A stretch of DNA of 64,000 bases from Marinobacterium stanieri (lineage in GTDB: Bacteria > Pseudomonadota > Gammaproteobacteria > Pseudomonadales > Balneatricaceae). The notes below the pieces were generated by a model. The model did not search any database, was not told the origin of the DNA, and saw nothing but the letters and a program-made list of their open reading frames with translations. Both the position numbers and the translations under genes were made by a program. Below, piece by piece: positions 1 to 64,000 of the stretch (within the stretch, counting starts at the first letter, position 1; each line of letters opens with the position of its first letter). Location of the stretch: contig NZ_FTMN01000002.1 of the NCBI RefSeq assembly GCF_900155945.1, positions 310,001 to 374,000 of the forward strand, written 5' to 3'.

Positions 1-32
1 ACAATCTTGTCAGCACTTCGACAAGAAGGTGG
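1..32. repeat. 32-bp direct repeat, copy 1 (tRNA spacer)
   Basis: Identical to 286-317. It carries a 6-bp stem (CTTGTC/GACAAG, 8-nt loop) and runs into the first bases of a tRNA-Asp-like 3' end. The repeat indicates that the tRNA-Asp unit was duplicated together with its spacer. Confidence 0.85.
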
Positions 33-100
33 TGGAATTTCCGGGACTTGGCGACCCTCGATTCCTATGAGAGCTGACAGGCAGGTATTCTAACCTTTCA
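30..100 (-). pseudogene. decayed tRNA-Asp copy
   Basis: On the minus strand this stretch keeps a 21-nt block identical to the D-arm/anticodon part of the two tRNA-Asp genes (75-95 matches 354-374). It also keeps a tRNA-like 3' end beginning TGGTGGAA at 30. The T arm and the acceptor stem cannot be formed and the 5' acceptor strand is missing. With the identical upstream spacer, this reads as a third tRNA-Asp unit that has degenerated. Exact ends are uncertain. Confidence 0.6.
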
Positions 101-111
101 TCTCTCAAGAT

Positions 112-188
112 TGGCGGAATGGACGGGACTCGAACCCGCGACCCCCTGCGTGACAGGCAGGTATTCTAACCAACTGAACTACCACTCC
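112..188 (-). tRNA. tRNA-Asp (anticodon GTC)
   Basis: A 77-nt cloverleaf with encoded CCA. The acceptor stem GGAGTGG pairs with CCATTCC (one G-U), the discriminator is G, the anticodon arm is CCTGTCACG and the T loop TTCGAGT. Second tRNA-Asp of the cluster, differing from the copy at 315-391 by a few bases in the acceptor stem. Confidence 0.97.
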
Positions 189-192
189 GTTT

Positions 193-268
193 TGGTGGGC
201 GAAGAGGGGTTCGAACCCCCGACCCTCTGCTTGTAAGGCAGATGCTCTCCCAACTGAGCTATTCGCCC
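193..268 (-). tRNA. tRNA-Val (anticodon TAC)
   Basis: A 76-nt cloverleaf with encoded CCA. The acceptor stem GGGCGAA pairs with TTCGCCC, the anticodon arm is CCTTACAAG, the T loop TTCGAAC and the discriminator A. It lies 4 nt upstream of the second tRNA-Asp, so the two are surely cotranscribed and processed from one precursor. Confidence 0.97.
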
Positions 269-285
269 AAAACGTCGGCTTGTTT

Positions 286-317
286 ACAATCTTGTCAGCA
301 CTTCGACAAGAAGGTGG
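286..317. repeat. 32-bp direct repeat, copy 2 (tRNA spacer)
   Basis: Identical to 1-32. It is the spacer between tRNA-Asp (315-391) and tRNA-Val and includes a small hairpin (CTTGTC at 291-296, GACAAG at 305-310) that may act in precursor processing. Confidence 0.85.
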
Positions 318-391
318 CGGAACGGACGGGACTCGAACCCGCGACCCCCTGCGTGACAGGCAGGTATTCTAACCAACTGAACTACCGCTCC
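315..391 (-). tRNA. tRNA-Asp (anticodon GTC), first of the cluster
   Basis: A 77-nt cloverleaf with encoded CCA. The acceptor stem GGAGCGG pairs with CCGTTCC (one G-U pair), the discriminator is G and the anticodon GTC. It is the promoter-proximal gene of the minus-strand cluster Asp-Val-Asp-(pseudo-Asp). Confidence 0.97.
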
Positions 392-448
392 ACTTCTTCA
401 TTCCCGTCGACACTTTGTTGTAACAAGTGCCCCGTGAATGAGGTGCGC

Positions 449-476
449 ATTTTAAGGAGTTCTGAGATGTTGTCAA
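449..476 (-). promoter_or_regulatory. sigma-70 promoter of the tRNA cluster
   Basis: On the minus strand a perfect -35 TTGACA (471-476), a 16-bp spacer and a -10 TAAAAT (449-454) are followed by a GC-rich discriminator (GCGCACC). A GC-rich discriminator is typical of stable-RNA promoters under stringent control. The predicted start lies about 50 nt upstream of the first tRNA. The stretch 480-609 beyond it holds no other feature I can support. Confidence 0.75.
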
Positions 477-609
477 TCACTTAATTTAAAAAAATTTCGT
501 TTTATTTCAGAGCCGTACAAAGATTAACCAAGTCAACACAATGACTTGCGACCCTCGACCACTTGGGCCACAGTCAGGGTACGGCTTGCAAAACGACTGA
601 TGGACCCTT

Positions 610-1161
610 ATGACCGCTACAGAGACAGCCCTTGATCAATTGATGGAGACCTTCCTCGCCTCCTGCGACCAACACCAATACCCAATGACCCCTTTTGATC
701 CCGATTGGCCCAGCGCCTGCTATCGGCATGAAGCCAGTCCGGGCAAAGACGTCAGCTGGCAACCGGTGCGCATTGAAGGGCCATTGGATATGTTCCAACG
801 CCTGAGCGATGCATTGGAAGAAGAGCTGCACCCGGACCTGGTCAGCTACTATAGTCGTTACTGGTCAGACCCCATCAACTGCGTGATGCCAGATGGCACC
901 CAGCTTAGTTTGCTGTTTGCATGGAATAGAGAAGACCTGGAACGACTCCGAGGCAATCTCATTGGCCATGCACTGAGCAAACGCAAGCAAAAGCGCCCGT
1001 TGACGCTATTCTTCGGTGTAGTAGAGCCCGACACCAATGACATGATCAGCCTCAACAATCAGGATGGCAGCATTTGGCTGGAAAAACCTGGCAAGGCACC
1101 ACATACCCGACTGGCTGACACCCTGGCTGATTTTTTGCGCCAGCTATCACCCGCTCTGTAA
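610..1161 (+). CDS. syd: SecY-interacting protein Syd
   Basis: A 183-aa soluble protein matching the Syd family along its full length (E. coli Syd is 181 aa). Recognisable blocks are the YSRYWSDP segment, FAWNREDLERLRGNLIGH and a C-terminal DTLADFLRQL helix. Syd binds cytosolic loops of SecY at the inner membrane and is thought to monitor the translocon. No signal peptide or membrane segment is present, as expected. The gene stands alone between the tRNA cluster and a convergent gene, and its stop codon abuts the palindromic element at 1162-1323. Confidence 0.92.
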   Translation: MTATETALDQLMETFLASCDQHQYPMTPFDPDWPSACYRHEASPGKDVSWQPVRIEGPLDMFQRLSDALEEELHPDLVSYYSRYWSDPINCVMPDGTQLSLLFAWNREDLERLRGNLIGHALSKRKQKRPLTLFFGVVEPDTNDMISLNNQDGSIWLEKPGKAPHTRLADTLADFLRQLSPAL

Positions 1162-1323
1162 CAGGGTGTTGAAGCGTTATCGAGGTAGCCGAGGCAAGCG
1201 GAACGCCGCCCGGGCGAAAACAGGCGAAAACAGGCGAAAAAGCGCAGTTTAGTGGACTAAATGAGCATTTTGAGCCTGTTTTTAACGATGCATCGGCAAC
1301 GTAGATAGATTTTCAGCAGCCTG
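1162..1323. repeat. MITE-like palindromic element between convergent genes
   Basis: About 162 bp with imperfect terminal inverted repeats: CAGGGTGTTGAA (1162-1173) against the complement of 1312-1323, with roughly 25 of the outer 35 positions matching. Inside are a tandem CAGGCGAAAA repeat (1221-1240), arms AAAACAGGC (1227-1235) and GCCTGTTTT (1274-1282), and a central palindrome TTTAGTGGACTAAA (1248-1261). The whole can fold into one long hairpin on either strand. It begins directly after the syd stop codon, so it probably also ends transcription of syd and of the convergent gene. Confidence 0.65.
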
Positions 1324-1344
1324 TAAACCGATACACGCTGGCAT

Positions 1345-2013
1345 TCAACCTACACTGAACGCCAGCAGCCGGCTGATCTGGCACAGAGGCCTGCCTGACT
1401 GCTCGCGCAAGTCATTAAACGCCTGCTGCACCAGCTTAAGATCACGCTGTGCGGTCGGCTTTTTCTCGATCACGCCCTGAGCCTTAAGAGCAACCACTAC
1501 ATCATCGGTCAGCATGAAGGTATCCTTGCCCAACATACGCAGAAAATAGGCTCCCGAGTTGCCACCAAGCTGCTTGCCGCGTTTTTTAAGCAGGGACCAC
1601 AACCCGATGATATCCTCCTCCGGCCACTCGGCAATCATTCGGGCAACGCTGCCATACTCCTGTGCCAGGTCGACCATCATCATGGCATTTTCACGAGTGG
1701 ACTTGATCTTGCCAAAGTGCCGAATGATACGTTCGTTATGCATCAGCTCCTCCAGCATTTCATCACTCATCTCCTGCACTGCTTCAGGATTAAAGCGGTA
1801 AAAGGCTTCCTCAAATGCAGGCCATTTGGAGTCGACAAGAGAATGCTTCAACCCGGCACGAAAAATACGCCGCATCATCACTGAAAAGATACGATCATCA
1901 GGTATAGCCGCCAATTCCTGCGCTGACAAAGGCGGCATGCCCAGCAAATCTTCCAACGAACTGTCCGGATGAAAATTCAACGCCTGCTCACAAAGATCCG
2001 ACCACTTTTTCAC
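1345..2013 (-). CDS. DNA-3-methyladenine glycosylase I-like protein
   Basis: A 222-aa protein related to the TAG family of helix-hairpin-helix glycosylases that remove 3-methyladenine from DNA. The diagnostic region is near residues 48-75 (RIFRAGLKHSLVDSKWPAFE), the counterpart of the TAG substrate pocket, followed by a helical core. I do not see the usual Cys/His zinc ligands of TAG, so this is the shorter zinc-free variant or a relative of altered specificity. It is a single gene, divergent from alaA across a 169-bp gap. Confidence 0.75.
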   Translation of the reverse strand: MKKWSDLCEQALNFHPDSSLEDLLGMPPLSAQELAAIPDDRIFSVMMRRIFRAGLKHSLVDSKWPAFEEAFYRFNPEAVQEMSDEMLEELMHNERIIRHFGKIKSTRENAMMMVDLAQEYGSVARMIAEWPEEDIIGLWSLLKKRGKQLGGNSGAYFLRMLGKDTFMLTDDVVVALKAQGVIEKKPTAQRDLKLVQQAFNDLREQSGRPLCQISRLLAFSVG

Positions 2014-2182
2014 ACTCTTCCTCCCGCTGAATTTGAACGCACCCTATACGCCAGACGATGACCTCTGGATTGTACGCCTTCTGGCATGCGCGTATGATTG
2101 GGCACTTTAATTTTGCTGTCCAGTATGCCGCGTTCGCCCACGCACCGCCCGTTCGACGCGCCTGGAACTCAGGAACGAGAAG

Positions 2183-3397
2183 ATGTCTGTCATTCGCAAA
2201 TCGAACAAGCTGATCAACGTCTGCTACGATATTCGTGGCCCTGTACTGCAGGAAGCAAAGCGCCTTGAAGAAGAAGGCCACCGCATCCTCAAACTCAATA
2301 TCGGCAACCCCGCCCCCTGGGGCTTTGAGGCGCCGGAAGAAATTGTACAGGACGTCATTCTCAACCTGCCGGCCTCTCAAGGCTACTGTGACTCCAAAGG
2401 GCTGTTTTCTGCTCGTAAAGCGGTGATGCAGGAGTGCCAGCGCAAGAATATCCGCAACGTGGGCATTGAAGATATCTACATCGGTAACGGCGTTTCCGAG
2501 CTGATCGTCATGGCCATGCAGGGTCTGCTGAACGACAACGATGAGATGTTGATCCCGGCACCGGACTACCCCCTCTGGACAGCAGCCGTTAGCCTCGCCG
2601 GTGGCAACCCCGTTCACTATGTCTGCGACGAGCAGCAGGACTGGTTCCCGGACATCGAAGATATTCGCAGCAAGATCACGCCTAAAACCCGCGGCATTGT
2701 GGTTATCAACCCGAATAATCCGACCGGTGCACTCTATCCCGAGTCACTGCTGCTGGAGATTCTGGAGCTGGCGCGCGAGCATAAGCTGATCGTGTTCGCT
2801 GACGAGATCTACGACAAGATCCTCTATGACGGTGAAGAGCACACCGCCTTGGCCTCCCTGGCCGATGACGTTATGTGCATCACCTTCAACGGCCTGTCCA
2901 AGACTTACCGTGCTGCCGGTTTCCGTTCCGGCTGGATGATCATCAGCGGCCCCAAGCACAAGGCTCGCGACCTGATCGAAGGCTTCGAAATGCTCTCCAG
3001 CATGCGCCTGTGTGCCAACGTACCTTCGCAGCATGCCATCCAGACTGCTCTTGGCGGCTACCAAAGCATCAACGAGCTGATTGTCCCGGGTGGACGCCTT
3101 TACGAGCAGCGCACCCTGGCATGGGAGATGCTGAACGAGATTCCCGGTGTATCCTGCGTTAAACCCAAGGGCGCCATGTACCTGTTCCCGAAACTGGACC
3201 CGGCGCGCTACCCGATCCGCAACGATGAGAAGTTTGCCCTCGACCTGCTGCAGCAGCAGAAAGTTCTGGTGGTTCAGGGCAGCGGTTTCAACTATCCGGA
3301 TACCCAGCATTTCCGTCTGGTTTTCCTGCCCTCCAAAGAACTACTGGCCGACGCCATCGAGCGCATTGCCAATTTCCTGCGTACCTACGAGCAGTAA
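2183..3397 (+). CDS. alaA: glutamate-pyruvate aminotransferase AlaA
   Basis: A 404-aa fold-type I PLP aminotransferase with the length and sequence of E. coli AlaA (YfbQ, 405 aa). It makes alanine from pyruvate and glutamate. Visible motifs are IGNPAPWGF near residue 40, VINPNNPTGALYP (about 173-185), the FADEIYDKI segment, and the PLP-lysine motif GLSKTYRAAGFRSGW near residue 240. The C terminus ends FLRTYEQ. An AGGAACGAGAAG ribosome site precedes the ATG. A strong stem-loop lies just downstream. Confidence 0.93.
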   Translation: MSVIRKSNKLINVCYDIRGPVLQEAKRLEEEGHRILKLNIGNPAPWGFEAPEEIVQDVILNLPASQGYCDSKGLFSARKAVMQECQRKNIRNVGIEDIYIGNGVSELIVMAMQGLLNDNDEMLIPAPDYPLWTAAVSLAGGNPVHYVCDEQQDWFPDIEDIRSKITPKTRGIVVINPNNPTGALYPESLLLEILELAREHKLIVFADEIYDKILYDGEEHTALASLADDVMCITFNGLSKTYRAAGFRSGWMIISGPKHKARDLIEGFEMLSSMRLCANVPSQHAIQTALGGYQSINELIVPGGRLYEQRTLAWEMLNEIPGVSCVKPKGAMYLFPKLDPARYPIRNDEKFALDLLQQQKVLVVQGSGFNYPDTQHFRLVFLPSKELLADAIERIANFLRTYEQ

Positions 3398-3408
3398 CCT
3401 CCCCTCCT

Positions 3409-3436
3409 GCTGACAGCTTCTCGGGAAGCTGTCAGC
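3409..3436 (+). other. perfect 12-bp stem-loop downstream of alaA
   Basis: The stem GCTGACAGCTTC closes a TCGG tetraloop. No T-tract follows (AAAATG), so this is not a classical intrinsic terminator. It may stabilise the alaA mRNA 3' end or partly attenuate reading into the next gene. Confidence 0.55.
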
Positions 3437-3496
3437 AAAATGTCACCCATATGACATATACTCAAAGTCGGACACACCCACCGACAGAGAGTCGCC

Positions 3497-3865
3497 ATGT
3501 TTATCAAGATCAAGAAAAACTGCGGTATCCAGATGGAACACAACGGTCTGGAGACACGTCGCCTTGTGCCTGTAACGTCCAACTTCCTGATTAACCTGAA
3601 CCAGGTGGCCGAGGTCTCCTTCTACACCATCAAGGAGCGCAAGACGCGCTTTGATCTGGAAGGTCACGAATTCGAACTCCCCCTGCAGAGCCGTGTCATC
3701 CACCTGCAGATGAGCTATCTGTACGCCACCATCAAGGAAACCATTAACGGCAACAAAGGCCGTCTGGTGGAACGTCAGTATTACAAGCTGTACTTTGCAC
3801 CCGAGAATGTGGATGCCTATGAAGAGCTGCGCAACCTGATTGAACAGCAGGTGGGAAACCTCTAG
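3497..3865 (+). CDS. conserved-looking hypothetical protein (122 aa)
   Basis: I do not recognise a family. The protein is soluble, with no signal peptide or membrane segment. The N-terminal half reads as beta strands (MFIKIKKNCGIQ, FLINLNQVAEVSFYTIKER, RFDLEGHEFELPL) and the C-terminal part as helices ending NLIEQQVGNL. It lies 99 nt after alaA and before a convergent exonuclease gene. Codon use matches its neighbours. The name is left open. Confidence 0.7.
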   Translation: MFIKIKKNCGIQMEHNGLETRRLVPVTSNFLINLNQVAEVSFYTIKERKTRFDLEGHEFELPLQSRVIHLQMSYLYATIKETINGNKGRLVERQYYKLYFAPENVDAYEELRNLIEQQVGNL

Positions 3866-3891
3866 TCAGAGGCAAAAGACCGTGCACGGCC

Positions 3892-4374
3892 TCAGGCAGG
3901 TGTGGAACCTGCCTGCGCGGCCGCAATTGCCGCCAACAGATGCTCAACATCCGGCAGCGCGCGGTGACGACGAAACTGGGCGCGCGAGATCAACTGGTAC
4001 TGGATACGCTCTTCGCTGCTGAGTACCCTTTCCAACCCCTTCAGCTCGAAGGTCGGCTCAATGCCCGCAGCCTTGAACAGCCGCCCCAGCCAGAAGCTGT
4101 CGTATTCAACGGCATCACTGATAATTTCACAGCCATCAAGTGAGCGATTCAGACGTTCAGCGGCTTCCTTGACACTGACCCCTTCGGCCTCAAGCTTGGC
4201 GAAGGGAATACAGTGCAACTCACTGGCAAAATCATCCCAGAAGGTCCAGTCAGCAACAGAGGTAGGGTCAATCAAAAAACTGTCGTGCTCGCCCGTCTCG
4301 GAACATTTCCACGCCACTTCAATCGGGTAGGATTCCCGTGCCAGACCGCTGGCCTCGAGGTCGATACAGATCAA
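3892..4374 (-). CDS. DEDDh-family 3'-5' exonuclease-like protein
   Basis: A 160-aa protein of the DnaQ-like exonuclease fold. The first metal-binding motif is DLEASG at residues 5-10 (D-x-E), a middle Asp lies in AVEYDSFWLGRL, and the closing motif is HRALPDVEHL (H-x4-D, DEDDh type) near residue 138. It should cleave DNA or RNA 3' ends with two metal ions. The gene follows the methyltransferase at 4381-5286 by 6 nt on the same strand, so the two form an operon that may act on RNA or DNA. Confidence 0.8.
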   Translation of the reverse strand: MICIDLEASGLARESYPIEVAWKCSETGEHDSFLIDPTSVADWTFWDDFASELHCIPFAKLEAEGVSVKEAAERLNRSLDGCEIISDAVEYDSFWLGRLFKAAGIEPTFELKGLERVLSSEERIQYQLISRAQFRRHRALPDVEHLLAAIAAAQAGSTPA

Positions 4375-4380
4375 GTTAGC

Positions 4381-5286
4381 TTACTCCTGTCGCTCATACA
4401 CAAATACCTTGAGCCCACCCGACTCATCCATATCCGGGAAGTCTTCGCCAGCCCCCAGATACCCCTTCAGACTAAACGCTGGCACTTGCTCTGTCATCAT
4501 TGATTCAACAAAGTTACGTGTCTCCAGCGGGTCGTTATGGCAGAGCAGCACATGGGCACCAGGACCGGTTAGCTCAGGCAAACGCTTCAACACCTTCAAG
4601 TAATCCTTTTCAGCCACAAAACTGCCGGGCTGAAAGCTGGGCGGGTCGACAATCACCAGGTCGTAGGGGCCAAGCTTGCGCAGCTTGCCCCAGGATTTTA
4701 GGAGATTCACCGCCAGGTAGCGCACATCAACGCCATCCAGATCGTTCAGACGATGATTGTCTCGACCACGGGATAACGAGCGAGAGCTCATATCAACGTT
4801 TACCACAGACGCAGCGCCCCCTGCGGCAGCGGCCACCGAAAACGCACAGGTATAGGCAAAGAGGTTCAGCACTCGCGCCCCCTTTGCATGCTCACGCACC
4901 CAGGCGCGACCGGGTCGCATATCCAGAAACAGCCCCGAGTTCTGCCAGGCCAGACTGTTGACGCCGTATTTCAGGCCTGCCTCGGTGACCACATGCTGTT
5001 CAGGTATATTGCCCCACAGAACCTGCAAGCCCGCTTCATCCTTGCGACTACGTGGCTGCCAGACCACCGCTTCCACCTGCGTCTGAGACCTCAGCCAGCC
5101 CAGCAACGGCTGAATCGACTCGGGGGATTCCGGCTGATAGGCGCGAATAACCGCCACCGGCGGCAGCCAATCCACTACCAGCCATTCAAAGCCGGGGAAA
5201 CGGCCGCCACGGCCATGAAACAGGCGTCGGACCTCTCCCTGCGCCTGTGCCAGTTGCTGTTCAACCCAGTCAATGACACTCTGCAT
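4381..5286 (-). CDS. class I SAM-dependent methyltransferase (RlmI/RlmK-like)
   Basis: A 301-aa protein with the catalytic half of the RlmI/RlmK-type 23S rRNA methyltransferases. The SAM-binding motif is LNLFAYTCAFSVAAAAGGA (about residue 140), followed by the acidic strand VVNVDMS and the catalytic motif VIVDPPSFQPGSF (about 212-224). It is shorter than full RlmI (about 396 aa) and lacks the N-terminal PUA domain. The exact base modified cannot be read from sequence. First gene of a two-gene operon with the DEDDh exonuclease. Confidence 0.8.
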   Translation of the reverse strand: MQSVIDWVEQQLAQAQGEVRRLFHGRGGRFPGFEWLVVDWLPPVAVIRAYQPESPESIQPLLGWLRSQTQVEAVVWQPRSRKDEAGLQVLWGNIPEQHVVTEAGLKYGVNSLAWQNSGLFLDMRPGRAWVREHAKGARVLNLFAYTCAFSVAAAAGGAASVVNVDMSSRSLSRGRDNHRLNDLDGVDVRYLAVNLLKSWGKLRKLGPYDLVIVDPPSFQPGSFVAEKDYLKVLKRLPELTGPGAHVLLCHNDPLETRNFVESMMTEQVPAFSLKGYLGAGEDFPDMDESGGLKVFVYERQE

Positions 5287-5346
5287 CTGCTTCCCCCGAT
5301 AAAAAAGCGGGCAGTATACCTATTGGCTATTCTATCAACCATGTAG

Positions 5347-5373
5347 ATTGAAACTTTCACTCACTGCCCATAT
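5347..5373 (+). promoter_or_regulatory. sigma-32 (heat-shock) promoter of htpX
   Basis: TTGAAA at 5348-5353, a 13-bp spacer, then CCCATAT at 5367-5373. This fits the heat-shock consensus CTTGAAA with a 12-16 bp gap to CCCCATNT. It lies about 40 bp upstream of htpX, a known heat-shock gene family, which supports the call. Confidence 0.65.
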
Positions 5374-5411
5374 CTAAGCAGCAACACCAAACTAAGGAAC
5401 GATGACCCACC

Positions 5412-6296
5412 ATGATGCGAATCATCCTCTTTCTGGCCACTAACATGGCTGTATTGCTGGTCGCCAGCGTCACCCTGAATATTCTGGGTGTAGAGCACTA
5501 CCTCAGCGGTACCGGGCTCAATCTGACGTCGCTGCTGATTTTCTGTGCCGTGTTCGGCTTTGCCGGCTCCATCATTTCACTGCTGATGTCGAAATGGATG
5601 GCCAAGCGGTCAACCGGTACTCAACTGATCGAACAGCCCCGCTCCGAAGAGGAACGCTGGTTGCTGGAAACTGTGGCCGAGCTGTCGGAAAAGGCTGGCA
5701 TCAAGATGCCTGAAGTCGGCGTTTTCCCGGCTCAGCAGGCTAACGCCTTTGCCACCGGCTGGAACCGTAATGATGCGCTGGTTGCCGTAAGCTCAGGCCT
5801 GATGCAGCGCTTCCGCCCGGAAGAAATTCGTGCAGTGCTGGCACACGAAATTGGCCATGTTGCCAACGGTGACATGGTCACTCTGGCTCTGGTACAGGGT
5901 GTCGTGAACACCTTTGTGATGTTCTTTGCCCGCATTGCAGGCTACGCCGTGGATTCCTTCCTGCGTCGCGATGAAGAAGGCGGCGGTGTAGGCATCGGCT
6001 TCTACATCACGACGTTCATCTTTGAAATCATCTTCGGCATTCTGGCTTCCACTATCGTGGCCTGGTTCTCGCGCCGTCGCGAATACCGTGCCGATGAAGC
6101 CGGTGCTACCCTGGCCAATCCGCATGCCATGATCGGTGCGCTCCAGCGCCTGAAAGCCGAATCCGGCATTCCGGATCAGATGCCTGCTCAGATGACCGCT
6201 TTCGGCATCAACAGCCACCTGAAGCAGGGCTTGATGGCACTGTTTGCCAGCCACCCGCCGCTGGATGACCGCATTGCCGCGCTGAAGCAGCGCTAA
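5412..6296 (+). CDS. htpX: membrane zinc protease HtpX
   Basis: A 294-aa M48B metalloprotease of normal family length (E. coli 293). It has two N-terminal membrane segments (residues 4-25 and 38-58), the zinc motif [10 protein letters not shown] (about residue 144), a further membrane segment near 160-205, and the third ligand region EYRADEAGA (about 222). HtpX degrades misfolded inner-membrane proteins with its active site in the cytoplasm. It is preceded by a sigma-32-like promoter and followed by a strong terminator, so it is monocistronic. Confidence 0.95.
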
Positions 6297-6318
6297 GGCT
6301 ACACAAAACCCAAAACAA

Positions 6319-6347
6319 ACGGGGCGCCAACTGGCGCCCCGTTTTTT
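6319..6347 (+). terminator. intrinsic terminator of htpX
   Basis: GGGGCGCC-AACT-GGCGCCCC stem followed by GTTTTTT. It lies between convergent genes. The opposite side (CAAAACAAAC) is less T-rich, so it mainly serves htpX. Confidence 0.9.
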
Positions 6348-6362
6348 GACTGCTTTGTCCGC

Positions 6363-7478
6363 CTAGCGCCCTACCCGATAAAGCACCGCATCTCGATAGC
6401 CTGTATTGACCGGCATCAGCCCGCTCAACTCAACATCCAGCTCGGGATCTCCCGAATCAACGATCAGCGGACGACCTTCCAGTGCATTCAATTTGGTGCG
6501 GGTCGCAACTACATACAGGTTTTCCCGTCCGACCCGACGCAGAAGTTCCGCACTCAATTGCTGGTTGCCACGGCCAATAATATGCCCCTGACCACCAATC
6601 AGCGTAATCACAATTCGTGTCGGCTTACCCTCGGTCAATGCCAACAACTCTGCTGCCGTGCAGTCCGATGCGATCAGCTCACCATCGTGAATCACATCAA
6701 CCCCCAGCAGGCTGTTCTCCAGTCCCAGCTCTTCCATAATCGCAGCAACCGTTGAGCCCGAGCCCATCAAGTAATAGATATCGGGATCCATCTGCTCGAC
6801 AAAGCCGGCGGCTATCTCATCCAGTACCAACACTTCCTCTTCGCGGTTGCTGGCGTTTTTCACATGCTGGATATACTGGTGTTCGGCCGGCACACACATT
6901 TCACCAAAGAAGCGCGCACTCACCCGCCCCTCACGGTAGGCATTCTCATCCAGATCACGAACCTCTTCGTTCGCCAGGGATACCAGCTCGCCTTTTACCA
7001 GCAGCGTCAGCAACTCTCCTGCCGCCTGAGGCGTAAGTGCATAGACCCCCGAATGGATTTTGACGCCGGCCGGCACACCCAGTACCGGAATGCTGTCTTC
7101 CACCGCTTCACAGATATTCCGCGCGGTCCCATCACCGCCGGCAAAGAGAATCAGATCAACGCCAGCCGTCTTGAGCTGTCGTGCAGCAGCCAGCGTATCT
7201 TTCGCCGTGCTGGGATCCGAGGCCGGGGCGCCTAATACCTCGGTGGCAAACCCCAACTCATGCGCAAGGAAGGCGCCCATTGGACCGGCCCAGGTCTTGA
7301 TACAGACATCCAGCCCTTGCAAGGCCTCCAGAGCCGTACGTGTTCGTTTTTCGGCGCGTGGCTCAGCTCCCAGTGCCAACGCCTGCGCAGCAACATCAGC
7401 ACCATCACTGCCCTTCAAAGCAACGCTGCCACCCAATCCCGCGTAAGGATTGATTATCAGTCCTAATCGAAAACTCAT
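6363..7478 (-). CDS. ATP-NAD kinase family protein (AcoX-like)
   Basis: A 371-aa protein of the diacylglycerol/NAD kinase fold. It starts LGLIINPYAGLGG (glycine-rich strand-loop) and carries the family motif FAGGDGTARNI near residue 115, with VLGVPAGVKIHSGVY downstream. This longer form belongs to the AcoX-like ATP-NAD kinases, not canonical NadK (about 290 aa). Its physiological substrate is not certain. It is the last gene of a pdxB-PilZ-kinase run on the minus strand, 8 nt after the PilZ gene. Confidence 0.82.
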   Translation of the reverse strand: MSFRLGLIINPYAGLGGSVALKGSDGADVAAQALALGAEPRAEKRTRTALEALQGLDVCIKTWAGPMGAFLAHELGFATEVLGAPASDPSTAKDTLAAARQLKTAGVDLILFAGGDGTARNICEAVEDSIPVLGVPAGVKIHSGVYALTPQAAGELLTLLVKGELVSLANEEVRDLDENAYREGRVSARFFGEMCVPAEHQYIQHVKNASNREEEVLVLDEIAAGFVEQMDPDIYYLMGSGSTVAAIMEELGLENSLLGVDVIHDGELIASDCTAAELLALTEGKPTRIVITLIGGQGHIIGRGNQQLSAELLRRVGRENLYVVATRTKLNALEGRPLIVDSGDPELDVELSGLMPVNTGYRDAVLYRVGR

Positions 7479-7486
7479 TACCCGCC

Positions 7487-8188
7487 TTACTCAATCAAAC
7501 CGGCATTCTGCAATTGCTGCTCATAGACAAACCCCGCCAGGATCAGGCGCGTATCTTCCTCGAGGTCCACAAACTCAACCCCCTGACTGAATACGGGAAC
7601 AGGGCCGGTTTCCAATTGCTGCACGTTGCGCACCAGGGCAGGCAGTAGCAGCAGGTGATCCATACCGGCCACACTCACCCGCAGGGTGATAAAGAGTTGC
7701 TCCTCAGGCTGAGCCAGCGCACGAGAAGACTCCAGATTAGCGCCCTGCAGGCTGATATCACGACAGACGGCCGATACCGCCGATGCCCCCAGTGACAGTT
7801 CATCCTGCTCCACACGCACACTGAGGTTGATGGGTATACGTGTTTCCTTACGCAGGCGTCGACTCTCGACACGAGCGGGGTACTCCAGGTGCCAATAGCC
7901 GAAGGGCCGGCTTTGCACCTGGACCAGGCGCGTTTCAAAGGTACACAGGTAGTTACCGATCATCATACGAGCTGACATTCGGGTGCCTTCGTGGACAATG
8001 GCACCGCCCGGAGCCAGTTTGGGGGCTGATACCATCAAAGACCCAGGCTCGCGATAACCCAGAAGGCGCGCGGACAGCTTCTGGTTAGGCGCCCTGACGT
8101 CCAGACGAATCGATTCACCCACCGCCGGCGCCAACTCCGCCAGACTGGTCAGCTCATTTCCCAGTATTCGGGACAGATCAGTCATCAT
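7487..8188 (-). CDS. PilZ-domain protein with YcgR-like N domain
   Basis: About 233 aa. The N-terminal half resembles the YcgR split barrel. The PilZ half carries the c-di-GMP motif RRLRKETRIP (R-x3-R) and the DISLQGA block. It is therefore a probable cytosolic c-di-GMP receptor, of the kind that slows flagella or controls surface functions. The start is placed at 8188 (or 8185), where ATGATG follows GGGGG and overlaps the pdxB stop codon. Reading further upstream would only extend into pdxB. Translational coupling to pdxB is likely. Confidence 0.82.
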   Translation of the reverse strand: MMTDLSRILGNELTSLAELAPAVGESIRLDVRAPNQKLSARLLGYREPGSLMVSAPKLAPGGAIVHEGTRMSARMMIGNYLCTFETRLVQVQSRPFGYWHLEYPARVESRRLRKETRIPINLSVRVEQDELSLGASAVSAVCRDISLQGANLESSRALAQPEEQLFITLRVSVAGMDHLLLLPALVRNVQQLETGPVPVFSQGVEFVDLEEDTRLILAGFVYEQQLQNAGLIE

Positions 8189-9338
8189 TCCCCCAGTGAC
8201 AGTTGAACCCAAGTGCCGCAAACTGCTGTGCAGCATCTGGCTCAACTTCCCCTTTCAAGCTCAGGGTGACAAATTCACGGCGTTCAGGATAAAAGCGCCG
8301 CAAACGGTCAAACCCCAGTTTAATATCCGTTTCAGTATCGCCCAGCATCGCTCTGAAATCGCGGTCGTCTCGATAGATATCATAGACGGATCTCACCGGT
8401 GCCAGCAGATTATCGGGCCTATTCAACTTCATGGATGACACCGGTGATGGTGGCAACACCTGCGACAGACCTATATCGGCCGGTCTGCCAAGCTGCTCAC
8501 ACAAGGCATTGTAGAGCATCCAGGTGCCACGAATCTTCCCATCCAGCGCATATCCGGCAATATGGGGCGTTGCCAGACGACAGCGGGATGCAAGCTCGGC
8601 ATCCACCCAAGGCTCATGTTCCCATACATCCAGTATCAGACTCATCTGCGGACGTGCATTTGCAAGCTGCAACAAGGCCGCATTATCAATGACCGGACCG
8701 CGTCCGGCGTTGAGCAGCACCACATCCGGTTTAAGCAGCGCCATATTATCCGCATTGAGTAGATGATGTGTGGGCCAGGCACCTGTTCGCGTCAGGGGCG
8801 TATGCATACAAATGATATCGGACGAACGCAGCAGATACTCCAGCTCAACAAAGCCATCCGTGCCTTCATTAGCAGCACGTGGCGGATCACACAGGAGCAG
8901 CTCTACGCCCAACTGCTCCAGGCGGCCCTGCAAACGATGACCAACATTACCCACACCGACAATACCCAGGGTTTTATCGCGCAGATCAAAACGCTGATCC
9001 TGAGCAGTATGCAACAGGGCGGCCAGTACATAGTCGACCACAGAATCGGCATTACAGCCCGGCGCACTGCTGAAACCGATACCCTGCTGCGCCAGCCAGT
9101 CCTGATCCACGTGATCAGTCCCGATGGTTGCGGTCCCTACAAAACGCACGGAACTGCCGCTCAACAGACGCTCATCGACGCGGGTGACCGATCGTACCAG
9201 CAGCACATCCGCATCTCTCACCTGCTCGGGTGAAAGCGTACGCCCCGGATAGGTGTGCAACCTGCCCAGGTGCTGAAACAGCGGCTCCAGTGCAGGGATA
9301 TTCTCGTCAGCAACAATTGTCAGTGGCAAATCAGTCAA
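8178..9338 (-). CDS. pdxB: erythronate-4-phosphate dehydrogenase PdxB
   Basis: A 386-aa D-2-hydroxyacid dehydrogenase with the PdxB length and C-terminal domain (E. coli 378 aa). It oxidises 4-phosphoerythronate in pyridoxal phosphate synthesis. Features: NAD-binding motif GIVGVGNVGHRL (about residue 117), LNAGRGPVID, catalytic His in the ATPHIAGYALDGK block, and the PdxB-specific C-terminal region. First gene of a three-gene run whose last two members are unrelated to vitamin B6. Confidence 0.94.
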   Translation of the reverse strand: MTDLPLTIVADENIPALEPLFQHLGRLHTYPGRTLSPEQVRDADVLLVRSVTRVDERLLSGSSVRFVGTATIGTDHVDQDWLAQQGIGFSSAPGCNADSVVDYVLAALLHTAQDQRFDLRDKTLGIVGVGNVGHRLQGRLEQLGVELLLCDPPRAANEGTDGFVELEYLLRSSDIICMHTPLTRTGAWPTHHLLNADNMALLKPDVVLLNAGRGPVIDNAALLQLANARPQMSLILDVWEHEPWVDAELASRCRLATPHIAGYALDGKIRGTWMLYNALCEQLGRPADIGLSQVLPPSPVSSMKLNRPDNLLAPVRSVYDIYRDDRDFRAMLGDTETDIKLGFDRLRRFYPERREFVTLSLKGEVEPDAAQQFAALGFNCHWGNDD

Positions 9339-9432
9339 ATGCAGTCCTTATTTGCGGTCAGGGCTTTACAAACGCCCGGGTTTCAGGCTCAATCACGCGC
9401 CTCCATTATAAAGACATACTCCCTCCGGGTCA

Positions 9433-9696
9433 TTGAACGGTAACGCTTCCTTGGTTGTGCGCTGGCAAAAAAATCAGGACTTCCTTGTAGTCAGGATCTA
9501 TCGCGATCTTGTCGGTGACTGGGTGGTCAGCGAATGCTGGGGCAGCCCGAACGACAGCGGGGATTGCCGTCATACGCTTGTGAACTCCTACGCGGATGCA
9601 CTCGAACGTTTGCGCGACATCGGTCGCGAACAGCGTCAGCGCGGCTTTCGTCGTCAACAGGTGCGCGAAGAGCAGCTTGGCTTCGACTTCAGCTAG
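9433..9696 (+). CDS. small WGR-like domain protein
   Basis: An 87-aa protein with the pattern of a WGR domain: strands WQKNQDFLVVRIYRDLVGDWVV, the core ECWGSPND in place of WGRIG, then a helix YADALERLRDIGREQRQRGF ending in the usual R-x-GF. WGR domains are found in PARPs and in small bacterial proteins and bind nucleic acids. The start is uncertain: TTG at 9433, or GTG a few codons later; neither has a strong ribosome site. It stands alone between pdxB (divergent) and trpB. Confidence 0.6.
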   Translation: MNGNASLVVRWQKNQDFLVVRIYRDLVGDWVVSECWGSPNDSGDCRHTLVNSYADALERLRDIGREQRQRGFRRQQVREEQLGFDFS

Positions 9697-9887
9697 AAAA
9701 GCTGTGAGCAAGCCTATTGCACTCAGCGTGGCCTGAGATGCCATGGACTTATTCACGGCTTCCCTGGAAATCTCCCTTTCAGACTTGGCACCGCCCGGTC
9801 GTCACTTTATAGTCATTTCCCCTGATTGGATGAAATAACAGATGCGTCGTCTGTACGGCGTATTGTGCTGTGATGCCTGGAGTAACT

Positions 9888-11090
9888 ATGAGTAAGTTTG
9901 ATTTTGCGCAGATGCCCGATGCTGATGGCTTTTTTGGTGAATACGGCGGCCAGTTGATTCCGCCCGAACTGAAACAGGTCATGGATGAAATCAACCAGGC
10001 ATACGAAGAGATCCGTCAGATGCCCGAGTTCCAGCAGGAACTCAACGCCCTCTTTGCTGACTATGTTGGCCGCCCCAGCCCGGTATTTTATGCCCGCCGT
10101 CTGAGCGAGAAACTGGGTGGTGCACGCATCTACCTCAAGCGTGAAGACCTCAACCATACCGGTGCGCACAAGATCAACCACTGCCTGGGTGAAGCTCTGC
10201 TTGCCAAATACATGGGCAAAACCAAGGTGATTGCCGAAACCGGCGCCGGTCAGCACGGCGTAGCTCTGGCAACGGCCTGCGCACTGGTCGGCATTCCCTG
10301 TGAAATCCACATGGGCCAGGTGGATATCGAAAAAGAACACCCCAATGTCGTGAAGATGAAGATCCTGGGCTGCAAACTGGTCCCGGTTACCCGCGGCACT
10401 GCCACCCTGAAAGACGCCGTCGACAGCGCCTTCGAAGAATACCTGAAAGACCCGAAGAACTTTATCTACGCCATCGGCTCCGTTGTTGGCCCCCACCCCT
10501 TCCCGAAAATGGTGCGAGACTTCCAGAGCATCATCGGCAAGGAAGCTCGCGAGCAGTTCCAGCAGCGTGAAGGCAAACTGCCGGATTACGTTACCGCCTG
10601 CGTGGGGGGTGGCTCCAATGCCATCGGCATGTTCACCGCTTTCCTGGGTGATGAGTCCGTGAACCTGGTCGGTGTTGAACCAGCCGGTTACGGCCTGGAC
10701 ACCGACAAGCATTCCGCCACCATGACACTGGGCAAGCCCGGTGAAATCCACGGCATGAAATGCTATGTACTGGAACAGGAAGATGGCACTCCCATGCCGG
10801 TTCATTCCATTGCGTCAGGTCTGGACTACCCTGGTGTCGGCCCTCAGCACAGCTACCTGAAAGACCTGGGACGTGTTCAGTACGATAGCGCCAGCGACCA
10901 GGAATGCCTGGATGCATTCATGACCCTGTCCCGTGTTGAAGGCATCATTCCGGCACTGGAAAGCTCTCACGCCGTTGCCTGGGCCATCCGCACTGCCCCG
11001 ACGCTGACATCCGACCAGAGCATTCTGGTTAACCTGTCCGGCCGTGGTGACAAAGACGCCGATTACATCGCCGAGAAGCTGGGGCTCTAA
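9888..11090 (+). CDS. trpB: tryptophan synthase beta chain TrpB
   Basis: A 400-aa PLP enzyme that condenses indole with serine. Seen are [12 protein letters not shown] at the N terminus, the PLP lysine in [15 protein letters not shown] (about residue 85), the glycine-rich [10 protein letters not shown] phosphate cup and the C-terminal NLSGRGDKD. The start at 9888 (MSKFDF) has GGAG 6 nt upstream; an in-frame ATG at 9870 does not. No trpA or trpF is adjacent, which is unusual. It may be a stand-alone copy, or trpA may lie elsewhere. Confidence 0.93.
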
Positions 11091-11112
11091 GCCGGCTACA
11101 CAGCACAGCAAA

Positions 11113-11143
11113 CACCGCCCGTTTCGACGGGCGGTGAACTTTT
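11113..11143 (+). terminator. terminator of trpB
   Basis: 9-bp stem CACCGCCCG / CGGGCGGTG with a 6-nt loop, then AACTTTT. The T-tract is short, so efficiency is uncertain. Apart from this and the promoter-like site at 11321, the 300-bp gap 11091-11391 shows nothing else. Confidence 0.65.
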
Positions 11144-11320
11144 CACTGTTCATCAACTCACACCTGACAGGTGCTGGCTTGCAGCAGCTGTCGGCTCCAT
11201 CGCTTAAAACCTTTCCGTTGCAATCAACGACCAGGACCAGCACTCAAGCCACCATAAAACCCTCTACAAAACAGGGCATTACTTGCTTGAGTCAGATCAT
11301 ATCGGCGACAATTACAAGGA

Positions 11321-11349
11321 TTGACGGCACAGGGATTCACCGCGATGAT
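11321..11349 (+). promoter_or_regulatory. possible sigma-70 promoter of the 81-aa gene
   Basis: TTGACG (11321-11326), 17-bp spacer, GATGAT (11344-11349), about 40 bp before the ATG at 11392. The -35 matches at 5 of 6 and the -10 at 4 of 6 positions, so this is a weak assignment. Confidence 0.3.
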
Positions 11350-11391
11350 AGTGCCGCGATTTACGGACATTTTTAGGGAAGAAGGCTTTTC

Positions 11392-11637
11392 ATGGTTCAG
11401 TCAGTACTGGTTTTCGAAGACGGCAACTTTACGCGTGCACGTCTACCAACACGTCCGATGCAGGGTGAGATTATTCACTTCAATGGCCAGCGCTATATGG
11501 TCAAATCCATTTCCCATCACGCCACAGAAGCCGATTCAGGCAAGACCCCAGTATTGAAGGTACACTTGGGTGTAGGTCGCGGCAAAGACGACTCTCACCT
11601 GATGGAAAAATCGTCTCGCGGCTTCTTTACAGGCTAA
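11392..11637 (+). CDS. hypothetical small protein (81 aa)
   Basis: Not recognised. The gene has a clear ribosome site (AGGGAAGAAGG) before its ATG and codon use like its neighbours. The protein appears beta-rich (MVQSVLVFEDGNFTRARLP, GEIIHFNGQRYMVKSI, TPVLKVHLGV) with a charged tail GRGKDDSHLMEKSSRGFF. No signal peptide or membrane segment is visible. It is convergent with the PAS/GGDEF-like gene. Confidence 0.65.
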   Translation: MVQSVLVFEDGNFTRARLPTRPMQGEIIHFNGQRYMVKSISHHATEADSGKTPVLKVHLGVGRGKDDSHLMEKSSRGFFTG

Positions 11638-11671
11638 GCAGACACACAGCTCAGCCTGCTCTTTAGTCAAA

Positions 11672-12526
11672 TCAAAAATATGCGATCTGCTGCTCGTCCA
11701 TAATGGCACGCTGCATCGCCTGCTGCGCACGCTCGACCAACTCAGCTGCTTCCACACCATCATCAGGACTGATCGCAACCCCGGTATTGATGGCATAGCC
11801 TGCCTCCAATTCGGGAGCTCCCTCGTGCAGTAGCGCCGAGAACTTTTCAACCACAGTGCCGATCGCCTCGGGGCAATCGATCTGCTCCAAAACCAGCAGG
11901 TAGGCACCGGATTCAAGCCGTGCCAGCGTATCGCCCTGGCGGATTTTCTGACGCACAGAAGCCACAACCTGGTTGAGCACATCAGCCTGGCTTGCCAGAT
12001 CCTGTTGCCCGGTGCCACTCACCTGAATCGCCATAAAACCGACGTATTCCTGCGCCCGCTGGGCACGATCCAAAGCATGTTTGATACGGGCCTGAACCTG
12101 ATCATCGGAGGCGAGCAACAGGCCTTCATCGCCAGCAGCGGCAAGCGGATGCTGCAAACGATAGAACGGCGTCAGATCCCGGCCGGTAATCAACAGCGAT
12201 TCGACGCAGCCCTCTGTATCCAGGCCGGCATCCGCATTGAAACGGATCAGGCGGTTTTCACCGCTCTCAAGCTGAACCCAGGTTTCCACGGATTCCTTGG
12301 CCCGGTGGACCATCAACTCACGCAGCTCCGGCAAAGGATAGGCTTTGCCCAACAGCGATTCCCGCTCTGCGCCAAGCAGATTCGCAAAAGATCGATTACA
12401 CCAGGCACAGGTGCCATCCAGCCGCAACACAACGACAAAATCATCCAGGTTGTCTGCTAATTGAATCAGGTGACGGGTTTCCGGCTGACAGGCCTCGTTA
12501 TTCCCTTGCGCGTGCACTTCACTCAT
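11672..12526 (-). CDS. PAS protein with degenerate GGDEF domain
   Basis: A 284-aa cytosolic protein. Residues about 18-130 form a PAS domain (LADNLDDFVVVLRLDGTCAWCNRSFANLLG, ending SLLITGRDLT). Residues about 140-280 have the GGDEF fold, but the signature is replaced: RLESGAYLLVLE stands where RxGGDEF should be. The Asp/Glu metal and catalytic residues are gone, so it should not make c-di-GMP and may bind nucleotide or act as a regulatory module. Divergent from the SCO operon. Confidence 0.75.
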   Translation of the reverse strand: MSEVHAQGNNEACQPETRHLIQLADNLDDFVVVLRLDGTCAWCNRSFANLLGAERESLLGKAYPLPELRELMVHRAKESVETWVQLESGENRLIRFNADAGLDTEGCVESLLITGRDLTPFYRLQHPLAAAGDEGLLLASDDQVQARIKHALDRAQRAQEYVGFMAIQVSGTGQQDLASQADVLNQVVASVRQKIRQGDTLARLESGAYLLVLEQIDCPEAIGTVVEKFSALLHEGAPELEAGYAINTGVAISPDDGVEAAELVERAQQAMQRAIMDEQQIAYF

Positions 12527-12675
12527 TGAGTCTGGTCTCTGCTCGAAATTCAGATTGCAGCGCCCAAGATAACCAATACCGACCGGCGTTGCCAGATATC
12601 TCGACCATTAGAAGAGAGAGTGCGACAATTTGTCACTTCCGACTAACACAACACGTGTACTAAGCTCTTATTCAA

Positions 12676-13149
12676 ATGAAAACAGACACTTCCAGCACTC
12701 GGGACGACAGCTCATCGGCACTCTTCAAATGGCTTTTATGGGCCGCTCTGTTATTGCTGATTCTGGCAGTGGCGACCTATGCGCAACAACGACTCGATGT
12801 AAATCAGGGTGCCAAAATACACGACTGCGACCTGCAGCAAGGTGCCTGCGAGTTTGAAGGCTTCACACTCAGCTTTGGGCCCTCACCCATTCAGTCACTG
12901 CAGCCAATGACACTTGAGCTGGAGACAAGCGAGGACATCTCATTCGATCAGGTGGTTGCCGATCTTCAGGGAGCTGATATGTATATGGGACAAAATCGTT
13001 TTTCGTTAACGCCCTCCGATGAGAATGGCTGGCAGGGTGATACCGAGCTGGCGGTCTGCACAACCGGGACCATGCGCTGGAGACTAACATTGAGTCTGAC
13101 CCGAAACGGCGAGACTCAACAGCACCAATTCGAGTTTGATGCCCAATGA
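12676..13149 (+). CDS. single-pass membrane protein upstream of SCO
   Basis: A 157-aa protein with one N-terminal membrane helix (about residues 18-37, KWLLWAALLLLILAVATYA) and a periplasmic beta-rich domain with three Cys (CDLQQGAC near 51-58 and VCTTGTMRW near 128). It overlaps the SCO start by 4 nt (ATGA), so the two are translationally coupled. Context suggests a role in copper handling or cytochrome oxidase assembly, but no family is recognised. Confidence 0.7.
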   Translation: MKTDTSSTRDDSSSALFKWLLWAALLLLILAVATYAQQRLDVNQGAKIHDCDLQQGACEFEGFTLSFGPSPIQSLQPMTLELETSEDISFDQVVADLQGADMYMGQNRFSLTPSDENGWQGDTELAVCTTGTMRWRLTLSLTRNGETQQHQFEFDAQ

Positions 13150-13763
13150 GCCAACATCTGAAAACACTCAAAATACTGCTGATTCTGACCCTCTGCCTGC
13201 TGCTGGGTCTGGCCACGGCGTTCATGTTGCGCCCCCAGTCCGTCGCCACCGACCCAATGAATGCAAATCTCCAGCTGGGCGGTGACTTTACTTTGCAGTC
13301 AGCCGAAGGGCCGGTATCCCTGTCAGATTTCAAGGGCCAGGTGAGTGTCATCTACATCGGCTATGCATCCTGTCCGGATGTCTGCCCTACAGCACTTGCG
13401 GTGCTGACACAGTCACTGCGCCAGCTGTCTGAGTCAGAACGCGAGCAGGTGCAGGGCATCTTCATCAGTGTCGACCCCGAGCGGGATACGCCTGCAAAAC
13501 TGGCCGATTACACCGCCTTTTTCTCGCCGCGCATTGTCGGAGTGACCGGCAGCCGTGAAGAGATCGATCAGGTAGTACGCCAGTACGGTGCCTTTTACCG
13601 CATTGTTGATATGGAAGACTCGGCCATGGGCTATGCAGTCGACCACTCCTCCCGGTTGTATCTGGTGGATCGCGAGGGGCGCCTGGTTGAAACCCTGCTG
13701 CACAATACCAGCGTGCCAGCCATGACAACGGCACTCAAAACCCTGTTAACTTCGGAAGGATAA
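13146..13763 (+). CDS. SCO1/SenC family copper chaperone
   Basis: A 205-aa membrane-anchored thioredoxin-fold protein. There is one N-terminal membrane helix (about 9-27), the copper motif YASCPDVCPTAL (C-x3-C) near residue 78 and the distal His in AVDHSSRLYLVD near 165, so all three copper ligands are present. SCO proteins deliver copper to the CuA site of cytochrome c oxidase and reduce it. Sits in the operon hyp-sco-PCuAC. Confidence 0.92.
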   Translation: MSQHLKTLKILLILTLCLLLGLATAFMLRPQSVATDPMNANLQLGGDFTLQSAEGPVSLSDFKGQVSVIYIGYASCPDVCPTALAVLTQSLRQLSESEREQVQGIFISVDPERDTPAKLADYTAFFSPRIVGVTGSREEIDQVVRQYGAFYRIVDMEDSAMGYAVDHSSRLYLVDREGRLVETLLHNTSVPAMTTALKTLLTSEG

Positions 13764-13767
13764 GATC

Positions 13768-14232
13768 ATGAAACGAGCGCTTGCCACTCTGACTACCCTG
13801 CTGCTGGCCAGCAGCCTGCAGGCAGCGGATGTAGACGTTGTTGAGCCCTATGCCCGCGCTACTGCACCGGGCCAGATGAACAGCGCCGCTTTCATGCAGC
13901 TGACTAACAAGGGCGACGCCACTCGCCTGACCGGTGCCAGCAGCTCGGCGGCCGAGGTCGTTGAGCTGCATACCCACCAGCATGATCAGGGAGTCATGCG
14001 CATGCGCCAGGTTGAAGCCATCGACCTGCCGGCCAACGAAACCACCACACTGGCGCCGGGTGGTCTGCATATCATGCTGATCGGATTGCCTCAGCCACTG
14101 GCGGCGGGCAGCTCAATTGAATTGAATCTGGAATTTGAAGACGGGGATACACGCACTCTTCAGGTACCTGTGCAGATGGTGATGCCTGGCGGCATGAGTC
14201 ACGGCAACAATAGTCACAATATGCAGAACTGA
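13768..14232 (+). CDS. PCu(A)C-type periplasmic copper chaperone
   Basis: A 154-aa secreted protein: signal peptide MKRALATLTTLLLASSLQA, then the copper-binding signature with His in ELHTHQHDQGVMRM and the closing HIM motif (GGLHIMLIGL), the expected H-x10-M-x21-H-x-M pattern. PCuAC works with SCO in building the CuA centre. The His-rich tail (SHGNNSHNMQN) may bind extra metal. It starts 4 nt after the SCO stop codon. Confidence 0.93.
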   Translation: MKRALATLTTLLLASSLQAADVDVVEPYARATAPGQMNSAAFMQLTNKGDATRLTGASSSAAEVVELHTHQHDQGVMRMRQVEAIDLPANETTTLAPGGLHIMLIGLPQPLAAGSSIELNLEFEDGDTRTLQVPVQMVMPGGMSHGNNSHNMQN

Positions 14233-14243
14233 TAGCCGCTACA

Positions 14244-14774
14244 TCAGCACATTTTACAGCCACGCAGACGCCCGTCGAAGTGGCTGTATACCTGCAGACA
14301 TACCTCGATTTCCGGCCCTTCTCCCAGCGACTCGACACGATACCCGTCAATATATTCAGCTCGCACCCAATCCGCTTCCGTCTCGACCGGTTCTACCCGA
14401 TAGGATTTGAATCCCACCCTGTACAGGCCCGCATACACAGGCCAATGCAACTGTTGATCAACCATGCGGACCGCCGGTGCATCCTGCTCAATCAGCAAGG
14501 CGGGAACATACAGAGGATTTGCATTGTGAAGTGCCAGGAAAAAATCTGCCTGACCCAGAGTATCAAACACACCCAACACCCAGGCCTGGTCACCATCATC
14601 AACATAGAGGTAACACTTGAGGCCTGATGCTGTTTGCAACTGCAGGCGCTGGTAATGCCAGCCTTCAAATTGACAGGTTTCAAGCAAGGCCGCATCAACG
14701 CCCGCCGGCAGATGCAGCCCGTCGGGCAGAACTTCCTGCTGCCAGGGTGTTGCCTTGATATCCAGGTTACGCAT
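14244..14774 (-). CDS. hypothetical protein downstream of epmC
   Basis: About 176 aa from the ATG at 14774, which overlaps the epmC 3' end by 8 nt (an upstream in-frame start would lie deep inside epmC). Soluble; no signal or membrane segment. No recognised domain. Notable are several Trp/Tyr-rich strands (FEGWHYQRLQL, YLYVDDGDQAWVLGVFD) and a C-terminal RLRGCKMC with two Cys. Last gene of the lipoprotein-epmC operon. Confidence 0.6.
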   Translation of the reverse strand: MRNLDIKATPWQQEVLPDGLHLPAGVDAALLETCQFEGWHYQRLQLQTASGLKCYLYVDDGDQAWVLGVFDTLGQADFFLALHNANPLYVPALLIEQDAPAVRMVDQQLHWPVYAGLYRVGFKSYRVEPVETEADWVRAEYIDGYRVESLGEGPEIEVCLQVYSHFDGRLRGCKMC

Positions 14775-15327
14775 AACTGCAGTCTTCCTCGGTCTCAAGT
14801 TCAAGCACAAATTGCTGCGCGCTCAAGGGAGGCGTTTGATACTGGCCACGCAGGCCATCAACCAGCATCTGCACCCGCACCGGCAGCCCCTCTTCAAGCA
14901 GCTGCATAACACGGGCATGCACATTGCGCTGGAAGGTATCACTGGCCCCAAGCCCGGCACTCAGATTATCGGCACTGAAGTGAAAGCGCCGCCCGGCCGC
15001 CTGATTGAACATCCACTCATAGGCCTGGGGTTTAACTTCCACACGCTCGAATTCTGCCTGCTCCTGCGCGGTACGGCCATCCGGCTTGTACCAGTAGCCA
15101 AAGTCTTCCAGCAGACGCCGCTGCGGGCCTGCCACACACCAGTGTGCAATTTCGTGCAGCGCACTGGCAAAAAAGCCATGTGCGAAAATAATACGATGAT
15201 GAGGATGGGCATCATCCGCCGGCAGATAGATCGGCTCATCCTCTCCCGCCACCAAAACGGTGTTATAGGTTGGCAGGAACAAGCGGTTGAACAGCTCGAT
15301 CAATGGCTGGTAATCATCCTGCTGCAT
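14767..15327 (-). CDS. epmC: elongation factor P hydroxylase EpmC
   Basis: A 186-aa protein of the YfcM/EpmC family (E. coli 182 aa). The metal-binding motif is ASALHEIAHWCVAG (about residues 54-67), followed by GYWYKPDGRTAQEQAEFE. EpmC hydroxylates the beta-lysylated lysine of EF-P. The genes for EpmA, EpmB and EF-P are not in the window. Its ATG directly follows the stop of the lipoprotein gene. Confidence 0.9.
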   Translation of the reverse strand: MQQDDYQPLIELFNRLFLPTYNTVLVAGEDEPIYLPADDAHPHHRIIFAHGFFASALHEIAHWCVAGPQRRLLEDFGYWYKPDGRTAQEQAEFERVEVKPQAYEWMFNQAAGRRFHFSADNLSAGLGASDTFQRNVHARVMQLLEEGLPVRVQMLVDGLRGQYQTPPLSAQQFVLELETEEDCSYA

Positions 15328-16065
15328 TCAGTACTCCTGCCAACGCTTGCCATTCAACCACCAGCTGCGGCCAGAGTTGAGGTCGATACGCACTGCCACA
15401 TACCCCGCCGTATTGCGGTCGGCGCGACTGATCTGGATATCATAGAGTGAATTCTCCGGCGGCAGCTCCTCAGAGATCAGCTGCCAGTCACCAAATTCCG
15501 CCATCCAGGTCTCACCCGTGCTGCGGTCATAACGCAGCAGCACCCAATCACCGCCCTGAGTATAGGTTGTGGCCAGCCCAAACTGCCCCTGGCCGCTGCC
15601 AGAAGGCAACTCGGCCTGGTTCAGAATCTGCATCAGCTGACCAATGGCAGCATCCAGCTGTTCGGTACCACCGGCATCAGCAGACATCTCCCCTTCTGCT
15701 GCTGAATCCTCCGGCTGAGTGCGGGTAAGGAGTTCAAGGCGATTCAACAGCATCTGATTCTGCTCACGCAGTTGCTGGTTACTGCTGCGAATCTGCAGCA
15801 CCTGCTCCTGTAGCAGAGTCAAACGACCGCTGAGCTGGTCAAAGCCGGTTTGAATGGCGCCAGCCATCTCGGCATTGGCATTGTTTCGCCCAGAGGGAGC
15901 AGGGTTCTGCGAGGACTCAGGTGAAGACTCTGAAGAGGAAGGCCGGGACTGGGCGTCGGCCGCCGGGTTGGCACTGCCTTCACCAGACTGCGGCTGCGTT
16001 TGAGCGGCGTTGCAGCCACTTAGCAACAACGCCAGTACGGGAATAGCGATGGGGGTGATGCGCAT
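15328..16065 (-). CDS. lipoprotein with coiled coil
   Basis: A 245-aa lipoprotein: signal peptide MRITPIAIPVLALLLSGC with lipobox LSGC (mature Cys18). It continues with a Ser/Pro/Asn-rich linker (about 20-65), a coiled coil (QTGFDQLSGRLTLLQEQV to about 115) and a C-terminal beta domain with repeated Trp (GDWVLL, TWMAEFGDW, RSWWLNGKRW). The residue after Cys is Asn, compatible with outer-membrane sorting. No family recognised. Cotranscribed with epmC. Confidence 0.7.
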   Translation of the reverse strand: MRITPIAIPVLALLLSGCNAAQTQPQSGEGSANPAADAQSRPSSSESSPESSQNPAPSGRNNANAEMAGAIQTGFDQLSGRLTLLQEQVLQIRSSNQQLREQNQMLLNRLELLTRTQPEDSAAEGEMSADAGGTEQLDAAIGQLMQILNQAELPSGSGQGQFGLATTYTQGGDWVLLRYDRSTGETWMAEFGDWQLISEELPPENSLYDIQISRADRNTAGYVAVRIDLNSGRSWWLNGKRWQEY

Positions 16066-16129
16066 GCACGGGCCTCATAGATGGAAACTGCGCCCTATTC
16101 TATCGAAACCCGAGACATGCGCCACAGTC

Positions 16130-17911
16130 TCAGCTCAATACCTGGTTGGCATAGTCTGCCAGCCCCGGATTTCCCTTAACGCCTTTAAGCACCGGCGTAT
16201 TGAGTTTATCCACCTGCGCTTCCTTACGATCACGCAGGTATTCCGCCACTACATCCCAGATGGCAGGACCTTCGGACTGAGCGCCCACCGTCGCCCAACC
16301 GGTCACCTTGTAGGTTTTATCTGCTTCAATTCGCTCGCCGTTATCCAGCGTCATCTCACTGATGCGCTCACCGATCTGGCGACCGGGCTCACAGACATAA
16401 TCGAAACCACCGACACGCACCATATCACCACCTGATTGTAGATAGGGCTCGGGGTTAAACAGGTTATCCGCCACATCCTCCATGATCAGCTTGAGCTCGG
16501 AACCTTTCATTTCCCGCACATAGGTTTCGGGATAGGTCAGGCAGGTTTGATCCAGTACCCGCTCCATATTGATCATCTGCCCCTTGAGCACGCTGGTTCC
16601 CCAGCGGAAGCCCGGTGACAGCGAGATCTGGGCATCACCGACTTCACGCAGGGCATCACAGATCACCTGATCAAAGGTGCCGTTGAAGTTGCCACGGCGG
16701 AACATCAGATCGTTGGCCACCGCAAGCTCTTCGTTCAGCCAGTCGAGGTGAGGCGCACGAATCTCATCGATAAGCTGCTGCATGCCCGCATCTGCCGGCA
16801 GCAGTTCCGAGAACACCGGCACCAGACGGTAACGGAAGTCCTGAATGCGGCCGTTGCGGATATCCAGGTCAAGCGTGCCCAGGAATTTGCCGTTGGAGCC
16901 CGCGTTGAATACCAGTGTTTCACCACCGCTATTCTTCACCACCGTCGGAGCCGGCATGCCGTCATGAGTATGGCCACCCAGAATCAGATCAACGCCCGAG
17001 ACCCGACTTGCCATGGCCAGATCCACGTCCATGCCGTTGTGGGACAGCACGACAACGGCATCCACTTTTTCTTCTGCACGCACCTGATCCACAAGCTCCT
17101 GCAGATACTTGTCGTGAATATCAAAGCTCCAGTCAGGAATGAAGCGCGACGGGTTGGCAATCTTGGTACGCGGGAACGCCTGACCGATAACGGCAATACG
17201 TACGCCGCCGAGTTCACGAATGCTGTAAGGCTTGAATACACGCCCGGAGAAGTCATCAAACAGGTAATCGGTATCACTGCCGAACAGGGCATCTTCGGTA
17301 ATGAACACGTTCTGGGCCAGAAACTCACCGTTAAAGGCCTTGATATTGCTGAGAATTTCTTCCTGGTGATAGGTAAATTCCCAATGCCCGGTCATGATAT
17401 CCACGCCCAACGCATTACAGGCCTTGACCATGTCCATGCCACGGGTCTTGTAGGAGGTGCCCGAACCCTGCCAGGTATCACCACCGTCCAGCAACAGGGT
17501 TTTTTCACGCCCATAGCTGTCACGTAAACGGTCAGCCAGGTTTTTCAAGTGCGCAAAGCCACCGACCTTGCCGTACTGAGCCGCCGCGTCGTTGAAGTCC
17601 AGATAGCTGAAGGCATGAGCCTCGATACCACCAGGCTCAATGCCAAAGTGCTGCAGCAACTTGTCGCCCACCAGGTGTGGCGCCTGACCGCGCGCACCGG
17701 CGACACCCAGGTTTACATTGGGTTCGCGGAAGTGGATCGGCAACAGCTGGGCGTGGCAGTCCGTCATGTGCAGCAGGCGCACATTGCCAAAACTGGGGAC
17801 TTCATAGAGGTCTGCCGGTTGGCGCCCCGCAGCATGCCCTTTCAGCGGCAGCATTCCCGCCATACCAGCCAGCCCCATCATGCGGGCAAATTCACGACGC
17901 GTCATCGACAT
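16130..17911 (-). CDS. soxB: thiosulfohydrolase SoxB
   Basis: A 593-aa periplasmic enzyme with a twin-arginine signal (MTRREFARMMG...) and the metallophosphatase/5'-nucleotidase fold. The dimanganese site begins HMTDCHAQLLP (about residue 48) and continues through LLLDGGDTWQGSGTSY, VLSHNGMD and LILGGHTHDG. SoxB hydrolyses sulfate from the SoxY-bound thiosulfonate. Last gene of the sox cluster, separated from soxK by a hairpin with the form of a terminator. Confidence 0.95.
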   Translation of the reverse strand: MSMTRREFARMMGLAGMAGMLPLKGHAAGRQPADLYEVPSFGNVRLLHMTDCHAQLLPIHFREPNVNLGVAGARGQAPHLVGDKLLQHFGIEPGGIEAHAFSYLDFNDAAAQYGKVGGFAHLKNLADRLRDSYGREKTLLLDGGDTWQGSGTSYKTRGMDMVKACNALGVDIMTGHWEFTYHQEEILSNIKAFNGEFLAQNVFITEDALFGSDTDYLFDDFSGRVFKPYSIRELGGVRIAVIGQAFPRTKIANPSRFIPDWSFDIHDKYLQELVDQVRAEEKVDAVVVLSHNGMDVDLAMASRVSGVDLILGGHTHDGMPAPTVVKNSGGETLVFNAGSNGKFLGTLDLDIRNGRIQDFRYRLVPVFSELLPADAGMQQLIDEIRAPHLDWLNEELAVANDLMFRRGNFNGTFDQVICDALREVGDAQISLSPGFRWGTSVLKGQMINMERVLDQTCLTYPETYVREMKGSELKLIMEDVADNLFNPEPYLQSGGDMVRVGGFDYVCEPGRQIGERISEMTLDNGERIEADKTYKVTGWATVGAQSEGPAIWDVVAEYLRDRKEAQVDKLNTPVLKGVKGNPGLADYANQVLS

Positions 17912-17931
17912 TTTCAGTTCCTCCTGACATG

Positions 17932-17966
17932 AAAACGCCCGTACCCGAGACGGGGACGGGCGTTTA
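17932..17966 (-). terminator. hairpin between soxK and soxB
   Basis: On the minus strand AAACGCCCGT and ACGGGCGTTTTC form a 10-bp stem, with an inner CCC/GGG pairing, followed by TTTTC. It has the form of an intrinsic terminator or attenuator inside the sox cluster, which would lower soxB expression or require its own promoter. Confidence 0.65.
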
Positions 17967-17986
17967 AAGCCTGTAGCTAATTGGAA

Positions 17987-18415
17987 TTACTCGGGCACGG
18001 CGTGGTGCCAGGTTGAAGCCACATGCGCCTGCTGTTCAACCGCCTTGCGCGCCTGGTACTTCGCCTGTGCTGCCAGGTTCATGGCATCCTGGAAACGCTC
18101 TTCTGCCAACGCGTCCTGCGCCTGCTTCAAGATGCGGCCGGTGAAACGCCATTCGTAACCCACAGCGGCAGCCTCCTGACGCTTGGCTTCAGCACTGGCC
18201 ACCAGTGCTTCCGCATTCGCCTTGGTCGGCTCAGCCATGGCTTCCACTTCTTCCGAGTGATACGTCTTGTACGTTTTGCCCTCGAAGGTGAATTCATGCC
18301 CCTTGCCGTAAAGGGCACGCTGCTGGTTGAACACCTCCTGGAAGGTTTCAGCCTGTGCCAGTGCCGGCGCCAACACCAGGGCAGCCAGCAATGTCATTGT
18401 TGCCTTTTTCATCAT
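17987..18415 (-). CDS. soxK: SoxXA-binding protein SoxK
   Basis: A 142-aa secreted helical protein: signal peptide MKKATMTLLAALVLAPALAQA, then a mature region of Ala/Glu/Lys-rich helices (EALVASAEAKRQEAAAVGYEWR, AMNLAAQAKYQARKAVEQQ). Its place directly after soxA, size and helical pattern match the SoxXA-binding proteins (SoxK/SAXB) that join SoxX and SoxA in SoxXAK complexes. The call rests mainly on context and composition. Confidence 0.72.
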   Translation of the reverse strand: MMKKATMTLLAALVLAPALAQAETFQEVFNQQRALYGKGHEFTFEGKTYKTYHSEEVEAMAEPTKANAEALVASAEAKRQEAAAVGYEWRFTGRILKQAQDALAEERFQDAMNLAAQAKYQARKAVEQQAHVASTWHHAVPE

Positions 18416-18423
18416 GCTACCCC

Positions 18424-19290
18424 TTATTTACGTGCGCCCGGACCATTCACAACCAGACCGTTGCTCATGTAGGTCTGGAAATATTCCAGCTTACGGAACT
18501 CTTCCGACTGCGGCGGCAGCGGCACGGAGCGGGAGTCACGGTGACAGCCCTCGTAGCGACGGTGCAGCGTACCGATTTCACCCCACTTGGAGCGATAGAC
18601 CGGGAAGTGTGTCGGCTGTCCCAGCATCGGGCCCGGCAGGTCGGCGCGAATCAGGCGGCGCGAGCCCTGCAAGTGGCAGTTGGCGCAGGACAGGTTGAGC
18701 TGGCCACGCTTGGCATAGAAGAACTGTTTGCCGTCCAGGTATGCCTGCAGGGCACGGGGATCGTCTTCCGGGATCTTGATATCGATGACATTGTCACGCG
18801 ATGTCCAGGCCATGTAGGCAGAAATCTGGGCGATTGCACCCTTTTTCCACTTCAGCGGCTTCTCACCATTCTGCTCGCGGCATTCGTTGATTTCCTGCTC
18901 CAGCGTCTTCACCGTACCTTCTTCCTTATTCCAGTACGGGTAGTTCTGGCGAATGCCGATACCGCCATTTTCAAAGCAGTCCGCATAGCTTTTGCCATTG
19001 GCAAACGGCGTTTCAAACAGCACCTGCCCCTCTTCGAGGTCAAACTCGTAGGGCGGGAATTCCATCAGAGCATCCCACTGCTCACGAGACGGCGGATCGA
19101 TGGCATAGATACCGTTTACATACTCTTCGAGTGGCACTCCGGGAAAACGGTTCTGATAGAACTCCTGCAGCGCCTTACGATCCGCTTCAGGATCAACCGT
19201 TTCCAGAGTGAAGCCACTCTCGGCCGCTTGGGTCAGCGGTGCCAGCGCGGTCAATCCCAGCCCCAGCAACAAGGTTTTTATTGTCTTCAT
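18424..19290 (-). CDS. soxA: L-cysteine S-thiosulfotransferase subunit SoxA (one-heme type)
   Basis: A 288-aa secreted cytochrome with a signal peptide (residues 1-22). A single heme motif CANCH lies at 202-206. The expected active-site Cys ligand is in HRRYEGCHRDSR (Cys249). The N-terminal domain keeps two Cys (105 and 138) but no CxxCH, so the first heme of two-heme SoxA is missing, as in SoxXAK-type complexes. With SoxX it attaches thiosulfate to SoxY. Confidence 0.92.
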   Translation of the reverse strand: MKTIKTLLLGLGLTALAPLTQAAESGFTLETVDPEADRKALQEFYQNRFPGVPLEEYVNGIYAIDPPSREQWDALMEFPPYEFDLEEGQVLFETPFANGKSYADCFENGGIGIRQNYPYWNKEEGTVKTLEQEINECREQNGEKPLKWKKGAIAQISAYMAWTSRDNVIDIKIPEDDPRALQAYLDGKQFFYAKRGQLNLSCANCHLQGSRRLIRADLPGPMLGQPTHFPVYRSKWGEIGTLHRRYEGCHRDSRSVPLPPQSEEFRKLEYFQTYMSNGLVVNGPGARK

Positions 19291-19313
19291 GCAACACCAT
19301 TCAAAATCGGTTA

Positions 19314-19622
19314 TCAGCGGATCGAGGCGGTCTCACTGCCGGACTTGCCGGTATTTTCCTTCCAGTTGATTTCCAGCTCATCGCCTGAGGCGCCGCCGGC
19401 AAAACTGAACGAGAAATAGGGGTTCTTGGACACAGCGGGGCCCAGATTGGCAGCAAACACCACCTTGCCACCGTGTTTCACCTCAACTTCAGACAGGAAC
19501 ATTGCCGGAATGATATTGCCCGACTTGTCCTTGCGCTGACCGGTTTCCATGATGTGCTTGGCCATCATCTTAACGTCGGTACGCTCGCCACTGGATTTGG
19601 CTTTTACTCGCATGATACTCAT
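19314..19622 (-). CDS. soxZ: thiosulfate carrier subunit SoxZ
   Basis: A 102-aa soluble immunoglobulin-fold protein of SoxZ length and sequence (MSIMRVKAKSSGERTDVKMM, FLSEVEVKHGGKVVF, NPYFSFSFAG). No signal peptide: it is exported as a complex with Tat-dependent SoxY. The start at 19622 has GAGGAG upstream and is preferred over the in-frame ATG 15 nt earlier. Confidence 0.95.
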   Translation of the reverse strand: MSIMRVKAKSSGERTDVKMMAKHIMETGQRKDKSGNIIPAMFLSEVEVKHGGKVVFAANLGPAVSKNPYFSFSFAGGASGDELEINWKENTGKSGSETASIR

Positions 19623-19649
19623 TGTCTGTCTCCTCAAATCCTGTCGTTA

Positions 19650-20111
19650 TTAGCCGCCGCAACCACCGATGGTGACCTTGACCTCTTTGGTCGCGCTGTA
19701 CAGCTTGCCGTCGGCCTTCACGACCGCGGTTACGTTAGTGGTTTTACCCATGCGCACACGGGTGGAGACATCCGCTTGCGTCCCTTCCGGGATCATGAAC
19801 TGGACCGCCAACGGAGACGGGTTGTTCTCGATGAAGATGCTCATGGACTCAACATTGGCCAGGCCAGTGCTGACGCTGACCGGCACAACCGCACCATTCT
19901 CAGCAATATCCGGTGCATCAAGGATCACTTCAGCACTTTCAGCCGGGGCGTCATCCCCGTAAAGCGCCTTGATAGCTGCACTCTGTTCAGAAGCGCTGAA
20001 GGCTTCCTTGGCCCAGGCCGCCATGGCGGCACGCGGCATCAGCACACTCAGGCCCATTAGGGCGCCACCGGCTGCCACGGCTTTTACCAGGGTTCGACGA
20101 TTCATACTCAT
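19650..20111 (-). CDS. soxY: thiosulfate carrier subunit SoxY
   Basis: A 153-aa protein with a twin-arginine signal (NRRTLVKAVAAGG) and the diagnostic C-terminal swinging arm GGCGG, whose Cys carries the sulfur substrate through the Sox cycle. Full family length. A GAGGA ribosome site precedes the ATG. Lies in the order soxX-Y-Z-A-K-B. Confidence 0.96.
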   Translation of the reverse strand: MSMNRRTLVKAVAAGGALMGLSVLMPRAAMAAWAKEAFSASEQSAAIKALYGDDAPAESAEVILDAPDIAENGAVVPVSVSTGLANVESMSIFIENNPSPLAVQFMIPEGTQADVSTRVRMGKTTNVTAVVKADGKLYSATKEVKVTIGGCGG

Positions 20112-20143
20112 TATCTGTTCCTCATCCTGTTCCCCAAGGGGCC

Positions 20144-20503
20144 TTAGTACTGGTAGATGTATTCCACAACAGCATCGATCTCTTCTTCAGAGAGGATCCA
20201 ATGCTTGCCAATCGGCGGCATGATGCTGAGCGGGTTTGCCACGGTGGCGTCCCACACCTGGGCACGCAGTTTGCGCTTGTCAGGGAAGCGCTGTTTCATG
20301 GCAACCATCATTGGCCCCTGATTGCCGGGAAGATTGGCAACAGGATCATCAATGCTGTGGCAGGAAATACAGTTACCACGGGTTTTGTCGTGAAAAACGT
20401 CACGGCCCAGTTCGATCATTTCGTCCTGGGACGCGGCCGCTACCGGCCCGCTGAGCGCGGTGGCTGCAGTTGCCACACACATCAGGGTGGTCAGTCTGCG
20501 CAT
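20144..20503 (-). CDS. soxX: cytochrome c subunit SoxX
   Basis: A 119-aa secreted monoheme cytochrome: signal peptide (1-23), heme motif CISCH at 45-49, and the distal Met in PLSIMPPIGKH. Short form, as found with SoxXAK. Partner of SoxA. An AT-rich promoter region (20504-20595) separates it from soxD. Confidence 0.93.
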   Translation of the reverse strand: MRRLTTLMCVATAATALSGPVAAASQDEMIELGRDVFHDKTRGNCISCHSIDDPVANLPGNQGPMMVAMKQRFPDKRKLRAQVWDATVANPLSIMPPIGKHWILSEEEIDAVVEYIYQY

Positions 20504-20595
20504 GCTAAATCCTCCGGCCGAGCCTGCTTAAGGCCCTTATATTAAATTATGCTAACTTTATTATTTTTGAACACCAAAAGTAATATAGACGTATT

Positions 20596-21621
20596 TTACC
20601 GACTTTTTTCTGTCATGAAAGCCACTGCATGCATTATCTGCTCGTCAGACAGATCAACACGCCCTCCTTTTGGTGGCATAACGCCCTTGGTGCCAGTGAA
20701 TCCTTCTATGGCATGCTTGAGCAGCGTATCCATGCCCTTCGCCAGCCGTGGTGACCAATCTGCCTGATCCCCCAGTTTGGGAGCACCGGCAAGACCCGAG
20801 CCATGACAGGCAACGCAGGCCGCTTCATACACCTCTCGCCCCGCAAGGGCTGACGCCGACAACTCACTGTCTGCGCGTTCATGAGGCGCTTCAACCTCAA
20901 TCCCGAGGGAGTGTAGACGCTCACGCTCTTTTTGCTCTTCCAATGCTTTCTGCGCCTCATGAGAGGCTGCCGGCGCATCGGCTCCCTGCTTGAAATGACC
21001 AACCGGCGTAATACCGCCAATGGTGCCAACCATCTCCAGTTGCTCGGGATTGGCGCAGTCCTTCATGCAGCGCATATTGGGCGAATCCGGTCGATCATCG
21101 AGAAAAAAGCCATCCTGATTCGGCATTTCGATGGATGCCAGATTATCCTGTGTCAGCACAAACTCATCATCCACTATGTCATTCAGATAGAGTACGTACG
21201 CAGAGATGGCATAGGTTTCATCTGCACTGAGGGAGCGCGGTGCCGTAAACGGCATGGCACGATGAATGTAGTCCCAGAGCGTACTGGCATAGGGCCAGTA
21301 AGAGCCGACGGTCTTGGTAGGCCGTTCATGCGTCAGGGTATCAAAGCCACCGGACAGCACCGGCCAACGGCCCACGCCTTCACCGAAAGTGCCATGACAA
21401 CTGGCACAGCGCGACTCATACAGCATCTCGCCATCCATCACACTACCCTCTCCGGGTGGCAAACCCAGGCCATCGGGGCGCACATCAATATCCCAACCGG
21501 CTATCTCATCCGCACTGGCGGCCTGTCCGATACCCAGAGGTTCAGCCAGGGCCTGCACACCGGTCGTCAGCAGCAGCCCGGCGATCAACGGCCGCCAGCT
21601 GTGATCAGGTAATCTGAACAT
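20596..21621 (-). CDS. soxD: diheme cytochrome c SoxD
   Basis: About 341 aa from the ATG at 21621, which has GGAGG 7 nt upstream and overlaps the soxC 3' end by 17 nt. A signal peptide ends at VQALA. There are two class I heme motifs, CASCHGTFGEG and CVACHGSGLAG, each followed by a Met region (HRAMPFTAP and KGVMPPKGG). SoxD accepts electrons from the SoxC molybdenum subunit during oxidation of SoxY-bound sulfane sulfur. Confidence 0.92.
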   Translation of the reverse strand: MFRLPDHSWRPLIAGLLLTTGVQALAEPLGIGQAASADEIAGWDIDVRPDGLGLPPGEGSVMDGEMLYESRCASCHGTFGEGVGRWPVLSGGFDTLTHERPTKTVGSYWPYASTLWDYIHRAMPFTAPRSLSADETYAISAYVLYLNDIVDDEFVLTQDNLASIEMPNQDGFFLDDRPDSPNMRCMKDCANPEQLEMVGTIGGITPVGHFKQGADAPAASHEAQKALEEQKERERLHSLGIEVEAPHERADSELSASALAGREVYEAACVACHGSGLAGAPKLGDQADWSPRLAKGMDTLLKHAIEGFTGTKGVMPPKGGRVDLSDEQIMHAVAFMTEKSR

Positions 21622-22939
21622 TGGTGACCTCCCCGTTGGCTGCAACTTTCCAGGTGTGAATCGAATTCTTGTGATAGATGGAATTGCTGCCGCGAGCTGC
21701 TCGCAACTGCTTGAGTGTTGGCTGCACATAGCCGGTTTCATCAATTGCTCGTGCCTGCAACAGCCAGGGTTGACCATGCCACTGCGCATCGACACTGAAG
21801 CGGGTCAGCGCCTTGGGCAGCACCAGCCCTTTCAGGCGTGCAGGCACCCAGTTCACACCGCCATCGAAGGACACATCCACTTGCTTGATCCGCCCGCGCC
21901 CGGACCAGGCAAGCCCTTCAATTTCGATATAGCCCGAATGCTTGACCGGCTTTTCCGGGCAGGGATAGGTAATAACCGAGTTGGTTTCCTGCACGAAGCT
22001 GAACTTGCGCGCCTTGCCACTGGCGAGCAGATCGGTGTATTTGGAGGTTTCCTCACGGTGATACCAGGGCTGATCTCCCACCTCCAGACGGCGCAGCCAC
22101 TTGATTGAAGTGTTGCCTTCCCAGCCGGGGTTGAACAGTCTCAGGGGATAGCCCTGCTCGGGCCGCAGCCGTTCGCCATTCTGGGCATACACCACCAGTG
22201 TATCGTCCAGCGCTTTCTCCAGCGGGATGGAACGGCTCATATGGGCACCATCGGCACCCTCAGCCAGTATCCATTTGCCTTCAGGTTTAACACCCGCTTC
22301 TTCCAGCAGTACTTTCAGTGGTACGCCCGTCCACTCACAGCAGCTCAGCATGCCATGGGTAAACTGCAGCGCTTCCATCTGCGCCCCTTTCCACTCCATG
22401 CCGCCGTTGGCCGGACACTCGAGGAACTTGATCTCAGAGACGGACGGAAAACGCATCAGGTCATCCATGGTAAAAATCAGTGGGCGCTCCACCAAGCCAT
22501 GCAATATCAGGCGATGCTCTTCAGGATTGATGACAGGAACCCCGGCGTGATAGCGCTCAAACACCAATCCGTTGGGGGTAATGATGCCCTTGAGTTCCGC
22601 AAGGGGTGTCATGGAGATGGAGGATATGGATTCTGCCGTCAACCAGGGAACGGTTCGACGCACGACATTTTTTTCAAACCGCGAAGGGCTGCCATAAGGG
22701 TGTTCAACAACCCCATGTCCCAATTGACGGCTCCAGCTGGGTTCGTTGGGCGGCAGGTTGGTGGAACCGGCGCTTTCTGCCAGGGCTCCTCCAGCAACAC
22801 TGGTAGCCGCCAGCGCGCCAACGGCAGTAATGCCACGGCGAAGAAAATCACGCCGGTCGTTTGCAGACAGGTCTTCAGACTCCCGCGCCAGCTGTTTGAG
22901 CAACTCAGCCGTGCTTTGGGGACGAATAATTCTGGACAT
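21605..22939 (-). CDS. soxC: sulfane dehydrogenase molybdenum subunit SoxC
   Basis: A 444-aa protein of the sulfite oxidase family with a twin-arginine signal (NDRRDFLRRGITAVG). The molybdopterin ligand Cys lies in KFLECPANGGMEW (about residue 175). The C-terminal dimerisation domain is present (VDVSFDGGVNW, ARAIDETG). With SoxCD present the pathway can oxidise thiosulfate fully to sulfate without storing sulfur. First gene of soxCD. Confidence 0.94.
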   Translation of the reverse strand: MSRIIRPQSTAELLKQLARESEDLSANDRRDFLRRGITAVGALAATSVAGGALAESAGSTNLPPNEPSWSRQLGHGVVEHPYGSPSRFEKNVVRRTVPWLTAESISSISMTPLAELKGIITPNGLVFERYHAGVPVINPEEHRLILHGLVERPLIFTMDDLMRFPSVSEIKFLECPANGGMEWKGAQMEALQFTHGMLSCCEWTGVPLKVLLEEAGVKPEGKWILAEGADGAHMSRSIPLEKALDDTLVVYAQNGERLRPEQGYPLRLFNPGWEGNTSIKWLRRLEVGDQPWYHREETSKYTDLLASGKARKFSFVQETNSVITYPCPEKPVKHSGYIEIEGLAWSGRGRIKQVDVSFDGGVNWVPARLKGLVLPKALTRFSVDAQWHGQPWLLQARAIDETGYVQPTLKQLRAARGSNSIYHKNSIHTWKVAANGEVTNVQIT

Positions 22940-23004
22940 GCCAGTCTCCCGATTTGTGCGGAGCCTGACAGCTCCTTTTTATTTTTATGTAATAAGCGTA
23001 GACA

Positions 23005-23016
23005 ATATTAGAATAT
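23005..23016. promoter_or_regulatory. AT-rich palindrome upstream of soxC
   Basis: ATATTAGAATAT (ATATT-AG-AATAT), 65 bp upstream of soxC. ArsR-type sulfur regulators (BigR/SqrR/SoxR) bind AT-rich dyads of this sort, and an ATATTA half also occurs upstream of soxX (20540-20546). No such regulator gene is in the window. The assignment is tentative. Confidence 0.3.
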
Positions 23017-23034
23017 GCATGATTAAACTTTAGT

Positions 23035-24357
23035 CTAACTCGCATCAATATCTTTCAGTTTGCGGTAGAGGGTCCGCTCGCTAACACCGAGCTGTTGCGC
23101 CAGCTCGCGCCGCTCACCTTTAAAACGGACAGCCAGTGAATGCAGATAAGCGGCCTCCAGCGCCTCCAGCGGCATCACCGGCAGCTGATGCATTACTTGC
23201 TCAGCGGGCAGTGCGGGCGTGGTTTCGACGGTTGCAAAGAGGTCTGGTGGCAGATGTTCCAGCTTGATCACGCCAGCATCGGCCAGGAGAATGCCGCGCT
23301 CCAGCAGGTTGCGCAGTTCACGGATATTACCCGGGAAGGAATATCGGCGCAGCCACTGCATGACGGTCTCGTCCAGCTTTACTTCGGCACCACTTGGCAG
23401 TCGCTTGAGCAGAACGGAGACCAGCAGTGGCAGGTCGTCAGCTCTCTGCCGCAACGGTGGCAGAGGCACTGGAAAGGCAGAAATGCGGTAGTAGAGATCC
23501 TGACGGAACTCGCCGGCCCGCACCATTTCACGCAGGTCACGATGGGTGGCACACACCAGGCGAAAGTCCGCATGCTGAGGCTCCACACTGCCCACCGGAC
23601 GGAAGGTGCCGGTCTCGATCAAGCGCAGCAATTTAACCTGCAGACTCAGCGGAATTTCACCGATCTCATCCAGAAAAAGTGTGCCGCCCCGGGCCGCTTC
23701 AACCAGCCCTTTTTTTCGACCGATGGCGCCGGTGAACGCGCCCTTTTCATGGCCAAACAGCTCGCTTTCAAACAGACCTTCACTTAGCCCCGAGCATTCA
23801 ACCGTGACAAAAGGTGCCCGTGAGCGCGGACTACCGTCATGCAGCGCCTTGGCCACCAGCTCCTTGCCGGTACCGGATTCGCCCAGCAGCAACACGGTGA
23901 TCTCACTGGGTGCCGCCCGATGGACCAGTGACAGCATTTCGGTGAAGGCCTGGGAGCGCCCGACCATGCCATCCTGGTCCGACACCTGCGCCCGCGCTTC
24001 CTTGACCTGGTGCATCACCTCCAGATAGCCGATCAGCTGGCCTGCAGCATCCTTCAGCGGTGACATTTCGACATCGACGTGCTCCTCCCCCTCTGGCGTA
24101 TTGTGCAAATGCAACACGCGCTGACGCAGCCCCGTATCCCGGCAGGCTCGGAGCGGGCAGGCTTCTCCGGCCTGATCGCAGGGGACCGTGTACCCATGTG
24201 ACACCCGGTAGCAGGTTTTCCCCACAATTCGCCCCTGGGGCGCATAGCAATCCTGATAGGCCTGATTGGTCGCCAGGATGAGATAATCCAGCGAGAGTAT
24301 GGCCGCCGGTTCCGGAATCGCTTCCAGAATCACGGCGGGATCAAAATGGTCGTACAC
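23035..24357 (-). CDS. sigma-54-dependent activator with Cys-rich PAS domain
   Basis: About 440 aa. The GTG start at 24357 is chosen because GGAGG lies 7 nt upstream; an ATG 30 nt earlier lacks one. Residues 1-115 form a PAS domain with an unusual Cys pattern ([20 protein letters not shown]). Residues about 130-360 are the AAA+ domain with Walker [11 protein letters not shown], the sigma-54 contact motif GAFTGA, and Walker [11 protein letters not shown] Fis-type helix-turn-helix closes it ([16 protein letters not shown]). It lacks a receiver domain, so the PAS should sense a signal directly. Divergent from cydABX, which has a -24/-12 promoter and repeated upstream sites. Confidence 0.9.
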
Positions 24358-24381
24358 GTGCCAGCCTCCTTCACCTCGAAC

Positions 24382-24433
24382 TGACATCTACGTCAGCCAA
24401 CTGACATTATCGTCACCCCGCGACATTTTGTCA
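24382..24433. promoter_or_regulatory. three tandem activator sites upstream of cydA
   Basis: TGACATCTACGTCA (24382-24395), TGACATTATCGTCA (24402-24415) and CGACATTTTGTCA (24421-24433). All share TGACAT and GTCA half-sites. Start-to-start spacing is 20 and 19 bp, about two helical turns, so they lie on one DNA face. They are 110-160 bp upstream of the -24/-12 promoter, the usual distance for a sigma-54 enhancer, and 25 bp from the start of the divergent activator gene, so autoregulation is likely. Confidence 0.7.
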
Positions 24434-24542
24434 CTTGTCGGAACTAAGAGTTGCAGCTGAAAATACGTCATAAAAGTCCGCTAGACTGCGTTATTACTGG
24501 CTTATTACCAATAATTAACCACATAAAACATACAGGAATATA

Positions 24543-24558
24543 TGGCACAAATAATGCT
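24543..24558 (+). promoter_or_regulatory. sigma-54 promoter of cydABX
   Basis: TGGCAC (24543-24548), five bases, ATGCT (24554-24558). Against the consensus TGGCAC-N5-TTGCW there is one mismatch, and the GG and GC dinucleotides are correctly spaced. The transcript would start about 55 bp before the cydA ATG at 24614. The divergent sigma-54 activator gene supports this reading. Confidence 0.7.
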
Positions 24559-24613
24559 TTATTAATGTCATGACCTGCATTCAGGCGCTCTAAACTCGCA
24601 CAGGAGACTGGTA

Positions 24614-26194
24614 ATGATCACTGAGGAAATCGTTGATCTTTCCCGGCTACAATTTGCCATTACGGCGATGTACCACTTCCTTTTCGTCCCGCTTACGCTG
24701 GGGCTGTCATTCATGCTGGCCATCATGGAATCCGTCTATGTCATGACCGGCAAACAGATCTACAAGGACATGACCCAGTTCTGGGGCAAGCTCTTTGGTA
24801 TCAACTTTGCCCTCGGTGTTACCACCGGTCTGACCATGGAATTCGAGTTTGGCACCAACTGGGCGTATTACTCGCATTATGTGGGCGACATCTTCGGTGC
24901 TCCTCTGGCCATTGAGGGACTGATGGCCTTCTTCCTGGAGTCCACTTTTGTCGGTTTGTTTTTCTTTGGTTGGGAACGCCTGAGCAAAGTAAAACACCTG
25001 ATGGTCACCTGGCTGGTGGCACTGGGCTCCAACATGTCTGCGCTCTGGATTCTGGTGGCCAATGGCTGGATGCAGAACCCGGTGGGCTCCGAGTTCAGCT
25101 ATGAAACCATGCGCATGGAGATGACCAGCTTTGCCGAGGTGTTCCTGAACCCGGTCGCTCAGGTCAAATTCGTACACACCGTATCCGCGGGTTATACCAC
25201 TGCTGCCATGTTCGTCCTGGGTATCAGTGCCTACTACCTGCTGAAAGGGCGTGATCTGGCATTTGCCCGTCGCTCCTTCGCCATCGCCTCCGCCTTTGGC
25301 CTGGCCGCATCCCTGTCGGTCATCCTGCTGGGTGATGAGTCCGGTTACGAGATCGGTGATGTGCAGAAAACCAAACTGGCCGTCATCGAAGCGGAATGGG
25401 AAACCGAAGAAGCGCCGGCCGCCTTCACCCTGTTTGGCATGCCCAACGACGAAACCATGGAGACCGATTACGCAATCAAGATCCCCTATGTCATGGGCAT
25501 CATCGCGACTCGATCCATTGACGAAGAAGTTATTGGTATCAAGGATCTGGTCATCGAGCACGAAGCGCGCATCCGTAACGGCATGCAGGCCTATGCCCTG
25601 CTGGAGCGCCTGCGCAACGGAGAAGAAACCGATGCGCTCAAGGCCGAGTTCGATCAGGTCAAGGGCGACCTGGGCTTTGGCCTGCTGCTGAAAAAATACA
25701 CCGACAATGTGGTCGATGCGACAGACGAGCAGATCAAAATGGCTGCGCGGGACACCATCCCCAGCGTGGCGCCGATGTTCTGGGCCTTCCGCATCATGGT
25801 GGCCTGTGGCTTCTGGATGTTGATGATCTTTGCGCTGTCGTTCTACTTCACCGCACGCCGCACTTCGTTCAACAAGCCCTGGTTGCTGCGCCTGGCGCTG
25901 TTCTCGATACCGGCCCCCTGGATCGCGTCCGAGATGGGCTGGTTTGTGGCCGAGTTCGGCCGTCAGCCCTGGGCCATTGGTGAAATTCTGCCTACCTATG
26001 TTGCGCCCTCGGTACTGACCAAGGCCGATCTACTGGGCAGCCTGTTCGCCTTTATCGCGCTGTACACCCTGCTGGCGATTGTCGAGATCTATCTGATGGT
26101 GAAATTTGCCCGCCTGGGTCCCAGCAGTCTGCATACCGGCCGTTACCACCACGAACAACAGCACGACGCAGCCGATGCTGCCGTGAAAGTCTGA
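24614..26194 (+). CDS. cydA: cytochrome bd quinol oxidase subunit I CydA
   Basis: A 526-aa membrane protein of the long Q-loop type (E. coli 522). The heme b595 ligand is His21 ([10 protein letters not shown]), the b558 ligand His is in [15 protein letters not shown], and the conserved [13 protein letters not shown] lies near residue 440. It oxidises quinol and reduces oxygen with high affinity. GAGACTGGTA precedes the ATG. First gene of cydABX. Confidence 0.96.
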
Positions 26195-26213
26195 ACACCT
26201 GAGGAGACTGGAT

Positions 26214-27356
26214 ATGCTGTTTGATTATGAAACTCTGAAACTGCTCTGGTGGGTGCTGGTTGGCGTGCTGCTGATTGGCTTCGCCATCACCGACGGCTTT
26301 GATATGGGGGCCTGTGCCCTGCTGCCGCTGATCGGTAAAACCGACGACGAACGTCGCGTGGTAATCAATACCGTTGGCCCGCACTGGGAAGGCAACCAGG
26401 TCTGGTTCATCACCGCCGGTGGTGCTCTGTTTGCCGCCTGGCCAGCTGTCTATGCGGCGGCGTTCTCCGGCTTCTACTGGGCCATGCTGCTGGTGCTGTT
26501 CGCCCTGTTCTTCCGTCCGGTCGGCTTTGACTATCGCTCCAAGCTGGCCAACACCAAGTGGCGTCGCGCCTGGGACTGGGGCCTGATTGCCGGTGGTGTT
26601 GTGCCGTCGCTGGTATTCGGTGTTGCCTTTGGCAACCTGTTGCTGGGCGTACCCTTCCAGCATGACGAATTCATGCGTCCCAGCTACGATGGCAATCTGT
26701 TCGGCCTGCTGAACCCCTTCGGCCTGCTCTGCGGTGTCGTCAGCCTGGCCATGCTGTCCATGCATGGCGCGGTCTGGATTAACCTGCGCAGCCATGGCGA
26801 AGTGGAACGCCGCGCCAAGGGCTATGCCCAATTGCTGGCCTTGGTGACACTGGCAGCCTTCGCCCTGGCCGGTATCTGGCTCAGCATGGGCATCGATGGC
26901 TACAAGATTCTCAGCCAACCGGAACTGGGCGCCCTGCCCAATCCGCTGGCCAAGGAAGTGGTCATTGCTGAAGGTGCCTGGCTGGCTAACTACAGCCTCT
27001 ATCCGCTGACCATGCTGGCGCCCATTAGCGGTTTCATCGGTCTGATCGGTGTATTCCTGCTGGCAGGCCGCAACAAGCCGGGCTGGGCTTTCCTGTTCAG
27101 TTCACTGGCATTGGCCGGCATCATCGCCACCGCCGGGGTATCCATGTTCCCGTTCGTGATGCCGTCGAGCCTCAGCCCCAATTCCAGCCTGACCCTTTGG
27201 GATGCAGCATCCAGTCACCTGACCCTGAACGTAATGGCGATTGCAGCCTTTATCTTCGTGCCGATCATTCTGGCCTACACCCTGTGGTGCTACCGCGCCC
27301 TCTGGTCGAAGATTTCGGTGGATTACATTCAGGAAAACGATTACTCATCCTATTAA
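26214..27356 (+). CDS. cydB: cytochrome bd quinol oxidase subunit II CydB
   Basis: A 380-aa protein with eight to nine membrane helices, matching E. coli CydB (379). Seen are the N-terminal LWWVLVGVLLIGFAITDGFDMG, the EGNQVWFITAGGALFAAWP block and MLLVLFALFFRPVGFDYRSK. It begins 19 nt after cydA with GAGGAGA upstream. Confidence 0.96.
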   Translation: MLFDYETLKLLWWVLVGVLLIGFAITDGFDMGACALLPLIGKTDDERRVVINTVGPHWEGNQVWFITAGGALFAAWPAVYAAAFSGFYWAMLLVLFALFFRPVGFDYRSKLANTKWRRAWDWGLIAGGVVPSLVFGVAFGNLLLGVPFQHDEFMRPSYDGNLFGLLNPFGLLCGVVSLAMLSMHGAVWINLRSHGEVERRAKGYAQLLALVTLAAFALAGIWLSMGIDGYKILSQPELGALPNPLAKEVVIAEGAWLANYSLYPLTMLAPISGFIGLIGVFLLAGRNKPGWAFLFSSLALAGIIATAGVSMFPFVMPSSLSPNSSLTLWDAASSHLTLNVMAIAAFIFVPIILAYTLWCYRALWSKISVDYIQENDYSSY

Positions 27357-27369
27357 AGGAGATACAACC

Positions 27370-27468
27370 ATGTGGTACTTCGCCTGGATTCTCGGTGTGC
27401 TCCTGGCCTGCTCATTCGGCATCATCAATGCGATGTGGCTGGAGCACGAGGATATCGATAACCCCTGA
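27370..27468 (+). CDS. cydX: cytochrome bd accessory subunit CydX
   Basis: A 32-aa single-helix peptide: MWYFAWILGVLLACSFGIIN, followed by AMWLEHEDIDNP. The WYFAWILG start and AMW-E segment are those of CydX, which stabilises the heme centres of the bd oxidase. AAGGAGATA precedes the ATG. Confidence 0.95.
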   Translation: MWYFAWILGVLLACSFGIINAMWLEHEDIDNP

Positions 27469-27491
27469 CAGCTTGCCTGTCATCTCTCCTC

Positions 27492-27520
27492 AAAGGCGCC
27501 CCTGGCGCCTTTTTTTATTT
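27492..27520 (+). terminator. intrinsic terminator of cydABX
   Basis: AAAGGCGCC-CCT-GGCGCCTTT stem running into seven T. It closes the cyd operon before the histidine-kinase-like gene. Confidence 0.92.
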
Positions 27521-27622
27521 TCATCTGTCATCAGGTGGCAATTAGTGCCGCGCTCCGGGGCCTTCTTCCGTTATAATCTGCAGAGAATACGTTTCATTTA
27601 TCGAGACAACGGACCGCCTTAG

Positions 27623-29053
27623 ATGACAAACCGACTTCTCCTGGCTGCAGCTTTACTCTTTACTTCACCTTTCAGTCAGGCGGCCCTGCTGGATCCATTC
27701 CGTAACGAGGATGGCAGTACCCGCTGGCAATACGTCGCCAACTTCTCCAGTGGCGTATTGATTATTCTGCTGACACTGGTCGTGATCAGCCTGTTCGTCA
27801 CCTGGCGCCGCGCGCGGCGTTATAACGTGGAACTGGAAGCCATCCGCGGACACCTGGAGCAGCGCGTGCAGGACCGTACCGCCAAACTTGAACACGAAGT
27901 GTCCGAGCACGTGATTACCACCCAGCGCCTGCAGTCATCCGAGGCGTATATCCGCAATATACTGACCTCCATGCCGTTGGTCCTGGTGGGCCTGAGCAAG
28001 GACGGCACCATCACGCAATGGAACCGCCGTGCGGAAGAGCGCTCCGGCATCAGCACAGAGGAAGCGATCGGGCAGAACCTTTGGAAGATCTACCCCGATA
28101 TCACTGTCACACCCAAGCACATCGAGCAGGCCATCGAACAGAATGAAGCCCTGACCTTGCGCTACAGCCAACCCGGCAGCTACCACATGGATATCACCGT
28201 ATATCCGCTGGAGCACACCCAGGAGCCCGGCGTCGTTATCCTGGTGGATGATGTGACCCGCCAGGTCATCGCCGAAAACATGCTGATTCACCACGACAAG
28301 CTGTCATCCATGGGTGAACTGGCCACCACCATGGCCAACGATATCAACCCGCCGCTGCAGGCGATCCTGTTTGATCTGCGCAATTTCCAGAGCCTGCTGG
28401 AATCCGGCAAACTGCAAAACACCGGTGCCGATTCCGCTGCCGAGGTGGAGCGCGTACAGCAGTTGCTGCAAAACGCCTCCAAGAATGGCCAACAGGTTGA
28501 GTCCGTGATTCGAAATCTGCTCGATTTTGCCCATGGCCGCAACGACAGCGCCCAGGATGCCAACGTGGTGGATATTCTGGAGCACTCCCTGATTCAGGCA
28601 GGTGATGTCCTGTCGGTGCCTAATGCAGTGCCCTTCCGAAATATCGACATTGAGCGTCACTTTGAAGGCGAGATTCCGCTGGCGCCCTGTTATATCACTG
28701 AACTTCAGCAGGTTTTCCTGACCCTGTTCCGTCATGCCTACCAGTCCCTGGTAGACAAGTCCCAGCGTCTGGGAGCCGAGTTCACGCCCTGTATCAAACT
28801 CTATGTGACTGAATGCTACGATGCCCTGTCGATCCGTATTCAGCACAACGGCACCGGCCTGGACAGCGATGAACAGATGCACCTGTTCGAGCCCTACATG
28901 CGCAAGGGCAATGAAACCAAGGCGGCGGAAGAAGCCGACAAGCGACTGTCATTCCCCTACTTCGTGATTACCGAACAGCACAAGGGTCAAATGGCCGTTA
29001 CCTCTGACCCGGATGTGGGTACCACCTTCCACATCCAGCTCGACCTGCACTAA
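27623..29053 (+). CDS. histidine-kinase-like protein lacking the phospho-acceptor His (pseudokinase)
   Basis: A 476-aa membrane protein: signal-like N terminus (1-20), a short periplasmic part, a membrane helix (about 42-60), coiled coil, PAS domain (about 105-212), then dimerisation and ATPase-like domains. The H-box reads MGELATTMANDINPPLQ, so the catalytic His is Asn239 and the following Glu is Asp. The N-box is altered too (LTLFRHAYQSL, where a kinase has NLLxNA), and the G1 motif has HNGTGL where DNGxGI is usual. The frame is intact, so selection for a non-kinase role is likely. No response regulator is adjacent. It lies after the cyd terminator. Confidence 0.82.
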   Translation: MTNRLLLAAALLFTSPFSQAALLDPFRNEDGSTRWQYVANFSSGVLIILLTLVVISLFVTWRRARRYNVELEAIRGHLEQRVQDRTAKLEHEVSEHVITTQRLQSSEAYIRNILTSMPLVLVGLSKDGTITQWNRRAEERSGISTEEAIGQNLWKIYPDITVTPKHIEQAIEQNEALTLRYSQPGSYHMDITVYPLEHTQEPGVVILVDDVTRQVIAENMLIHHDKLSSMGELATTMANDINPPLQAILFDLRNFQSLLESGKLQNTGADSAAEVERVQQLLQNASKNGQQVESVIRNLLDFAHGRNDSAQDANVVDILEHSLIQAGDVLSVPNAVPFRNIDIERHFEGEIPLAPCYITELQQVFLTLFRHAYQSLVDKSQRLGAEFTPCIKLYVTECYDALSIRIQHNGTGLDSDEQMHLFEPYMRKGNETKAAEEADKRLSFPYFVITEQHKGQMAVTSDPDVGTTFHIQLDLH

Positions 29054-29073
29054 TCAGCTACACAGCAGACACC

Positions 29074-29103
29074 AAAAAGGCGGCCGCTGGGGCCGCCTTT
29101 TTT
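29074..29103 (+). terminator. intrinsic terminator after the pseudokinase gene
   Basis: AAAAAGGCGGCC-GCTG-GGGCCGCCTTTTTT, also usable on the minus strand for the convergent RidA gene. Confidence 0.9.
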
Positions 29104-29137
29104 AATCCTTCAGGCTCAAACTGCCTGCTTATGAGGC

Positions 29138-29521
29138 TTATGCCGGCACTGCCGCATAGGCGACAATCTCACACAGCATCTCTTCACGAGCCAGCCCCGC
29201 CACTACCATGGCGGCCCGGTTGGGATAAGGTGCTTCAAAGTATTCTGCATACACCTGGTTGAACACCGGCAACTGCGCACGGTCGGTCACATAGATCAGC
29301 ACCTGGGTGACATCTGCCATGCTCAGCTCAGCGGCTTCGATGGTGTGCTTGAAGTTCTCCATGGTCTGGCGTGCCTGGGCCTCAATTCCCCCTTCAACCA
29401 CCTGGCCATTGGCATCAATGGGAATCTGGGCCGTGGACAGGGTGCCATTGGCAATAACGGCCCATTCAAGGGGCGCTTTGGAAGCAAAAAGATCAGTCTT
29501 CACAGCTGTTTTCATTGTCAT
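29138..29521 (-). CDS. RidA family protein (YjgF/YER057c/UK114)
   Basis: A 127-aa protein of the Rid family. The key Arg lies in YPNRAAMVVAGL and the closing Glu in EMLCEIVAYA, as in RidA enzymes that hydrolyse reactive enamine/imine intermediates. The central block TMENFKHTIEAAELSMADVTQVLIYVTD is typical. The downstream ATG (MKTAV) has a better-spaced GAG than the first ATG. Downstream of the BCCT carrier gene on the same strand; may clear imines made in amine degradation. Confidence 0.88.
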   Translation of the reverse strand: MTMKTAVKTDLFASKAPLEWAVIANGTLSTAQIPIDANGQVVEGGIEAQARQTMENFKHTIEAAELSMADVTQVLIYVTDRAQLPVFNQVYAEYFEAPYPNRAAMVVAGLAREEMLCEIVAYAAVPA

Positions 29522-29595
29522 CTCGTGTATTCAGTCGCGGAAAAATAGAAAAATCCGGTTGCCGCACAGAGCACGGCAACCGGAACAAAGGGAAG

Positions 29596-31167
29596 TTAAA
29601 GGCCTTGTTCTTTAGCCATCTGACGGGCAATGCGAGGAGCGACCCAAAGGGAGGGCAACAGCACCAGTGACACCGGTACAGCAGTCACCACGATGAAGGA
29701 CTGGAGTGCCGAGATACCGCCGGAGCCGATGGAGATCAGCAGTGCCGCCATGACGCCCATCATCACGCCCCAGAAAATGCGGACGCTGGTCTGCGGGTGG
29801 TCAGTACCGGTCATCACCATGGACACGGCATAGGTCATGGAGTCACCGGTAGTCGCCACGAAAATGGTGGTCAGAATCAGGAACAGCACCGAGACCAGGA
29901 AGCCCATGGGCAGCTGTTCGGTAATGGCCATCAGAGCGGCCGGGAGATTGAATCCGGTAAACGGCTCGGAGATCACACCCGGGTTGTTGAGCTCAAACGA
30001 GAGCCCGGCACCACCCACAATGGTGAACCAGAAGCAGGTGATCACCGGCGCCACCACCGAGATCAGCAGGATCATTTCACGGATGGTACGGCCACGGGAA
30101 ATACGCGCCACAAACATCGCCATCAGCGGACCATAGCCCAGGAACCAGCCCCAGAAGAACACGGTCCACCAGTCCAGCCAGCCGGTATCGGCACGGAAGG
30201 TTGCCATCGGGATGAACTGGTCCAGGTAGATACCGAAAGAGTGCAGATAGCCATCCACGATGAAGCCGGTCGGCCCCAGCAACAGGATGAACGCCATCAG
30301 TGCCACCGCCAGGATCACGTTGGCACGACTCAGGATCTGAATGCCGCGGTTCACCCCACTGACCGCAGAGAGGGTGTAGATACCGATCAGCGCGATCAGG
30401 ATGAACACCTGGGTACCGTAGGTATTGGGAATACCAAACAGTTTCTCCAGACCAAAGCTGACCTGCAGCCCTAGAAAACCGATGGGGCCAACAGTGCCTG
30501 CAACCACTGCCAGCACACAGCAGGAGTCGACAATGGCACCCAGAGGGCCTTTCATGACACGGTCGCCCAACACCGGATACAGCAATGTACGCGGTTTCAG
30601 CGGCAGGCCTTTTTCATAGTGCAGGTACATGAAGATAATGCCGGTCAGGCTGCCCAGAATCGCCCAGGCCAGAAAACCCCAGTGCATGAAGCTTTGCGCC
30701 AGCGCGTTATAGGCGGCCTGAAGCGTGCCGGTTTCCGCGCCTTCACCCGCAAACAGCGGTGGTGGCGAGGTAAAATGCGCCATGGGCTCAGCCGCTGCCC
30801 AGAACACCCCTCCACCGGCCAGCAGCGTACACATGATGATGGAGATCCACTGGAAGGTGGTGATATCCGGCGTATCCGTACCGCCCATCACCACACTGCC
30901 TGTGCGGCCGACACTCAGTACCAGACCGATCAGGAAAGTAAGCAGGAGCAGCACCTGCCAGTAGGCCCCGAACAGCTTGGTCGAGGTAGCAAAGGCGGCA
31001 TTGACCCAGCCAGACACCAGGTCAATATCATAGAGGGCAAGAGCGGCGAACAGGACAAGAATCCCGCCGCTGATCAGGAACACGGGCAGATCCACACCTG
31101 ACAGCCACGACTTTTTGGGCATATCAAGCTCCTGGCTGACAGACGCAGCCTGAGTAGTTGTATTCAT
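29596..31167 (-). CDS. BCCT family betaine/carnitine/choline-type transporter
   Basis: A 523-aa protein with about twelve membrane helices. Family hallmarks are FWAAAEPMAHF in helix 4, YGPLMAMFVARISRGRTIREMI (cytosolic loop) and the NTYGTQVFILIALIGIYTLSA region. The ATG at 31167 has GGGAGA upstream; an in-frame ATG further out does not. BCCT carriers import quaternary amines with Na+ or H+. The exact substrate is unknown. It follows the dipeptidase and aldehyde dehydrogenase genes. Confidence 0.9.
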   Translation of the reverse strand: MNTTTQAASVSQELDMPKKSWLSGVDLPVFLISGGILVLFAALALYDIDLVSGWVNAAFATSTKLFGAYWQVLLLLTFLIGLVLSVGRTGSVVMGGTDTPDITTFQWISIIMCTLLAGGGVFWAAAEPMAHFTSPPPLFAGEGAETGTLQAAYNALAQSFMHWGFLAWAILGSLTGIIFMYLHYEKGLPLKPRTLLYPVLGDRVMKGPLGAIVDSCCVLAVVAGTVGPIGFLGLQVSFGLEKLFGIPNTYGTQVFILIALIGIYTLSAVSGVNRGIQILSRANVILAVALMAFILLLGPTGFIVDGYLHSFGIYLDQFIPMATFRADTGWLDWWTVFFWGWFLGYGPLMAMFVARISRGRTIREMILLISVVAPVITCFWFTIVGGAGLSFELNNPGVISEPFTGFNLPAALMAITEQLPMGFLVSVLFLILTTIFVATTGDSMTYAVSMVMTGTDHPQTSVRIFWGVMMGVMAALLISIGSGGISALQSFIVVTAVPVSLVLLPSLWVAPRIARQMAKEQGL

Positions 31168-31271
31168 CTTAGTCTCCCGGCGAGCTTTTATATTTATGGT
31201 TCGGAGCATCGACGGGGGCATTGCCGTCCGGCCGGGGACACCGGACGGCAACTGTTTTCAGTCGCGCTGTG

Positions 31272-32270
31272 CTATTGCGGTTGCAGCGCATCCTCGAGGA
31301 AGTTGAGCCAGTTTCGGCCCATGATTCGCGCCACATCCTCGTCACTGAAACCTCGCGCCTGAAGGCCTGCGGTCAGATTGGGGAAGTCACGACTGTCACG
31401 GAACCAGGACAGCGGGCGCGGCCAGTCCGCATTGGACTTGGAGCCCTCGCCGTAATCCATCTCTTTCGACCAGCGGCCATTGCGCATCCATTCCAGCACC
31501 GACAGCGGCTGCTCCTGGCACAGGTCGGTGCCAATACCTATGTGTTCAACGCCCATCAGATCCGCCGTACTGGCGACCATGTCGCAGAACTCTTCCAGCG
31601 TGCAGTCGGAACCGTTCTTGAGATGGAACGGATAGAGGCTGAATCCCAGCAATCCACCAGACTCGCCCAACGCCTTTAGCACAGTGTCAGACTTGTTGCG
31701 CTTGGCAGCGTGGAAGCTGGTCGGGTTGGCGTGCGAGATCACGATGGGGCGCTCGGACAGCTCAATGGCATCCAGGGTACTGCGCTCGCCGCTATGACTC
31801 ATATCGATAACCATGCCGACCCGGTTCATCTCGCGGATCGCCTGCTTGCCGAAACGGGTGACACCACTGTCTTCCGCCTCATAACAACCGCAGGCCAGCA
31901 GACTCTGGTTGTTGTAGGTCAGCTGCATGATCATCAGGTTCAGCTCACGCATCACCTCGACCATGCCGATATCGTCCTCGATGGGCGAGCAGTTCTGGGC
32001 ACCAAACATGATGCCCACCTTGCCCAACGCCTTGGCGCGACGAATATCCTCGGCGGACTTCACCGGCATGATCAGATCGCGGTTGTACTCAAAGTGGCGA
32101 TTCCACTCGGCGATACGCAGCAGAGTTTCACGAATCTGCTCGTGGTAGACAATGGTAACGTGCACCATGGTCACCCCGCCTTCGCGCAACTGCTCGAAGA
32201 TGTGACGGTTCCAGTTGGAATACTGAAGCCCGTCGACCACGATCAGGTCTTTGTGCAGGTTCTGGTTCAT
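31272..32270 (-). CDS. membrane dipeptidase family zinc hydrolase
   Basis: A 332-aa protein of the renal dipeptidase family (M19). Blocks seen: LIVVDGLQYSNWN (the first metal site usually reads DGHxD, so the His/Asp pair is changed here), GKVGIMFGAQN, LTYNNQS, VGMVIDMSHSGERSTLDA, PIVISHANP and GIGTDL. The changed first site suggests a noncanonical reaction. Relatives sit in amine-degradation loci. The ATG at 32270 with GGAG 8 nt upstream is chosen over an earlier ATG that would overlap the dehydrogenase gene. Confidence 0.82.
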   Translation of the reverse strand: MNQNLHKDLIVVDGLQYSNWNRHIFEQLREGGVTMVHVTIVYHEQIRETLLRIAEWNRHFEYNRDLIMPVKSAEDIRRAKALGKVGIMFGAQNCSPIEDDIGMVEVMRELNLMIMQLTYNNQSLLACGCYEAEDSGVTRFGKQAIREMNRVGMVIDMSHSGERSTLDAIELSERPIVISHANPTSFHAAKRNKSDTVLKALGESGGLLGFSLYPFHLKNGSDCTLEEFCDMVASTADLMGVEHIGIGTDLCQEQPLSVLEWMRNGRWSKEMDYGEGSKSNADWPRPLSWFRDSRDFPNLTAGLQARGFSDEDVARIMGRNWLNFLEDALQPQ

Positions 32271-32283
32271 GGCCTGACTCCGC

Positions 32284-33726
32284 TTATGCACGCATGTAGG
32301 TAGTTTTAACGACGGTGTAGAACTCTTTCGCGTAAGTACCCTGCTCACGCGGGCCGAAGCTGGAGTCCTTGCGACCACCGAAAGGCACGTGGTAATCCGT
32401 ACCTGCGGTCGGCAGGTTGATCATCACGCAGCCGGTCTTGGCGTTACGCTTGAAGTCAGTGGCGTACTTCAGTGACTGGGTGCAGATGCCACCGGTCAGG
32501 CCGAAGTTGGTATCGTTCAGAGTCGCCAGTGCTTCGTCGTAGTCTTTCACCTTGATCACACAGGCGATCGGTGCAAAGGCTTCTTCACGGTTGATACGCA
32601 TGTCGTTGGTGGTGCCGGTAAACAGCGCCGGCTGCATGTAGTAGCCTTCGGTATCTTCGTTGAGCACCTGACCGCCACAGACCAGCTCGCCACCTTCGCT
32701 CTTGGCCAGCGCCAGGTATTCCAGGTTCTGCTCCATCTGGCGAGCATCCGCCACAGCGCCGATATGCACGCCCTCTTTCAGCGGGTGACCGACCACCAGT
32801 TTCTGCATTCGCGCTTTAACCGCTTCTACAAAGCGGTCATGAATACCTTCGGTGACGATCAGGCGGGAAGAAGCGGTACATTTCTGGCCGGTACCACCGA
32901 AGGCACCATTAACCGCACACTCGACAGCGTTATCCAGATCAGCATCATCCAGCACCACCAGAGCGTTCTTGCTGCCCATCTCCAGCTGGCACTTGACCAG
33001 GTTCACGGCGGTGGCAGCCGCCACCTTGCGACCGGTCTCCAGCGACCCGGTAAAGGTCAGAGCATTGATATCGCGGGAATTGATCAGTACATCCCCGACT
33101 TCCGCACCCGGCCCCATTACCAGGTTGAACGTACCGGCCGGCAGTCCCTGACGGGAGATGATTTCGGTCAGCGCCCAGGCCGATGCAGGCACCTGATTGG
33201 CCGGCTTCCAGACAACAGCGTTACCAAACGCCAGCGCCGGTGCGATTTTCCAGGCGCCGGTGGCGGTCGGGAAGTTCCAGGGGGTGATGATACCCACTAC
33301 ACCCACAGGCTCGCGGCGGGTTTCAACTTCGATACCGGGACGGACAGAATCGGCGGTTTCGCCCATCTGACGCAGCACTTCCGCGGCGTAGTAATGGAAA
33401 AACTGGCCGGAGCGGTAGATTTCACCAGCACCTTCTGCCAGAGTTTTGCCTTCTTCACGGGCCAGCAGCTCCCCCAACTCGTCCTTGCGGGCGATCAGCT
33501 CGTCACCAATGGACATGAGCACGGAGTAACGCTGCTCCAGACCGCTTTTCTGCCATTCCAGCTGGCCCAGGTTTGCCGCAGCAATCGCTGCCTGTGTCTG
33601 TGCCTTGTCAGCCTGGGCATACTGGCCGATCACATCACTGGTGTCAGCCGGACTGATATTGGCGACCACGCCCGCGCCTTCAACCCATTCACCGGCGATA
33701 TAGTTACGAAAAATTGATTCAGACAT
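32284..33726 (-). CDS. aldehyde dehydrogenase (2,5-dioxovalerate dehydrogenase-like)
   Basis: A 480-aa NAD(P)-dependent enzyme. The motif ITPWNFPTATGAWKIAPAL is followed by LEMGSKNALVVLDDADLD (general-base Glu) and the catalytic Cys in GGTGQKCTASSR. The C-terminal segment GTDYHVPFGGRKDSSFGPREQG is typical of the alpha-ketoglutarate semialdehyde dehydrogenase group, which ends hydroxyproline and sugar-acid pathways. GGAGG lies 6 nt before the ATG at 33726. First gene of the operon with dipeptidase and BCCT genes. Confidence 0.88.
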   Translation of the reverse strand: MSESIFRNYIAGEWVEGAGVVANISPADTSDVIGQYAQADKAQTQAAIAAANLGQLEWQKSGLEQRYSVLMSIGDELIARKDELGELLAREEGKTLAEGAGEIYRSGQFFHYYAAEVLRQMGETADSVRPGIEVETRREPVGVVGIITPWNFPTATGAWKIAPALAFGNAVVWKPANQVPASAWALTEIISRQGLPAGTFNLVMGPGAEVGDVLINSRDINALTFTGSLETGRKVAAATAVNLVKCQLEMGSKNALVVLDDADLDNAVECAVNGAFGGTGQKCTASSRLIVTEGIHDRFVEAVKARMQKLVVGHPLKEGVHIGAVADARQMEQNLEYLALAKSEGGELVCGGQVLNEDTEGYYMQPALFTGTTNDMRINREEAFAPIACVIKVKDYDEALATLNDTNFGLTGGICTQSLKYATDFKRNAKTGCVMINLPTAGTDYHVPFGGRKDSSFGPREQGTYAKEFYTVVKTTYMRA

Positions 33727-33800
33727 GATTACCTCCACCAAATTGATGGATTCATCCTAGGCGCAGTGTTTTAATAATAAAAATTAATAAATAATATTCC

Positions 33801-33821
33801 GTGATAAAAATACCTTATCAC
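33801..33821. promoter_or_regulatory. LysR operator palindrome GTGATAA-N7-TTATCAC
   Basis: A perfect 7-bp inverted repeat in the divergent gap between the aldehyde dehydrogenase operon and the lysR gene. It contains the T-N11-A pattern of LysR-type sites and lies 30 bp before the lysR ATG, the usual place for autoregulation and divergent control. Confidence 0.7.
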
Positions 33822-33851
33822 TGATACTTGATGTGAACGGGAGGCCTCGCC

Positions 33852-34754
33852 ATGCTGCCGGAATTGAAAATCGCCCAGCTGAGACACTTCGTGTGGGTCG
33901 CTGAACTCAAGGGGTTTCACGCCGCTGCAGAAAAGGCGCATCGCACCCAGCCGGCCATTTCACTGTCAATCAAGGATCTGGAAAACAAATTGGGCGAGAC
34001 CCTGTTTGAAAAGCGCAATGCCAAATCCAGCAACGCGGAACTGACCCCCTTTGGCCGCCACTTCCTGCCCCAGGCTAAAGAGCTGATTGCCCATCACGAC
34101 CGCATTGCCGAAGATATGACCCTGATGGCGGAACACAAGACAGGCCACCTGCGTCTGGCCTCGGTACCGTCAATCGCCAGCCGAATGCTGCCGAGTATCC
34201 TGTCCCGCTTTGTTGCCAATGCACCTGATCTGCATATCAGCTTTTATGATGACAATGCGTCTGCCGTGCTCAAGATGGTGGAAAACCAGCAGGTCGATTT
34301 TGGCATCGCCAGTCTTTGGAAAGCAGAGGAGCATGGCGATAAAAGCTTTACCCCGATCTGGGAGGATCATGTCGGCGTTGTCTGTCCATGTGATCATCCG
34401 CTTGCCGGTGAAACCAGCCTGCACTGGGAAACCCTGCGTGATCACCGCTTGATCAGTAACGGCACTTCCCGCCTGCTGGAAGGCACCGAAGCAGAACCGC
34501 TGCTGCTCGATTCCCAGTTTTATATCTCCAACATGATTTCTCTGGTGGCCATGCTGGAAGCCGGACTGGGCGTGACAACCCTGCCCCGCTTTGCCTTTCC
34601 CGAGGAGAGCAACACCCTCACGTTTATCCCATTGACCACTCCGGAGGTGGTGCGCCGCATCGGCATTGTTCGTTTGAGTAACAAGTCATTGCCACCGGCC
34701 GCCGACGCGCTGGTACAGTTCATTCTGGAACAGAGCAAAGAACAGAAAAAATAA
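33852..34754 (+). CDS. LysR-type transcriptional regulator
   Basis: A 300-aa regulator. The N-terminal winged helix (LRHFVWVAELKGFHAAAEKAHRTQPAISLSIKDLE) is followed by a linker helix and an effector domain beginning GHLRLASVPSIASRMLP (about residue 97). It is divergent from the aldehyde dehydrogenase-dipeptidase-BCCT operon and upstream of the 569/245-aa genes. Its likely target palindrome lies at 33801-33821, with a related one at 34769-34787. Confidence 0.92.
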   Translation: MLPELKIAQLRHFVWVAELKGFHAAAEKAHRTQPAISLSIKDLENKLGETLFEKRNAKSSNAELTPFGRHFLPQAKELIAHHDRIAEDMTLMAEHKTGHLRLASVPSIASRMLPSILSRFVANAPDLHISFYDDNASAVLKMVENQQVDFGIASLWKAEEHGDKSFTPIWEDHVGVVCPCDHPLAGETSLHWETLRDHRLISNGTSRLLEGTEAEPLLLDSQFYISNMISLVAMLEAGLGVTTLPRFAFPEESNTLTFIPLTTPEVVRRIGIVRLSNKSLPPAADALVQFILEQSKEQKK

Positions 34755-34768
34755 TTAAAAATGGGGTT

Positions 34769-34787
34769 TGATAAGCTCGACTTATCA
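34769..34787. promoter_or_regulatory. palindrome TGATAAG-N5-CTTATCA after lysR
   Basis: A perfect 7-bp inverted repeat between lysR and the 569-aa gene. It shares TGATAA/TTATCA half-sites with the operator at 33801-33821 but has a spacer two bases shorter. No T-tract follows, so it is more likely an operator for the downstream operon than a terminator. Confidence 0.5.
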
Positions 34788-34992
34788 GGCGATAGATCCT
34801 TTTCATTTGTCCAGGCGCAGCGCTTTGCCCAAGATAAAGCTGTCACCCATGGGGTGTCCTCTCTCTGCCGACTATAACTAAACAGGAAGCCAGCAGAGAT
34901 CCAAAGAGCAAGGTTTCCATCCCATCTATGCTGAGCGCCAGCACCGCTGGCAACACCGATACAGGATGTGGAGTTAACAGAGGATCACAATA

Positions 34993-36702
34993 ATGATAAC
35001 GCCTGCAGCAATTCAAACCTCTCTGCGGGGTGACAATGCACTTCCCCTGCGCCCCGCCGAACAGGTAATGCACCTGGAACGACTGGGCGCCATGCACCAA
35101 AGCCGCCTCAGCTTCATGCGCAGCCTGGTGCGCCGTATCATGCGCGAGCGCTGGCAGATCGAGCCGGTCCGCCTGGACCTGGATGCCGATGGTTACGGTA
35201 CCGTCATCTATGAAGTACAGGCACCTCAGGGCCTGTACAGTTTTGTACTCTTTTCCAACTATCTGGCACCGGAAGTACGTAATGACCGCGTGATCGCCAC
35301 CCAGTGGGACCTCACCATGGCATTGGTGGAAGGCCGGGTCGACGATATCTATCTGGAAAAGCTGCGCCAGAATGTGCCCAAGCAGGAAGCAGGCCGCGTC
35401 GACGCCCGGGTCTTCGTGCTGTCCCGCGCCAACCGCAGTGCACGCAACTTTGACTACGTAGTCGACCAGCTGGCAAAAGGCGAGCAGCCTGACGTTGAAC
35501 GTATCGCCCGCGTCGGCTACCTCTATCGCACCACCGCCGTATACGGCAGCGGCAAGCTCGGCATGGCCGACTGGGAAAAGGTACGGACACAATACACCGA
35601 CTTCGCCCGGCCCTTTGCGGCGGAAATGTTTGTCTGCCTGATGCTGCGAAACTTCAGTCTGTTGCAGGCCGAGCATATTGCCCGCCACCGCTCGCCCGAG
35701 AGCTTCCAACCGATGAAGCCGGAGATCAAACGCTATTTCGGCATCGGTAACTCAACTGGTCTGGGCATGGCGCCCTATCTGGTGAACCACCCGCTGTTGA
35801 TCAATCGCTGGGTAGAAATGCGTGAACTGGCACTGGCCCGCATTCGAGTACTGGGTGATATCTCCCCCGCCCTTCGTGAACAGCTGCATCGCCTGATTGA
35901 TCGCTGCGAACAGCATACCCGTGAAACAGTGACGGAGGATCAGTGGCAAACCGGCAACAACCAGCAGGTGCTCAAGGACCTGGCAGCCCTGCGCAGCAAG
36001 GCCAGCGAAGGGTTCGACGACTGGGACAGCCTGATTCTCTGGAGTGAAGAGCACTGCTCCCTGCAGGGACAGGAGATGCTGGTATCCATTCTGCTGGAGC
36101 TGTATCCCACGCTGGTGGATGACCTTGAAGACTATCACTGCGCCGAGGAATTTCTCGATCTGGATCCGCTGATGCCGCTGCAGACACTCAAAGAGGTGAT
36201 CGAAACGCGCTATGCCTGGGCACTGGCGATCGACTTCAGCGTCGAGGGCACCCGTGAAACCTGCTGGTATCGCTCGGAAGAGAAGATGGAGCCCCGCCTG
36301 GGCAGTGTGGCCGATGCCGAAGCCAAGAAAAAGCAGATGGCACTGGGTGTAGGCTATGCCGTGCGCAAGTGCTACGACCAGCTGTGTGACTACGTCGCCG
36401 AGCACCCTGACCATACCACCGCCCGTTTCATGGTCGCGCGACCGAAAATGCGCGGGATTGTGCGCCGTATCCAGAGCATGAACCGCTGTGTCTACGGCGA
36501 TATTCAGGCCAACCTGCTGGATCGTAATGTGTTGCCCATGCACCTGCTACGCTGCAAGCTCGCCTTCTTTGGTGTCAGCAAATTCGATCCACGCTCACGG
36601 CTTTGGGTCCGTAACACCATGTTCCAGGGCGCACCGCTGCTGGACGATATCGGCTCTCGCTTCGGCGATGACTGGTTCATGCCACTGGCACCACAGCAGT
36701 AA
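34993..36702 (+). CDS. uncharacterised 569-aa cytosolic protein
   Basis: I do not recognise the family. The protein is soluble, with no signal or membrane segment. It is helical and rich in Arg, Leu and Glu, with aromatic motifs such as YGTVIYEVQAPQGLYSFVLFSNYL (about 73-96), RVGYLYRTTAVYGSGKLGMADW and RYFGIGNSTGLGMAPYLVNHPLLINRW. The ATG has GAGG 8 nt upstream. It begins 12 nt before the 245-aa gene and surely acts with it. The lysR upstream and the TauE/SafE gene downstream suggest catabolism of a small organic, perhaps sulfonated, compound. This last point is inference. Confidence 0.75.
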   Translation: MITPAAIQTSLRGDNALPLRPAEQVMHLERLGAMHQSRLSFMRSLVRRIMRERWQIEPVRLDLDADGYGTVIYEVQAPQGLYSFVLFSNYLAPEVRNDRVIATQWDLTMALVEGRVDDIYLEKLRQNVPKQEAGRVDARVFVLSRANRSARNFDYVVDQLAKGEQPDVERIARVGYLYRTTAVYGSGKLGMADWEKVRTQYTDFARPFAAEMFVCLMLRNFSLLQAEHIARHRSPESFQPMKPEIKRYFGIGNSTGLGMAPYLVNHPLLINRWVEMRELALARIRVLGDISPALREQLHRLIDRCEQHTRETVTEDQWQTGNNQQVLKDLAALRSKASEGFDDWDSLILWSEEHCSLQGQEMLVSILLELYPTLVDDLEDYHCAEEFLDLDPLMPLQTLKEVIETRYAWALAIDFSVEGTRETCWYRSEEKMEPRLGSVADAEAKKKQMALGVGYAVRKCYDQLCDYVAEHPDHTTARFMVARPKMRGIVRRIQSMNRCVYGDIQANLLDRNVLPMHLLRCKLAFFGVSKFDPRSRLWVRNTMFQGAPLLDDIGSRFGDDWFMPLAPQQ

Positions 36703-36713
36703 GGAGCAGCTCC

Positions 36714-37451
36714 ATGCATATTTCCATGAACGAACTCAAAGCGGCGCTGCGTCGCTGCTTCGAAGCCAGCGGCTACTTTGTCGGCAACTATGAGGATGCC
36801 GCCAACATGATCCTCTGGCTGGAAAAACACGGCCTCAACGGCCTGGGCGAGCTGGAACGTGCCCTGCCCTACATTCGTAACGACAGTGACAAGCCGCTCA
36901 GCAGCGTCGTCTATGAGGACAGCACCTCGGCCATTATCGACAGCCATGATCGCAGCGCCCTTAACTGCATTGCAGCTGCCGTCGACCTGGCTCATGCCAA
37001 GGCACTGGAAGTGGGTATTGCGACGGTCACCGTGCACAACTGCCATAATCGCATGTTCATTCTCAAGGCCCTGACCGACTGCGGACGCCGTGGCATCAGT
37101 GTGGCGGCCTACTGGCAGAATGGTGAGCAGAATATCACCGAGCATACCGCTGCCATCCGTGCCGGCGAGCGCTATCCCAGTTACAGCGAGGCCAAAACCT
37201 GCCTCAACGCCAGCGCCGATGACAAACAGGCGCTGACCATTATCTGCAGCTCCCGCGTAGATCTCTCGACCCGTCTCAAGCACCGTAAAACACGCCTGCT
37301 GACCGAGACTCAGGTAGAGGAAAACAAGGAGCAGAGTGTGGAAAGCGGCATTGAAATTGACCCGGCTCTCTGGGACGAGATCAACCGCATCGGCACCGAG
37401 ATACTGGTCGAAAACAGCGAACGCTCCCGCGCCGACGCTGGCGGTCGCTAA
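36714..37451 (+). CDS. uncharacterised 245-aa protein (DUF3726/Ldh_2-like N terminus)
   Basis: A soluble protein. The first 140 residues resemble the start of the Ldh_2 malate/lactate dehydrogenase group and the DUF3726 family: a helix LKAALRRCFEASGYFVGNYEDAANMI, then LEKHGLNGLGELERAL, then an ALNCIAAAVDLAHAKALEVGIATVTVHNCHNR segment. The NAD-binding half of a true dehydrogenase is absent, so catalysis is doubtful. It follows the 569-aa gene after 11 nt with AAGGAGCAG as ribosome site. Likely a partner subunit. Confidence 0.65.
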   Translation: MHISMNELKAALRRCFEASGYFVGNYEDAANMILWLEKHGLNGLGELERALPYIRNDSDKPLSSVVYEDSTSAIIDSHDRSALNCIAAAVDLAHAKALEVGIATVTVHNCHNRMFILKALTDCGRRGISVAAYWQNGEQNITEHTAAIRAGERYPSYSEAKTCLNASADDKQALTIICSSRVDLSTRLKHRKTRLLTETQVEENKEQSVESGIEIDPALWDEINRIGTEILVENSERSRADAGGR

Positions 37452-37472
37452 ACCAATTTTATCCTGTTTCAC

Positions 37473-37516
37473 AAAGCTCCCCTGTGGTCCCGCACTAACC
37501 ACTCCGGGAGCTTTTT
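37473..37516 (+). terminator. intrinsic terminator after the 245-aa gene
   Basis: Outer stem AAAGCTCCC / GGGAGCTTT followed by TT, enclosing an inner GTGGT/ACCAC stem. It separates the 569/245-aa pair from the carrier gene, so readthrough would be needed for cotranscription. Confidence 0.75.
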
Positions 37517-37535
37517 CACTTTCAGGATCTGATGG

Positions 37536-38261
37536 ATGCTCTATACACCCCCTGAATTGCTGGCCTTACTCGTGGTGACCGCGGGTGTCTTCGTCCAGTC
37601 CCGCATTGGTATCGGCTATGGCTTACTGGCCGCCCCGGTTCTGTTCCAGATAGACCCGGCGTATGTCCCGGGCCCAATTCTGGTGGTGGGATTTTGCCTG
37701 TCCACTTTGATGGTGATGCAAAGCGTGCAGCAGCTGCGCTGGCGTCGAGTGCTGCCAGCCATTATTGCCCGTGCACCAGGTGCCGGAGTCGGTGCATTGC
37801 TGGTTCAACTGCTGAGCCAGGCGCTGTTAGGGGTGTTTCTGGGGCTGGCGTTGTTGCTGGCGACCCTGTTGAGCTGGCGTGCATTCAAACTGCGCACCAC
37901 GCCTCGCAGCCTGGTGACGGGAGGCTTTTTCTCGGGTCTGATCGGTACAGCCACCGGCATTGGCGGCCCACCGATCGCACTGGTGTATCAGGAGCAGGAT
38001 CCGGCCATCGCCCGTGCCGAACTGGCAGCCTTCTTTCTGGTGGGCACCCTGATCTCTCTGGCAATGCTGTTCGGCGTTGGCCAACTGGGTGAAGAGCATC
38101 TGTGGCTGGCGCTCAAACTGCTGCCCGGCGTATTGCTGGGCAACAGCCTGAGCTACCTGTCCGAGCGATATTGGCAGATCAACAACCTCAAGCCCTGGGT
38201 TCTGCTGCTTTCATTGCTGGCCGCCCTTCTGCCCCTGAGCCAGGGGGTGTCAAATCTGTAA
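37536..38261 (+). CDS. TauE/SafE family anion exporter
   Basis: A 241-aa protein with about eight membrane helices and the two-fold TauE/SafE repeat: AGVFVQSRIGIGYGLLAAPVL at the N terminus and GGFFSGLIGTATGIGGPPIALVY in the second half. Family members export sulfite, sulfoacetate or related anions. Lies 20 nt after the terminator that closes the 569/245-aa pair. The substrate is not known. Confidence 0.85.
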   Translation: MLYTPPELLALLVVTAGVFVQSRIGIGYGLLAAPVLFQIDPAYVPGPILVVGFCLSTLMVMQSVQQLRWRRVLPAIIARAPGAGVGALLVQLLSQALLGVFLGLALLLATLLSWRAFKLRTTPRSLVTGGFFSGLIGTATGIGGPPIALVYQEQDPAIARAELAAFFLVGTLISLAMLFGVGQLGEEHLWLALKLLPGVLLGNSLSYLSERYWQINNLKPWVLLLSLLAALLPLSQGVSNL

Positions 38262-38267
38262 CCGCTT

Positions 38268-39047
38268 TTAACGGTGCGTCCACTCCGGTTTACGCTTATT
38301 GATAAATGCATCTATCCCTTCCTGCGCATCATCAATCAGCATATTGCCGACCATCACCTCACTGCAGAATTCATAGGCCTCGGACAATGGCAATTCGCGC
38401 TGGCGATAAAACGCCTGCTTGCCGATCTGGAGAGTTTTACGGGATTTGGACGCGATCTTGGCCGCCAGCGTATCCACGGCTGTTTCCAGCTCCGCTTCCG
38501 GCACCAGCTGATTGATCAAACCGATATCAAAGGCGCGCTGGGCGTTGATCAGATCACCGGTCAGCAGCAGCTCCATGGCGTGTTTGGGCTGTACGGCGCG
38601 GCTTAACGCCACCATTGGTGTTGAACAGAACAGACCGATGTTGACACCGGGCGTCGCAAAACGGGCATTATCAGCGGCAACCGCCATATCGGCACTGGCA
38701 ACCAGCTGACAGCCTGCCGCTGTGGCAACACCGTGTACCTGGGCAATGACCGGGACGGGCAGGCTGACCACACGCTGCATCAAACGGGAGCAGGTATCGA
38801 AGGTACAGCGGTAGTACTCTTCTTCCCCTTCACCCAGCATCTGCTTGAGATCATGGCCGGCACAGAACCCCTTGCCGGAACCACGGATGACCACGCAGCG
38901 AACATTGATGTCGTCGGCAATGCTGTCCAGCTCGGCATGCAGCGCCTGCATGAGTTCCAGAGAAAGGCTGTTGTAGGCATCGGGGCGGGATAACGTCAGG
39001 GTGGCAACACCGGCCTGATCCTGACGTTCGAGAAGCGACTGAGACAT
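38268..39047 (-). CDS. ECHDC3-like enoyl-CoA hydratase/isomerase family protein
   Basis: A 259-aa crotonase-fold protein with the oxyanion-hole block GSGKGFCAGHDLKQM and HGVATAAGCQLVASADM. Both catalytic Glu of true hydratases are missing (Gln in CQLVASAD; PGVNIGLFCSTP where the second Glu normally lies). The segment FATPGVNIGLFCSTPMVALSR is that of the ECHDC3 subgroup, whose reaction is not settled. Convergent with the TauE/SafE gene and downstream of ttcA. Confidence 0.85.
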   Translation of the reverse strand: MSQSLLERQDQAGVATLTLSRPDAYNSLSLELMQALHAELDSIADDINVRCVVIRGSGKGFCAGHDLKQMLGEGEEEYYRCTFDTCSRLMQRVVSLPVPVIAQVHGVATAAGCQLVASADMAVAADNARFATPGVNIGLFCSTPMVALSRAVQPKHAMELLLTGDLINAQRAFDIGLINQLVPEAELETAVDTLAAKIASKSRKTLQIGKQAFYRQRELPLSEAYEFCSEVMVGNMLIDDAQEGIDAFINKRKPEWTHR

Positions 39048-39129
39048 GCGAACTCCCTTTTTGTTTTTATACGGGTAAACCCGAATATCCGCAAAAGCGA
39101 GCCGCAGGTCAAGCGGTTAATTTTTAGGC

Positions 39130-40053
39130 TTAAACCGACAGAATATCGATCTTTTCCATCACCTGAACCCCAGAGCCATTGGCGCCGGTTTCTTCATCAT
39201 CACCCAGCGGCCCCAGAGCACTGCCGGTATCCGGTGCAATGCCGTGCGGGAAGCCCAGCTGCAGGCCCTTGAAGTCGAAGAGTTCGTTATCGGCCAGATG
39301 TGAAGGCACCACATTGCAGAGCGAGCGGAACATGGTTTCAATGCGCCCCGGATGCGACTTGTCCCAGCCCTGCAGCATCTCCTTGATCACCTGGCGTTGC
39401 AGGTTTTCCTGAGAGCCACAAAGGTTGCACGGGATGATCGGGAATTCGCGCAGTTCGGCGTATTCGGCGATATCTTTCTCACGGGCATAGGCCAGCGGAC
39501 GGATCACCATGTTCTTGCCGTCATCGGATACCAGCTTGGGCGGCATGGACTTGAGCTTGCCACCGTAGAACATGTTGAGGAAGAAGGTCTCCAGAATATC
39601 GTCGCGGTGATGGCCCAACGCGATCTTGTTGGCCCCGATCTCTTCGGCAAAACCGTACAGGGTGCCACGACGCAGGCGCGAGCAGAGTGCACAGGTGGTT
39701 TTACCCTCGGGCACCACTTCCTTGACGATGGAGTAGGTATCACGCTCCACGATGTGGAAAGGCACACCGATGGACTCCAGATAATTGGGCAGAACTTCTT
39801 CCGGGAAACCCGGCTGCTTCTGGTCCAGGTTCACGGCCACCAGCTCAAACCGAATCGGCGCACTCTTCTGCAGATTCATCAGAATATCGAGCATGGCATA
39901 AGAGTCTTTGCCACCGGACAGACACACCATCACCTTGTCGCCCTCTTCAATCATATTGAAGGCTTCAATGGCCTGGCCTACCTCACGGCGCAGGCGTTTC
40001 TGCAGCTTGTTCAGGCGGGTTTTGGTCTGTTTGTCGAGGCTGTCGGTGTGCAT
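39130..40053 (-). CDS. ttcA: tRNA-cytidine(32) 2-sulfurtransferase TtcA
   Basis: A 307-aa enzyme of the PP-loop ATPase family: [10 protein letters not shown] (about residue 46), the iron-sulfur Cys pair [12 protein letters not shown] (about 121-124) and the third Cys region [12 protein letters not shown]. TtcA thiolates cytidine 32 of certain tRNAs using a 4Fe-4S cluster. Length and motifs match the gammaproteobacterial family. The C-terminal 30 residues after GLQLGF are variable. Confidence 0.95.
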
Positions 40054-40155
40054 AAGGCGCTTCGTGAATCACTGGTTGAAAATCGAGCGCGAAGTATACA
40101 GCAAAGCAGCCGGACTCATAAGATGCAACCGGCTTTCATCATAGGTTCTACAGAC

Positions 40156-40185
40156 TAAAACGCCGGGACAAAGCCCGGCGTTTTA
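40156..40185. terminator. bidirectional intrinsic terminator
   Basis: TAAAACGCCGGG-ACAAAG-CCCGGCGTTTTA, symmetric with T-rich flanks on both strands. It lies just past the 3' end of the DUF3360 gene (minus strand), upstream of ttcA. Confidence 0.9.
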
Positions 40186-40198
40186 TGGTCAGCTGAGA

Positions 40199-41674
40199 TC
40201 AGGACAGCTCGCGGAAAGATTCCAGCAAGGGCGGCAGCCCCGGGAACATGCCGATACCGGCCATCACCGCGCACAGAATCAGGAAGACGACGCCCGGCAC
40301 CACCCAGCGGCCCATATGACCCAGGCTTTTGCCGCGCTCCTTACAGCCGATCAGGCCCAGGTTATCCAGCAGCACCGTCAGTGACCAGCCAAACACAGGG
40401 TTCACCAGTGCCGAGGAGAAAATCACCACCGCTGCAGACTGGGTCGTTTTGCCTTCACGCGTCATCTGCATGCCCGCTTCCAGCAGCGGCAGGTATACAC
40501 CGACAATCAGCGCCACGCTGAGTACCGGCTGCCACACGGCCAGATCCATGGGGTAGCCCCAAAGTGCGGCAACCACGCAGAGGAAGCCCGTCAGAATGGC
40601 ACCGGCCGGAATGGGACGACGTGCAATGGCTGCCGGCACGATATAGGTCCCCCAAGACGAAGTGATATTACCGCCACCCAGCAGGCTGCCGGTGATCTGA
40701 CGAGCCGACGCGGTGCACATGGTATCGTCGATATCCATCAGTACCTTTTCGGTTTTTTTCGGGTAGTTGATCTCCTGAAACACCCGATGCCCCAGAAAAT
40801 CCGGCGACCACATGGCCACCGCCAGGATGGCAAAAGGCGCTACCGCAATGAAATGATGCAGCTCCGGCCAGCCCAGCTGCCAACCAGTGTTTTCACCCCA
40901 CCAGTACGCCGGGTTCATGTTGGGCATGCCGGGTTCTGTAGTGAACTCAAAGGGCGCGCCCAGTGCGAAGGAAAGACCAGCTGCCAGCACCGAGCCCAGC
41001 GGAATGGCCAGCCAGCGCATCTGAATATGCTCCAGGTAGGCATACATGATGATGGTGCTGATAATCACGATAAACGCCAAGTAGGCCATATCGAAGCCTT
41101 CTGCCCAGGCAAACAGCTTGCTGATCTGACCGGTAATGCCGATAAAGCCAAGATAGAGCAATAGCCCGCCGCAGACCCCGTTACTGGTCAACCGCGCCAG
41201 CAGACTGCCGCCTTTGGTAATACCCAGAATAAAGCCCAGCACACCGATCATCAGGCCCAGGGCCATGGGATGGCCGCCGGAGGCCACGATGAGTGGTATC
41301 AAGGGAATAAGTGGCCCATGTGTCCCCGCCAGGTTGGCATTCGGATTCAAGAAACCGGATACCAGCACAACAAACAGGATGGCCGCAATCAGCAGCTCAA
41401 AGCGCACGTTTTCAATGACAAAGGTTTCCGGCAACCCCAGCTGGGTAGCGAAGGCGGCGACAATCGCGGCCACCATCACAATCTTGCCGATGGTGGCCGC
41501 CATGGCCGGCACCCAATCCTCTACCTCGAAGCGGTAGTCTTTAAAGGGCAGGTTCGGACGCCAGCGCCTGGGGCGCATGCTTTGCAGTTCATGGTCCAGA
41601 TACTCGGCACGGGAGGCGAAGGCAGAACGGGGCTTTCGCTGCGCCTGGTAGGTCGATTGATCTACTTCGGACAT
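40199..41674 (-). CDS. DUF3360 family membrane transporter
   Basis: A 491-aa protein with about twelve membrane helices after a 60-residue cytosolic N terminus (EYLDHELQSMRPRRWRPNLP). It resembles the DUF3360 family, distant relatives of xanthine/sulfate permeases: NPNANLAGTHGPLIPLIPLI near residue 115, DIDDTMCTASARQITGSLLGGGNITSSWGTYIVPAAIARRPIP in the middle. Substrate unknown. Monocistronic, with its own terminator downstream. Confidence 0.8.
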   Translation of the reverse strand: MSEVDQSTYQAQRKPRSAFASRAEYLDHELQSMRPRRWRPNLPFKDYRFEVEDWVPAMAATIGKIVMVAAIVAAFATQLGLPETFVIENVRFELLIAAILFVVLVSGFLNPNANLAGTHGPLIPLIPLIVASGGHPMALGLMIGVLGFILGITKGGSLLARLTSNGVCGGLLLYLGFIGITGQISKLFAWAEGFDMAYLAFIVIISTIIMYAYLEHIQMRWLAIPLGSVLAAGLSFALGAPFEFTTEPGMPNMNPAYWWGENTGWQLGWPELHHFIAVAPFAILAVAMWSPDFLGHRVFQEINYPKKTEKVLMDIDDTMCTASARQITGSLLGGGNITSSWGTYIVPAAIARRPIPAGAILTGFLCVVAALWGYPMDLAVWQPVLSVALIVGVYLPLLEAGMQMTREGKTTQSAAVVIFSSALVNPVFGWSLTVLLDNLGLIGCKERGKSLGHMGRWVVPGVVFLILCAVMAGIGMFPGLPPLLESFRELS

Positions 41675-41749
41675 AAGCTCTCTTGTTATCGCTGAAGATA
41701 AAAGCCGGCGATTCTAGGGAGCGTGTGTTACAGCCACAATCGACACTTA

Positions 41750-41775
41750 GGCTATTAACACTAAGTCGAATAGCC
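41750..41775. repeat. inverted repeat upstream of the DUF3360 gene
   Basis: GGCTATT (41750-41756) and AATAGCC (41769-41775) with a 12-nt spacer, and an overlapping ACTTAG/CTAAGT pair. It lies about 75-100 bp upstream of the DUF3360 start and could be an operator or a hairpin after the zincin gene. Function not supported further. Confidence 0.35.
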
Positions 41776-41792
41776 ATGTCTGAACCTGATGG

Positions 41793-42572
41793 CTAGGTCT
41801 GACGACTGAGTGCCGCGCCCAGGCGGTAAAAGTAATCGGCAAAGGCCTGGTTGATCCGCTGTCTTTCGTCATCACGGGGGTAAAGCCCGTTTTGGGCTTC
41901 GGGAGACTCACGTGTGCCTTTCACCAAGAAGTGGTTTTTCACATTGGCATCCTGTACGAAGGCCTCAAAAGCACGTGCACAGACCTCTTCAGGACGACTG
42001 TAATAGCGCGTGCGCAATTTGCGGTCCATGTTGACCGAATGATTGAACAGCTCGCTTGGCTCGCGCCCGGACTCATCCAGCAAGATCGCCTTCATCAAGG
42101 CAAACCAGAGATCATTCAGGGGGTGTACCACCGGCGTGGCATCGTCCAGCCAGGCGGCGGAGGCAAACAACCCCGAGGGCGCATCGGTGAATACCTTGTC
42201 CGACAGGTAATGGTCCAGCGCATGAAACCACTCATGGGCGATACTGCCGGGGCCGGCATTCTTGGCCAGTGCAAAGGCGCGTCGGGAGGGATCATAGTGG
42301 GCAGAGACACCCGGGCGGCCGCCCGTGCCATACTGCAGGCCCAGGGTGCCACGCAGTGACACCAGTTGCTCCGGCCCCTGCAGAATCAGCATCAAGTCGC
42401 AGAGCGCATCATAGAAAAGCCCGGCCGCGCGGCTGCGTTCCTGTTTGGTCACCCAGCGGCCCAGCTCGATGCTGCGAAAATCAAAACGACGCCGTACTTC
42501 GACAAAGTCGATCTCCTGTCCGGCACGGTGGTCCGGCCCCTGGCGATAGAACTGCCTTTGTTTTATGCTCAT
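41793..42572 (-). CDS. stand-alone LPD1/CLCA_X-type zincin-like protein
   Basis: A 259-aa soluble protein. The segment FDFRSIELGRWVTKQERSRAAGLFYDAL is followed by LRGTLGLQYGTGGRPGVSAHYDP and the zinc-protease motif IAHEWFHALDHYLSD (H-E-x-x-H, about residues 133-139). This matches the LPD1 polyvalent-protein domain, usually found in large mobile-element proteins, here as a chromosomal single-domain gene. A later Tyr/Glu block (YYSRPEEVCARAFEAFVQD) provides the likely third ligand. Divergent from a FAN1-like nuclease gene. Confidence 0.75.
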   Translation of the reverse strand: MSIKQRQFYRQGPDHRAGQEIDFVEVRRRFDFRSIELGRWVTKQERSRAAGLFYDALCDLMLILQGPEQLVSLRGTLGLQYGTGGRPGVSAHYDPSRRAFALAKNAGPGSIAHEWFHALDHYLSDKVFTDAPSGLFASAAWLDDATPVVHPLNDLWFALMKAILLDESGREPSELFNHSVNMDRKLRTRYYSRPEEVCARAFEAFVQDANVKNHFLVKGTRESPEAQNGLYPRDDERQRINQAFADYFYRLGAALSRQT

Positions 42573-42647
42573 CCGCTTGCACTGTTCGGGCCAGGCCCGA
42601 TTGGAAAAGTTCGATTCTACGCGTTCATTCTGAGCTGCCGAGCCTCA

Positions 42648-44306
42648 ATGCCAGAGCCCACTTCAATTCAGGCCGACCTGAACGACCCGCTTTACTACCT
42701 GCGTAATGCGCATACCCTGATCAATTGGGTCAGCCAACGCCACGGCGACCTGCTCGATCAGCATGAGTGTGACCAGCTGCAACGCTTTCGCAGTGTACCA
42801 GAGCCGGCCCAGGCGTTGCTGATTCGGATGGTGATGCGTCGCGGTGAATATTTTCGTACCGATCAACTTGAATATGCCGAGCTACCGGACATCAACCGCC
42901 TGTTGGGCCTGTTGGCAGACGCAGAACTCATTCAGCCGGATCCACAACTAAACACCAATGAGCTTGGCTCCCTGCTGCGTAAGGCTGAACTCTGGCAACT
43001 ATGCGCAACCCTTGCACCGGACAGCCCGCCTTCACGCAGCCTTCGCAAGCAGGAGCTGCAGGACTGGTTGAGCTCCCATTACGAGGATCGCCGCCTCTTC
43101 AGCCATTGGCTGCCGGATGCAGGCTTTGAGGTTGTAGCCCTGAACATCAGCCCACTGATGCAGCGTTTGCGCTTGATGTTCTTTGGTAACCTGCATCAGG
43201 ACTGGTCCGAATTTGTTGTCACCGAGCTGGGCCATCAGCGCTACGAGCCCGTGCCGCTGGATGCGGGTAGCCGTGCCTTTCAACAGCGCGACGAGGTGGA
43301 TGCCTACCTGCAGCTGGCAGATCTGCAGCAACAACTGGATAGCGGCGCAGACCTGACCGACCTTGTCAGCCAACTGCCCCACTATTGCCCTAACGACTGG
43401 CTGGAGCACCGTCGGCGCAAGCTGGCCTTTGCACTGGGGCATGCGGCTGAACGCAGCGGTGAAGTGACATTGGCCCGACAGCTTTACGCAAGCAACCCGC
43501 ACCGCGACGCACAGCTGCGACATCTGCGTCTGCAGGAGCTCAATGACACACCTGAAGACACCTTTGCGAACGCACAACAACTGCTTGATGAGGTTAAACA
43601 ACCCGAAGCCCGGCTGCGAATTGAGCGGATTTTGCAGCGCACCGGCAAAAAAGCCGGGCATAAGGTCGCGGGCATCAAACGCCCCTCCCTGCAGGAGCAA
43701 ACCCTCATACTGCCTGCCGACGAGAACCTGAGGGTCGAACGCCTGGTCATCGACGCGCTGAGTGACGATCACCAACAGGCCTGGCACGTAGAAAATCGGC
43801 TGTTCAACGGCCTCTTTGCCCTGCTGCTCTGGCCTGCGCTCTACAGCCCGGAACAAGGAGCCTTCTTCCACCCCTTTCAGGCCGGCCCGGCTGATCTCTA
43901 CCGCCCCGACTTTTTTCAGCGCCGAGAGGCTCTGGTTGAGATGCAGCTGGCGCAGCTGAAAACGGGTGAATATCGCCAAACCATTGTGCAGTACTACCGG
44001 CAAAAACAGGGCATTCGCTGCAGCCTGATCCACTGGCCATCACTGCCCCTTGAACTGGTGACCCAGGCGCTGGAGCTGATACCGGCTGTTCACCTGGAAG
44101 CCGTGTTCCGCCACTTGATGCTCGACCTGCGCCACCACCGTCGCGGCATGCCGGACTTGATCTGCTTCGACACCCGGCAACACGAGTACCGCCTCATTGA
44201 AGTCAAAGGACCGGGAGACCGGCTGCAGGACCATCAGCGCCTCTGGATGGAATTCTTTATGCGCCAGGGGATACCTGCTAGTCTTTGCCTCGTTGAACAC
44301 CACTAG
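42648..44306 (+). CDS. FAN1-like VRR-NUC domain nuclease
   Basis: A 552-aa protein with the bacterial FAN1 layout: an N-terminal helical DNA-binding region (MVMRRGEYFRTDQLEYAELPDINRLLGLLADAELI), a middle helical-repeat region, and a C-terminal VRR-NUC domain. The nuclease motif is GMPDLICFD...RLIEVKGPGDRLQDHQRLWMEFF (PD-x-ExK, about residues 505-540). FAN1 enzymes are structure-specific 5'-flap nucleases that unhook DNA crosslinks. The ATG at 42648 is taken because the frame upstream crosses the divergent gene. Confidence 0.85.
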   Translation: MPEPTSIQADLNDPLYYLRNAHTLINWVSQRHGDLLDQHECDQLQRFRSVPEPAQALLIRMVMRRGEYFRTDQLEYAELPDINRLLGLLADAELIQPDPQLNTNELGSLLRKAELWQLCATLAPDSPPSRSLRKQELQDWLSSHYEDRRLFSHWLPDAGFEVVALNISPLMQRLRLMFFGNLHQDWSEFVVTELGHQRYEPVPLDAGSRAFQQRDEVDAYLQLADLQQQLDSGADLTDLVSQLPHYCPNDWLEHRRRKLAFALGHAAERSGEVTLARQLYASNPHRDAQLRHLRLQELNDTPEDTFANAQQLLDEVKQPEARLRIERILQRTGKKAGHKVAGIKRPSLQEQTLILPADENLRVERLVIDALSDDHQQAWHVENRLFNGLFALLLWPALYSPEQGAFFHPFQAGPADLYRPDFFQRREALVEMQLAQLKTGEYRQTIVQYYRQKQGIRCSLIHWPSLPLELVTQALELIPAVHLEAVFRHLMLDLRHHRRGMPDLICFDTRQHEYRLIEVKGPGDRLQDHQRLWMEFFMRQGIPASLCLVEHH

Positions 44307-44407
44307 ATGCTAGACTGCGTCACAGGCAGCCAATACCCGCCGCCAAGGCATAATGACTGACTCTCCAACGCAAAAGGACGTGAAGTAGTACCGAATCATG
44401 GAGCCCC

Positions 44408-45985
44408 TTGCCTGTGTTTGTTAGAAATCTGTTTCGTCTCGACCTTAAACACCTGATCCTGCTCCTGGCTTTCAGTACTGCAGCTCTGACACTGGTGAAC
44501 GGCCTCTTTGCCAGCTATCAAGTGCAGCGACAGCTGCTCATCGAACAGGCACTGTCCAGCAACCACGCCTATGCCAGCAAACTGGCGGATGTCACCACAC
44601 ACTTCCTGCTCAATGCCCAACAGACACTTGCCTACAATGCGCGCATGCTCAGCAGCAAGCTGGACTCGCCTGAAGCGCGTCATGAGGTGACCGAGAGATT
44701 AATGCGTCAGTCCGGCAGTTTCAGCTCGGTAGCGATCATCGACCCATCGGGCAGGATACTCAACATTTCACCGGATACCCTGCCCGTGCTGGGGGAACAG
44801 CTCACCGACAGCAGCACCGCCCTGGCGCTGGACGAGCAACGCCCCATGATCAGTGACCCCTTTATCTCCCCCGCCGGTAATCTGCTGGTCCTGATCTCAC
44901 ACCCGATATTCTCCCCCGCAGGCGAATACCAGGGGTATCTGGCAGGCTCTCTGTATCTGAAAGAACGCAACATTCTCAGTAACATCCTGGGCAAGCATTT
45001 CTATGAGGATGGCTCCTATATCTACGTGGTCGACCAGAAGAAGCGGCTGATCTACCATCCCAAGCGGGAGCGCGTCGGCGAGCAGGTGTTGGTCAACCCG
45101 GTCATCGACGCCGTGGTAGCGGGTGAACAGGGCATGTCCCGCGTCATCAACAGCAAAGGCGTGGACATGCTGGCTGGCTATGCTCCCATACCGGCGGCAG
45201 GCTGGGGTGTGGTCGCCCAGCGACCGGTAAAAGCCACACTAACGACGCTGAATCAGCAGATGTGGCGCGTCATCAGCAACACCTTACCCGTTGTTCTGGT
45301 CACGCTCATTCTCATCCTCTGGCTGTCACGCCTGATCGCCAGCCCTCTGCGAAAACTGGCTGAGAGCGCCCAGTCGCTGGACCATGAAGATACCCTCAAA
45401 CGTATCCATTCCGTGCGTTCCTGGTACTTTGAGAGCGACTCCCTCAAACAGGCCATGCTGACCGGCGTCAATCTGGTGCACCGCCAGCTGGGACGTTTGC
45501 AGGATGCCGCGGCCAGGGACCCTTTAACCGGTCTGGGTAACCGACGCAGCCTTGAATCTGCCATTGCTCTGCACCATAGCCGCAATACTCCATTCAGCGT
45601 ACTGGCAGTGGATGTGGACCATTTCAAGGCGATTAATGACACTTACGGTCACGATGTGGGCGACCAGGTCCTCAAAGCGCTGGCGGAACGCATGAGCAAC
45701 TGCTTCCGCAAGGATGATCTGATCTGTCGTGCCGGTGGCGAGGAATTCATTATCATCCTGCCGGGTTCTTCTCTGGACAGCGCCTGGGTATTGGCCGAGC
45801 GTCTGCGCCAGGAAGTGGAAACCAACGCCATCGCCCCGCTTGACCAACTGCACATATCAATCGGTTTGGCTGAGTGGCCCTTACAGGCTGACGACCCCTA
45901 TGAAGTGCTCAAATATGCCGACAAGGCACTGTACAGAGCCAAGCAAAATGGCCGTAACCGCTGCGAACTGCATCAGAGTGAATAG
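44408..45985 (+). CDS. membrane diguanylate cyclase with Cache sensor domain
   Basis: A 525-aa protein: membrane helix (about 14-35), periplasmic double-Cache domain (about 40-280), second membrane helix (about 288-310), then a GGDEF domain with GGEEF at 443-447 and an intact inhibitory site RKDD (434-437). It should make c-di-GMP in response to an outside ligand. The start is TTG at 44408 with GGAG 5 nt upstream; a GTG two codons on is the alternative. Its own transcription unit. Confidence 0.9.
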   Translation: MPVFVRNLFRLDLKHLILLLAFSTAALTLVNGLFASYQVQRQLLIEQALSSNHAYASKLADVTTHFLLNAQQTLAYNARMLSSKLDSPEARHEVTERLMRQSGSFSSVAIIDPSGRILNISPDTLPVLGEQLTDSSTALALDEQRPMISDPFISPAGNLLVLISHPIFSPAGEYQGYLAGSLYLKERNILSNILGKHFYEDGSYIYVVDQKKRLIYHPKRERVGEQVLVNPVIDAVVAGEQGMSRVINSKGVDMLAGYAPIPAAGWGVVAQRPVKATLTTLNQQMWRVISNTLPVVLVTLILILWLSRLIASPLRKLAESAQSLDHEDTLKRIHSVRSWYFESDSLKQAMLTGVNLVHRQLGRLQDAAARDPLTGLGNRRSLESAIALHHSRNTPFSVLAVDVDHFKAINDTYGHDVGDQVLKALAERMSNCFRKDDLICRAGGEEFIIILPGSSLDSAWVLAERLRQEVETNAIAPLDQLHISIGLAEWPLQADDPYEVLKYADKALYRAKQNGRNRCELHQSE

Positions 45986-45991
45986 CGCGCA

Positions 45992-46017
45992 CAAAAAAAG
46001 CCGGCACAAGGCCGGCT
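45992..46017 (-). terminator. intrinsic terminator of tctCBA
   Basis: Stem AGCCGGC / GCCGGCT (46000-46006, 46011-46017). On the minus strand it is followed by seven T, about 66 nt past the tctA stop codon. Confidence 0.82.
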
Positions 46018-46082
46018 GAAAAACAGGGCAGGCTGACGAACCCGGCTCTACCCTTGCACGCTGACAGACAACAGATCGAACC

Positions 46083-47621
46083 TTATCCTTCGCCCTCTTT
46101 CACTGTGACCTCCAGGCCACGTCCTCGCATTTTGCCGAACATGGCCGACAGCAGTGGCAACAGCAGAACAATGGCGGCGATAGTCGTGATGGTGAGCGTC
46201 AACGGACGGTCCCACAGGAACGCAAAGCTGCCATCCGACATGGTGAGCGCACGACCCAGGTTTTTCTCCATAATGCCGCCCAGAATGAAGCCCAACAGCA
46301 TGGGCGCCATGGGGAACTCCAGCAGTTTGAGGAAGATCGCACCCAGGGTGATGAACACCATCATGTAGATATCAAAGGTGTTGAAGCTGACCAGATACAC
46401 GCCGGTGATCGAGAAGAACAGGATCAGCGGAATCAGGATCGGACGCGGAATCGCCAGCAGACGTGAGATATACGGAATCAGCGGCAGATTCAGGATCAGC
46501 AGAACCAGGTTACCGAAGTACATGGAGATGATCACCGACCAGAATACGTCCGGATTATCCACGAACAGGCGCGGTCCCGGCTGAATGCCATAGGCGATCA
46601 ATGCGCCCAGCATGATAGCCGTGGTGCCTGAACCGGGGATACCCAGGGTCAGCAGAGGTACAAAGGAGCCAGTCGAAGCCGCATTGTTGGCTGACTCAGG
46701 CGCCGCCAGGCCGCGCAGAGAGCCCTTGCCGAACTTCAGTTTTTCCTTGGCCGATGCCAGGTTTCGCTCCAGGCCGTACGCCATGAACGAAGCGATGGTC
46801 GCACCCGCACCCGGCAGCACGCCCACCAGGAAGCCAAAGACTGAAGAGCGGCCAATGGTCGGTGCCACTTCCTTGATCTCTTCCTTGCTCAGTTTCATGC
46901 TGCCCAAAGAAGCCATATCCATCTCTGGCTCTTCTTCGGCATGCTGGCCGCGCATCACGGTCATGATCACTTCAGTCAGGGCAAAGGTTGCCATCGCCAG
47001 CAACAGGAAGCTGACGCCATCGATCAGGTCGACACTGCCAAAGGTAAAGCGGGTCGCACCCGAGGTAATATCCGTGCCCACCGTGGCGATCATCAGACCG
47101 AAAATGGTCATTAACAGCGCTTTGATGACCTGCCCCTTGCCAGAGAACGCAGCGACAGCGGTCAGACCCAGCAGCATCAGGGCAAAGTAGTCACCGGACT
47201 GGAAGCTCAGCGAAACCGAAGCCAGTGCAGGTGCGGCAAACAGCAGAATCAGGGCACCGATGGTGCCACCGGTAAAGGATGAGTACGCGGCCAGCGCCAG
47301 CGCCTTGCCCGCCTGATTTTTCTGCGCCAGCGGAAAGCCGTCAAACGCGGTCACAACAGTACTGGCACAGCCCGGCGCATTCACCAGAATGGATGAAGTT
47401 GAGCCACCGAATACGGCGCCGTAGTAAACACCCGCCATCAGGATGATGCCTGAAGCCGGATCAAGGCCGTAGGTGACCGGGATCATCAGCGCAACCGCCG
47501 AGATCGGCCCCAGGCCAGGGAGCATGCCGATGAAGGTGCCGGCAAAGCAGCCCACCACCACCATCAACAGATTGAAGGGCATTACAGCGGTGCCCAAACC
47601 GGTCAGAATTCCGTCCCACAT
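46083..47621 (-). CDS. tctA: tripartite tricarboxylate transporter, large permease TctA
   Basis: A 512-aa protein with about twelve membrane helices, matching the TctA family. It has the GTFIGMLPGLGPISAVALMIP signature near residue 30, repeated as GFLVGVLPGAGATIASFMAY in the second half. It imports tricarboxylates or related acids with ion gradients, using the TctC binding protein. Starts 5 nt after tctB. Confidence 0.94.
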   Translation of the reverse strand: MWDGILTGLGTAVMPFNLLMVVVGCFAGTFIGMLPGLGPISAVALMIPVTYGLDPASGIILMAGVYYGAVFGGSTSSILVNAPGCASTVVTAFDGFPLAQKNQAGKALALAAYSSFTGGTIGALILLFAAPALASVSLSFQSGDYFALMLLGLTAVAAFSGKGQVIKALLMTIFGLMIATVGTDITSGATRFTFGSVDLIDGVSFLLLAMATFALTEVIMTVMRGQHAEEEPEMDMASLGSMKLSKEEIKEVAPTIGRSSVFGFLVGVLPGAGATIASFMAYGLERNLASAKEKLKFGKGSLRGLAAPESANNAASTGSFVPLLTLGIPGSGTTAIMLGALIAYGIQPGPRLFVDNPDVFWSVIISMYFGNLVLLILNLPLIPYISRLLAIPRPILIPLILFFSITGVYLVSFNTFDIYMMVFITLGAIFLKLLEFPMAPMLLGFILGGIMEKNLGRALTMSDGSFAFLWDRPLTLTITTIAAIVLLLPLLSAMFGKMRGRGLEVTVKEGEG

Positions 47622-47625
47622 GAGA

Positions 47626-48099
47626 TCAGCCTCCGAACAGCGATGTAAAGATGCGACCCGGCGCCAGATAGATATCCAGCAGCTGTGCCAGCATGAACCA
47701 GAGCACTACCGAGAACGGCACAGAGGCCAGAAGCAGGGTTTTGACCTTGCGTACACCCAGAATCCAGTAGCCTCCCATCAGGAACAGGATGGTGGAGAGC
47801 AGGAATCCAAGCCAGGGCAGGACAAAGCCCAGCAGCATTACCAGTACCAGCAGCTTACCCACCAGCCAGAAGTCATAGCCGGCCAGTTTCACACGGCCTT
47901 CGGCAGAGCGGTCGGCGGTGACGATCAGGGCAACCGAAAGAATCCCACCGAGGACTGCCAGAGCACTGGGCAGAGATTGAGCGTTAAAGGGAGCAAATTC
48001 ATCACCCGGCAGCAGCGGTATATCACCTGTGTAGTAGCCATAGGCCACCGACAAACAGAGAAATACCAGACCACCGATGTGATCCTTGGAAATAGTCAT
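47626..48099 (-). CDS. tctB: tripartite tricarboxylate transporter, small permease TctB
   Basis: A 157-aa protein with four membrane helices (about 9-27, 44-62, 80-110 and 118-145), the size and layout of TctB. It lies between tctC and tctA on the same strand. Confidence 0.88.
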   Translation of the reverse strand: MTISKDHIGGLVFLCLSVAYGYYTGDIPLLPGDEFAPFNAQSLPSALAVLGGILSVALIVTADRSAEGRVKLAGYDFWLVGKLLVLVMLLGFVLPWLGFLLSTILFLMGGYWILGVRKVKTLLLASVPFSVVLWFMLAQLLDIYLAPGRIFTSLFGG

Positions 48100-48152
48100 G
48101 ATCGAGTCCTCGTTGGAGCGGGGTAAATCGAGGGGGTCAAAAGGGAGTGGCC

Positions 48153-48172
48153 CGCACTCATGTCAGAGTGCA
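48153..48172 (-). other. stem-loop between tctC and tctB
   Basis: GCACTC-ATGTCA-GAGTGC with partly pairing GC-rich flanks and no T-tract. Hairpins here in binding-protein operons often protect the upstream message, giving more binding protein than permease. That role is inferred. Confidence 0.45.
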
Positions 48173-48183
48173 GGCCCGGATGA

Positions 48184-49167
48184 TCAGCGCAGGAAGCCCA
48201 GTTCGCGCATCAGATCACCGATCTCCTGTTCCTGCTGCTCAAGGAAGGCAACAAATTCATCACCCGGACGGAAGTCTTCGGCCCAACCATTGCGGTCGCG
48301 CACTTTCGCCCACTCTTCGGTACCGTACATTTTCTCCAGCACCGCGATAAACTCGTCACGCTTGCTCTCGGCCAGACCCGGCGCTGCGAAGAAGCCACGC
48401 CAGTTGACAAAGGTGGCGTCGTAGCCCAGCTCTTTCAGCGTTGGCACATCGGCAGCAGCGCTGGAACGCTCAGGGCCGGTCATCGCCAGGATGCGAACTT
48501 CACCCGCTTCGGCCAGCGCCAGTGCTTCACTGAAACCGGTGGACAGCACATCCGCTTCACCGGACAGCAGACCTGCCATCGCCTTGCCACCGGCATCATA
48601 GGCCAGGTATTTGACCATGCGCGGATCACCGCCGGCGGCCTTGAATGCCTGAGCAGCGACCAGGTGGTCCATGCTGCCTCGTGCAGAACCGCCCACGACG
48701 GTCACGGAACGCGGGTTCTCCAGGTAGGCATCGGCCAGCTGGTTGAAGCTGGTGTATTCAGAGTCAGCCTTGACCACAAACGCACCGAAATCACCGATAG
48801 TTGCGGCAACGGGTGTCAGGTCGCGGAAGGACTGCGGGAATACTTTTGACAGGGAACGGATGACGATCGGAGTCGAGTTGACCATCAGCGTGTCTTCTGA
48901 CTGCTCGGCCACTTCGATCAGGTGGGCAATCGCCTTGCCACCGCCGCCGCCGGACAGGTTTTCGTAGGAGATGGTCTCAACCAGACCAGACTTCTGCAGC
49001 GCTTCACCGGTACCACGTGCAGTACCATCCCAACCACCACCGGCGCCACCGGGGATGAGGAAGTGGATAGTATCAACTTCAGCCTGAGCCACGCCGGCAG
49101 TCAGACAGGATGCCAGTGCAGTGGCCAGAACGGTGGAGCGACGGAAAGAAAGCATTTTAGAGCGCAT
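48184..49167 (-). CDS. tctC: tripartite tricarboxylate transporter binding protein TctC
   Basis: About 327 aa from the ATG at 49167: signal peptide (MLSFRRSTVLATALASCLTAGVAQA), then the Bug/TctC fold starting VDTIHFLIPGGAGGGWDGTARGTGEAL. The family loop GGSARGSMDHLVAAQAFKAAGG is present. Captures a carboxylate in the periplasm. First gene of tctCBA and divergent from a CitA/CitB-type pair, which probably controls it. Confidence 0.93.
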   Translation of the reverse strand: MRSKMLSFRRSTVLATALASCLTAGVAQAEVDTIHFLIPGGAGGGWDGTARGTGEALQKSGLVETISYENLSGGGGGKAIAHLIEVAEQSEDTLMVNSTPIVIRSLSKVFPQSFRDLTPVAATIGDFGAFVVKADSEYTSFNQLADAYLENPRSVTVVGGSARGSMDHLVAAQAFKAAGGDPRMVKYLAYDAGGKAMAGLLSGEADVLSTGFSEALALAEAGEVRILAMTGPERSSAAADVPTLKELGYDATFVNWRGFFAAPGLAESKRDEFIAVLEKMYGTEEWAKVRDRNGWAEDFRPGDEFVAFLEQQEQEIGDLMRELGFLR

Positions 49168-49242
49168 AGCCTGTACCTCATTATTTTTGTATTGGTTGGA
49201 GGTAAGACTAGGCACCCGCTCTCGGTTAAAAAAGTTTATGAA

Positions 49243-49266
49243 TTTAAAGAGCTTTTAGTCTTTAAA
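49243..49266. promoter_or_regulatory. candidate response-regulator operator TTTAAAG-N10-CTTTAAA
   Basis: A perfect 7-bp inverted repeat in the AT-rich gap between tctC and the divergent sensor kinase gene, about 75 bp from each start codon. CitB-type regulators bind AT-rich sites between transporter and sensor genes, which fits. The palindrome itself is seen; the binding is inferred. Confidence 0.5.
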
Positions 49267-49343
49267 AACCATTTTGTTCATTCTGTTCACGGGCCTTGAA
49301 TGTCAGCTAGAGTTAACATCGAGCAGTAAAAAAGAGCCTGTTT

Positions 49344-50993
49344 ATGAAACTCTCGATCCGCCGCTTTCCTCTGAAAACCCGCATGGTGTTGCTGCTGGGG
49401 TTAATCGCCCTGCTGCAGACCGGTGCTTTGGGTCTGTTTGCCCTGCACTACCTGACCTCGGCACTGGAAGAGCAGATGGGAGAACGTGCCCTGCATGTAG
49501 CCAAAACCATCGCCAGTATTCCCCAGGTGATTCAGTCTGTTGAGACCGGCGACAGCACCGAGTTACAGCCCCTGAGCCTTACCCTGGCGGATAAAACCCA
49601 GGCACTGTTTGTCGTCATTGGCGACCGCAACGGCTTACGGCTGGCGCATCCCAACCCTGAACGCCTTGGCTTCTCCATGTCAGATGATGACGATGATGCC
49701 GTGTCGCCGACCCTGGCGTATGGTCTGGCCCAGGTTACCCGCGCCGAGGGTAGCCTGGGGCTATCAATGCGCGCACGTGCCCCCATTTATGATGCCGCCG
49801 GGGAACAGGTGATAGGGCTCGTCTCCGTTGGTTACCTGCTCGACAAAGTGGATCTTTATATCAGCCGCTATCGCCTGACCATGACCATGGTGATCCTGCT
49901 GGCATTCGCGTTCAGTGTTTTAACCGCAGTATGGTTTGCCAGCCACTTCAAGAAAGCGATCTTTGGCCTGGAACCCGAGGAGATCGGCCGTCTCTTCCAG
50001 GAACGCAACGCTACCCTGCAATCCGTGCGAGAGGGCATCATCGCCATCAACACCCGCGGCGAAATCACTACCGTCAACCAGGCCGCTTTGTCCATTCTGG
50101 ACCTGCCCAACGAACAGAACATTATCGGCAAGCCGGTAACAGACCTGCTGCCCAATTCGCGCATGCCCGAAGTCCTCACCAGCGATCAGGCTCAGTTCGA
50201 CCAGGAGATCCGCGTGGGTGACCGGGTGCTAATTGTAAACCGAGTACCCTTGCACCAGTCTGGCAAGGTGGTCGGGGTGGTCTCCAGTTTCCGGCGCAAG
50301 GACGAACTGCACCAACTGGGCCAGAAGCTCAGCCGTATCCAGCAATATGCTGACAGCCTGCGCAGCCAGGCCCATGAGTATTCCAATAAACTGCACACCA
50401 TTGCGGGGCTGATTCAGATCGGTGCCAACGACAAGGCCCTGGCCATTATCGGTCAGGAAACCCGCGATCATCAGGCACTGATTCACCTGCTGGTGGAAGC
50501 GGTGCCTGACCCGGTACTGGCCGGCTGCCTGCTGGGTAAATACAACCGTGCGCGTGAGCTGGGTCTGGTGCTTGAGATCGACCCTGACAGCCAAATGCGT
50601 GACCTGCCCGAGTGGATACCGCGCGAACAACTGGTCAGTATCCTGGGTAATCTGCTCGACAACGCCTTTGAAGCGACCCTCAATCACGGTGGTCACGGCA
50701 AGCCGATTCTGCTGACCATGACCGATCTGGGCGATGATCTCATTTTTGAGATAGAGGACCGCGGCCCCGGCATCCCTGATGATCAACAGGCGTTGATCTT
50801 TACCAAGGGATTCACCAGCAAGGCGCGCGCCGGTCATGGTCTGGGGTTACACCTGGTCAACAGCCTCTTGCAGCAATTGAACGGCACCATCACCATAGAG
50901 CCCGGCGACCCTGAGGGCAGCCGTTTTACCGTGTACATTCCCAAGCAACAGGCAGTGAAGCCCTCACCGATGACAGGAGCCGCCAATGACTAA
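49344..50993 (+). CDS. CitA/DcuS-type sensor histidine kinase
   Basis: A 549-aa membrane kinase: membrane helix (about 13-34), periplasmic PDC sensor (about 40-170), second helix (about 177-198), cytosolic PAS (about 220-320), and a CitA-type H-box with His344 in RSQAHEYSNKLHTIAGL. The ATPase domain has LGNLLDNAFEA, FEIEDRGPGIP and GHGLGLHLV. It likely senses the same carboxylate as the divergent tctCBA imports. Overlaps the regulator gene by 8 nt. Confidence 0.92.
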   Translation: MKLSIRRFPLKTRMVLLLGLIALLQTGALGLFALHYLTSALEEQMGERALHVAKTIASIPQVIQSVETGDSTELQPLSLTLADKTQALFVVIGDRNGLRLAHPNPERLGFSMSDDDDDAVSPTLAYGLAQVTRAEGSLGLSMRARAPIYDAAGEQVIGLVSVGYLLDKVDLYISRYRLTMTMVILLAFAFSVLTAVWFASHFKKAIFGLEPEEIGRLFQERNATLQSVREGIIAINTRGEITTVNQAALSILDLPNEQNIIGKPVTDLLPNSRMPEVLTSDQAQFDQEIRVGDRVLIVNRVPLHQSGKVVGVVSSFRRKDELHQLGQKLSRIQQYADSLRSQAHEYSNKLHTIAGLIQIGANDKALAIIGQETRDHQALIHLLVEAVPDPVLAGCLLGKYNRARELGLVLEIDPDSQMRDLPEWIPREQLVSILGNLLDNAFEATLNHGGHGKPILLTMTDLGDDLIFEIEDRGPGIPDDQQALIFTKGFTSKARAGHGLGLHLVNSLLQQLNGTITIEPGDPEGSRFTVYIPKQQAVKPSPMTGAAND

Positions 50994-51693
50994 TCCCATT
51001 CGCGTTGTGGTTGCCGAAGATGACCCGCAAATCGCCGAGATCCAGCAGCGCTTCCTTGAGCGCATTGACGGTTTTGAGCTGGTTGGGCTGGCTCACAGTC
51101 TGGATACCGCCCGGGACCTGGTGGATGTCATGCAGCCAGAACTTCTGCTGCTGGACATCCAGTTCCCCAACGGCACCGGACTGGACCTGCTGCGGGAAAT
51201 GCGCACTCAGAACAACGCCACCGACGTAATCCTGATTACCGCCGCCCGGGAAGTCGACACCCTGCGTGAAGCACTCAGGGGCGGTGTATTTGATTACATT
51301 CTCAAACCACTGGTGTTTGAACGCCTGCGCGATGCCCTGCAGGAATATGCCCGCCACCTGGAACGGCTGCGGTCGATGGAATCCCTGGCTCAGTCAGACG
51401 TGGACAGCCTGCTGCCCCGAAGCAAGGTGCCACAAGCCGACACGGCAGCGCCTGACACAACAGAACAGCGCCTTCCCAAAGGAGTGGATGCACTGACACT
51501 GGAGAAAGTGAGAGCTGTTTTTGCTGCCACCGACGCATCTCAAAATGCCGAAGAAGTGGGCGCCACCATCGGCGCCAGCCGCACCACCGCACGCCGGTAC
51601 CTGGAATACCTGGTCAGCACACGTGAATTGGAAGCTAGCGTCAATTACGGCAGTGTGGGTCGTCCCGAGCGGCGCTACCAGCGCACTCAATGA
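50986..51693 (+). CDS. CitB/DcuR-type response regulator
   Basis: A 235-aa protein: receiver domain with VVVAEDDPQ, phosphorylation site Asp57 (LLLLDIQFPNGTG) and the conserved ILKPL Lys. A linker is followed by a C-terminal helix-turn-helix of the CitB family (AEEVGATIGASRTTARRYLEYL). Partner of the kinase just upstream. The 3' end overlaps the convergent GGDEF gene by 7 nt. Confidence 0.92.
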   Translation: MTNPIRVVVAEDDPQIAEIQQRFLERIDGFELVGLAHSLDTARDLVDVMQPELLLLDIQFPNGTGLDLLREMRTQNNATDVILITAAREVDTLREALRGGVFDYILKPLVFERLRDALQEYARHLERLRSMESLAQSDVDSLLPRSKVPQADTAAPDTTEQRLPKGVDALTLEKVRAVFAATDASQNAEEVGATIGASRTTARRYLEYLVSTRELEASVNYGSVGRPERRYQRTQ

Positions 51694-53456
51694 TCAGAAC
51701 GGCCGGATGACGACTCCGAGCGGCCAATACTGCCCACCTGCGGCCAGGCGCAAACCCGGTTGCGGCCACCTTCCTTGGCACAGTAGAGCGCCTCATCGGC
51801 CTGGCGCACCAGCCAGTGTCGGTCCTGTGCGGGGCAGTCACGGGTATGCAGGGCAACGCCCAGACTCAAACTGACCTGCCCCATCGGCGATTCAACATGA
51901 GGCAGGTGCAGCTGCTCAACGGCCTGACGGATACTCTCTGCCACCCGCAGCGCCCCTTCCAGATCGGTGTTTTGCAGCAACATCACAAACTCTTCACCGC
52001 CATACCGGGCCGCCAGATCCGTTGCCCGTTTCAACTGTAGCTGGAGTTCGTCCGCGATGGCCTTGAGACAATCATCACCAGCCAAGTGACCATAGTGGTC
52101 GTTATAGAGTTTGAAGTAGTCCACATCCATCATGATCGCAGCCAAGGGCTCTCCGCTGCGCTCAACCCGCGCCCACTCTCGCTCCAGCACCTGATCAAAC
52201 AGGCGCCGGTTGGCCAGCCCCGTCAGGCTATCGGTATTGGACAGCGCTTCCAGCCGCGCATTGGCCTGTTCCAGCTCCTGGGTACGATCAGCAACCTTCT
52301 GTTCCAGTTCACTGCTGAGCGCCTGAAAGCTGGCCAGCAGTTGCCGGGTTTCCTGATTCTTGGACCTGAATACCTCGGCGGCACGTGCCAGCTCGCCCAA
52401 CTCATCGTCCGCATCCTGACGCTCGATGCTGGTACTGTCCTTGCCCCGTGCCAGATCCATAAAGGTTTTGGCCAATGACCGGATCGGGTCCGCCACGCTA
52501 TGCCCGATGAGATAGGACAACAGCAGAACCAGCACCAGAAGGCCCAGGCAGATCCAGAGCACCCATTGCCCGGTCCAGCGCATTTCCGCCACCGCCTGCT
52601 CTTCGATGTTTTTCATTTCAGCCTGTATCAGTTCGGCCAGATACTGGGTCTGGTACAGCATCTCATCCGCTTCCGCGGCCATCACCACATTGACCAGATA
52701 CATATACCCGCGCGTGCGTTGAACCGCTTCCAGTATCACGGCTTCGTAGTTCTGCAGAGATTGCAGCATCGCATCCAGCAATGCCTGAGCTTCGGGGCGG
52801 ATCTCCAGCAGGGCAAAGCCTGACATCAGCTGACGGCTTTCCCGCATCCACTGCTGCATCCGCGTGATATGGCGCCCATCCAGCGTATAAAAATAACGTG
52901 AGGCCCCCTGCTCCACCCTCAGCAAAGCGGTTTCGAGCTCTGCCAGCTGGTCAACCGGCGCTGCTCGACCGCTGCCCTGCAGGCGGCGGTAGGCTTGCAG
53001 CAGACGATTCACTTCACTGGCGTGATCGGCAATACGCTGTTCAACCAGTTCGGCACGCCGCTGACGCTGGCGCTTCACGTCCTCAAAGGTACTGGTGTAG
53101 ATATTCAGGTGCTGGCGAATCGACTCGACCCGCTCCTGCACTTCAGGCTGGCCACCCTGCTCCAGCTGCAGCAGGATCCGCTGCACCCGCTCACTGATAT
53201 AAGCCGCCTGACGGGCACCGGACACCTGACCGTCCTGCATGAACAGGTCGGCCGAGCGCTGCAGTTCAACCACATTACGCGACAGTTCCTGCCCTCTGAG
53301 CGCACTTTCGCCATGCTCGGTAAAGTGCTTGAACTCACCAAACAGTGACATCACGCTGAAATAGGCCAGCAACACCATCAGCAGGGCTATTCCCCCGGTG
53401 ATGATGTAACCGGCGTAAATGCGTGTACGCAACTTGAAATAGAAAGTGCTCACCAT
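51687..53456 (-). CDS. membrane GGDEF diguanylate cyclase of the binding-protein operon
   Basis: About 589 aa: membrane helix (about 15-37), a long helical periplasmic region (about 40-290) like the four-helix sensor domains, second helix (about 297-318), HAMP and coiled coil (to about 405), and a GGDEF domain with GGEEF near 486-490 and an intact inhibitory site RATD. It should make c-di-GMP. The ATG at 53456 follows the stop of the binding-protein gene, so the two are coupled. It probably responds to ligand carried by that protein. Confidence 0.88.
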   Translation of the reverse strand: MVSTFYFKLRTRIYAGYIITGGIALLMVLLAYFSVMSLFGEFKHFTEHGESALRGQELSRNVVELQRSADLFMQDGQVSGARQAAYISERVQRILLQLEQGGQPEVQERVESIRQHLNIYTSTFEDVKRQRQRRAELVEQRIADHASEVNRLLQAYRRLQGSGRAAPVDQLAELETALLRVEQGASRYFYTLDGRHITRMQQWMRESRQLMSGFALLEIRPEAQALLDAMLQSLQNYEAVILEAVQRTRGYMYLVNVVMAAEADEMLYQTQYLAELIQAEMKNIEEQAVAEMRWTGQWVLWICLGLLVLVLLLSYLIGHSVADPIRSLAKTFMDLARGKDSTSIERQDADDELGELARAAEVFRSKNQETRQLLASFQALSSELEQKVADRTQELEQANARLEALSNTDSLTGLANRRLFDQVLEREWARVERSGEPLAAIMMDVDYFKLYNDHYGHLAGDDCLKAIADELQLQLKRATDLAARYGGEEFVMLLQNTDLEGALRVAESIRQAVEQLHLPHVESPMGQVSLSLGVALHTRDCPAQDRHWLVRQADEALYCAKEGGRNRVCAWPQVGSIGRSESSSGRSDH

Positions 53457-53458
53457 GA

Positions 53459-54721
53459 TCAGGCCAGCAAAAACTCTTTCCACTTGATCAGGGTGTACTC
53501 GTAGTTATCCATGACCGTATTCCATACCGCTATATTCTCGAATCGCTGCTGATAGGAACCGCCGGTACGTACTTCACCCTCGGCAACAGAAAACCGTCCG
53601 TCAGTCCCTTTCAAACGCTGGGCCGCTGGCTCTCCCTCATACCAGTAGTCCCACTCGGCGGCACTCATGAAGCGACGTGAGCGCTCCGGGTTGGCGATGT
53701 AATAGCCCTGGCGGGCAATAAACGCACCGGGCCAGCCGGACAGCCACCAGTTCATAAAGGCATAGGCCGCCTCCTTGCGCTCGCCCTCACAGTGAGACGA
53801 CAGGCACATCACGCCATGCCAGGCTCGGTAGCCTTCCCTAGGAGCAGCATAGACACAGGGAACCCCCATGCCATTAAGGCTGCTGACACCTGGGGAAAAC
53901 ATGCTCTGAATCCAGACCTCTTCATTCTGCATAAGCTCAACCGATGCCGGTACGGAAGACCAGACACCCCGAAAGTGCCCCCTGCGCTTGTACTCAACGG
54001 CAATTTCAAACAGCAGGTCCAACTCGGTACGGCTCATATTGCCAATATCGGCAAACTGCATCAGCCCACGTGCCTGCACCGCCAACGCCAGGTCGAACAG
54101 GCCGATAGTCGGCGCATTCACAATGGCCACCTTGCCGTGGTAGTCAGGGTTCAGCAGCCAGCCCCAGCTTTCGGTTTCGTAAGGCACGCCCTGGGCTATA
54201 CGACGTGAATCGTAGCCAAAGGAATCCGTGTTATGAACGTAAGGTAAAAAGCTGATATGGCGGCTTGGCTCTGGCGCCAGCGTCCCTTCCGGCTGCACAT
54301 AGAGTAGTTTGTAAGGCGCATCCCCCTGACCCAGACGGGCATCCGGTGAGATGCGTCCGGTTTTGGTCAGGCTGTTAATCTCGTTCCAGTACTTCAACCG
54401 GCTAATTTCAATAGGCTGAATCGAGCCGGCCTGCCAGAGAATGCGAATACTGTTGGACCACTGTTCGTAAAGATCAAAGGACTGAGGGTTGGTTGAGGCG
54501 CGCAGCAGGACACCAGCACTGCCGCCGGGATGAAACTCGATATTGATGCCCAGATCCTGCTCGGCACGCTGACGTATTGCTTCCTGCAAGGTCACATGAG
54601 TACCCAGCACCCGAATGGTGGGTTTGCGATTGACCGCCGAAACAATAGCGGGAAAGCCCGCTGACGCTAGGCCCGAAGCCGCTACCATTCCCGCCTTGCG
54701 GAGGAATTGACGTCGTTGCAT
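53459..54721 (-). CDS. orphan periplasmic solute-binding protein (extracellular family 1-like)
   Basis: A 420-aa protein with a twin-arginine signal (QRRQFLRKAGMVAASG). The mature part has the ABC-type binding fold: TIRVLGTHVTLQEAIRQRAEQ, LLRASTNPQSFDLYEQWS, FLPYVHNTDSFGYDSRRI, and AFMNWWLSGWPGAFIARQGYY typical of PotD/family 1 binders. No permease or ATPase gene is nearby. It sits between a hybrid kinase and a GGDEF protein on the same strand, which suggests a sensory and not a transport role. The ligand is unknown. Confidence 0.85.
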   Translation of the reverse strand: MQRRQFLRKAGMVAASGLASAGFPAIVSAVNRKPTIRVLGTHVTLQEAIRQRAEQDLGINIEFHPGGSAGVLLRASTNPQSFDLYEQWSNSIRILWQAGSIQPIEISRLKYWNEINSLTKTGRISPDARLGQGDAPYKLLYVQPEGTLAPEPSRHISFLPYVHNTDSFGYDSRRIAQGVPYETESWGWLLNPDYHGKVAIVNAPTIGLFDLALAVQARGLMQFADIGNMSRTELDLLFEIAVEYKRRGHFRGVWSSVPASVELMQNEEVWIQSMFSPGVSSLNGMGVPCVYAAPREGYRAWHGVMCLSSHCEGERKEAAYAFMNWWLSGWPGAFIARQGYYIANPERSRRFMSAAEWDYWYEGEPAAQRLKGTDGRFSVAEGEVRTGGSYQQRFENIAVWNTVMDNYEYTLIKWKEFLLA

Positions 54722-54828
54722 GTACCTTTCCCTTCGCTTGACCCTGCACGCACGTCTGGCAGGTCGTCCGGAACCTGAATCACTTCAGTATAGGTAAATG
54801 CCAGCAAGCTGCCATGCAAATGGCGACA

Positions 54829-57800
54829 TCAAAGGGTGTATTCAGCCAGGTCCAGCTCCGCCAGCTGTTCACGCTGCTGCTTCAACAGCTGCAACAGCGA
54901 GCGGGCAGCTTCAGCATCACCGCTGGTTCTCAGCTCGGCTTCCACCGCCTGACTGCGTTGCTCCAGTTCTCGGTTGGCAACGGTGCCGGCACCGCCCTTG
55001 ATCCGGTGTGCAACACCAGCCAGCGTATCACTGTCTGTGGTAATAGCCTGCTCCAGAGTGGCCGCCAGTTCATCAAGACTGGATGCAAAGGAGGCCAGAC
55101 AAGCCATGTAGATCTCTTCATCATCCCCGAATTGATGCTGCACCCGGTCGCGATCAATAAATTCGGGCAGGTTGTCTTTCCAGTCGGTCACACCATTTGT
55201 CGATACAGAAACAGACAGGGACGCGTTTTCGGGGGCCTTTTCATGTAGCGCTTCAGCAGACTCGCAGGCCTCTGCACCGAACAGCCTGGACAGGGCATCA
55301 TGCAGATCTTCCAGCACCACGGGCTTACCCAGGTAATCGACCATGCCTGCCTCACGCGCCGCTTCCTGGTCCCGCTCCAGCACTGAAGCGGACAAACCGA
55401 TCACCGGTGGTGCGCCATCCGGCAGAGCACGGGTTGCCTCGTAGCCGGTCATGCCATCCATATATACATCCATCAGAATCGCATCGTAACGCCCTTGGGT
55501 CACCCGCTCTATTGCCTGCTCACCGGACTCTGCCTCATCACAGGTCACACCCAGCTTGTGCAACAGGTGTACCACCACTTCACGGTTAACGGCCAGGTCA
55601 TCCACAACCAACAGGTGCAATGACGAAAATGTTTGCAGCCCCTTTGTCACCGGCTCTGGTTCAGGTTGTATCGACAAGGACTCAGGCTGACTAAATTCGC
55701 CACTCAGCGCCGCGAACAGCCGTGCCGGTGTTTGTGGCCCAGGCAGGCAGTAAACACTGACACCTTTTACATCACGTCCACAGGGAATCACGTGTCCTGG
55801 CGGTAGCAGCACAATCAAGCGCAGCCTGGCCGCAATGCCCGGATTCATTTCGGCTGCGGACAAAGCGGCTTGTACTGGAGCAGAATCAAGCTGTTTATCC
55901 CCCAGCAGAATCAACGCGTGCTGCCGGTCGGCACGGCCCAAAGCATCCTGCCAATCTGCCGGGTAGGGTAAAGCCTCCACGTCCCAATACACCAGCAATT
56001 GATGCAGGCTTTCGATGGAGGCTGTGTTACCTGCGTGTGGCAGATAAACACTGAGTTCAGGCAATCTCAAATCGGCATATCGACGGCTTTGCTCGGGCAC
56101 CTCCAGCGCGATTTTCAGGGTAAACACGCTGCCCATGCCCGGATGGCTATCTACTGAGAGTTCTCCGCCCATGGCTTCGGCCAAAGCACGGCTGATCGCC
56201 AGGCCCAACCCGGTGCCCCCGTATCGACGGGCAGTTGAATCTTCACCCTGATTAAAGGCCTGAAAAATCCGCTGCAGCTGCTCATCGGTCATGCCCACAC
56301 CGGTGTCAGCAATCGATATCGCCAGCTGTGCACTGGACTCATGCTCCGACAACAGCTCCATGCTCAAACAGATTTCACCCTGATGGGTAAACTTGATGGC
56401 ATTACCCATCAGATTGGACAGTATTTGCCCTAAACGAAGCGAATCTCCCAACAGCTGCCGCGGCAGTTGCGGGTCAATCTCGACACTAAGGTTCAGCCCC
56501 TTGCGCTCGGCTTCCAGCGCAAACAGATCTGCCGAGCGCTGTACCAGTTCTTCCAGGTCGAAAGGCGTTTTCTCGATACTGACACGCCCCGCTTCAAGCT
56601 TTGAAAGATCCAGGATTTCATTGAGAATCCGCAGCAGGGACTCAGATGCCTGATAGGCCTTAGCCGCATAGTTGCGCTGCGCCTCAGTCATCCCGGTATC
56701 CAGTAACAGCTGCAACATCCCCAGAATCGCATTCATGGGGGTGCGCACCTCATGGCTCATATTGGCAAGAAAGCTCTGCTTGGCCTCTGCGGCCTGCTCG
56801 GCCTCATGGGTACGGTCACGCAGCACCTGATCAGCCTGGCGTTGATCAGTAATATCTTCCACGATCATGATAAAGCCACGCTCACCACCCGAGAGCGGTA
56901 AATAACGCACCAACAACAGGCGCACCCCTCCGTTCGGGTGCGGATAAAGCGTTTCCAGCGACGCGGATTCACCCTGAAGCACTTTATCCAGCAGGGCGCG
57001 GCGGGACTCAAAGCGCTCCTCCCCCATGCATTCGGCCAGCGTCATGTTCAGCGCCTCGGCCTTGCTCAGCTCAAACCAGTCGGCACAGGTGGAGTTAATA
57101 AACTGGCAGCGGAAATCACGACCCCAGGCCGCGATCAGCACCGGCAGATGATCCGTCAGGGTTTCAATAAATGCGAGTGCCTCGCGTAACTGACGGGTAC
57201 GCCGCTGAACGTTGTGCTCCAGTATTTCCGATTGCTCATGGCTTTCCCGTACTTCCAGGCGCGCCAGTTCAGCCACTTCTCGACTTCGACGCATGGATCG
57301 GAGGGCAAAAAACAACACCAGCGCCCCCAGCGGAGCACTCAATATCATCGCCCTGAAAGTCCCCTTGTCAGGCAACAAGGATGTCATGCCTTCGTTATTC
57401 AAATGACTGGCAAGAAACCACTTTTCGTCCTTATGTACCGGAAAGGCAAAATCAAAGTCGATCGATACGGGCGTTATCAGCCAATGGCCCGCCTGCTTGC
57501 CCCGGGCTTCTGTTGATTGAGTAATAGCATCCAGTTTGACGTCAGGCGCATCGGGGTAAGTATACAACCCGTGCCCATGTCCCAACTGGGTCCGCCATGC
57601 CAGGTCCTCTTCCGGTGCGCTAAGCCAGTCAGCGTCACTATTGAGCATATAGGTATTAAACAGATGAACATCGTGATCACCACGCAGCTCATGCAGGAGT
57701 TTGCGGGCGTTGAGGTTAATGATCAGAAAGCCAGAACCTTGGGCCGACTGGTCCGCCAGACGCATCCCGATACGCAGAGTCGGCTGCAACGGGATCTGGA

Positions 57801-58281
57801 TGCTCCCCTGCTCAACGTTCAAATCGAGCCGAGAGAGATAAAAGTGCCCCGCAGGCAACTTCAACATTCGCTGGGTGTAGGGTCGGTCATGCTTGGGCTG
57901 CAGTTGACTGACCGGTACCAAGGCCGGCTCACCGATGGAATAGTGATTTATGCGCACCCGCTCCAGGCCCTGCTGGTCAATGTAACGCAATTGCAGGTAG
58001 TCAGGGTTGGTACTTGCCAGCAGATAGAGCGCGTTTTCAACTTCCTGCCAGCGCCCCTTTGATGCCAGACGGTACAGGGTATTGCCCAGTGCCTGCATCT
58101 GCAGCATGGGACGCTCCAAAGAATCGCGCAGAGACTGGTGGCGCTGCTCCAGCAATAGCGCCTCTTCTTGCATCAATATGGTGTGCGCCGCTTCGCTTCG
58201 GGACAGGTCGAGCCAGTAGCTGCCCGTCAGCAACATAATCGCAATGGGGATTACAAGGTATTCGTAGGCAAACCGCTGCAT
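54829..58281 (-). CDS. hybrid sensor histidine kinase with receiver and Hpt domains
   Basis: A 1150-aa protein: membrane helix (about 8-26), periplasmic sensor (about 30-305), second helix (about 310-328), coiled coil, PAS (about 370-480), H-box with His510 ([15 protein letters not shown]), ATPase domain (N627; [17 protein letters not shown]), a degenerate receiver-like region (about 735-860), a true receiver with Asp938 (ILMDVYMDG) and Lys in LGKPVVL, and a C-terminal Hpt with His1092 ([10 protein letters not shown]). All parts of a His-Asp-His relay are present; the final response regulator is not adjacent. First gene of the operon. Confidence 0.92.
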
Positions 58282-58445
58282 AAGACACCCTCACATTGGC
58301 CATCTCGGCATTAAGGCATAAACGTCAGCAAAGTGAAACGCTACCTCGGCCTCATACAAGCTCAGGTGTGATAAGCGTCAAGCAAGAAAGCTTGCAGGTG
58401 TCAGAACAGCACCCTGAAGGGAGGCGTATTGCCAATGATCATAAA

Positions 58446-58480
58446 CGAAAAAGCCCTGTTGAGTTTCCGCAACAGGGCTT
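58446..58480 (-). terminator. terminator of the displaced tRNA-Ser
   Basis: On the minus strand AAGCCCTGTT-loop-AACAGGGCTT is followed by TTTTCG. It lies just past the displaced tRNA 3' end at 58489-58507, in the position of a tRNA gene terminator. This marks the original chromosome beside the integration site. The rest of 58282-58445 holds only the upstream region of the hybrid kinase gene. Confidence 0.75.
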
Positions 58481-58488
58481 CTGAATTC

Positions 58489-58507
58489 GATGGCGGTGAG
58501 GGAGGGA
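58489..58507 (-). other. attachment site (left), tRNA-Ser 3' end
   Basis: A 19-bp sequence identical to 61722-61740. On the minus strand it reads as the acceptor end of a tRNA-Ser (CCCTCACCGCCA with CCA). The rest of the tRNA is absent here. Together with the terminator next to it, it is the displaced 3' end left after integration of an element. Confidence 0.75.
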
Positions 58508-58617
58508 GACCTAGCCAAGCACATAAAACCAACCCATCACGCCATAAACCAGCTGACATAAGGGATACAGAGGGATATGGTGTCAACTTTAACGTCAACT
58601 TTTACCTAAATGCCGCC

Positions 58618-59076
58618 ATGTCAGACACCAAGTATCTCGTTCAACGCAAGGGCATTTGGCTATGTAACTGGCGCGTTCCAAAGGACTGCGCCGGCCTGTT
58701 CAATGGTAAGAAAATGATCACCAAGAGCCTTGGCACTCATAAGCTCCCAGAAGCATATCTCAAGACCTTGGTTAGCCTGACCATGGACACTGTCGAACGC
58801 GCACAAGCCACAGCACTTCAGAATGTCCATGCCGGAGTCCAGCACGACCTAACCCCTGTCATGCTAGAAGCAACAAAGCTTCACCACGACGACAACGAGG
58901 GCAAACTAAAGATCAACGCACTAGGCCAGATCAATACCGCTGTTGAGCGATTCCTGACGACCATCGACAAGGACCAAATCACCTTGAAGCCCATCGGTCG
59001 ACTTATGGTCAAGGACTTCATGCCACGCCTTGGCTGTCTGTGTCACCGGCTGCCAAATCGAGGAGCTGTTTGCTCA
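58618..59076 (+). pseudogene. tyrosine recombinase, N-terminal fragment (decayed)
   Basis: The reading frame from the ATG at 58618 gives an N-terminal domain of DUF6538 type (MSDTKYLVQRKGIWLCNWRVPKDC, then KSLGTHKLPEAYLKTL) and a core-binding start up to KDFMPRLG. The frame then shifts: one frame over, 59031-59075 encodes LAVCVTGCQIEELFAQ, the recombinase box around the first catalytic Arg (normally TGxRxEE), with Gln in place of Arg. So the gene is frameshifted, shortened and has lost a catalytic residue. It lies next to the attachment site, as integrases do. The C-terminal half is at 60996-61456. Confidence 0.75.
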
Positions 59077-59305
59077 AGGTACTACATCATTTTACGAATA
59101 CTTTCCGGTTTGTATAAAAAGGTAAACTGATTTGAATCAACTTGGATGATTATCTATAAGTCTAGAGTTCTATCAAACAGTAGGTGATATCCCGTTTTGT
59201 CGCCTTAGCTTTATAACCCCAAAAAGTGGCATATTTAGGTCAAAATCTTATATGAACTAGCTGTTGCTCTGATAGCGATATAGCATTTAACGGAAACGAT
59301 TCAGT

Positions 59306-59503
59306 ATGGATCTTCAAAAATTAATTTCACAAATTGATTCCCCACTTTGGCTCATCAATCCTGACAGTTCTCCTCCACAAGAGATCATTTGGAGCAACTC
59401 TTCCGCACAAGACTTAATGGGTGATTCAACTATCTCTGAGCTGCGAAACGGGGAGCTTAGCGCCGTTTCTCAACCAAACCTTTCAGACTACAAAAGCAAC
59501 TGA
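59306..59503 (+). pseudogene. severed N-terminal part of the PAS-GGDEF protein
   Basis: A 65-codon frame (MDLQKLISQIDSPLWLINPD...) ending in TGA at 59501-59503. It is in the same frame as the diguanylate cyclase at 59591-60943, and no other stop lies between. The sequence around the stop (SDYKSN-stop-RLGETIQEIWTIYHKD) reads through as a continuous PAS-like domain. So this is the start of one longer gene interrupted by a nonsense codon. The region before it (59077-59305) is AT-rich and holds no feature. Confidence 0.6.
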
Positions 59504-59590
59504 AGGCTTGGTGAGACAATACAAGAAATCTGGACTATTTATCATAAAGACAGAATTTCTATTCTGACTTGTAAATTAAGCATTTTCCTC

Positions 59591-60943
59591 TTGGAGAGTG
59601 GGCAAGATGCAATTTTAGTTGAAGAATCAAAACAAAATAATGATCAATCTCATCTTAGCCTCAAAGTTGAAAGCAAGACAGTAAACACTCCTCGAAAAAC
59701 TTGTAAACACAACGATTCTTTGAAAAGTGATGATTTATACCAGAGTATATTTCAGGCTAATGCTGCCCCAATGATCCTCATTGCCCCAGATGAAGACGGA
59801 AGGATTATTGATGCGAACCAACGTGCTCTAGACTTTTATGGATACAATTATGAAGAGCTATGCTCCCTTCATACTTGGCAAATCAACACACTAGGTAAGA
59901 ATGTATTGCCTGTTATGCATGAGGTGCATTCATGGCCTGGTGGGCATAAGCCCCTTAGCTTTCAGCACATCACTTCTGATGGAAGCATCAGAGATGTTCA
60001 AACCTACGTCGGTCCTGTCGAAGTTAAAGGAAGAAGACTGATGCTAGGAGTAATTCACGATATAACTGCGCAGAAAGAAATCGAAAAATTTCACCAGTTG
60101 TTATTAGAAAGCTGTCACGCCGGTATTATATGTGTCGATAGTAAACATACTATTATTTATGCAAACCCTACTGCTGCAAGGTTATTGGGGTTCAGGCACC
60201 CTTCTGAACTGATTTCAAAGAAAATTAATGAGTTCTCAAACTTAGAAGATCAAACCCAAGGTAATATCGTCTCGCTTATTTCCAGCGTGCTATTTACCAA
60301 TAGTGCAAGTCTGGACTGCGAGGTCTATATGAAAACCAGAAATGGGCTCCTTCCATACTGGTGTTATTTATCCCCAATGCTTACAAGCAACATCCGTGCT
60401 GTGGCCATAAGTTTCTCAGAAATTTCAAGACGAAAACAACTTGAAGAGGAACTAAAACAAGCTGCTCAACGCGACCCTTTAACAAAAGCTCTTAATAGGA
60501 GGCAGTTTGAAAAGTTGCTTTCTGATGCCCATGCTCGCTACCTTCGCTATGGCGACATGTACAGTTTGATTATGATCGATGCCGATTACTTTAAAAATAT
60601 AAATGATCGTTATGGGCATGATGTGGGAGATCAGGTACTGATCAAATTAGTTAACACACTAAATAACCGCTTGAGAGAATCTGATCACCTATGTCGATGG
60701 GGAGGTGAGGAGTTCTTGGTTCTGATACCTAATTCAGATATAGAGCAAGCAAGAGCTCTAGCTAAAGATTTATTAATTTGTGTAAGATCTGAAAACTTCG
60801 ATATGGCTGGTAAGGTTACGGTCAGTATCGGTGTAGCTGCTGCTGATGGCTGTAAATCCTCAAATGAGGCAATAAAAAAAGCTGATCTTGCAGTATATAA
60901 GTCAAAAAACACTGGTAGAGATAAAGTTTCTTCACAGTATTAA
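59591..60943 (+). CDS. PAS-PAS-GGDEF diguanylate cyclase in AT-rich insert
   Basis: 450 codons from TTG at 59591: two PAS domains (about 48-160 and 165-285) and a GGDEF domain with GGEEF at 371-375 and an intact inhibitory site RESD (362-365), so the enzyme part is whole. No membrane segments. Base composition is clearly AT-richer than the rest of the window (codons such as AAA, ATT, TTA common), which points to transfer. The open frame continues upstream to the TGA at 59501, beyond which the natural N terminus lies. Whether a downstream start is used is unknown. Confidence 0.75.
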   Translation: MESGQDAILVEESKQNNDQSHLSLKVESKTVNTPRKTCKHNDSLKSDDLYQSIFQANAAPMILIAPDEDGRIIDANQRALDFYGYNYEELCSLHTWQINTLGKNVLPVMHEVHSWPGGHKPLSFQHITSDGSIRDVQTYVGPVEVKGRRLMLGVIHDITAQKEIEKFHQLLLESCHAGIICVDSKHTIIYANPTAARLLGFRHPSELISKKINEFSNLEDQTQGNIVSLISSVLFTNSASLDCEVYMKTRNGLLPYWCYLSPMLTSNIRAVAISFSEISRRKQLEEELKQAAQRDPLTKALNRRQFEKLLSDAHARYLRYGDMYSLIMIDADYFKNINDRYGHDVGDQVLIKLVNTLNNRLRESDHLCRWGGEEFLVLIPNSDIEQARALAKDLLICVRSENFDMAGKVTVSIGVAAADGCKSSNEAIKKADLAVYKSKNTGRDKVSSQY

Positions 60944-60995
60944 AGGATATTTGTTCAGTGAGTTTGAACACACTAATTTTTTGACTCTTTCTAAG

Positions 60996-61456
60996 AGTCT
61001 CGAAGTCATCCACGCAAAGGCTGGCCCCCACCGAAAGAGCGCTCCCGTGTGCGCGCGGTCGAGCTAATGGCGCCGCCATTCCTGGCTCAAGCAACAGATG
61101 CGCTATACAAAACTGCTGGAACCGGTCGACATCACCGTGATCGAACGTAACAACGTGACCAGCCGAGAAGAGTCCGTGCGGTTCGTGTTCCGCAACGGCA
61201 AAAACCAGATCCCCTGGCACGACCCGTCAATCAGGCGCTGGTACAACGACATCCTGACAAAAGCCAAAGTCAGACACCGTGGCCCGAACCAATGCCGGCA
61301 CACCTTCATCAGCCAGATGCTGTCCACCGGTGTGGTATCACTGCTAACCACGTTCGCCACACCACCACGGAGATGATCCAACGCACCTACGGCAAATGGA
61401 TCAAGTCAGACGGTGCTGACATGCACAGCATTATCGAAGGGATATTCAAACTCTGA
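60996..61456 (+). pseudogene. tyrosine recombinase, C-terminal fragment (decayed)
   Basis: Pieces of the catalytic domain occur in three frames. About 61025-61075 gives PPKERSRVRAVELMAP; 61083-61340 gives WLKQQMRYTKLLEPVDITV and later QCRHTFISQMLSTGV (the H-x-x-R box, here RHTF); then a shift gives HVRHTTTEMIQRTYGKWIKSDG with the nucleophile Tyr, ending at TGA 61454-61456. At least two frameshifts separate them. With the fragment at 58618-59076 this makes one integrase split by about 1.9 kb of AT-rich DNA. Confidence 0.75.
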
Positions 61457-61635
61457 CGGTAGGCACTCGCCCCCGTCACCTCTCGCCACACTCCTCCATC
61501 ACCGCTTCCAGGTGACAGACAAACGCAAAGAGATCAAAGGGTTGCAGCTGAAATCAGCAACAGTAGCCGATATCACTTTTTTCCGGTGTAAATGCGAGAT
61601 TTGAAAGTCGGAACGGACGTTCCTAGATGATCAGA

Positions 61636-61665
61636 ATTCCCAGTTTATTCCCCAGGGCATTCCCA
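61636..61665. repeat. three ATTCCC direct repeats by the attachment site
   Basis: ATTCCCA (61636), ATTCCCCA (61647) and ATTCCCA (61659), spaced 11-12 bp, 55 bp from the attachment site at 61722. Short direct repeats with helical spacing next to an attachment core suggest integrase arm-type sites. The rest of 61457-61721 shows nothing else. Confidence 0.45.
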
Positions 61666-61721
61666 TTTTGATATCAGCCCGGCTGAACCACCTCTAACTG
61701 ATTGAATCTACTGAAGAAGTA

Positions 61722-61748
61722 GATGGCGGTGAGGGAGGGATTCGAACC
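61722..61748 (-). other. attachment site (right), longer tRNA-Ser 3' end
   Basis: The first 19 bp equal 58489-58507. The similarity to a tRNA-Ser continues through the T loop (GGGTTCGAATCCC on the minus strand), about 27 nt in all, and then stops (TTTAGTGAATG). An intact tRNA is not rebuilt here, so another element must follow, with the complete tRNA-Ser gene expected beyond the window. Confidence 0.75.
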
Positions 61749-61764
61749 CTTTAGTGAATGTTCG

Positions 61765-61828
61765 CAGTCCGCTCCAGTCCGCATAAAATGCGGGGTGTGC
61801 GAACAAGTGAACGGACTGCAGCGGACAG
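61765..61828. repeat. 18-bp imperfect inverted repeat beside the attachment site
   Basis: CAGTCCGCTCCAGTCCGC (61765-61782) and the complement of 61811-61828 (CTGTCCGCTGCAGTCCGT) match at 15 of 18 positions. It lies 17 bp inside the right-hand element and may be an integrase or excisionase binding region. Confidence 0.5.
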
Positions 61829-61840
61829 TTCAGGACTCAT

Positions 61841-61861
61841 TTTTGCCCCAATTTTGCCCCA
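61841..61861. repeat. tandem TTTTGCCCCA repeats
   Basis: Two copies of TTTTGCCCCA (61841-61850 and 61852-61861), 11 bp apart, about 100 bp from the attachment core. Likely arm-type integrase sites of the right-hand prophage. Confidence 0.4.
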
Positions 61862-61909
61862 AATGGAACGTAATGGAGCAAGACGAATAACGCCCTGCTC
61901 TTTCGGCGG

Positions 61910-62212
61910 TTATCGGTTTTCTTTGATGTAAACGATTGTGCCGTCGTAGACGTGTGCGGTGAAGCTGCGGCCGTCTTTGCTGAATTGGTAAATGCGGCCC
62001 CAGCCTGAACGGCTATCGCTGCAGCTGCTGTTAGATGGGCGCTTGCACACACGGCCCATTTCGCTGTAGGTGCGACGGCCCAGAGAGGATAGCTCTGAAG
62101 CGGGCTTGCCGGTGCTGATGATCTTGTTGTCGATGCGGACGCTGGCAGCGGTGGCGGGCAGTGAAACGGCAGCGGCTAGAATGGCGGTTGAAACGGCGGT
62201 AACGAGACGCAT
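61910..62212 (-). CDS. small secreted protein at the prophage end
   Basis: About 100 aa from the ATG at 62212: signal peptide MRLVTAVSTAILAAAVSLPATAA, then a basic mature domain (VRIDNKIISTGKPASELSSLG..., KRPSNSSCSDSRSGWGRIYQF) with two Cys. The N-terminal NKIISTGKPASEL resembles DUF2845-type periplasmic proteins, but the match is weak. Last gene of the prophage before the attachment site, a place often used for host-benefit cargo. Confidence 0.6.
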   Translation of the reverse strand: MRLVTAVSTAILAAAVSLPATAASVRIDNKIISTGKPASELSSLGRRTYSEMGRVCKRPSNSSCSDSRSGWGRIYQFSKDGRSFTAHVYDGTIVYIKENR

Positions 62213-62307
62213 GGGGGTTCCTTTTCCTGAATAGTGGGGGCGGTGAACTTCCTGCGCTTTCGCGCTCACCGGCTGCAATGGTAGCAAATTGCAGACAAGA
62301 AAAAAGG

Positions 62308-62862
62308 TTACGCCGCTTGGCTGACGGTTGCCGCCCTGGCGAATTCGAGCACGCTATCTACAGCGGCATGATCCGCTGCAGCCTCAATCTGATCAGCATA
62401 CGCTTGTCGTTGGCCCGCCAGTTGAGGGGCCACCTGCCGCCAGGCATTCGAGTTTTCGATCACACGTGAAACCAATTCGGGCAACGCGATGCCGCGGGCG
62501 GAGCTGATGCCGGTGAGCGTTGGCGTGCTGGGTGCTGCACCTGTACTGCCGTTATTAACCCAGCTCTGATACGTGAGGGCTTCATATTCCTGGTCTTTCC
62601 ATGTGTCACGCTCGAACCAGGGGTACAGGCCTGCTATGTCATCTGCCAGTGCATTGAATATGTAAACCAGCTCGCGATGGGCGTTGGCCTTGTAATCAGC
62701 AAGTGCTGGCAATGTCGGTTGAACGGGTTCCGGAAGCACCTGAGCCCACGGCCCATTTGGCCAGTTTTCAGGGTGGTCACGGTGAATGATAAAGTTGGGA
62801 TATGCAGACTTGATCTGTTCAAACGTCTTAACGCTTGTCCCATCGGAGTACTTAGGTTTCAT
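62308..62862 (-). CDS. phage tail fibre assembly/chaperone-like protein
   Basis: A 184-aa protein. Its N terminus (YSDGTSVKTFEQIKSAYPNF) and the C-terminal block TGISSARGIALPELVSRVIENSNAWRQVAPQLAGQRQAYADQIEAA are those of small proteins that follow phage tail fibres (tail assembly chaperone type). Its start overlaps the previous gene by 4 nt (ATGA), so it is translated with the tail genes. Confidence 0.7.
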   Translation of the reverse strand: MKPKYSDGTSVKTFEQIKSAYPNFIIHRDHPENWPNGPWAQVLPEPVQPTLPALADYKANAHRELVYIFNALADDIAGLYPWFERDTWKDQEYEALTYQSWVNNGSTGAAPSTPTLTGISSARGIALPELVSRVIENSNAWRQVAPQLAGQRQAYADQIEAAADHAAVDSVLEFARAATVSQAA

Positions 62863-63311
62863 ATGGTAAACCTGTTAACTTCGTGCTGATTATAGTTCGG
62901 CAGACCTCGAACTTCGTGCGCAACCTGCCAAGAAGTTCCGTCTAATGAGTATTCCAAATCCCACGACGAGGGGCTTCCGTAGCCTTCAGCCGCCCACACT
63001 TCATATTCGGCAACTGTCACACTAAAGGGGATCGAGTATCTTAACCACGAGTAAGCAGAACCCGACATAAAATCGCCGCCTGACAACGTTTTATTGAAGG
63101 CCCGGCTTGGATACCAATTTGAGTAAACTGAAGAGGCCGAGGGTGTGCCGCTAACACTCACGTCAGCCCCTTGCGGGTCAAACAGAATTAGTTCATTGAT
63201 ACGGTCCCTTGATCTGCTACCGTCTTTGAACGAAAGCCTCCAGTGGGGGGCACTAATACCACCAGTGCCACCTTCAATAATCACTCCTGCTCTTAGTTTT
63301 GCACCCAACAT
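62859..63311 (-). CDS. phage tail protein with discoidin-like domain
   Basis: A 150-aa protein. Residues about 50-150 follow a F5/8 type C (discoidin) pattern: VSVSGTPSASSVYSNWYPSRAFNKTLSGGDFMSG, then WLRYSIPFSVTVAEYEVWAAEG and PSSWDLEYSLDGTSWQVAHEV. Such domains bind sugars. In a tail gene this suggests receptor binding. ATGA-type overlaps on one side and a 1-nt overlap on the other show tight coupling with its neighbours. Confidence 0.65.
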   Translation of the reverse strand: MLGAKLRAGVIIEGGTGGISAPHWRLSFKDGSRSRDRINELILFDPQGADVSVSGTPSASSVYSNWYPSRAFNKTLSGGDFMSGSAYSWLRYSIPFSVTVAEYEVWAAEGYGSPSSWDLEYSLDGTSWQVAHEVRGLPNYNQHEVNRFTI

Positions 63312-63910
63312 CAGCTATACACCTGTGGTGAACTTATATAAATTTGCGCGCCCTTCTTCCAGACTTGAAACACTGCCTCCACCGCCGCCGACAGATCCGG
63401 AAACGCCGGTGTCTTCGCGCCTGCAGGAAACGCCAGCGTCCAGCCGCTATCCAATCCAGTCACATGCAGCGTGACATTCTGTCCGTCTTGCAGATCCGGA
63501 AACGACAGCGTGGTGTTTTCAAGCACCGTCAGATCGATATCCTGCACCGGTCCAGCAGCTGTTGTGATAGCACCACTGGATGCCGTGCCGGTTTTCTCCC
63601 GGTAACGCAGTAGCTCAGGGCCATCGAGTAGCAGCAGGCTGGAGGCGGTGAGGCGCTCATCAACGTAATCATCGATTGCCCAGCTGTTTACGGTACCGGC
63701 CTCCAATGTGAGCGTGTTACTGCTGACGCTGGTGATTGTGACGATTTCCAGCTTTGTGGGAGCTACAGATGGGTCGTTGCTGTCGGTGAGTGTGACAACC
63801 AGGTATTTACCGGTGGGCAATACAGGCGGGTTATCCACCTGCAGGGTGCCATCGCCGGCGGTTACCGGTGCCGTCAGCTGGGCGATGTAGTTATCGGTGT
63901 AGTGTCGCAT
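63311..63910 (-). CDS. phage tail fibre-like protein
   Basis: A 199-aa beta-rich protein: N terminus NYIAQLTAPVTAGDGTLQVDNPP, a long strand series (TKLEIVTITSVSSNTLTLEAG) and a C-terminal AVFQVWKKGAQIYISSPQVYS. The pattern is common in tail fibre or baseplate-wedge proteins of siphophage-type prophages. Cotranscribed with the discoidin-like gene. Confidence 0.65.
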   Translation of the reverse strand: MRHYTDNYIAQLTAPVTAGDGTLQVDNPPVLPTGKYLVVTLTDSNDPSVAPTKLEIVTITSVSSNTLTLEAGTVNSWAIDDYVDERLTASSLLLLDGPELLRYREKTGTASSGAITTAAGPVQDIDLTVLENTTLSFPDLQDGQNVTLHVTGLDSGWTLAFPAGAKTPAFPDLSAAVEAVFQVWKKGAQIYISSPQVYS

Positions 63911-63912
63911 GG

Positions 63913-64000
63913 TCAGTTCCAGGTGCCGGGGATGCTGTCGGGGGAATAAGCTTTGTTTTGAACGTTGCGGTAGTAGTAGGACTCTGAGCGGTCGTATTTG
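63913..64000 (-). CDS. phage tail protein, C-terminal end (partial)
   Basis: A minus-strand frame open to the window edge ends ...NVQNKAYSPDSIPGTWN-stop, with the TGA at 63913-63915. It lies 2 nt upstream of the tail fibre-like gene. Only about 28 residues are visible, so the identity rests on context. Confidence 0.55.
   Translation of the reverse strand, partial: KYDRSESYYYRNVQNKAYSPDSIPGTWN

Follow-up and report, generated by a model that had tools for sequence, protein, structure and literature searches.

Within a window of 64,000 nucleotides of Marinobacterium stanieri DNA (the whole stretch analysed), two adjacent genes quite probably encode a receptor made of a Tat-exported solute-binding protein (SBP) with a PotD-type fold and a membrane cyclase that carries a helical-bimodular periplasmic bundle. 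Computational analysis shows the pairing and its conservation, intact GGEEF and I-site motifs, and the folds predicted for both proteins. The conserved unit comprises two genes, SBP and sensor, not three. Since close relatives of the SBP in other bacteria adjoin the same kind of sensor with different outputs, the working unit appears to be this pair rather than the kinase next to it. SBP-driven control of c-di-GMP is known from few systems. What we add is a paired SBP/receptor gene family with a fold-level model and a conserved membrane-proximal signature; no description of it appeared in the titles and abstract starts of open-licence PMC texts on binding-protein-fed receptors.

A preliminary description of this DNA had proposed a three-gene sensory operon, and its gene layout holds. 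On the minus strand lie a hybrid histidine kinase of 1150 aa (54829..58281; PF21623 sensor, PAS, HisKA, HATPase, receiver, Hpt), the SBP of 420 aa (53459..54721; SBP_bac_8, PF13416) and the membrane diguanylate cyclase of 589 aa (51687..53456; TM1, helical periplasmic domain, TM2, HAMP, linker, GGDEF). The kinase residues His510, Asp938 and His1092, described as intact, indeed sit in the HisKA, receiver and Hpt domains. Two bases (53457..53458, minus strand) separate the SBP stop codon (53461-53459) from the cyclase ATG (53456), as stated; the ORF list also offers a GTG start nine codons upstream of this ATG, which overlaps the SBP. The kinase and the SBP are 107 nt apart (54722..54828, minus strand). 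This gap holds one promoter-like match at 54815-54787; the density of such matches is near chance, with seven found in 51000-59200 and 4.6 expected. The SBP had been described as Tat-type and lacking a permease or ATPase, and no ABC permease or ATPase genes adjoin it among the listed ORFs. The nearest transporter genes, identified by eye, form a TctABC-like set (46083-49215) past a divergent kinase/regulator pair.

The SBP begins with the twin-arginine pattern MQRRQFLRK. A twin-arginine regular expression applied to 80 SBP relatives found RR in 67 and KR in 12, while the remaining one (L008) reads RREWF. The predicted model (pLDDT 90.5) matches YdcS with a Z-score of 35.0 and PotD with 32.0, and the SBP is thus predicted to adopt a PotD/PotF/YdcS-type fold.

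The periplasmic sensor domain of the cyclase (approximately residues 37-298; 52563..53348, minus strand) is helical and spans about 260 aa. No Pfam family matched it at an E-value of 0.1 or below. In the predicted model (pLDDT 92), a six-helix, two-bundle periplasmic fold is present between two membrane helices. The best fold match is the chemoreceptor domain of McpS (Z 22.7, rmsd 1.8, 227 residues aligned). TorS entries score Z 15.5-17.5 over 224-231 residues (3i9y: Z 17.5, rmsd 3.2, 224 aligned), and LytS of the XylFII-LytSN complex (5xsj) reaches Z 18.4 and rmsd 1.4 over 122 residues. The domain is therefore predicted to agree in fold with the helical-bimodular (HBM; McpS/TorS-like) domains, to which it is remote in sequence. 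The TIGR02956 TorS model aligned with residues 177-413 of the longer, 598-aa ORF at E 1.8e-12, far below its cut-off. We discounted matches to TTYH, designed-bundle and ciliary proteins as helical similarity of a generic kind.

Close to the membrane, an alignment of 40 sensors revealed the signature RTRGYMYLVNVVMAAEADE (residues 247-265; 52662..52718, minus strand), in which L254, V255, N256, V257, M259 and E265 are invariant; for V255, N256 and M259 this is partly by choice, because a VN..M pattern served to select the members. The output domains found in the cyclase are GGDEF and HAMP, the latter just under its cut-off. Both the GGEEF active-site motif (residues 486-490; 51987..52001, minus strand) and the RATD motif (residues 477-480; 52017..52028, minus strand), an RxxD product-inhibition motif or I-site, are intact.

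For conservation, we examined the best 80 of 195 confirmed SBP loci (59-74% identical to the window's SBP), a sample that leans to high identity for this reason. The next codirectional gene encodes a membrane sensor of the cyclase's sensor family in 79 of them, 78 by the downstream-ORF test and one (L072) by an overlapping ORF; the sole exception, L029, has the SBP without a sensor. Outside the sensor profile's own alignment, 40 of 41 loci are paired, L072 counted. All of 27 further loci (11 repeats, 16 new) have the sensor downstream, in one case as a contig-end fragment. Among 96 related genomes, the six that encode an SBP of at least 60% identity are also the six with a full-length sensor, and the two genes always adjoin; since at most 23 candidates were scored per genome, sensor absence from genomes with more candidates is not exhaustive. 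The earlier idea of an SBP that lacks a dedicated ABC transporter and partners a membrane diguanylate cyclase is thus borne out at the level of the sensor type, in 79/80 loci and in 6/6 SBP-bearing genomes. The further expectation that three genes stay together elsewhere survives for the pair and fails in part for the three-gene form (for L192, see below).

The outputs attached to this sensor vary. Hybrid-type kinases make up 42 of the 80 loci, a second kinase type 26 and diguanylate cyclases nine, with three unassigned; classes were set by BLAST to the window's domains with a cut of 35% kinase-core identity plus Pfam tallies, and by hand at six loci (L023 hybrid, L030 second kinase type, L034 cyclase, L007, L029 and L072 unassigned). 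A single receiver follows the second kinase type in 19 of its 26 loci, and some of these kinase-receiver relays have receiver-GGDEF proteins downstream. Parsimony on the best SBP tree gives 11 output switches, although this quick tree leaves 27 of its 81 inner branches open, and its starred branches alone force fewer changes (six for the second kinase label, three for hybrid, two for cyclase).

These features suggest how the pair may work. The SBP would bind a small ligand and, once loaded, would dock on the helical bundle of the cyclase, as in NspS-MbaA or TorT-TorS. The resulting change would pass via TM2, HAMP and linker to the GGDEF dimer and alter c-di-GMP. Relatives connect this SBP/sensor front end to hybrid kinases or kinase-receiver relays instead. 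Such natural variants, in which the front end is kept and the output changed, allow direct tests of one docking event read as kinase or cyclase activity. A point against docking is that adjacency of SBP and kinase genes does not always mean partnership: in P. aeruginosa, according to PMC11113362, the SBP_bac_8 proteins PA0602, AgtB and PA4985 gave no detected binding to, or interaction with, the neighbouring AgtS/AruS sensor domains.

Several known systems resemble parts of this arrangement. TorT-TorS (E. coli, Vibrio) shares the TorS-type stacked helical sensor fold, and TorS is docked by its binding protein in 3o1h-3o1j; by their entry titles, both TorS and LytS were solved in complex with binding proteins. 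The output of TorT-TorS is a hybrid kinase and that of the window a cyclase, although a hybrid-type kinase is the partner in 42 of the 80 relatives. With its predicted PotD/YdcS-type fold, the SBP probably differs from TorT in fold class; TorT is absent from the fold and sequence matches listed for the SBP, which is no evidence against kinship. In XylFII-LytS, which combines a kinase output with a sugar-type SBP, the LytS sensor in the binding-protein complex matches only a 122-residue part of the window's sensor.

A parallel in gene order is NspS-MbaA of Vibrio cholerae and Sinorhizobium meliloti, where a PotD-type SBP gene likewise directly precedes a membrane c-di-GMP enzyme, again with a periplasmic domain and HAMP. 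According to excerpts of PMC9993111, the spacing there is also tight (a 16-bp overlap in V. cholerae, 3 bp in rhizobia), and MbaA carries SGDEF and EAL-type domains without RxxD. The window's cyclase, in contrast, has GGEEF alone with RATD, and no EAL domain was found in it. The two also differ in that relatives of the window's pair use kinases as well as cyclases.

Could the upstream kinase be a regular third part, as the preliminary description proposed, with one SBP docking on both the cyclase and this kinase and feeding c-di-GMP and a phosphorelay? We consider this unlikely. The kinase and the SBP do share a strand across the 107-nt gap, and at L192, in the more distant genome G096, the SBP start shares 4 nt with the gene of a hybrid kinase whose domains follow the same order, the sole PF21623 match of that genome. 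There, however, the gene downstream of the SBP encodes a helical-sensor hybrid kinase in place of a cyclase. Kinase genes are also enriched at the codirectional positions -1, +2 and +3 of 79 loci (16/125, compared with 17/606 for far genes of both strands; p 1.9e-5), positions chosen after the maps had been viewed, and at position -1 alone they number 4/41 (p 0.038). This p-value of 1.9e-5 and one of 0.0046, both from the enrichment of kinase and GGDEF genes near the pair, are indicative only, because they were computed after map viewing and the kinase test set same-strand near genes against far genes on both strands. At L023, one of the 16 near kinase matches comes from the split sensor kinase of that very locus, and at L034 one of the 16 near GGDEF matches is likewise a fragment of the split sensor there.

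Against a shared docking event, the kinase's PF21623 (HK_sensor_dom_bact) region (57586..58056, minus strand) belongs to another family than the cyclase's sensor. Relatives with this sensor occur in 47 of the 96 genomes, only five of which (the window's own included) also have the pair, and none lies near the pair in the five other pair-bearing genomes. It was seen in none of the 80 loci among the genes displayed (-2 to +3), and among the 27 re-fetched loci only at L192. Nine second kinases scanned downstream of the pair all have receivers, five of them N-terminal, and resemble relay partners rather than SBP receptors. Nothing here points to dual docking; the kinase upstream is probably an accessory neighbour outside the conserved unit and may respond to a separate signal.

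A second alternative, which we regard as improbable, has the helical domain recognise a ligand by itself, with the SBP as an antagonist, a scavenger or an input for a second ligand. By their entry titles, the McpS structures contain directly bound malate and succinate, and the best PDB sequence match of the sensor profile is 'ancestral PcpI' (E 5.6e-7). Excerpts of PMC9543091 describe weak salicylate binding by a chemoreceptor named PcpI and no SBP partner found for it. The near-obligate pairing of SBP and sensor argues against this alternative, as does their divergence: sensors are only 14-35% identical to the window's sensor while the SBPs are 59-74% identical, in keeping with an SBP whose ligand is conserved.

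Least probable of the three is that the SBP works for an ABC importer whose genes lie elsewhere and precedes the cyclase incidentally. Relatives at 37-40% identity (L094-L097) do sit in ABC operons. Against this reading, those at 59-74% are tied to the sensor in 79/80 loci, and the nine genomes among the 96 that have SBP relatives at 37-49% all lack a full-length sensor match among the scored candidates, so that the two SBP kinds separate. The only other SBP match in the window's own genome scores E 5.1e-4. Adjacency to ABC permease genes in close relatives would have spoken against the signalling role first suggested for the SBP; none was found within five genes in 80/80 loci with polyamine-type importer baits, which recovered permease and ATPase in 4/4 ABC-linked control loci. 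For the relatives at 37-40% identity, by contrast, this objection would apply. There were two ATPase-only matches, one on the opposite strand (L003) and one with a phosphonate-type binding protein (L008).

Returning to the two-gene receptor, its ligand is probably not a polyamine, because residues that contact polyamines in PotF and PotD are replaced in the SBP. Gly303 (53813..53815, minus strand) aligns with the Asp that binds ligand in PotF (278) and PotD (257), and all 37 aligned family members have Gly there. W37, D39 and Y40 of PotF correspond to T41, V43 and T44 (37/37 each), and D168/E171 of PotD to L211/A214 in the pocket alignment. The aromatic walls of the pocket are kept (F275, W301, Y341). 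Polyamine as the most likely ligand was rejected on this alignment. Polyamine contacts of NspS include D263 according to excerpts of PMC9993111, and its equivalence to Gly303 would follow from the PotF/PotD alignment.

More tentatively, and at somewhat less than an even chance, one conserved SBP may read a single non-polyamine extracellular metabolite across several phyla (many of the 80 loci are MAGs, whose phylum labels may be misbinned) via a helical docking receptor whose output has been swapped many times between hybrid kinases, kinase-receiver relays and direct c-di-GMP synthesis. As some relays lead on to receiver-GGDEF proteins, the cyclase form would then short-circuit a longer c-di-GMP route, and a second kinase would have joined the cluster in a few genomes, this one included. 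The family points to a widely shared signal that is open to ligand screening.

Some more distant SBPs have suggestive neighbours. Relatives at 42-49% lie beside CobW-type GTPase genes (L089, L090, L093 and L134 by Pfam, pRL12 by annotation), at some loci with amidase, NCS1-type permease or deacetylase genes as well, and one relative at 37-40% (L135) lies beside an Asp/Glu/hydantoin racemase. These neighbours hint at amide or ureide chemistry; we did not adopt this lead, and no such genes lie beside the window's SBP.

As to the history of the locus, no SBP of at least 59% identity was found in seven of seven congeners. The three genes have a G+C of 0.562-0.590 against 0.559 for the window, and because of this resemblance we do not claim a recent foreign origin. 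A tRNA-Ser-like 3' end at 58491 was considered as a possible attachment site, and the draft genome contains a single copy of its 18-base pattern.

The solute-binding protein (SBP) of the window and the membrane sensor encoded 3' of it constitute a real two-gene receptor that is conserved widely and belongs to a known class, in which docking is predicted; new are the SBP branch, the helical docking receptor and the swapped outputs. The SBP gene (420 aa, Pfam SBP_bac_8; 54721-53459) is followed, with the 2-nt spacing of the preliminary description, by a membrane diguanylate cyclase gene (589 aa; 53456-51687). Its product has a strong Pfam GGDEF match, HAMP just below the cut-off and intact GGEEF and RxxD sites, and its periplasmic part gave no match in the Pfam scan. 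The 1150-aa hybrid kinase gene upstream (58281-54829; Pfam PF21623, PAS, HisKA, HATPase, receiver, Hpt) indeed encodes intact His510, Asp938 and His1092. All three ORFs lie on the minus strand. The cyclase gene overlaps a convergent response-regulator gene tail to tail by 7 bases (51687-51693).

The pair was traced through the best 80 of 195 confirmed SBP relatives, found in one scan of genome contigs (59-74% identity to the window SBP). A sensor profile built from 40 sequences identified the next codirectional ORF as a family member in 78 of these 80 loci, and in L072 the sensor is also present, in an ORF overlapping the SBP gene. Loci outside the profile were positive in 39 of 41 cases (40 counting L072). 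Measured on longest ORFs, and with the unrelated ORF of L029 counted, the next codirectional ORF lies -77 to +117 nt from the SBP gene (79 loci). Of the 5' genes readable at 78 loci, 36 are divergent and 42 codirectional, 38 of the latter at a distance of at least 47 nt, so that the SBP gene usually appears to come first. None of the 80 loci gave a permease hit with importer baits up to five genes away from the SBP; the baits gave ATPase-only matches at two, L003 (other strand) and L008 (beside a phosphonate-type binding protein), and recovered both permease and ATPase at all four ABC-linked control loci. The proposed pairing of the SBP with a membrane diguanylate cyclase, without an ABC transporter of its own, is thus borne out. 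L029 is the sole locus of the 80 where the profile found no sensor after the SBP; genes for a CobB/CobQ-like and then a DUF2202 protein follow there (9989-13497). The sensor genes of L023 (11233-14245) and L034 (11305-12950) are broken into two or three ORFs, which we read as frameshift or assembly error.

Across 96 genomes, the SBP at ≥60% identity occurs in six, own included, and in none of seven congeners. Full-length sensor matches, from a search scoring only 23 candidates wherever a genome had more, fall in the same six genomes and adjoin the SBP every time; 11 further genomes have profile matches of E 1.2e-23 or weaker, reaching position 247 of 327 at most. In wider draws, own genome included each time, SBP matches reached E 1e-120 or better in 28 genomes out of 390 from the order and in 4 out of 369 from the class. 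Five of the 28 are only 47-48% identical; stretches around all the others gave the 27 loci inspected, and each has a sensor 3' of the SBP (a 174-aa fragment in L188). Eleven repeat earlier loci, and the 16 new ones comprise three cyclases, 12 kinases and one without class.

Outputs at the best 80 of 195 loci are 42 kinases with a hybrid-type core, 26 of a second type, nine cyclases and three without class, six being set by hand (L023 hybrid, L030 second type, L034 cyclase; L007, L029 and L072 without class). Pfam tallies are consistent with these classes: HisKA, HATPase and receiver in 39/39 of one set, and GGDEF in 9/40 of another, window included and L034, whose GGDEF is on a separate piece, excluded. 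As read by eye from an alignment, the next gene after 19 of the 26 second-type kinases is a small single receiver of about 125-165 aa; the 21 aligned ORFs include one that is not a receiver (L036) and one from a hybrid-kinase locus (L014). An SBP tree (86 rows, quick method) requires 11 changes among three outputs and four between cyclase and kinase, two of them forced by starred branches. The window SBP falls into one group (96% SH-aLRT) with those of three loci from its family whose output is a cyclase. SBPs are identical within L035/L087 and L074/L088, and each pair looks like one genome seen twice.

Receiver-GGDEF genes, with or without EAL, lie close downstream in five kinase loci: L003 (13567-16818), L010 (partial receiver match), L013 (7451-9136), L035 (14571-15485) and L060 (13622-14611). 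Such proteins just 3' of kinase-type SBP modules suggest that c-di-GMP is a shared end point. In post hoc tests, each counting one split-sensor piece, GGDEF genes (16/277 near versus 9/505) and codirectional kinases (16/125 versus 17/606) are commoner close to the pair. Second kinases scanned downstream of the pair carry receivers in 9/9 and HisKA in 8/9 cases. A GGDEF neighbour alone is weakly informative, since the window's own genome (4.68 Mb) has 79 GGDEF places.

The predicted sensor (pLDDT 92) consists of six helices, and both terminal ones have the length to take in the membrane spans. It matches McpS (Z 22.7, rmsd 1.8, 227 aligned; Foldseek E 1.1e-4), LytS of XylFII-LytSN (Z 18.4, rmsd 1.4, 122 aligned), McpZ (Z 18.0, rmsd 3.2), PilJ (Z 17.4-17.7, rmsd 5.7-6.5) and TorS (Z 15.5-17.5, 224-231 aligned; E 6.9e-4), all beyond the Z of about 13 below which matches between helical bundles mean little, a mark that unrelated TTYH rows also exceed (Z 13.6-16.8, rmsd 6-22). 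The SBP model (pLDDT 90.5) resembles YdcS (Z 35.0, rmsd 2.5, 327 aligned) and PotD/PotF (Z about 30-32). SBP-fed c-di-GMP receptors are already known from NspS-MbaA (PMC9993111). SBP_bac_8 proteins adjoining kinases can be functionally unlinked from them (PMC11113362). The SBP/sensor family goes unmentioned in the available passages of two overviews (PMC9602780, PMC8846402), and titles and opening abstract lines among open-licence PMC texts, a scope outside which most subscription papers fall, yielded no published description.

The preliminary description also drew the upstream kinase into a three-gene unit, a claim that is only partly supported. In its favour, the SBP locus of genome G096 (L192) has a 1198-aa hybrid kinase of the same domain order, overlapping the SBP start by 4 nt, so the arrangement is not unique to the window. 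The L192 kinase shares 31% identity with the window kinase over 533 columns (kinase and receiver) and 30% over 130 (sensor), and is the only PF21623 match in G096. Against it, relatives of the kinase periplasmic domain, present in 47 of 96 genomes, are nowhere near the pair in the five other pair-bearing genomes, lying on other contigs in three and far off on the same contig in one, and being absent from one. Ten pair-bearing genomes searched hold 11 PF21623 places, one of them beside an SBP. The kinase-SBP-sensor arrangement thus recurs outside the window, though rarely and with a different third gene. Docking of the SBP on both cyclase and upstream kinase is improbable; we take the kinase to be an accessory neighbour. 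It lies 107 nt from the SBP gene, with a single promoter-like match in between at near-chance density. Nearby, an AT-rich patch (58429-60943; G+C 0.49 and 0.40 versus 0.559) contains an ORF with DUF6538 and a gene for a PAS-PAS-GGDEF protein, adjoins a tRNA-Ser-like 3' end at 58491 and looks like a mobile-element edge.

The SBP ligand is probably not a polyamine, as judged from alignment with PotF/PotD: at what we take to be their polyamine-contact positions, D278/D257 is replaced by Gly, W37/W34 by Thr and Y40/Y37 by Thr, each in 37/37 family members. Aromatic residues are kept at PotF W244, F276 and Y314. The D278-region change recurs in a second alignment, where engineered variants of PotF are the top-ranking chains. 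For NspS, polyamine contacts are listed in PMC9993111. Relatives at 37-40% identity have ABC transporter neighbours, and those at 42-49% adjoin CobW, amidase and related genes; these distant neighbourhoods hint weakly at amide- or ureide-like compounds. The 42-49% relatives L134, L136, L137 and, on R. johnstonii pRL12 (130147-147361), L142 adjoin a CobW-type GTPase, and in some an amidase, an NCS1-type permease or a polysaccharide deacetylase is encoded alongside. No signal peptide is visible at the start of the L137 protein (longest ORF, 392 aa). At L135 (4455-9509), a 40% relative sits within an ABC operon beside an Asp/Glu/hydantoin racemase gene.
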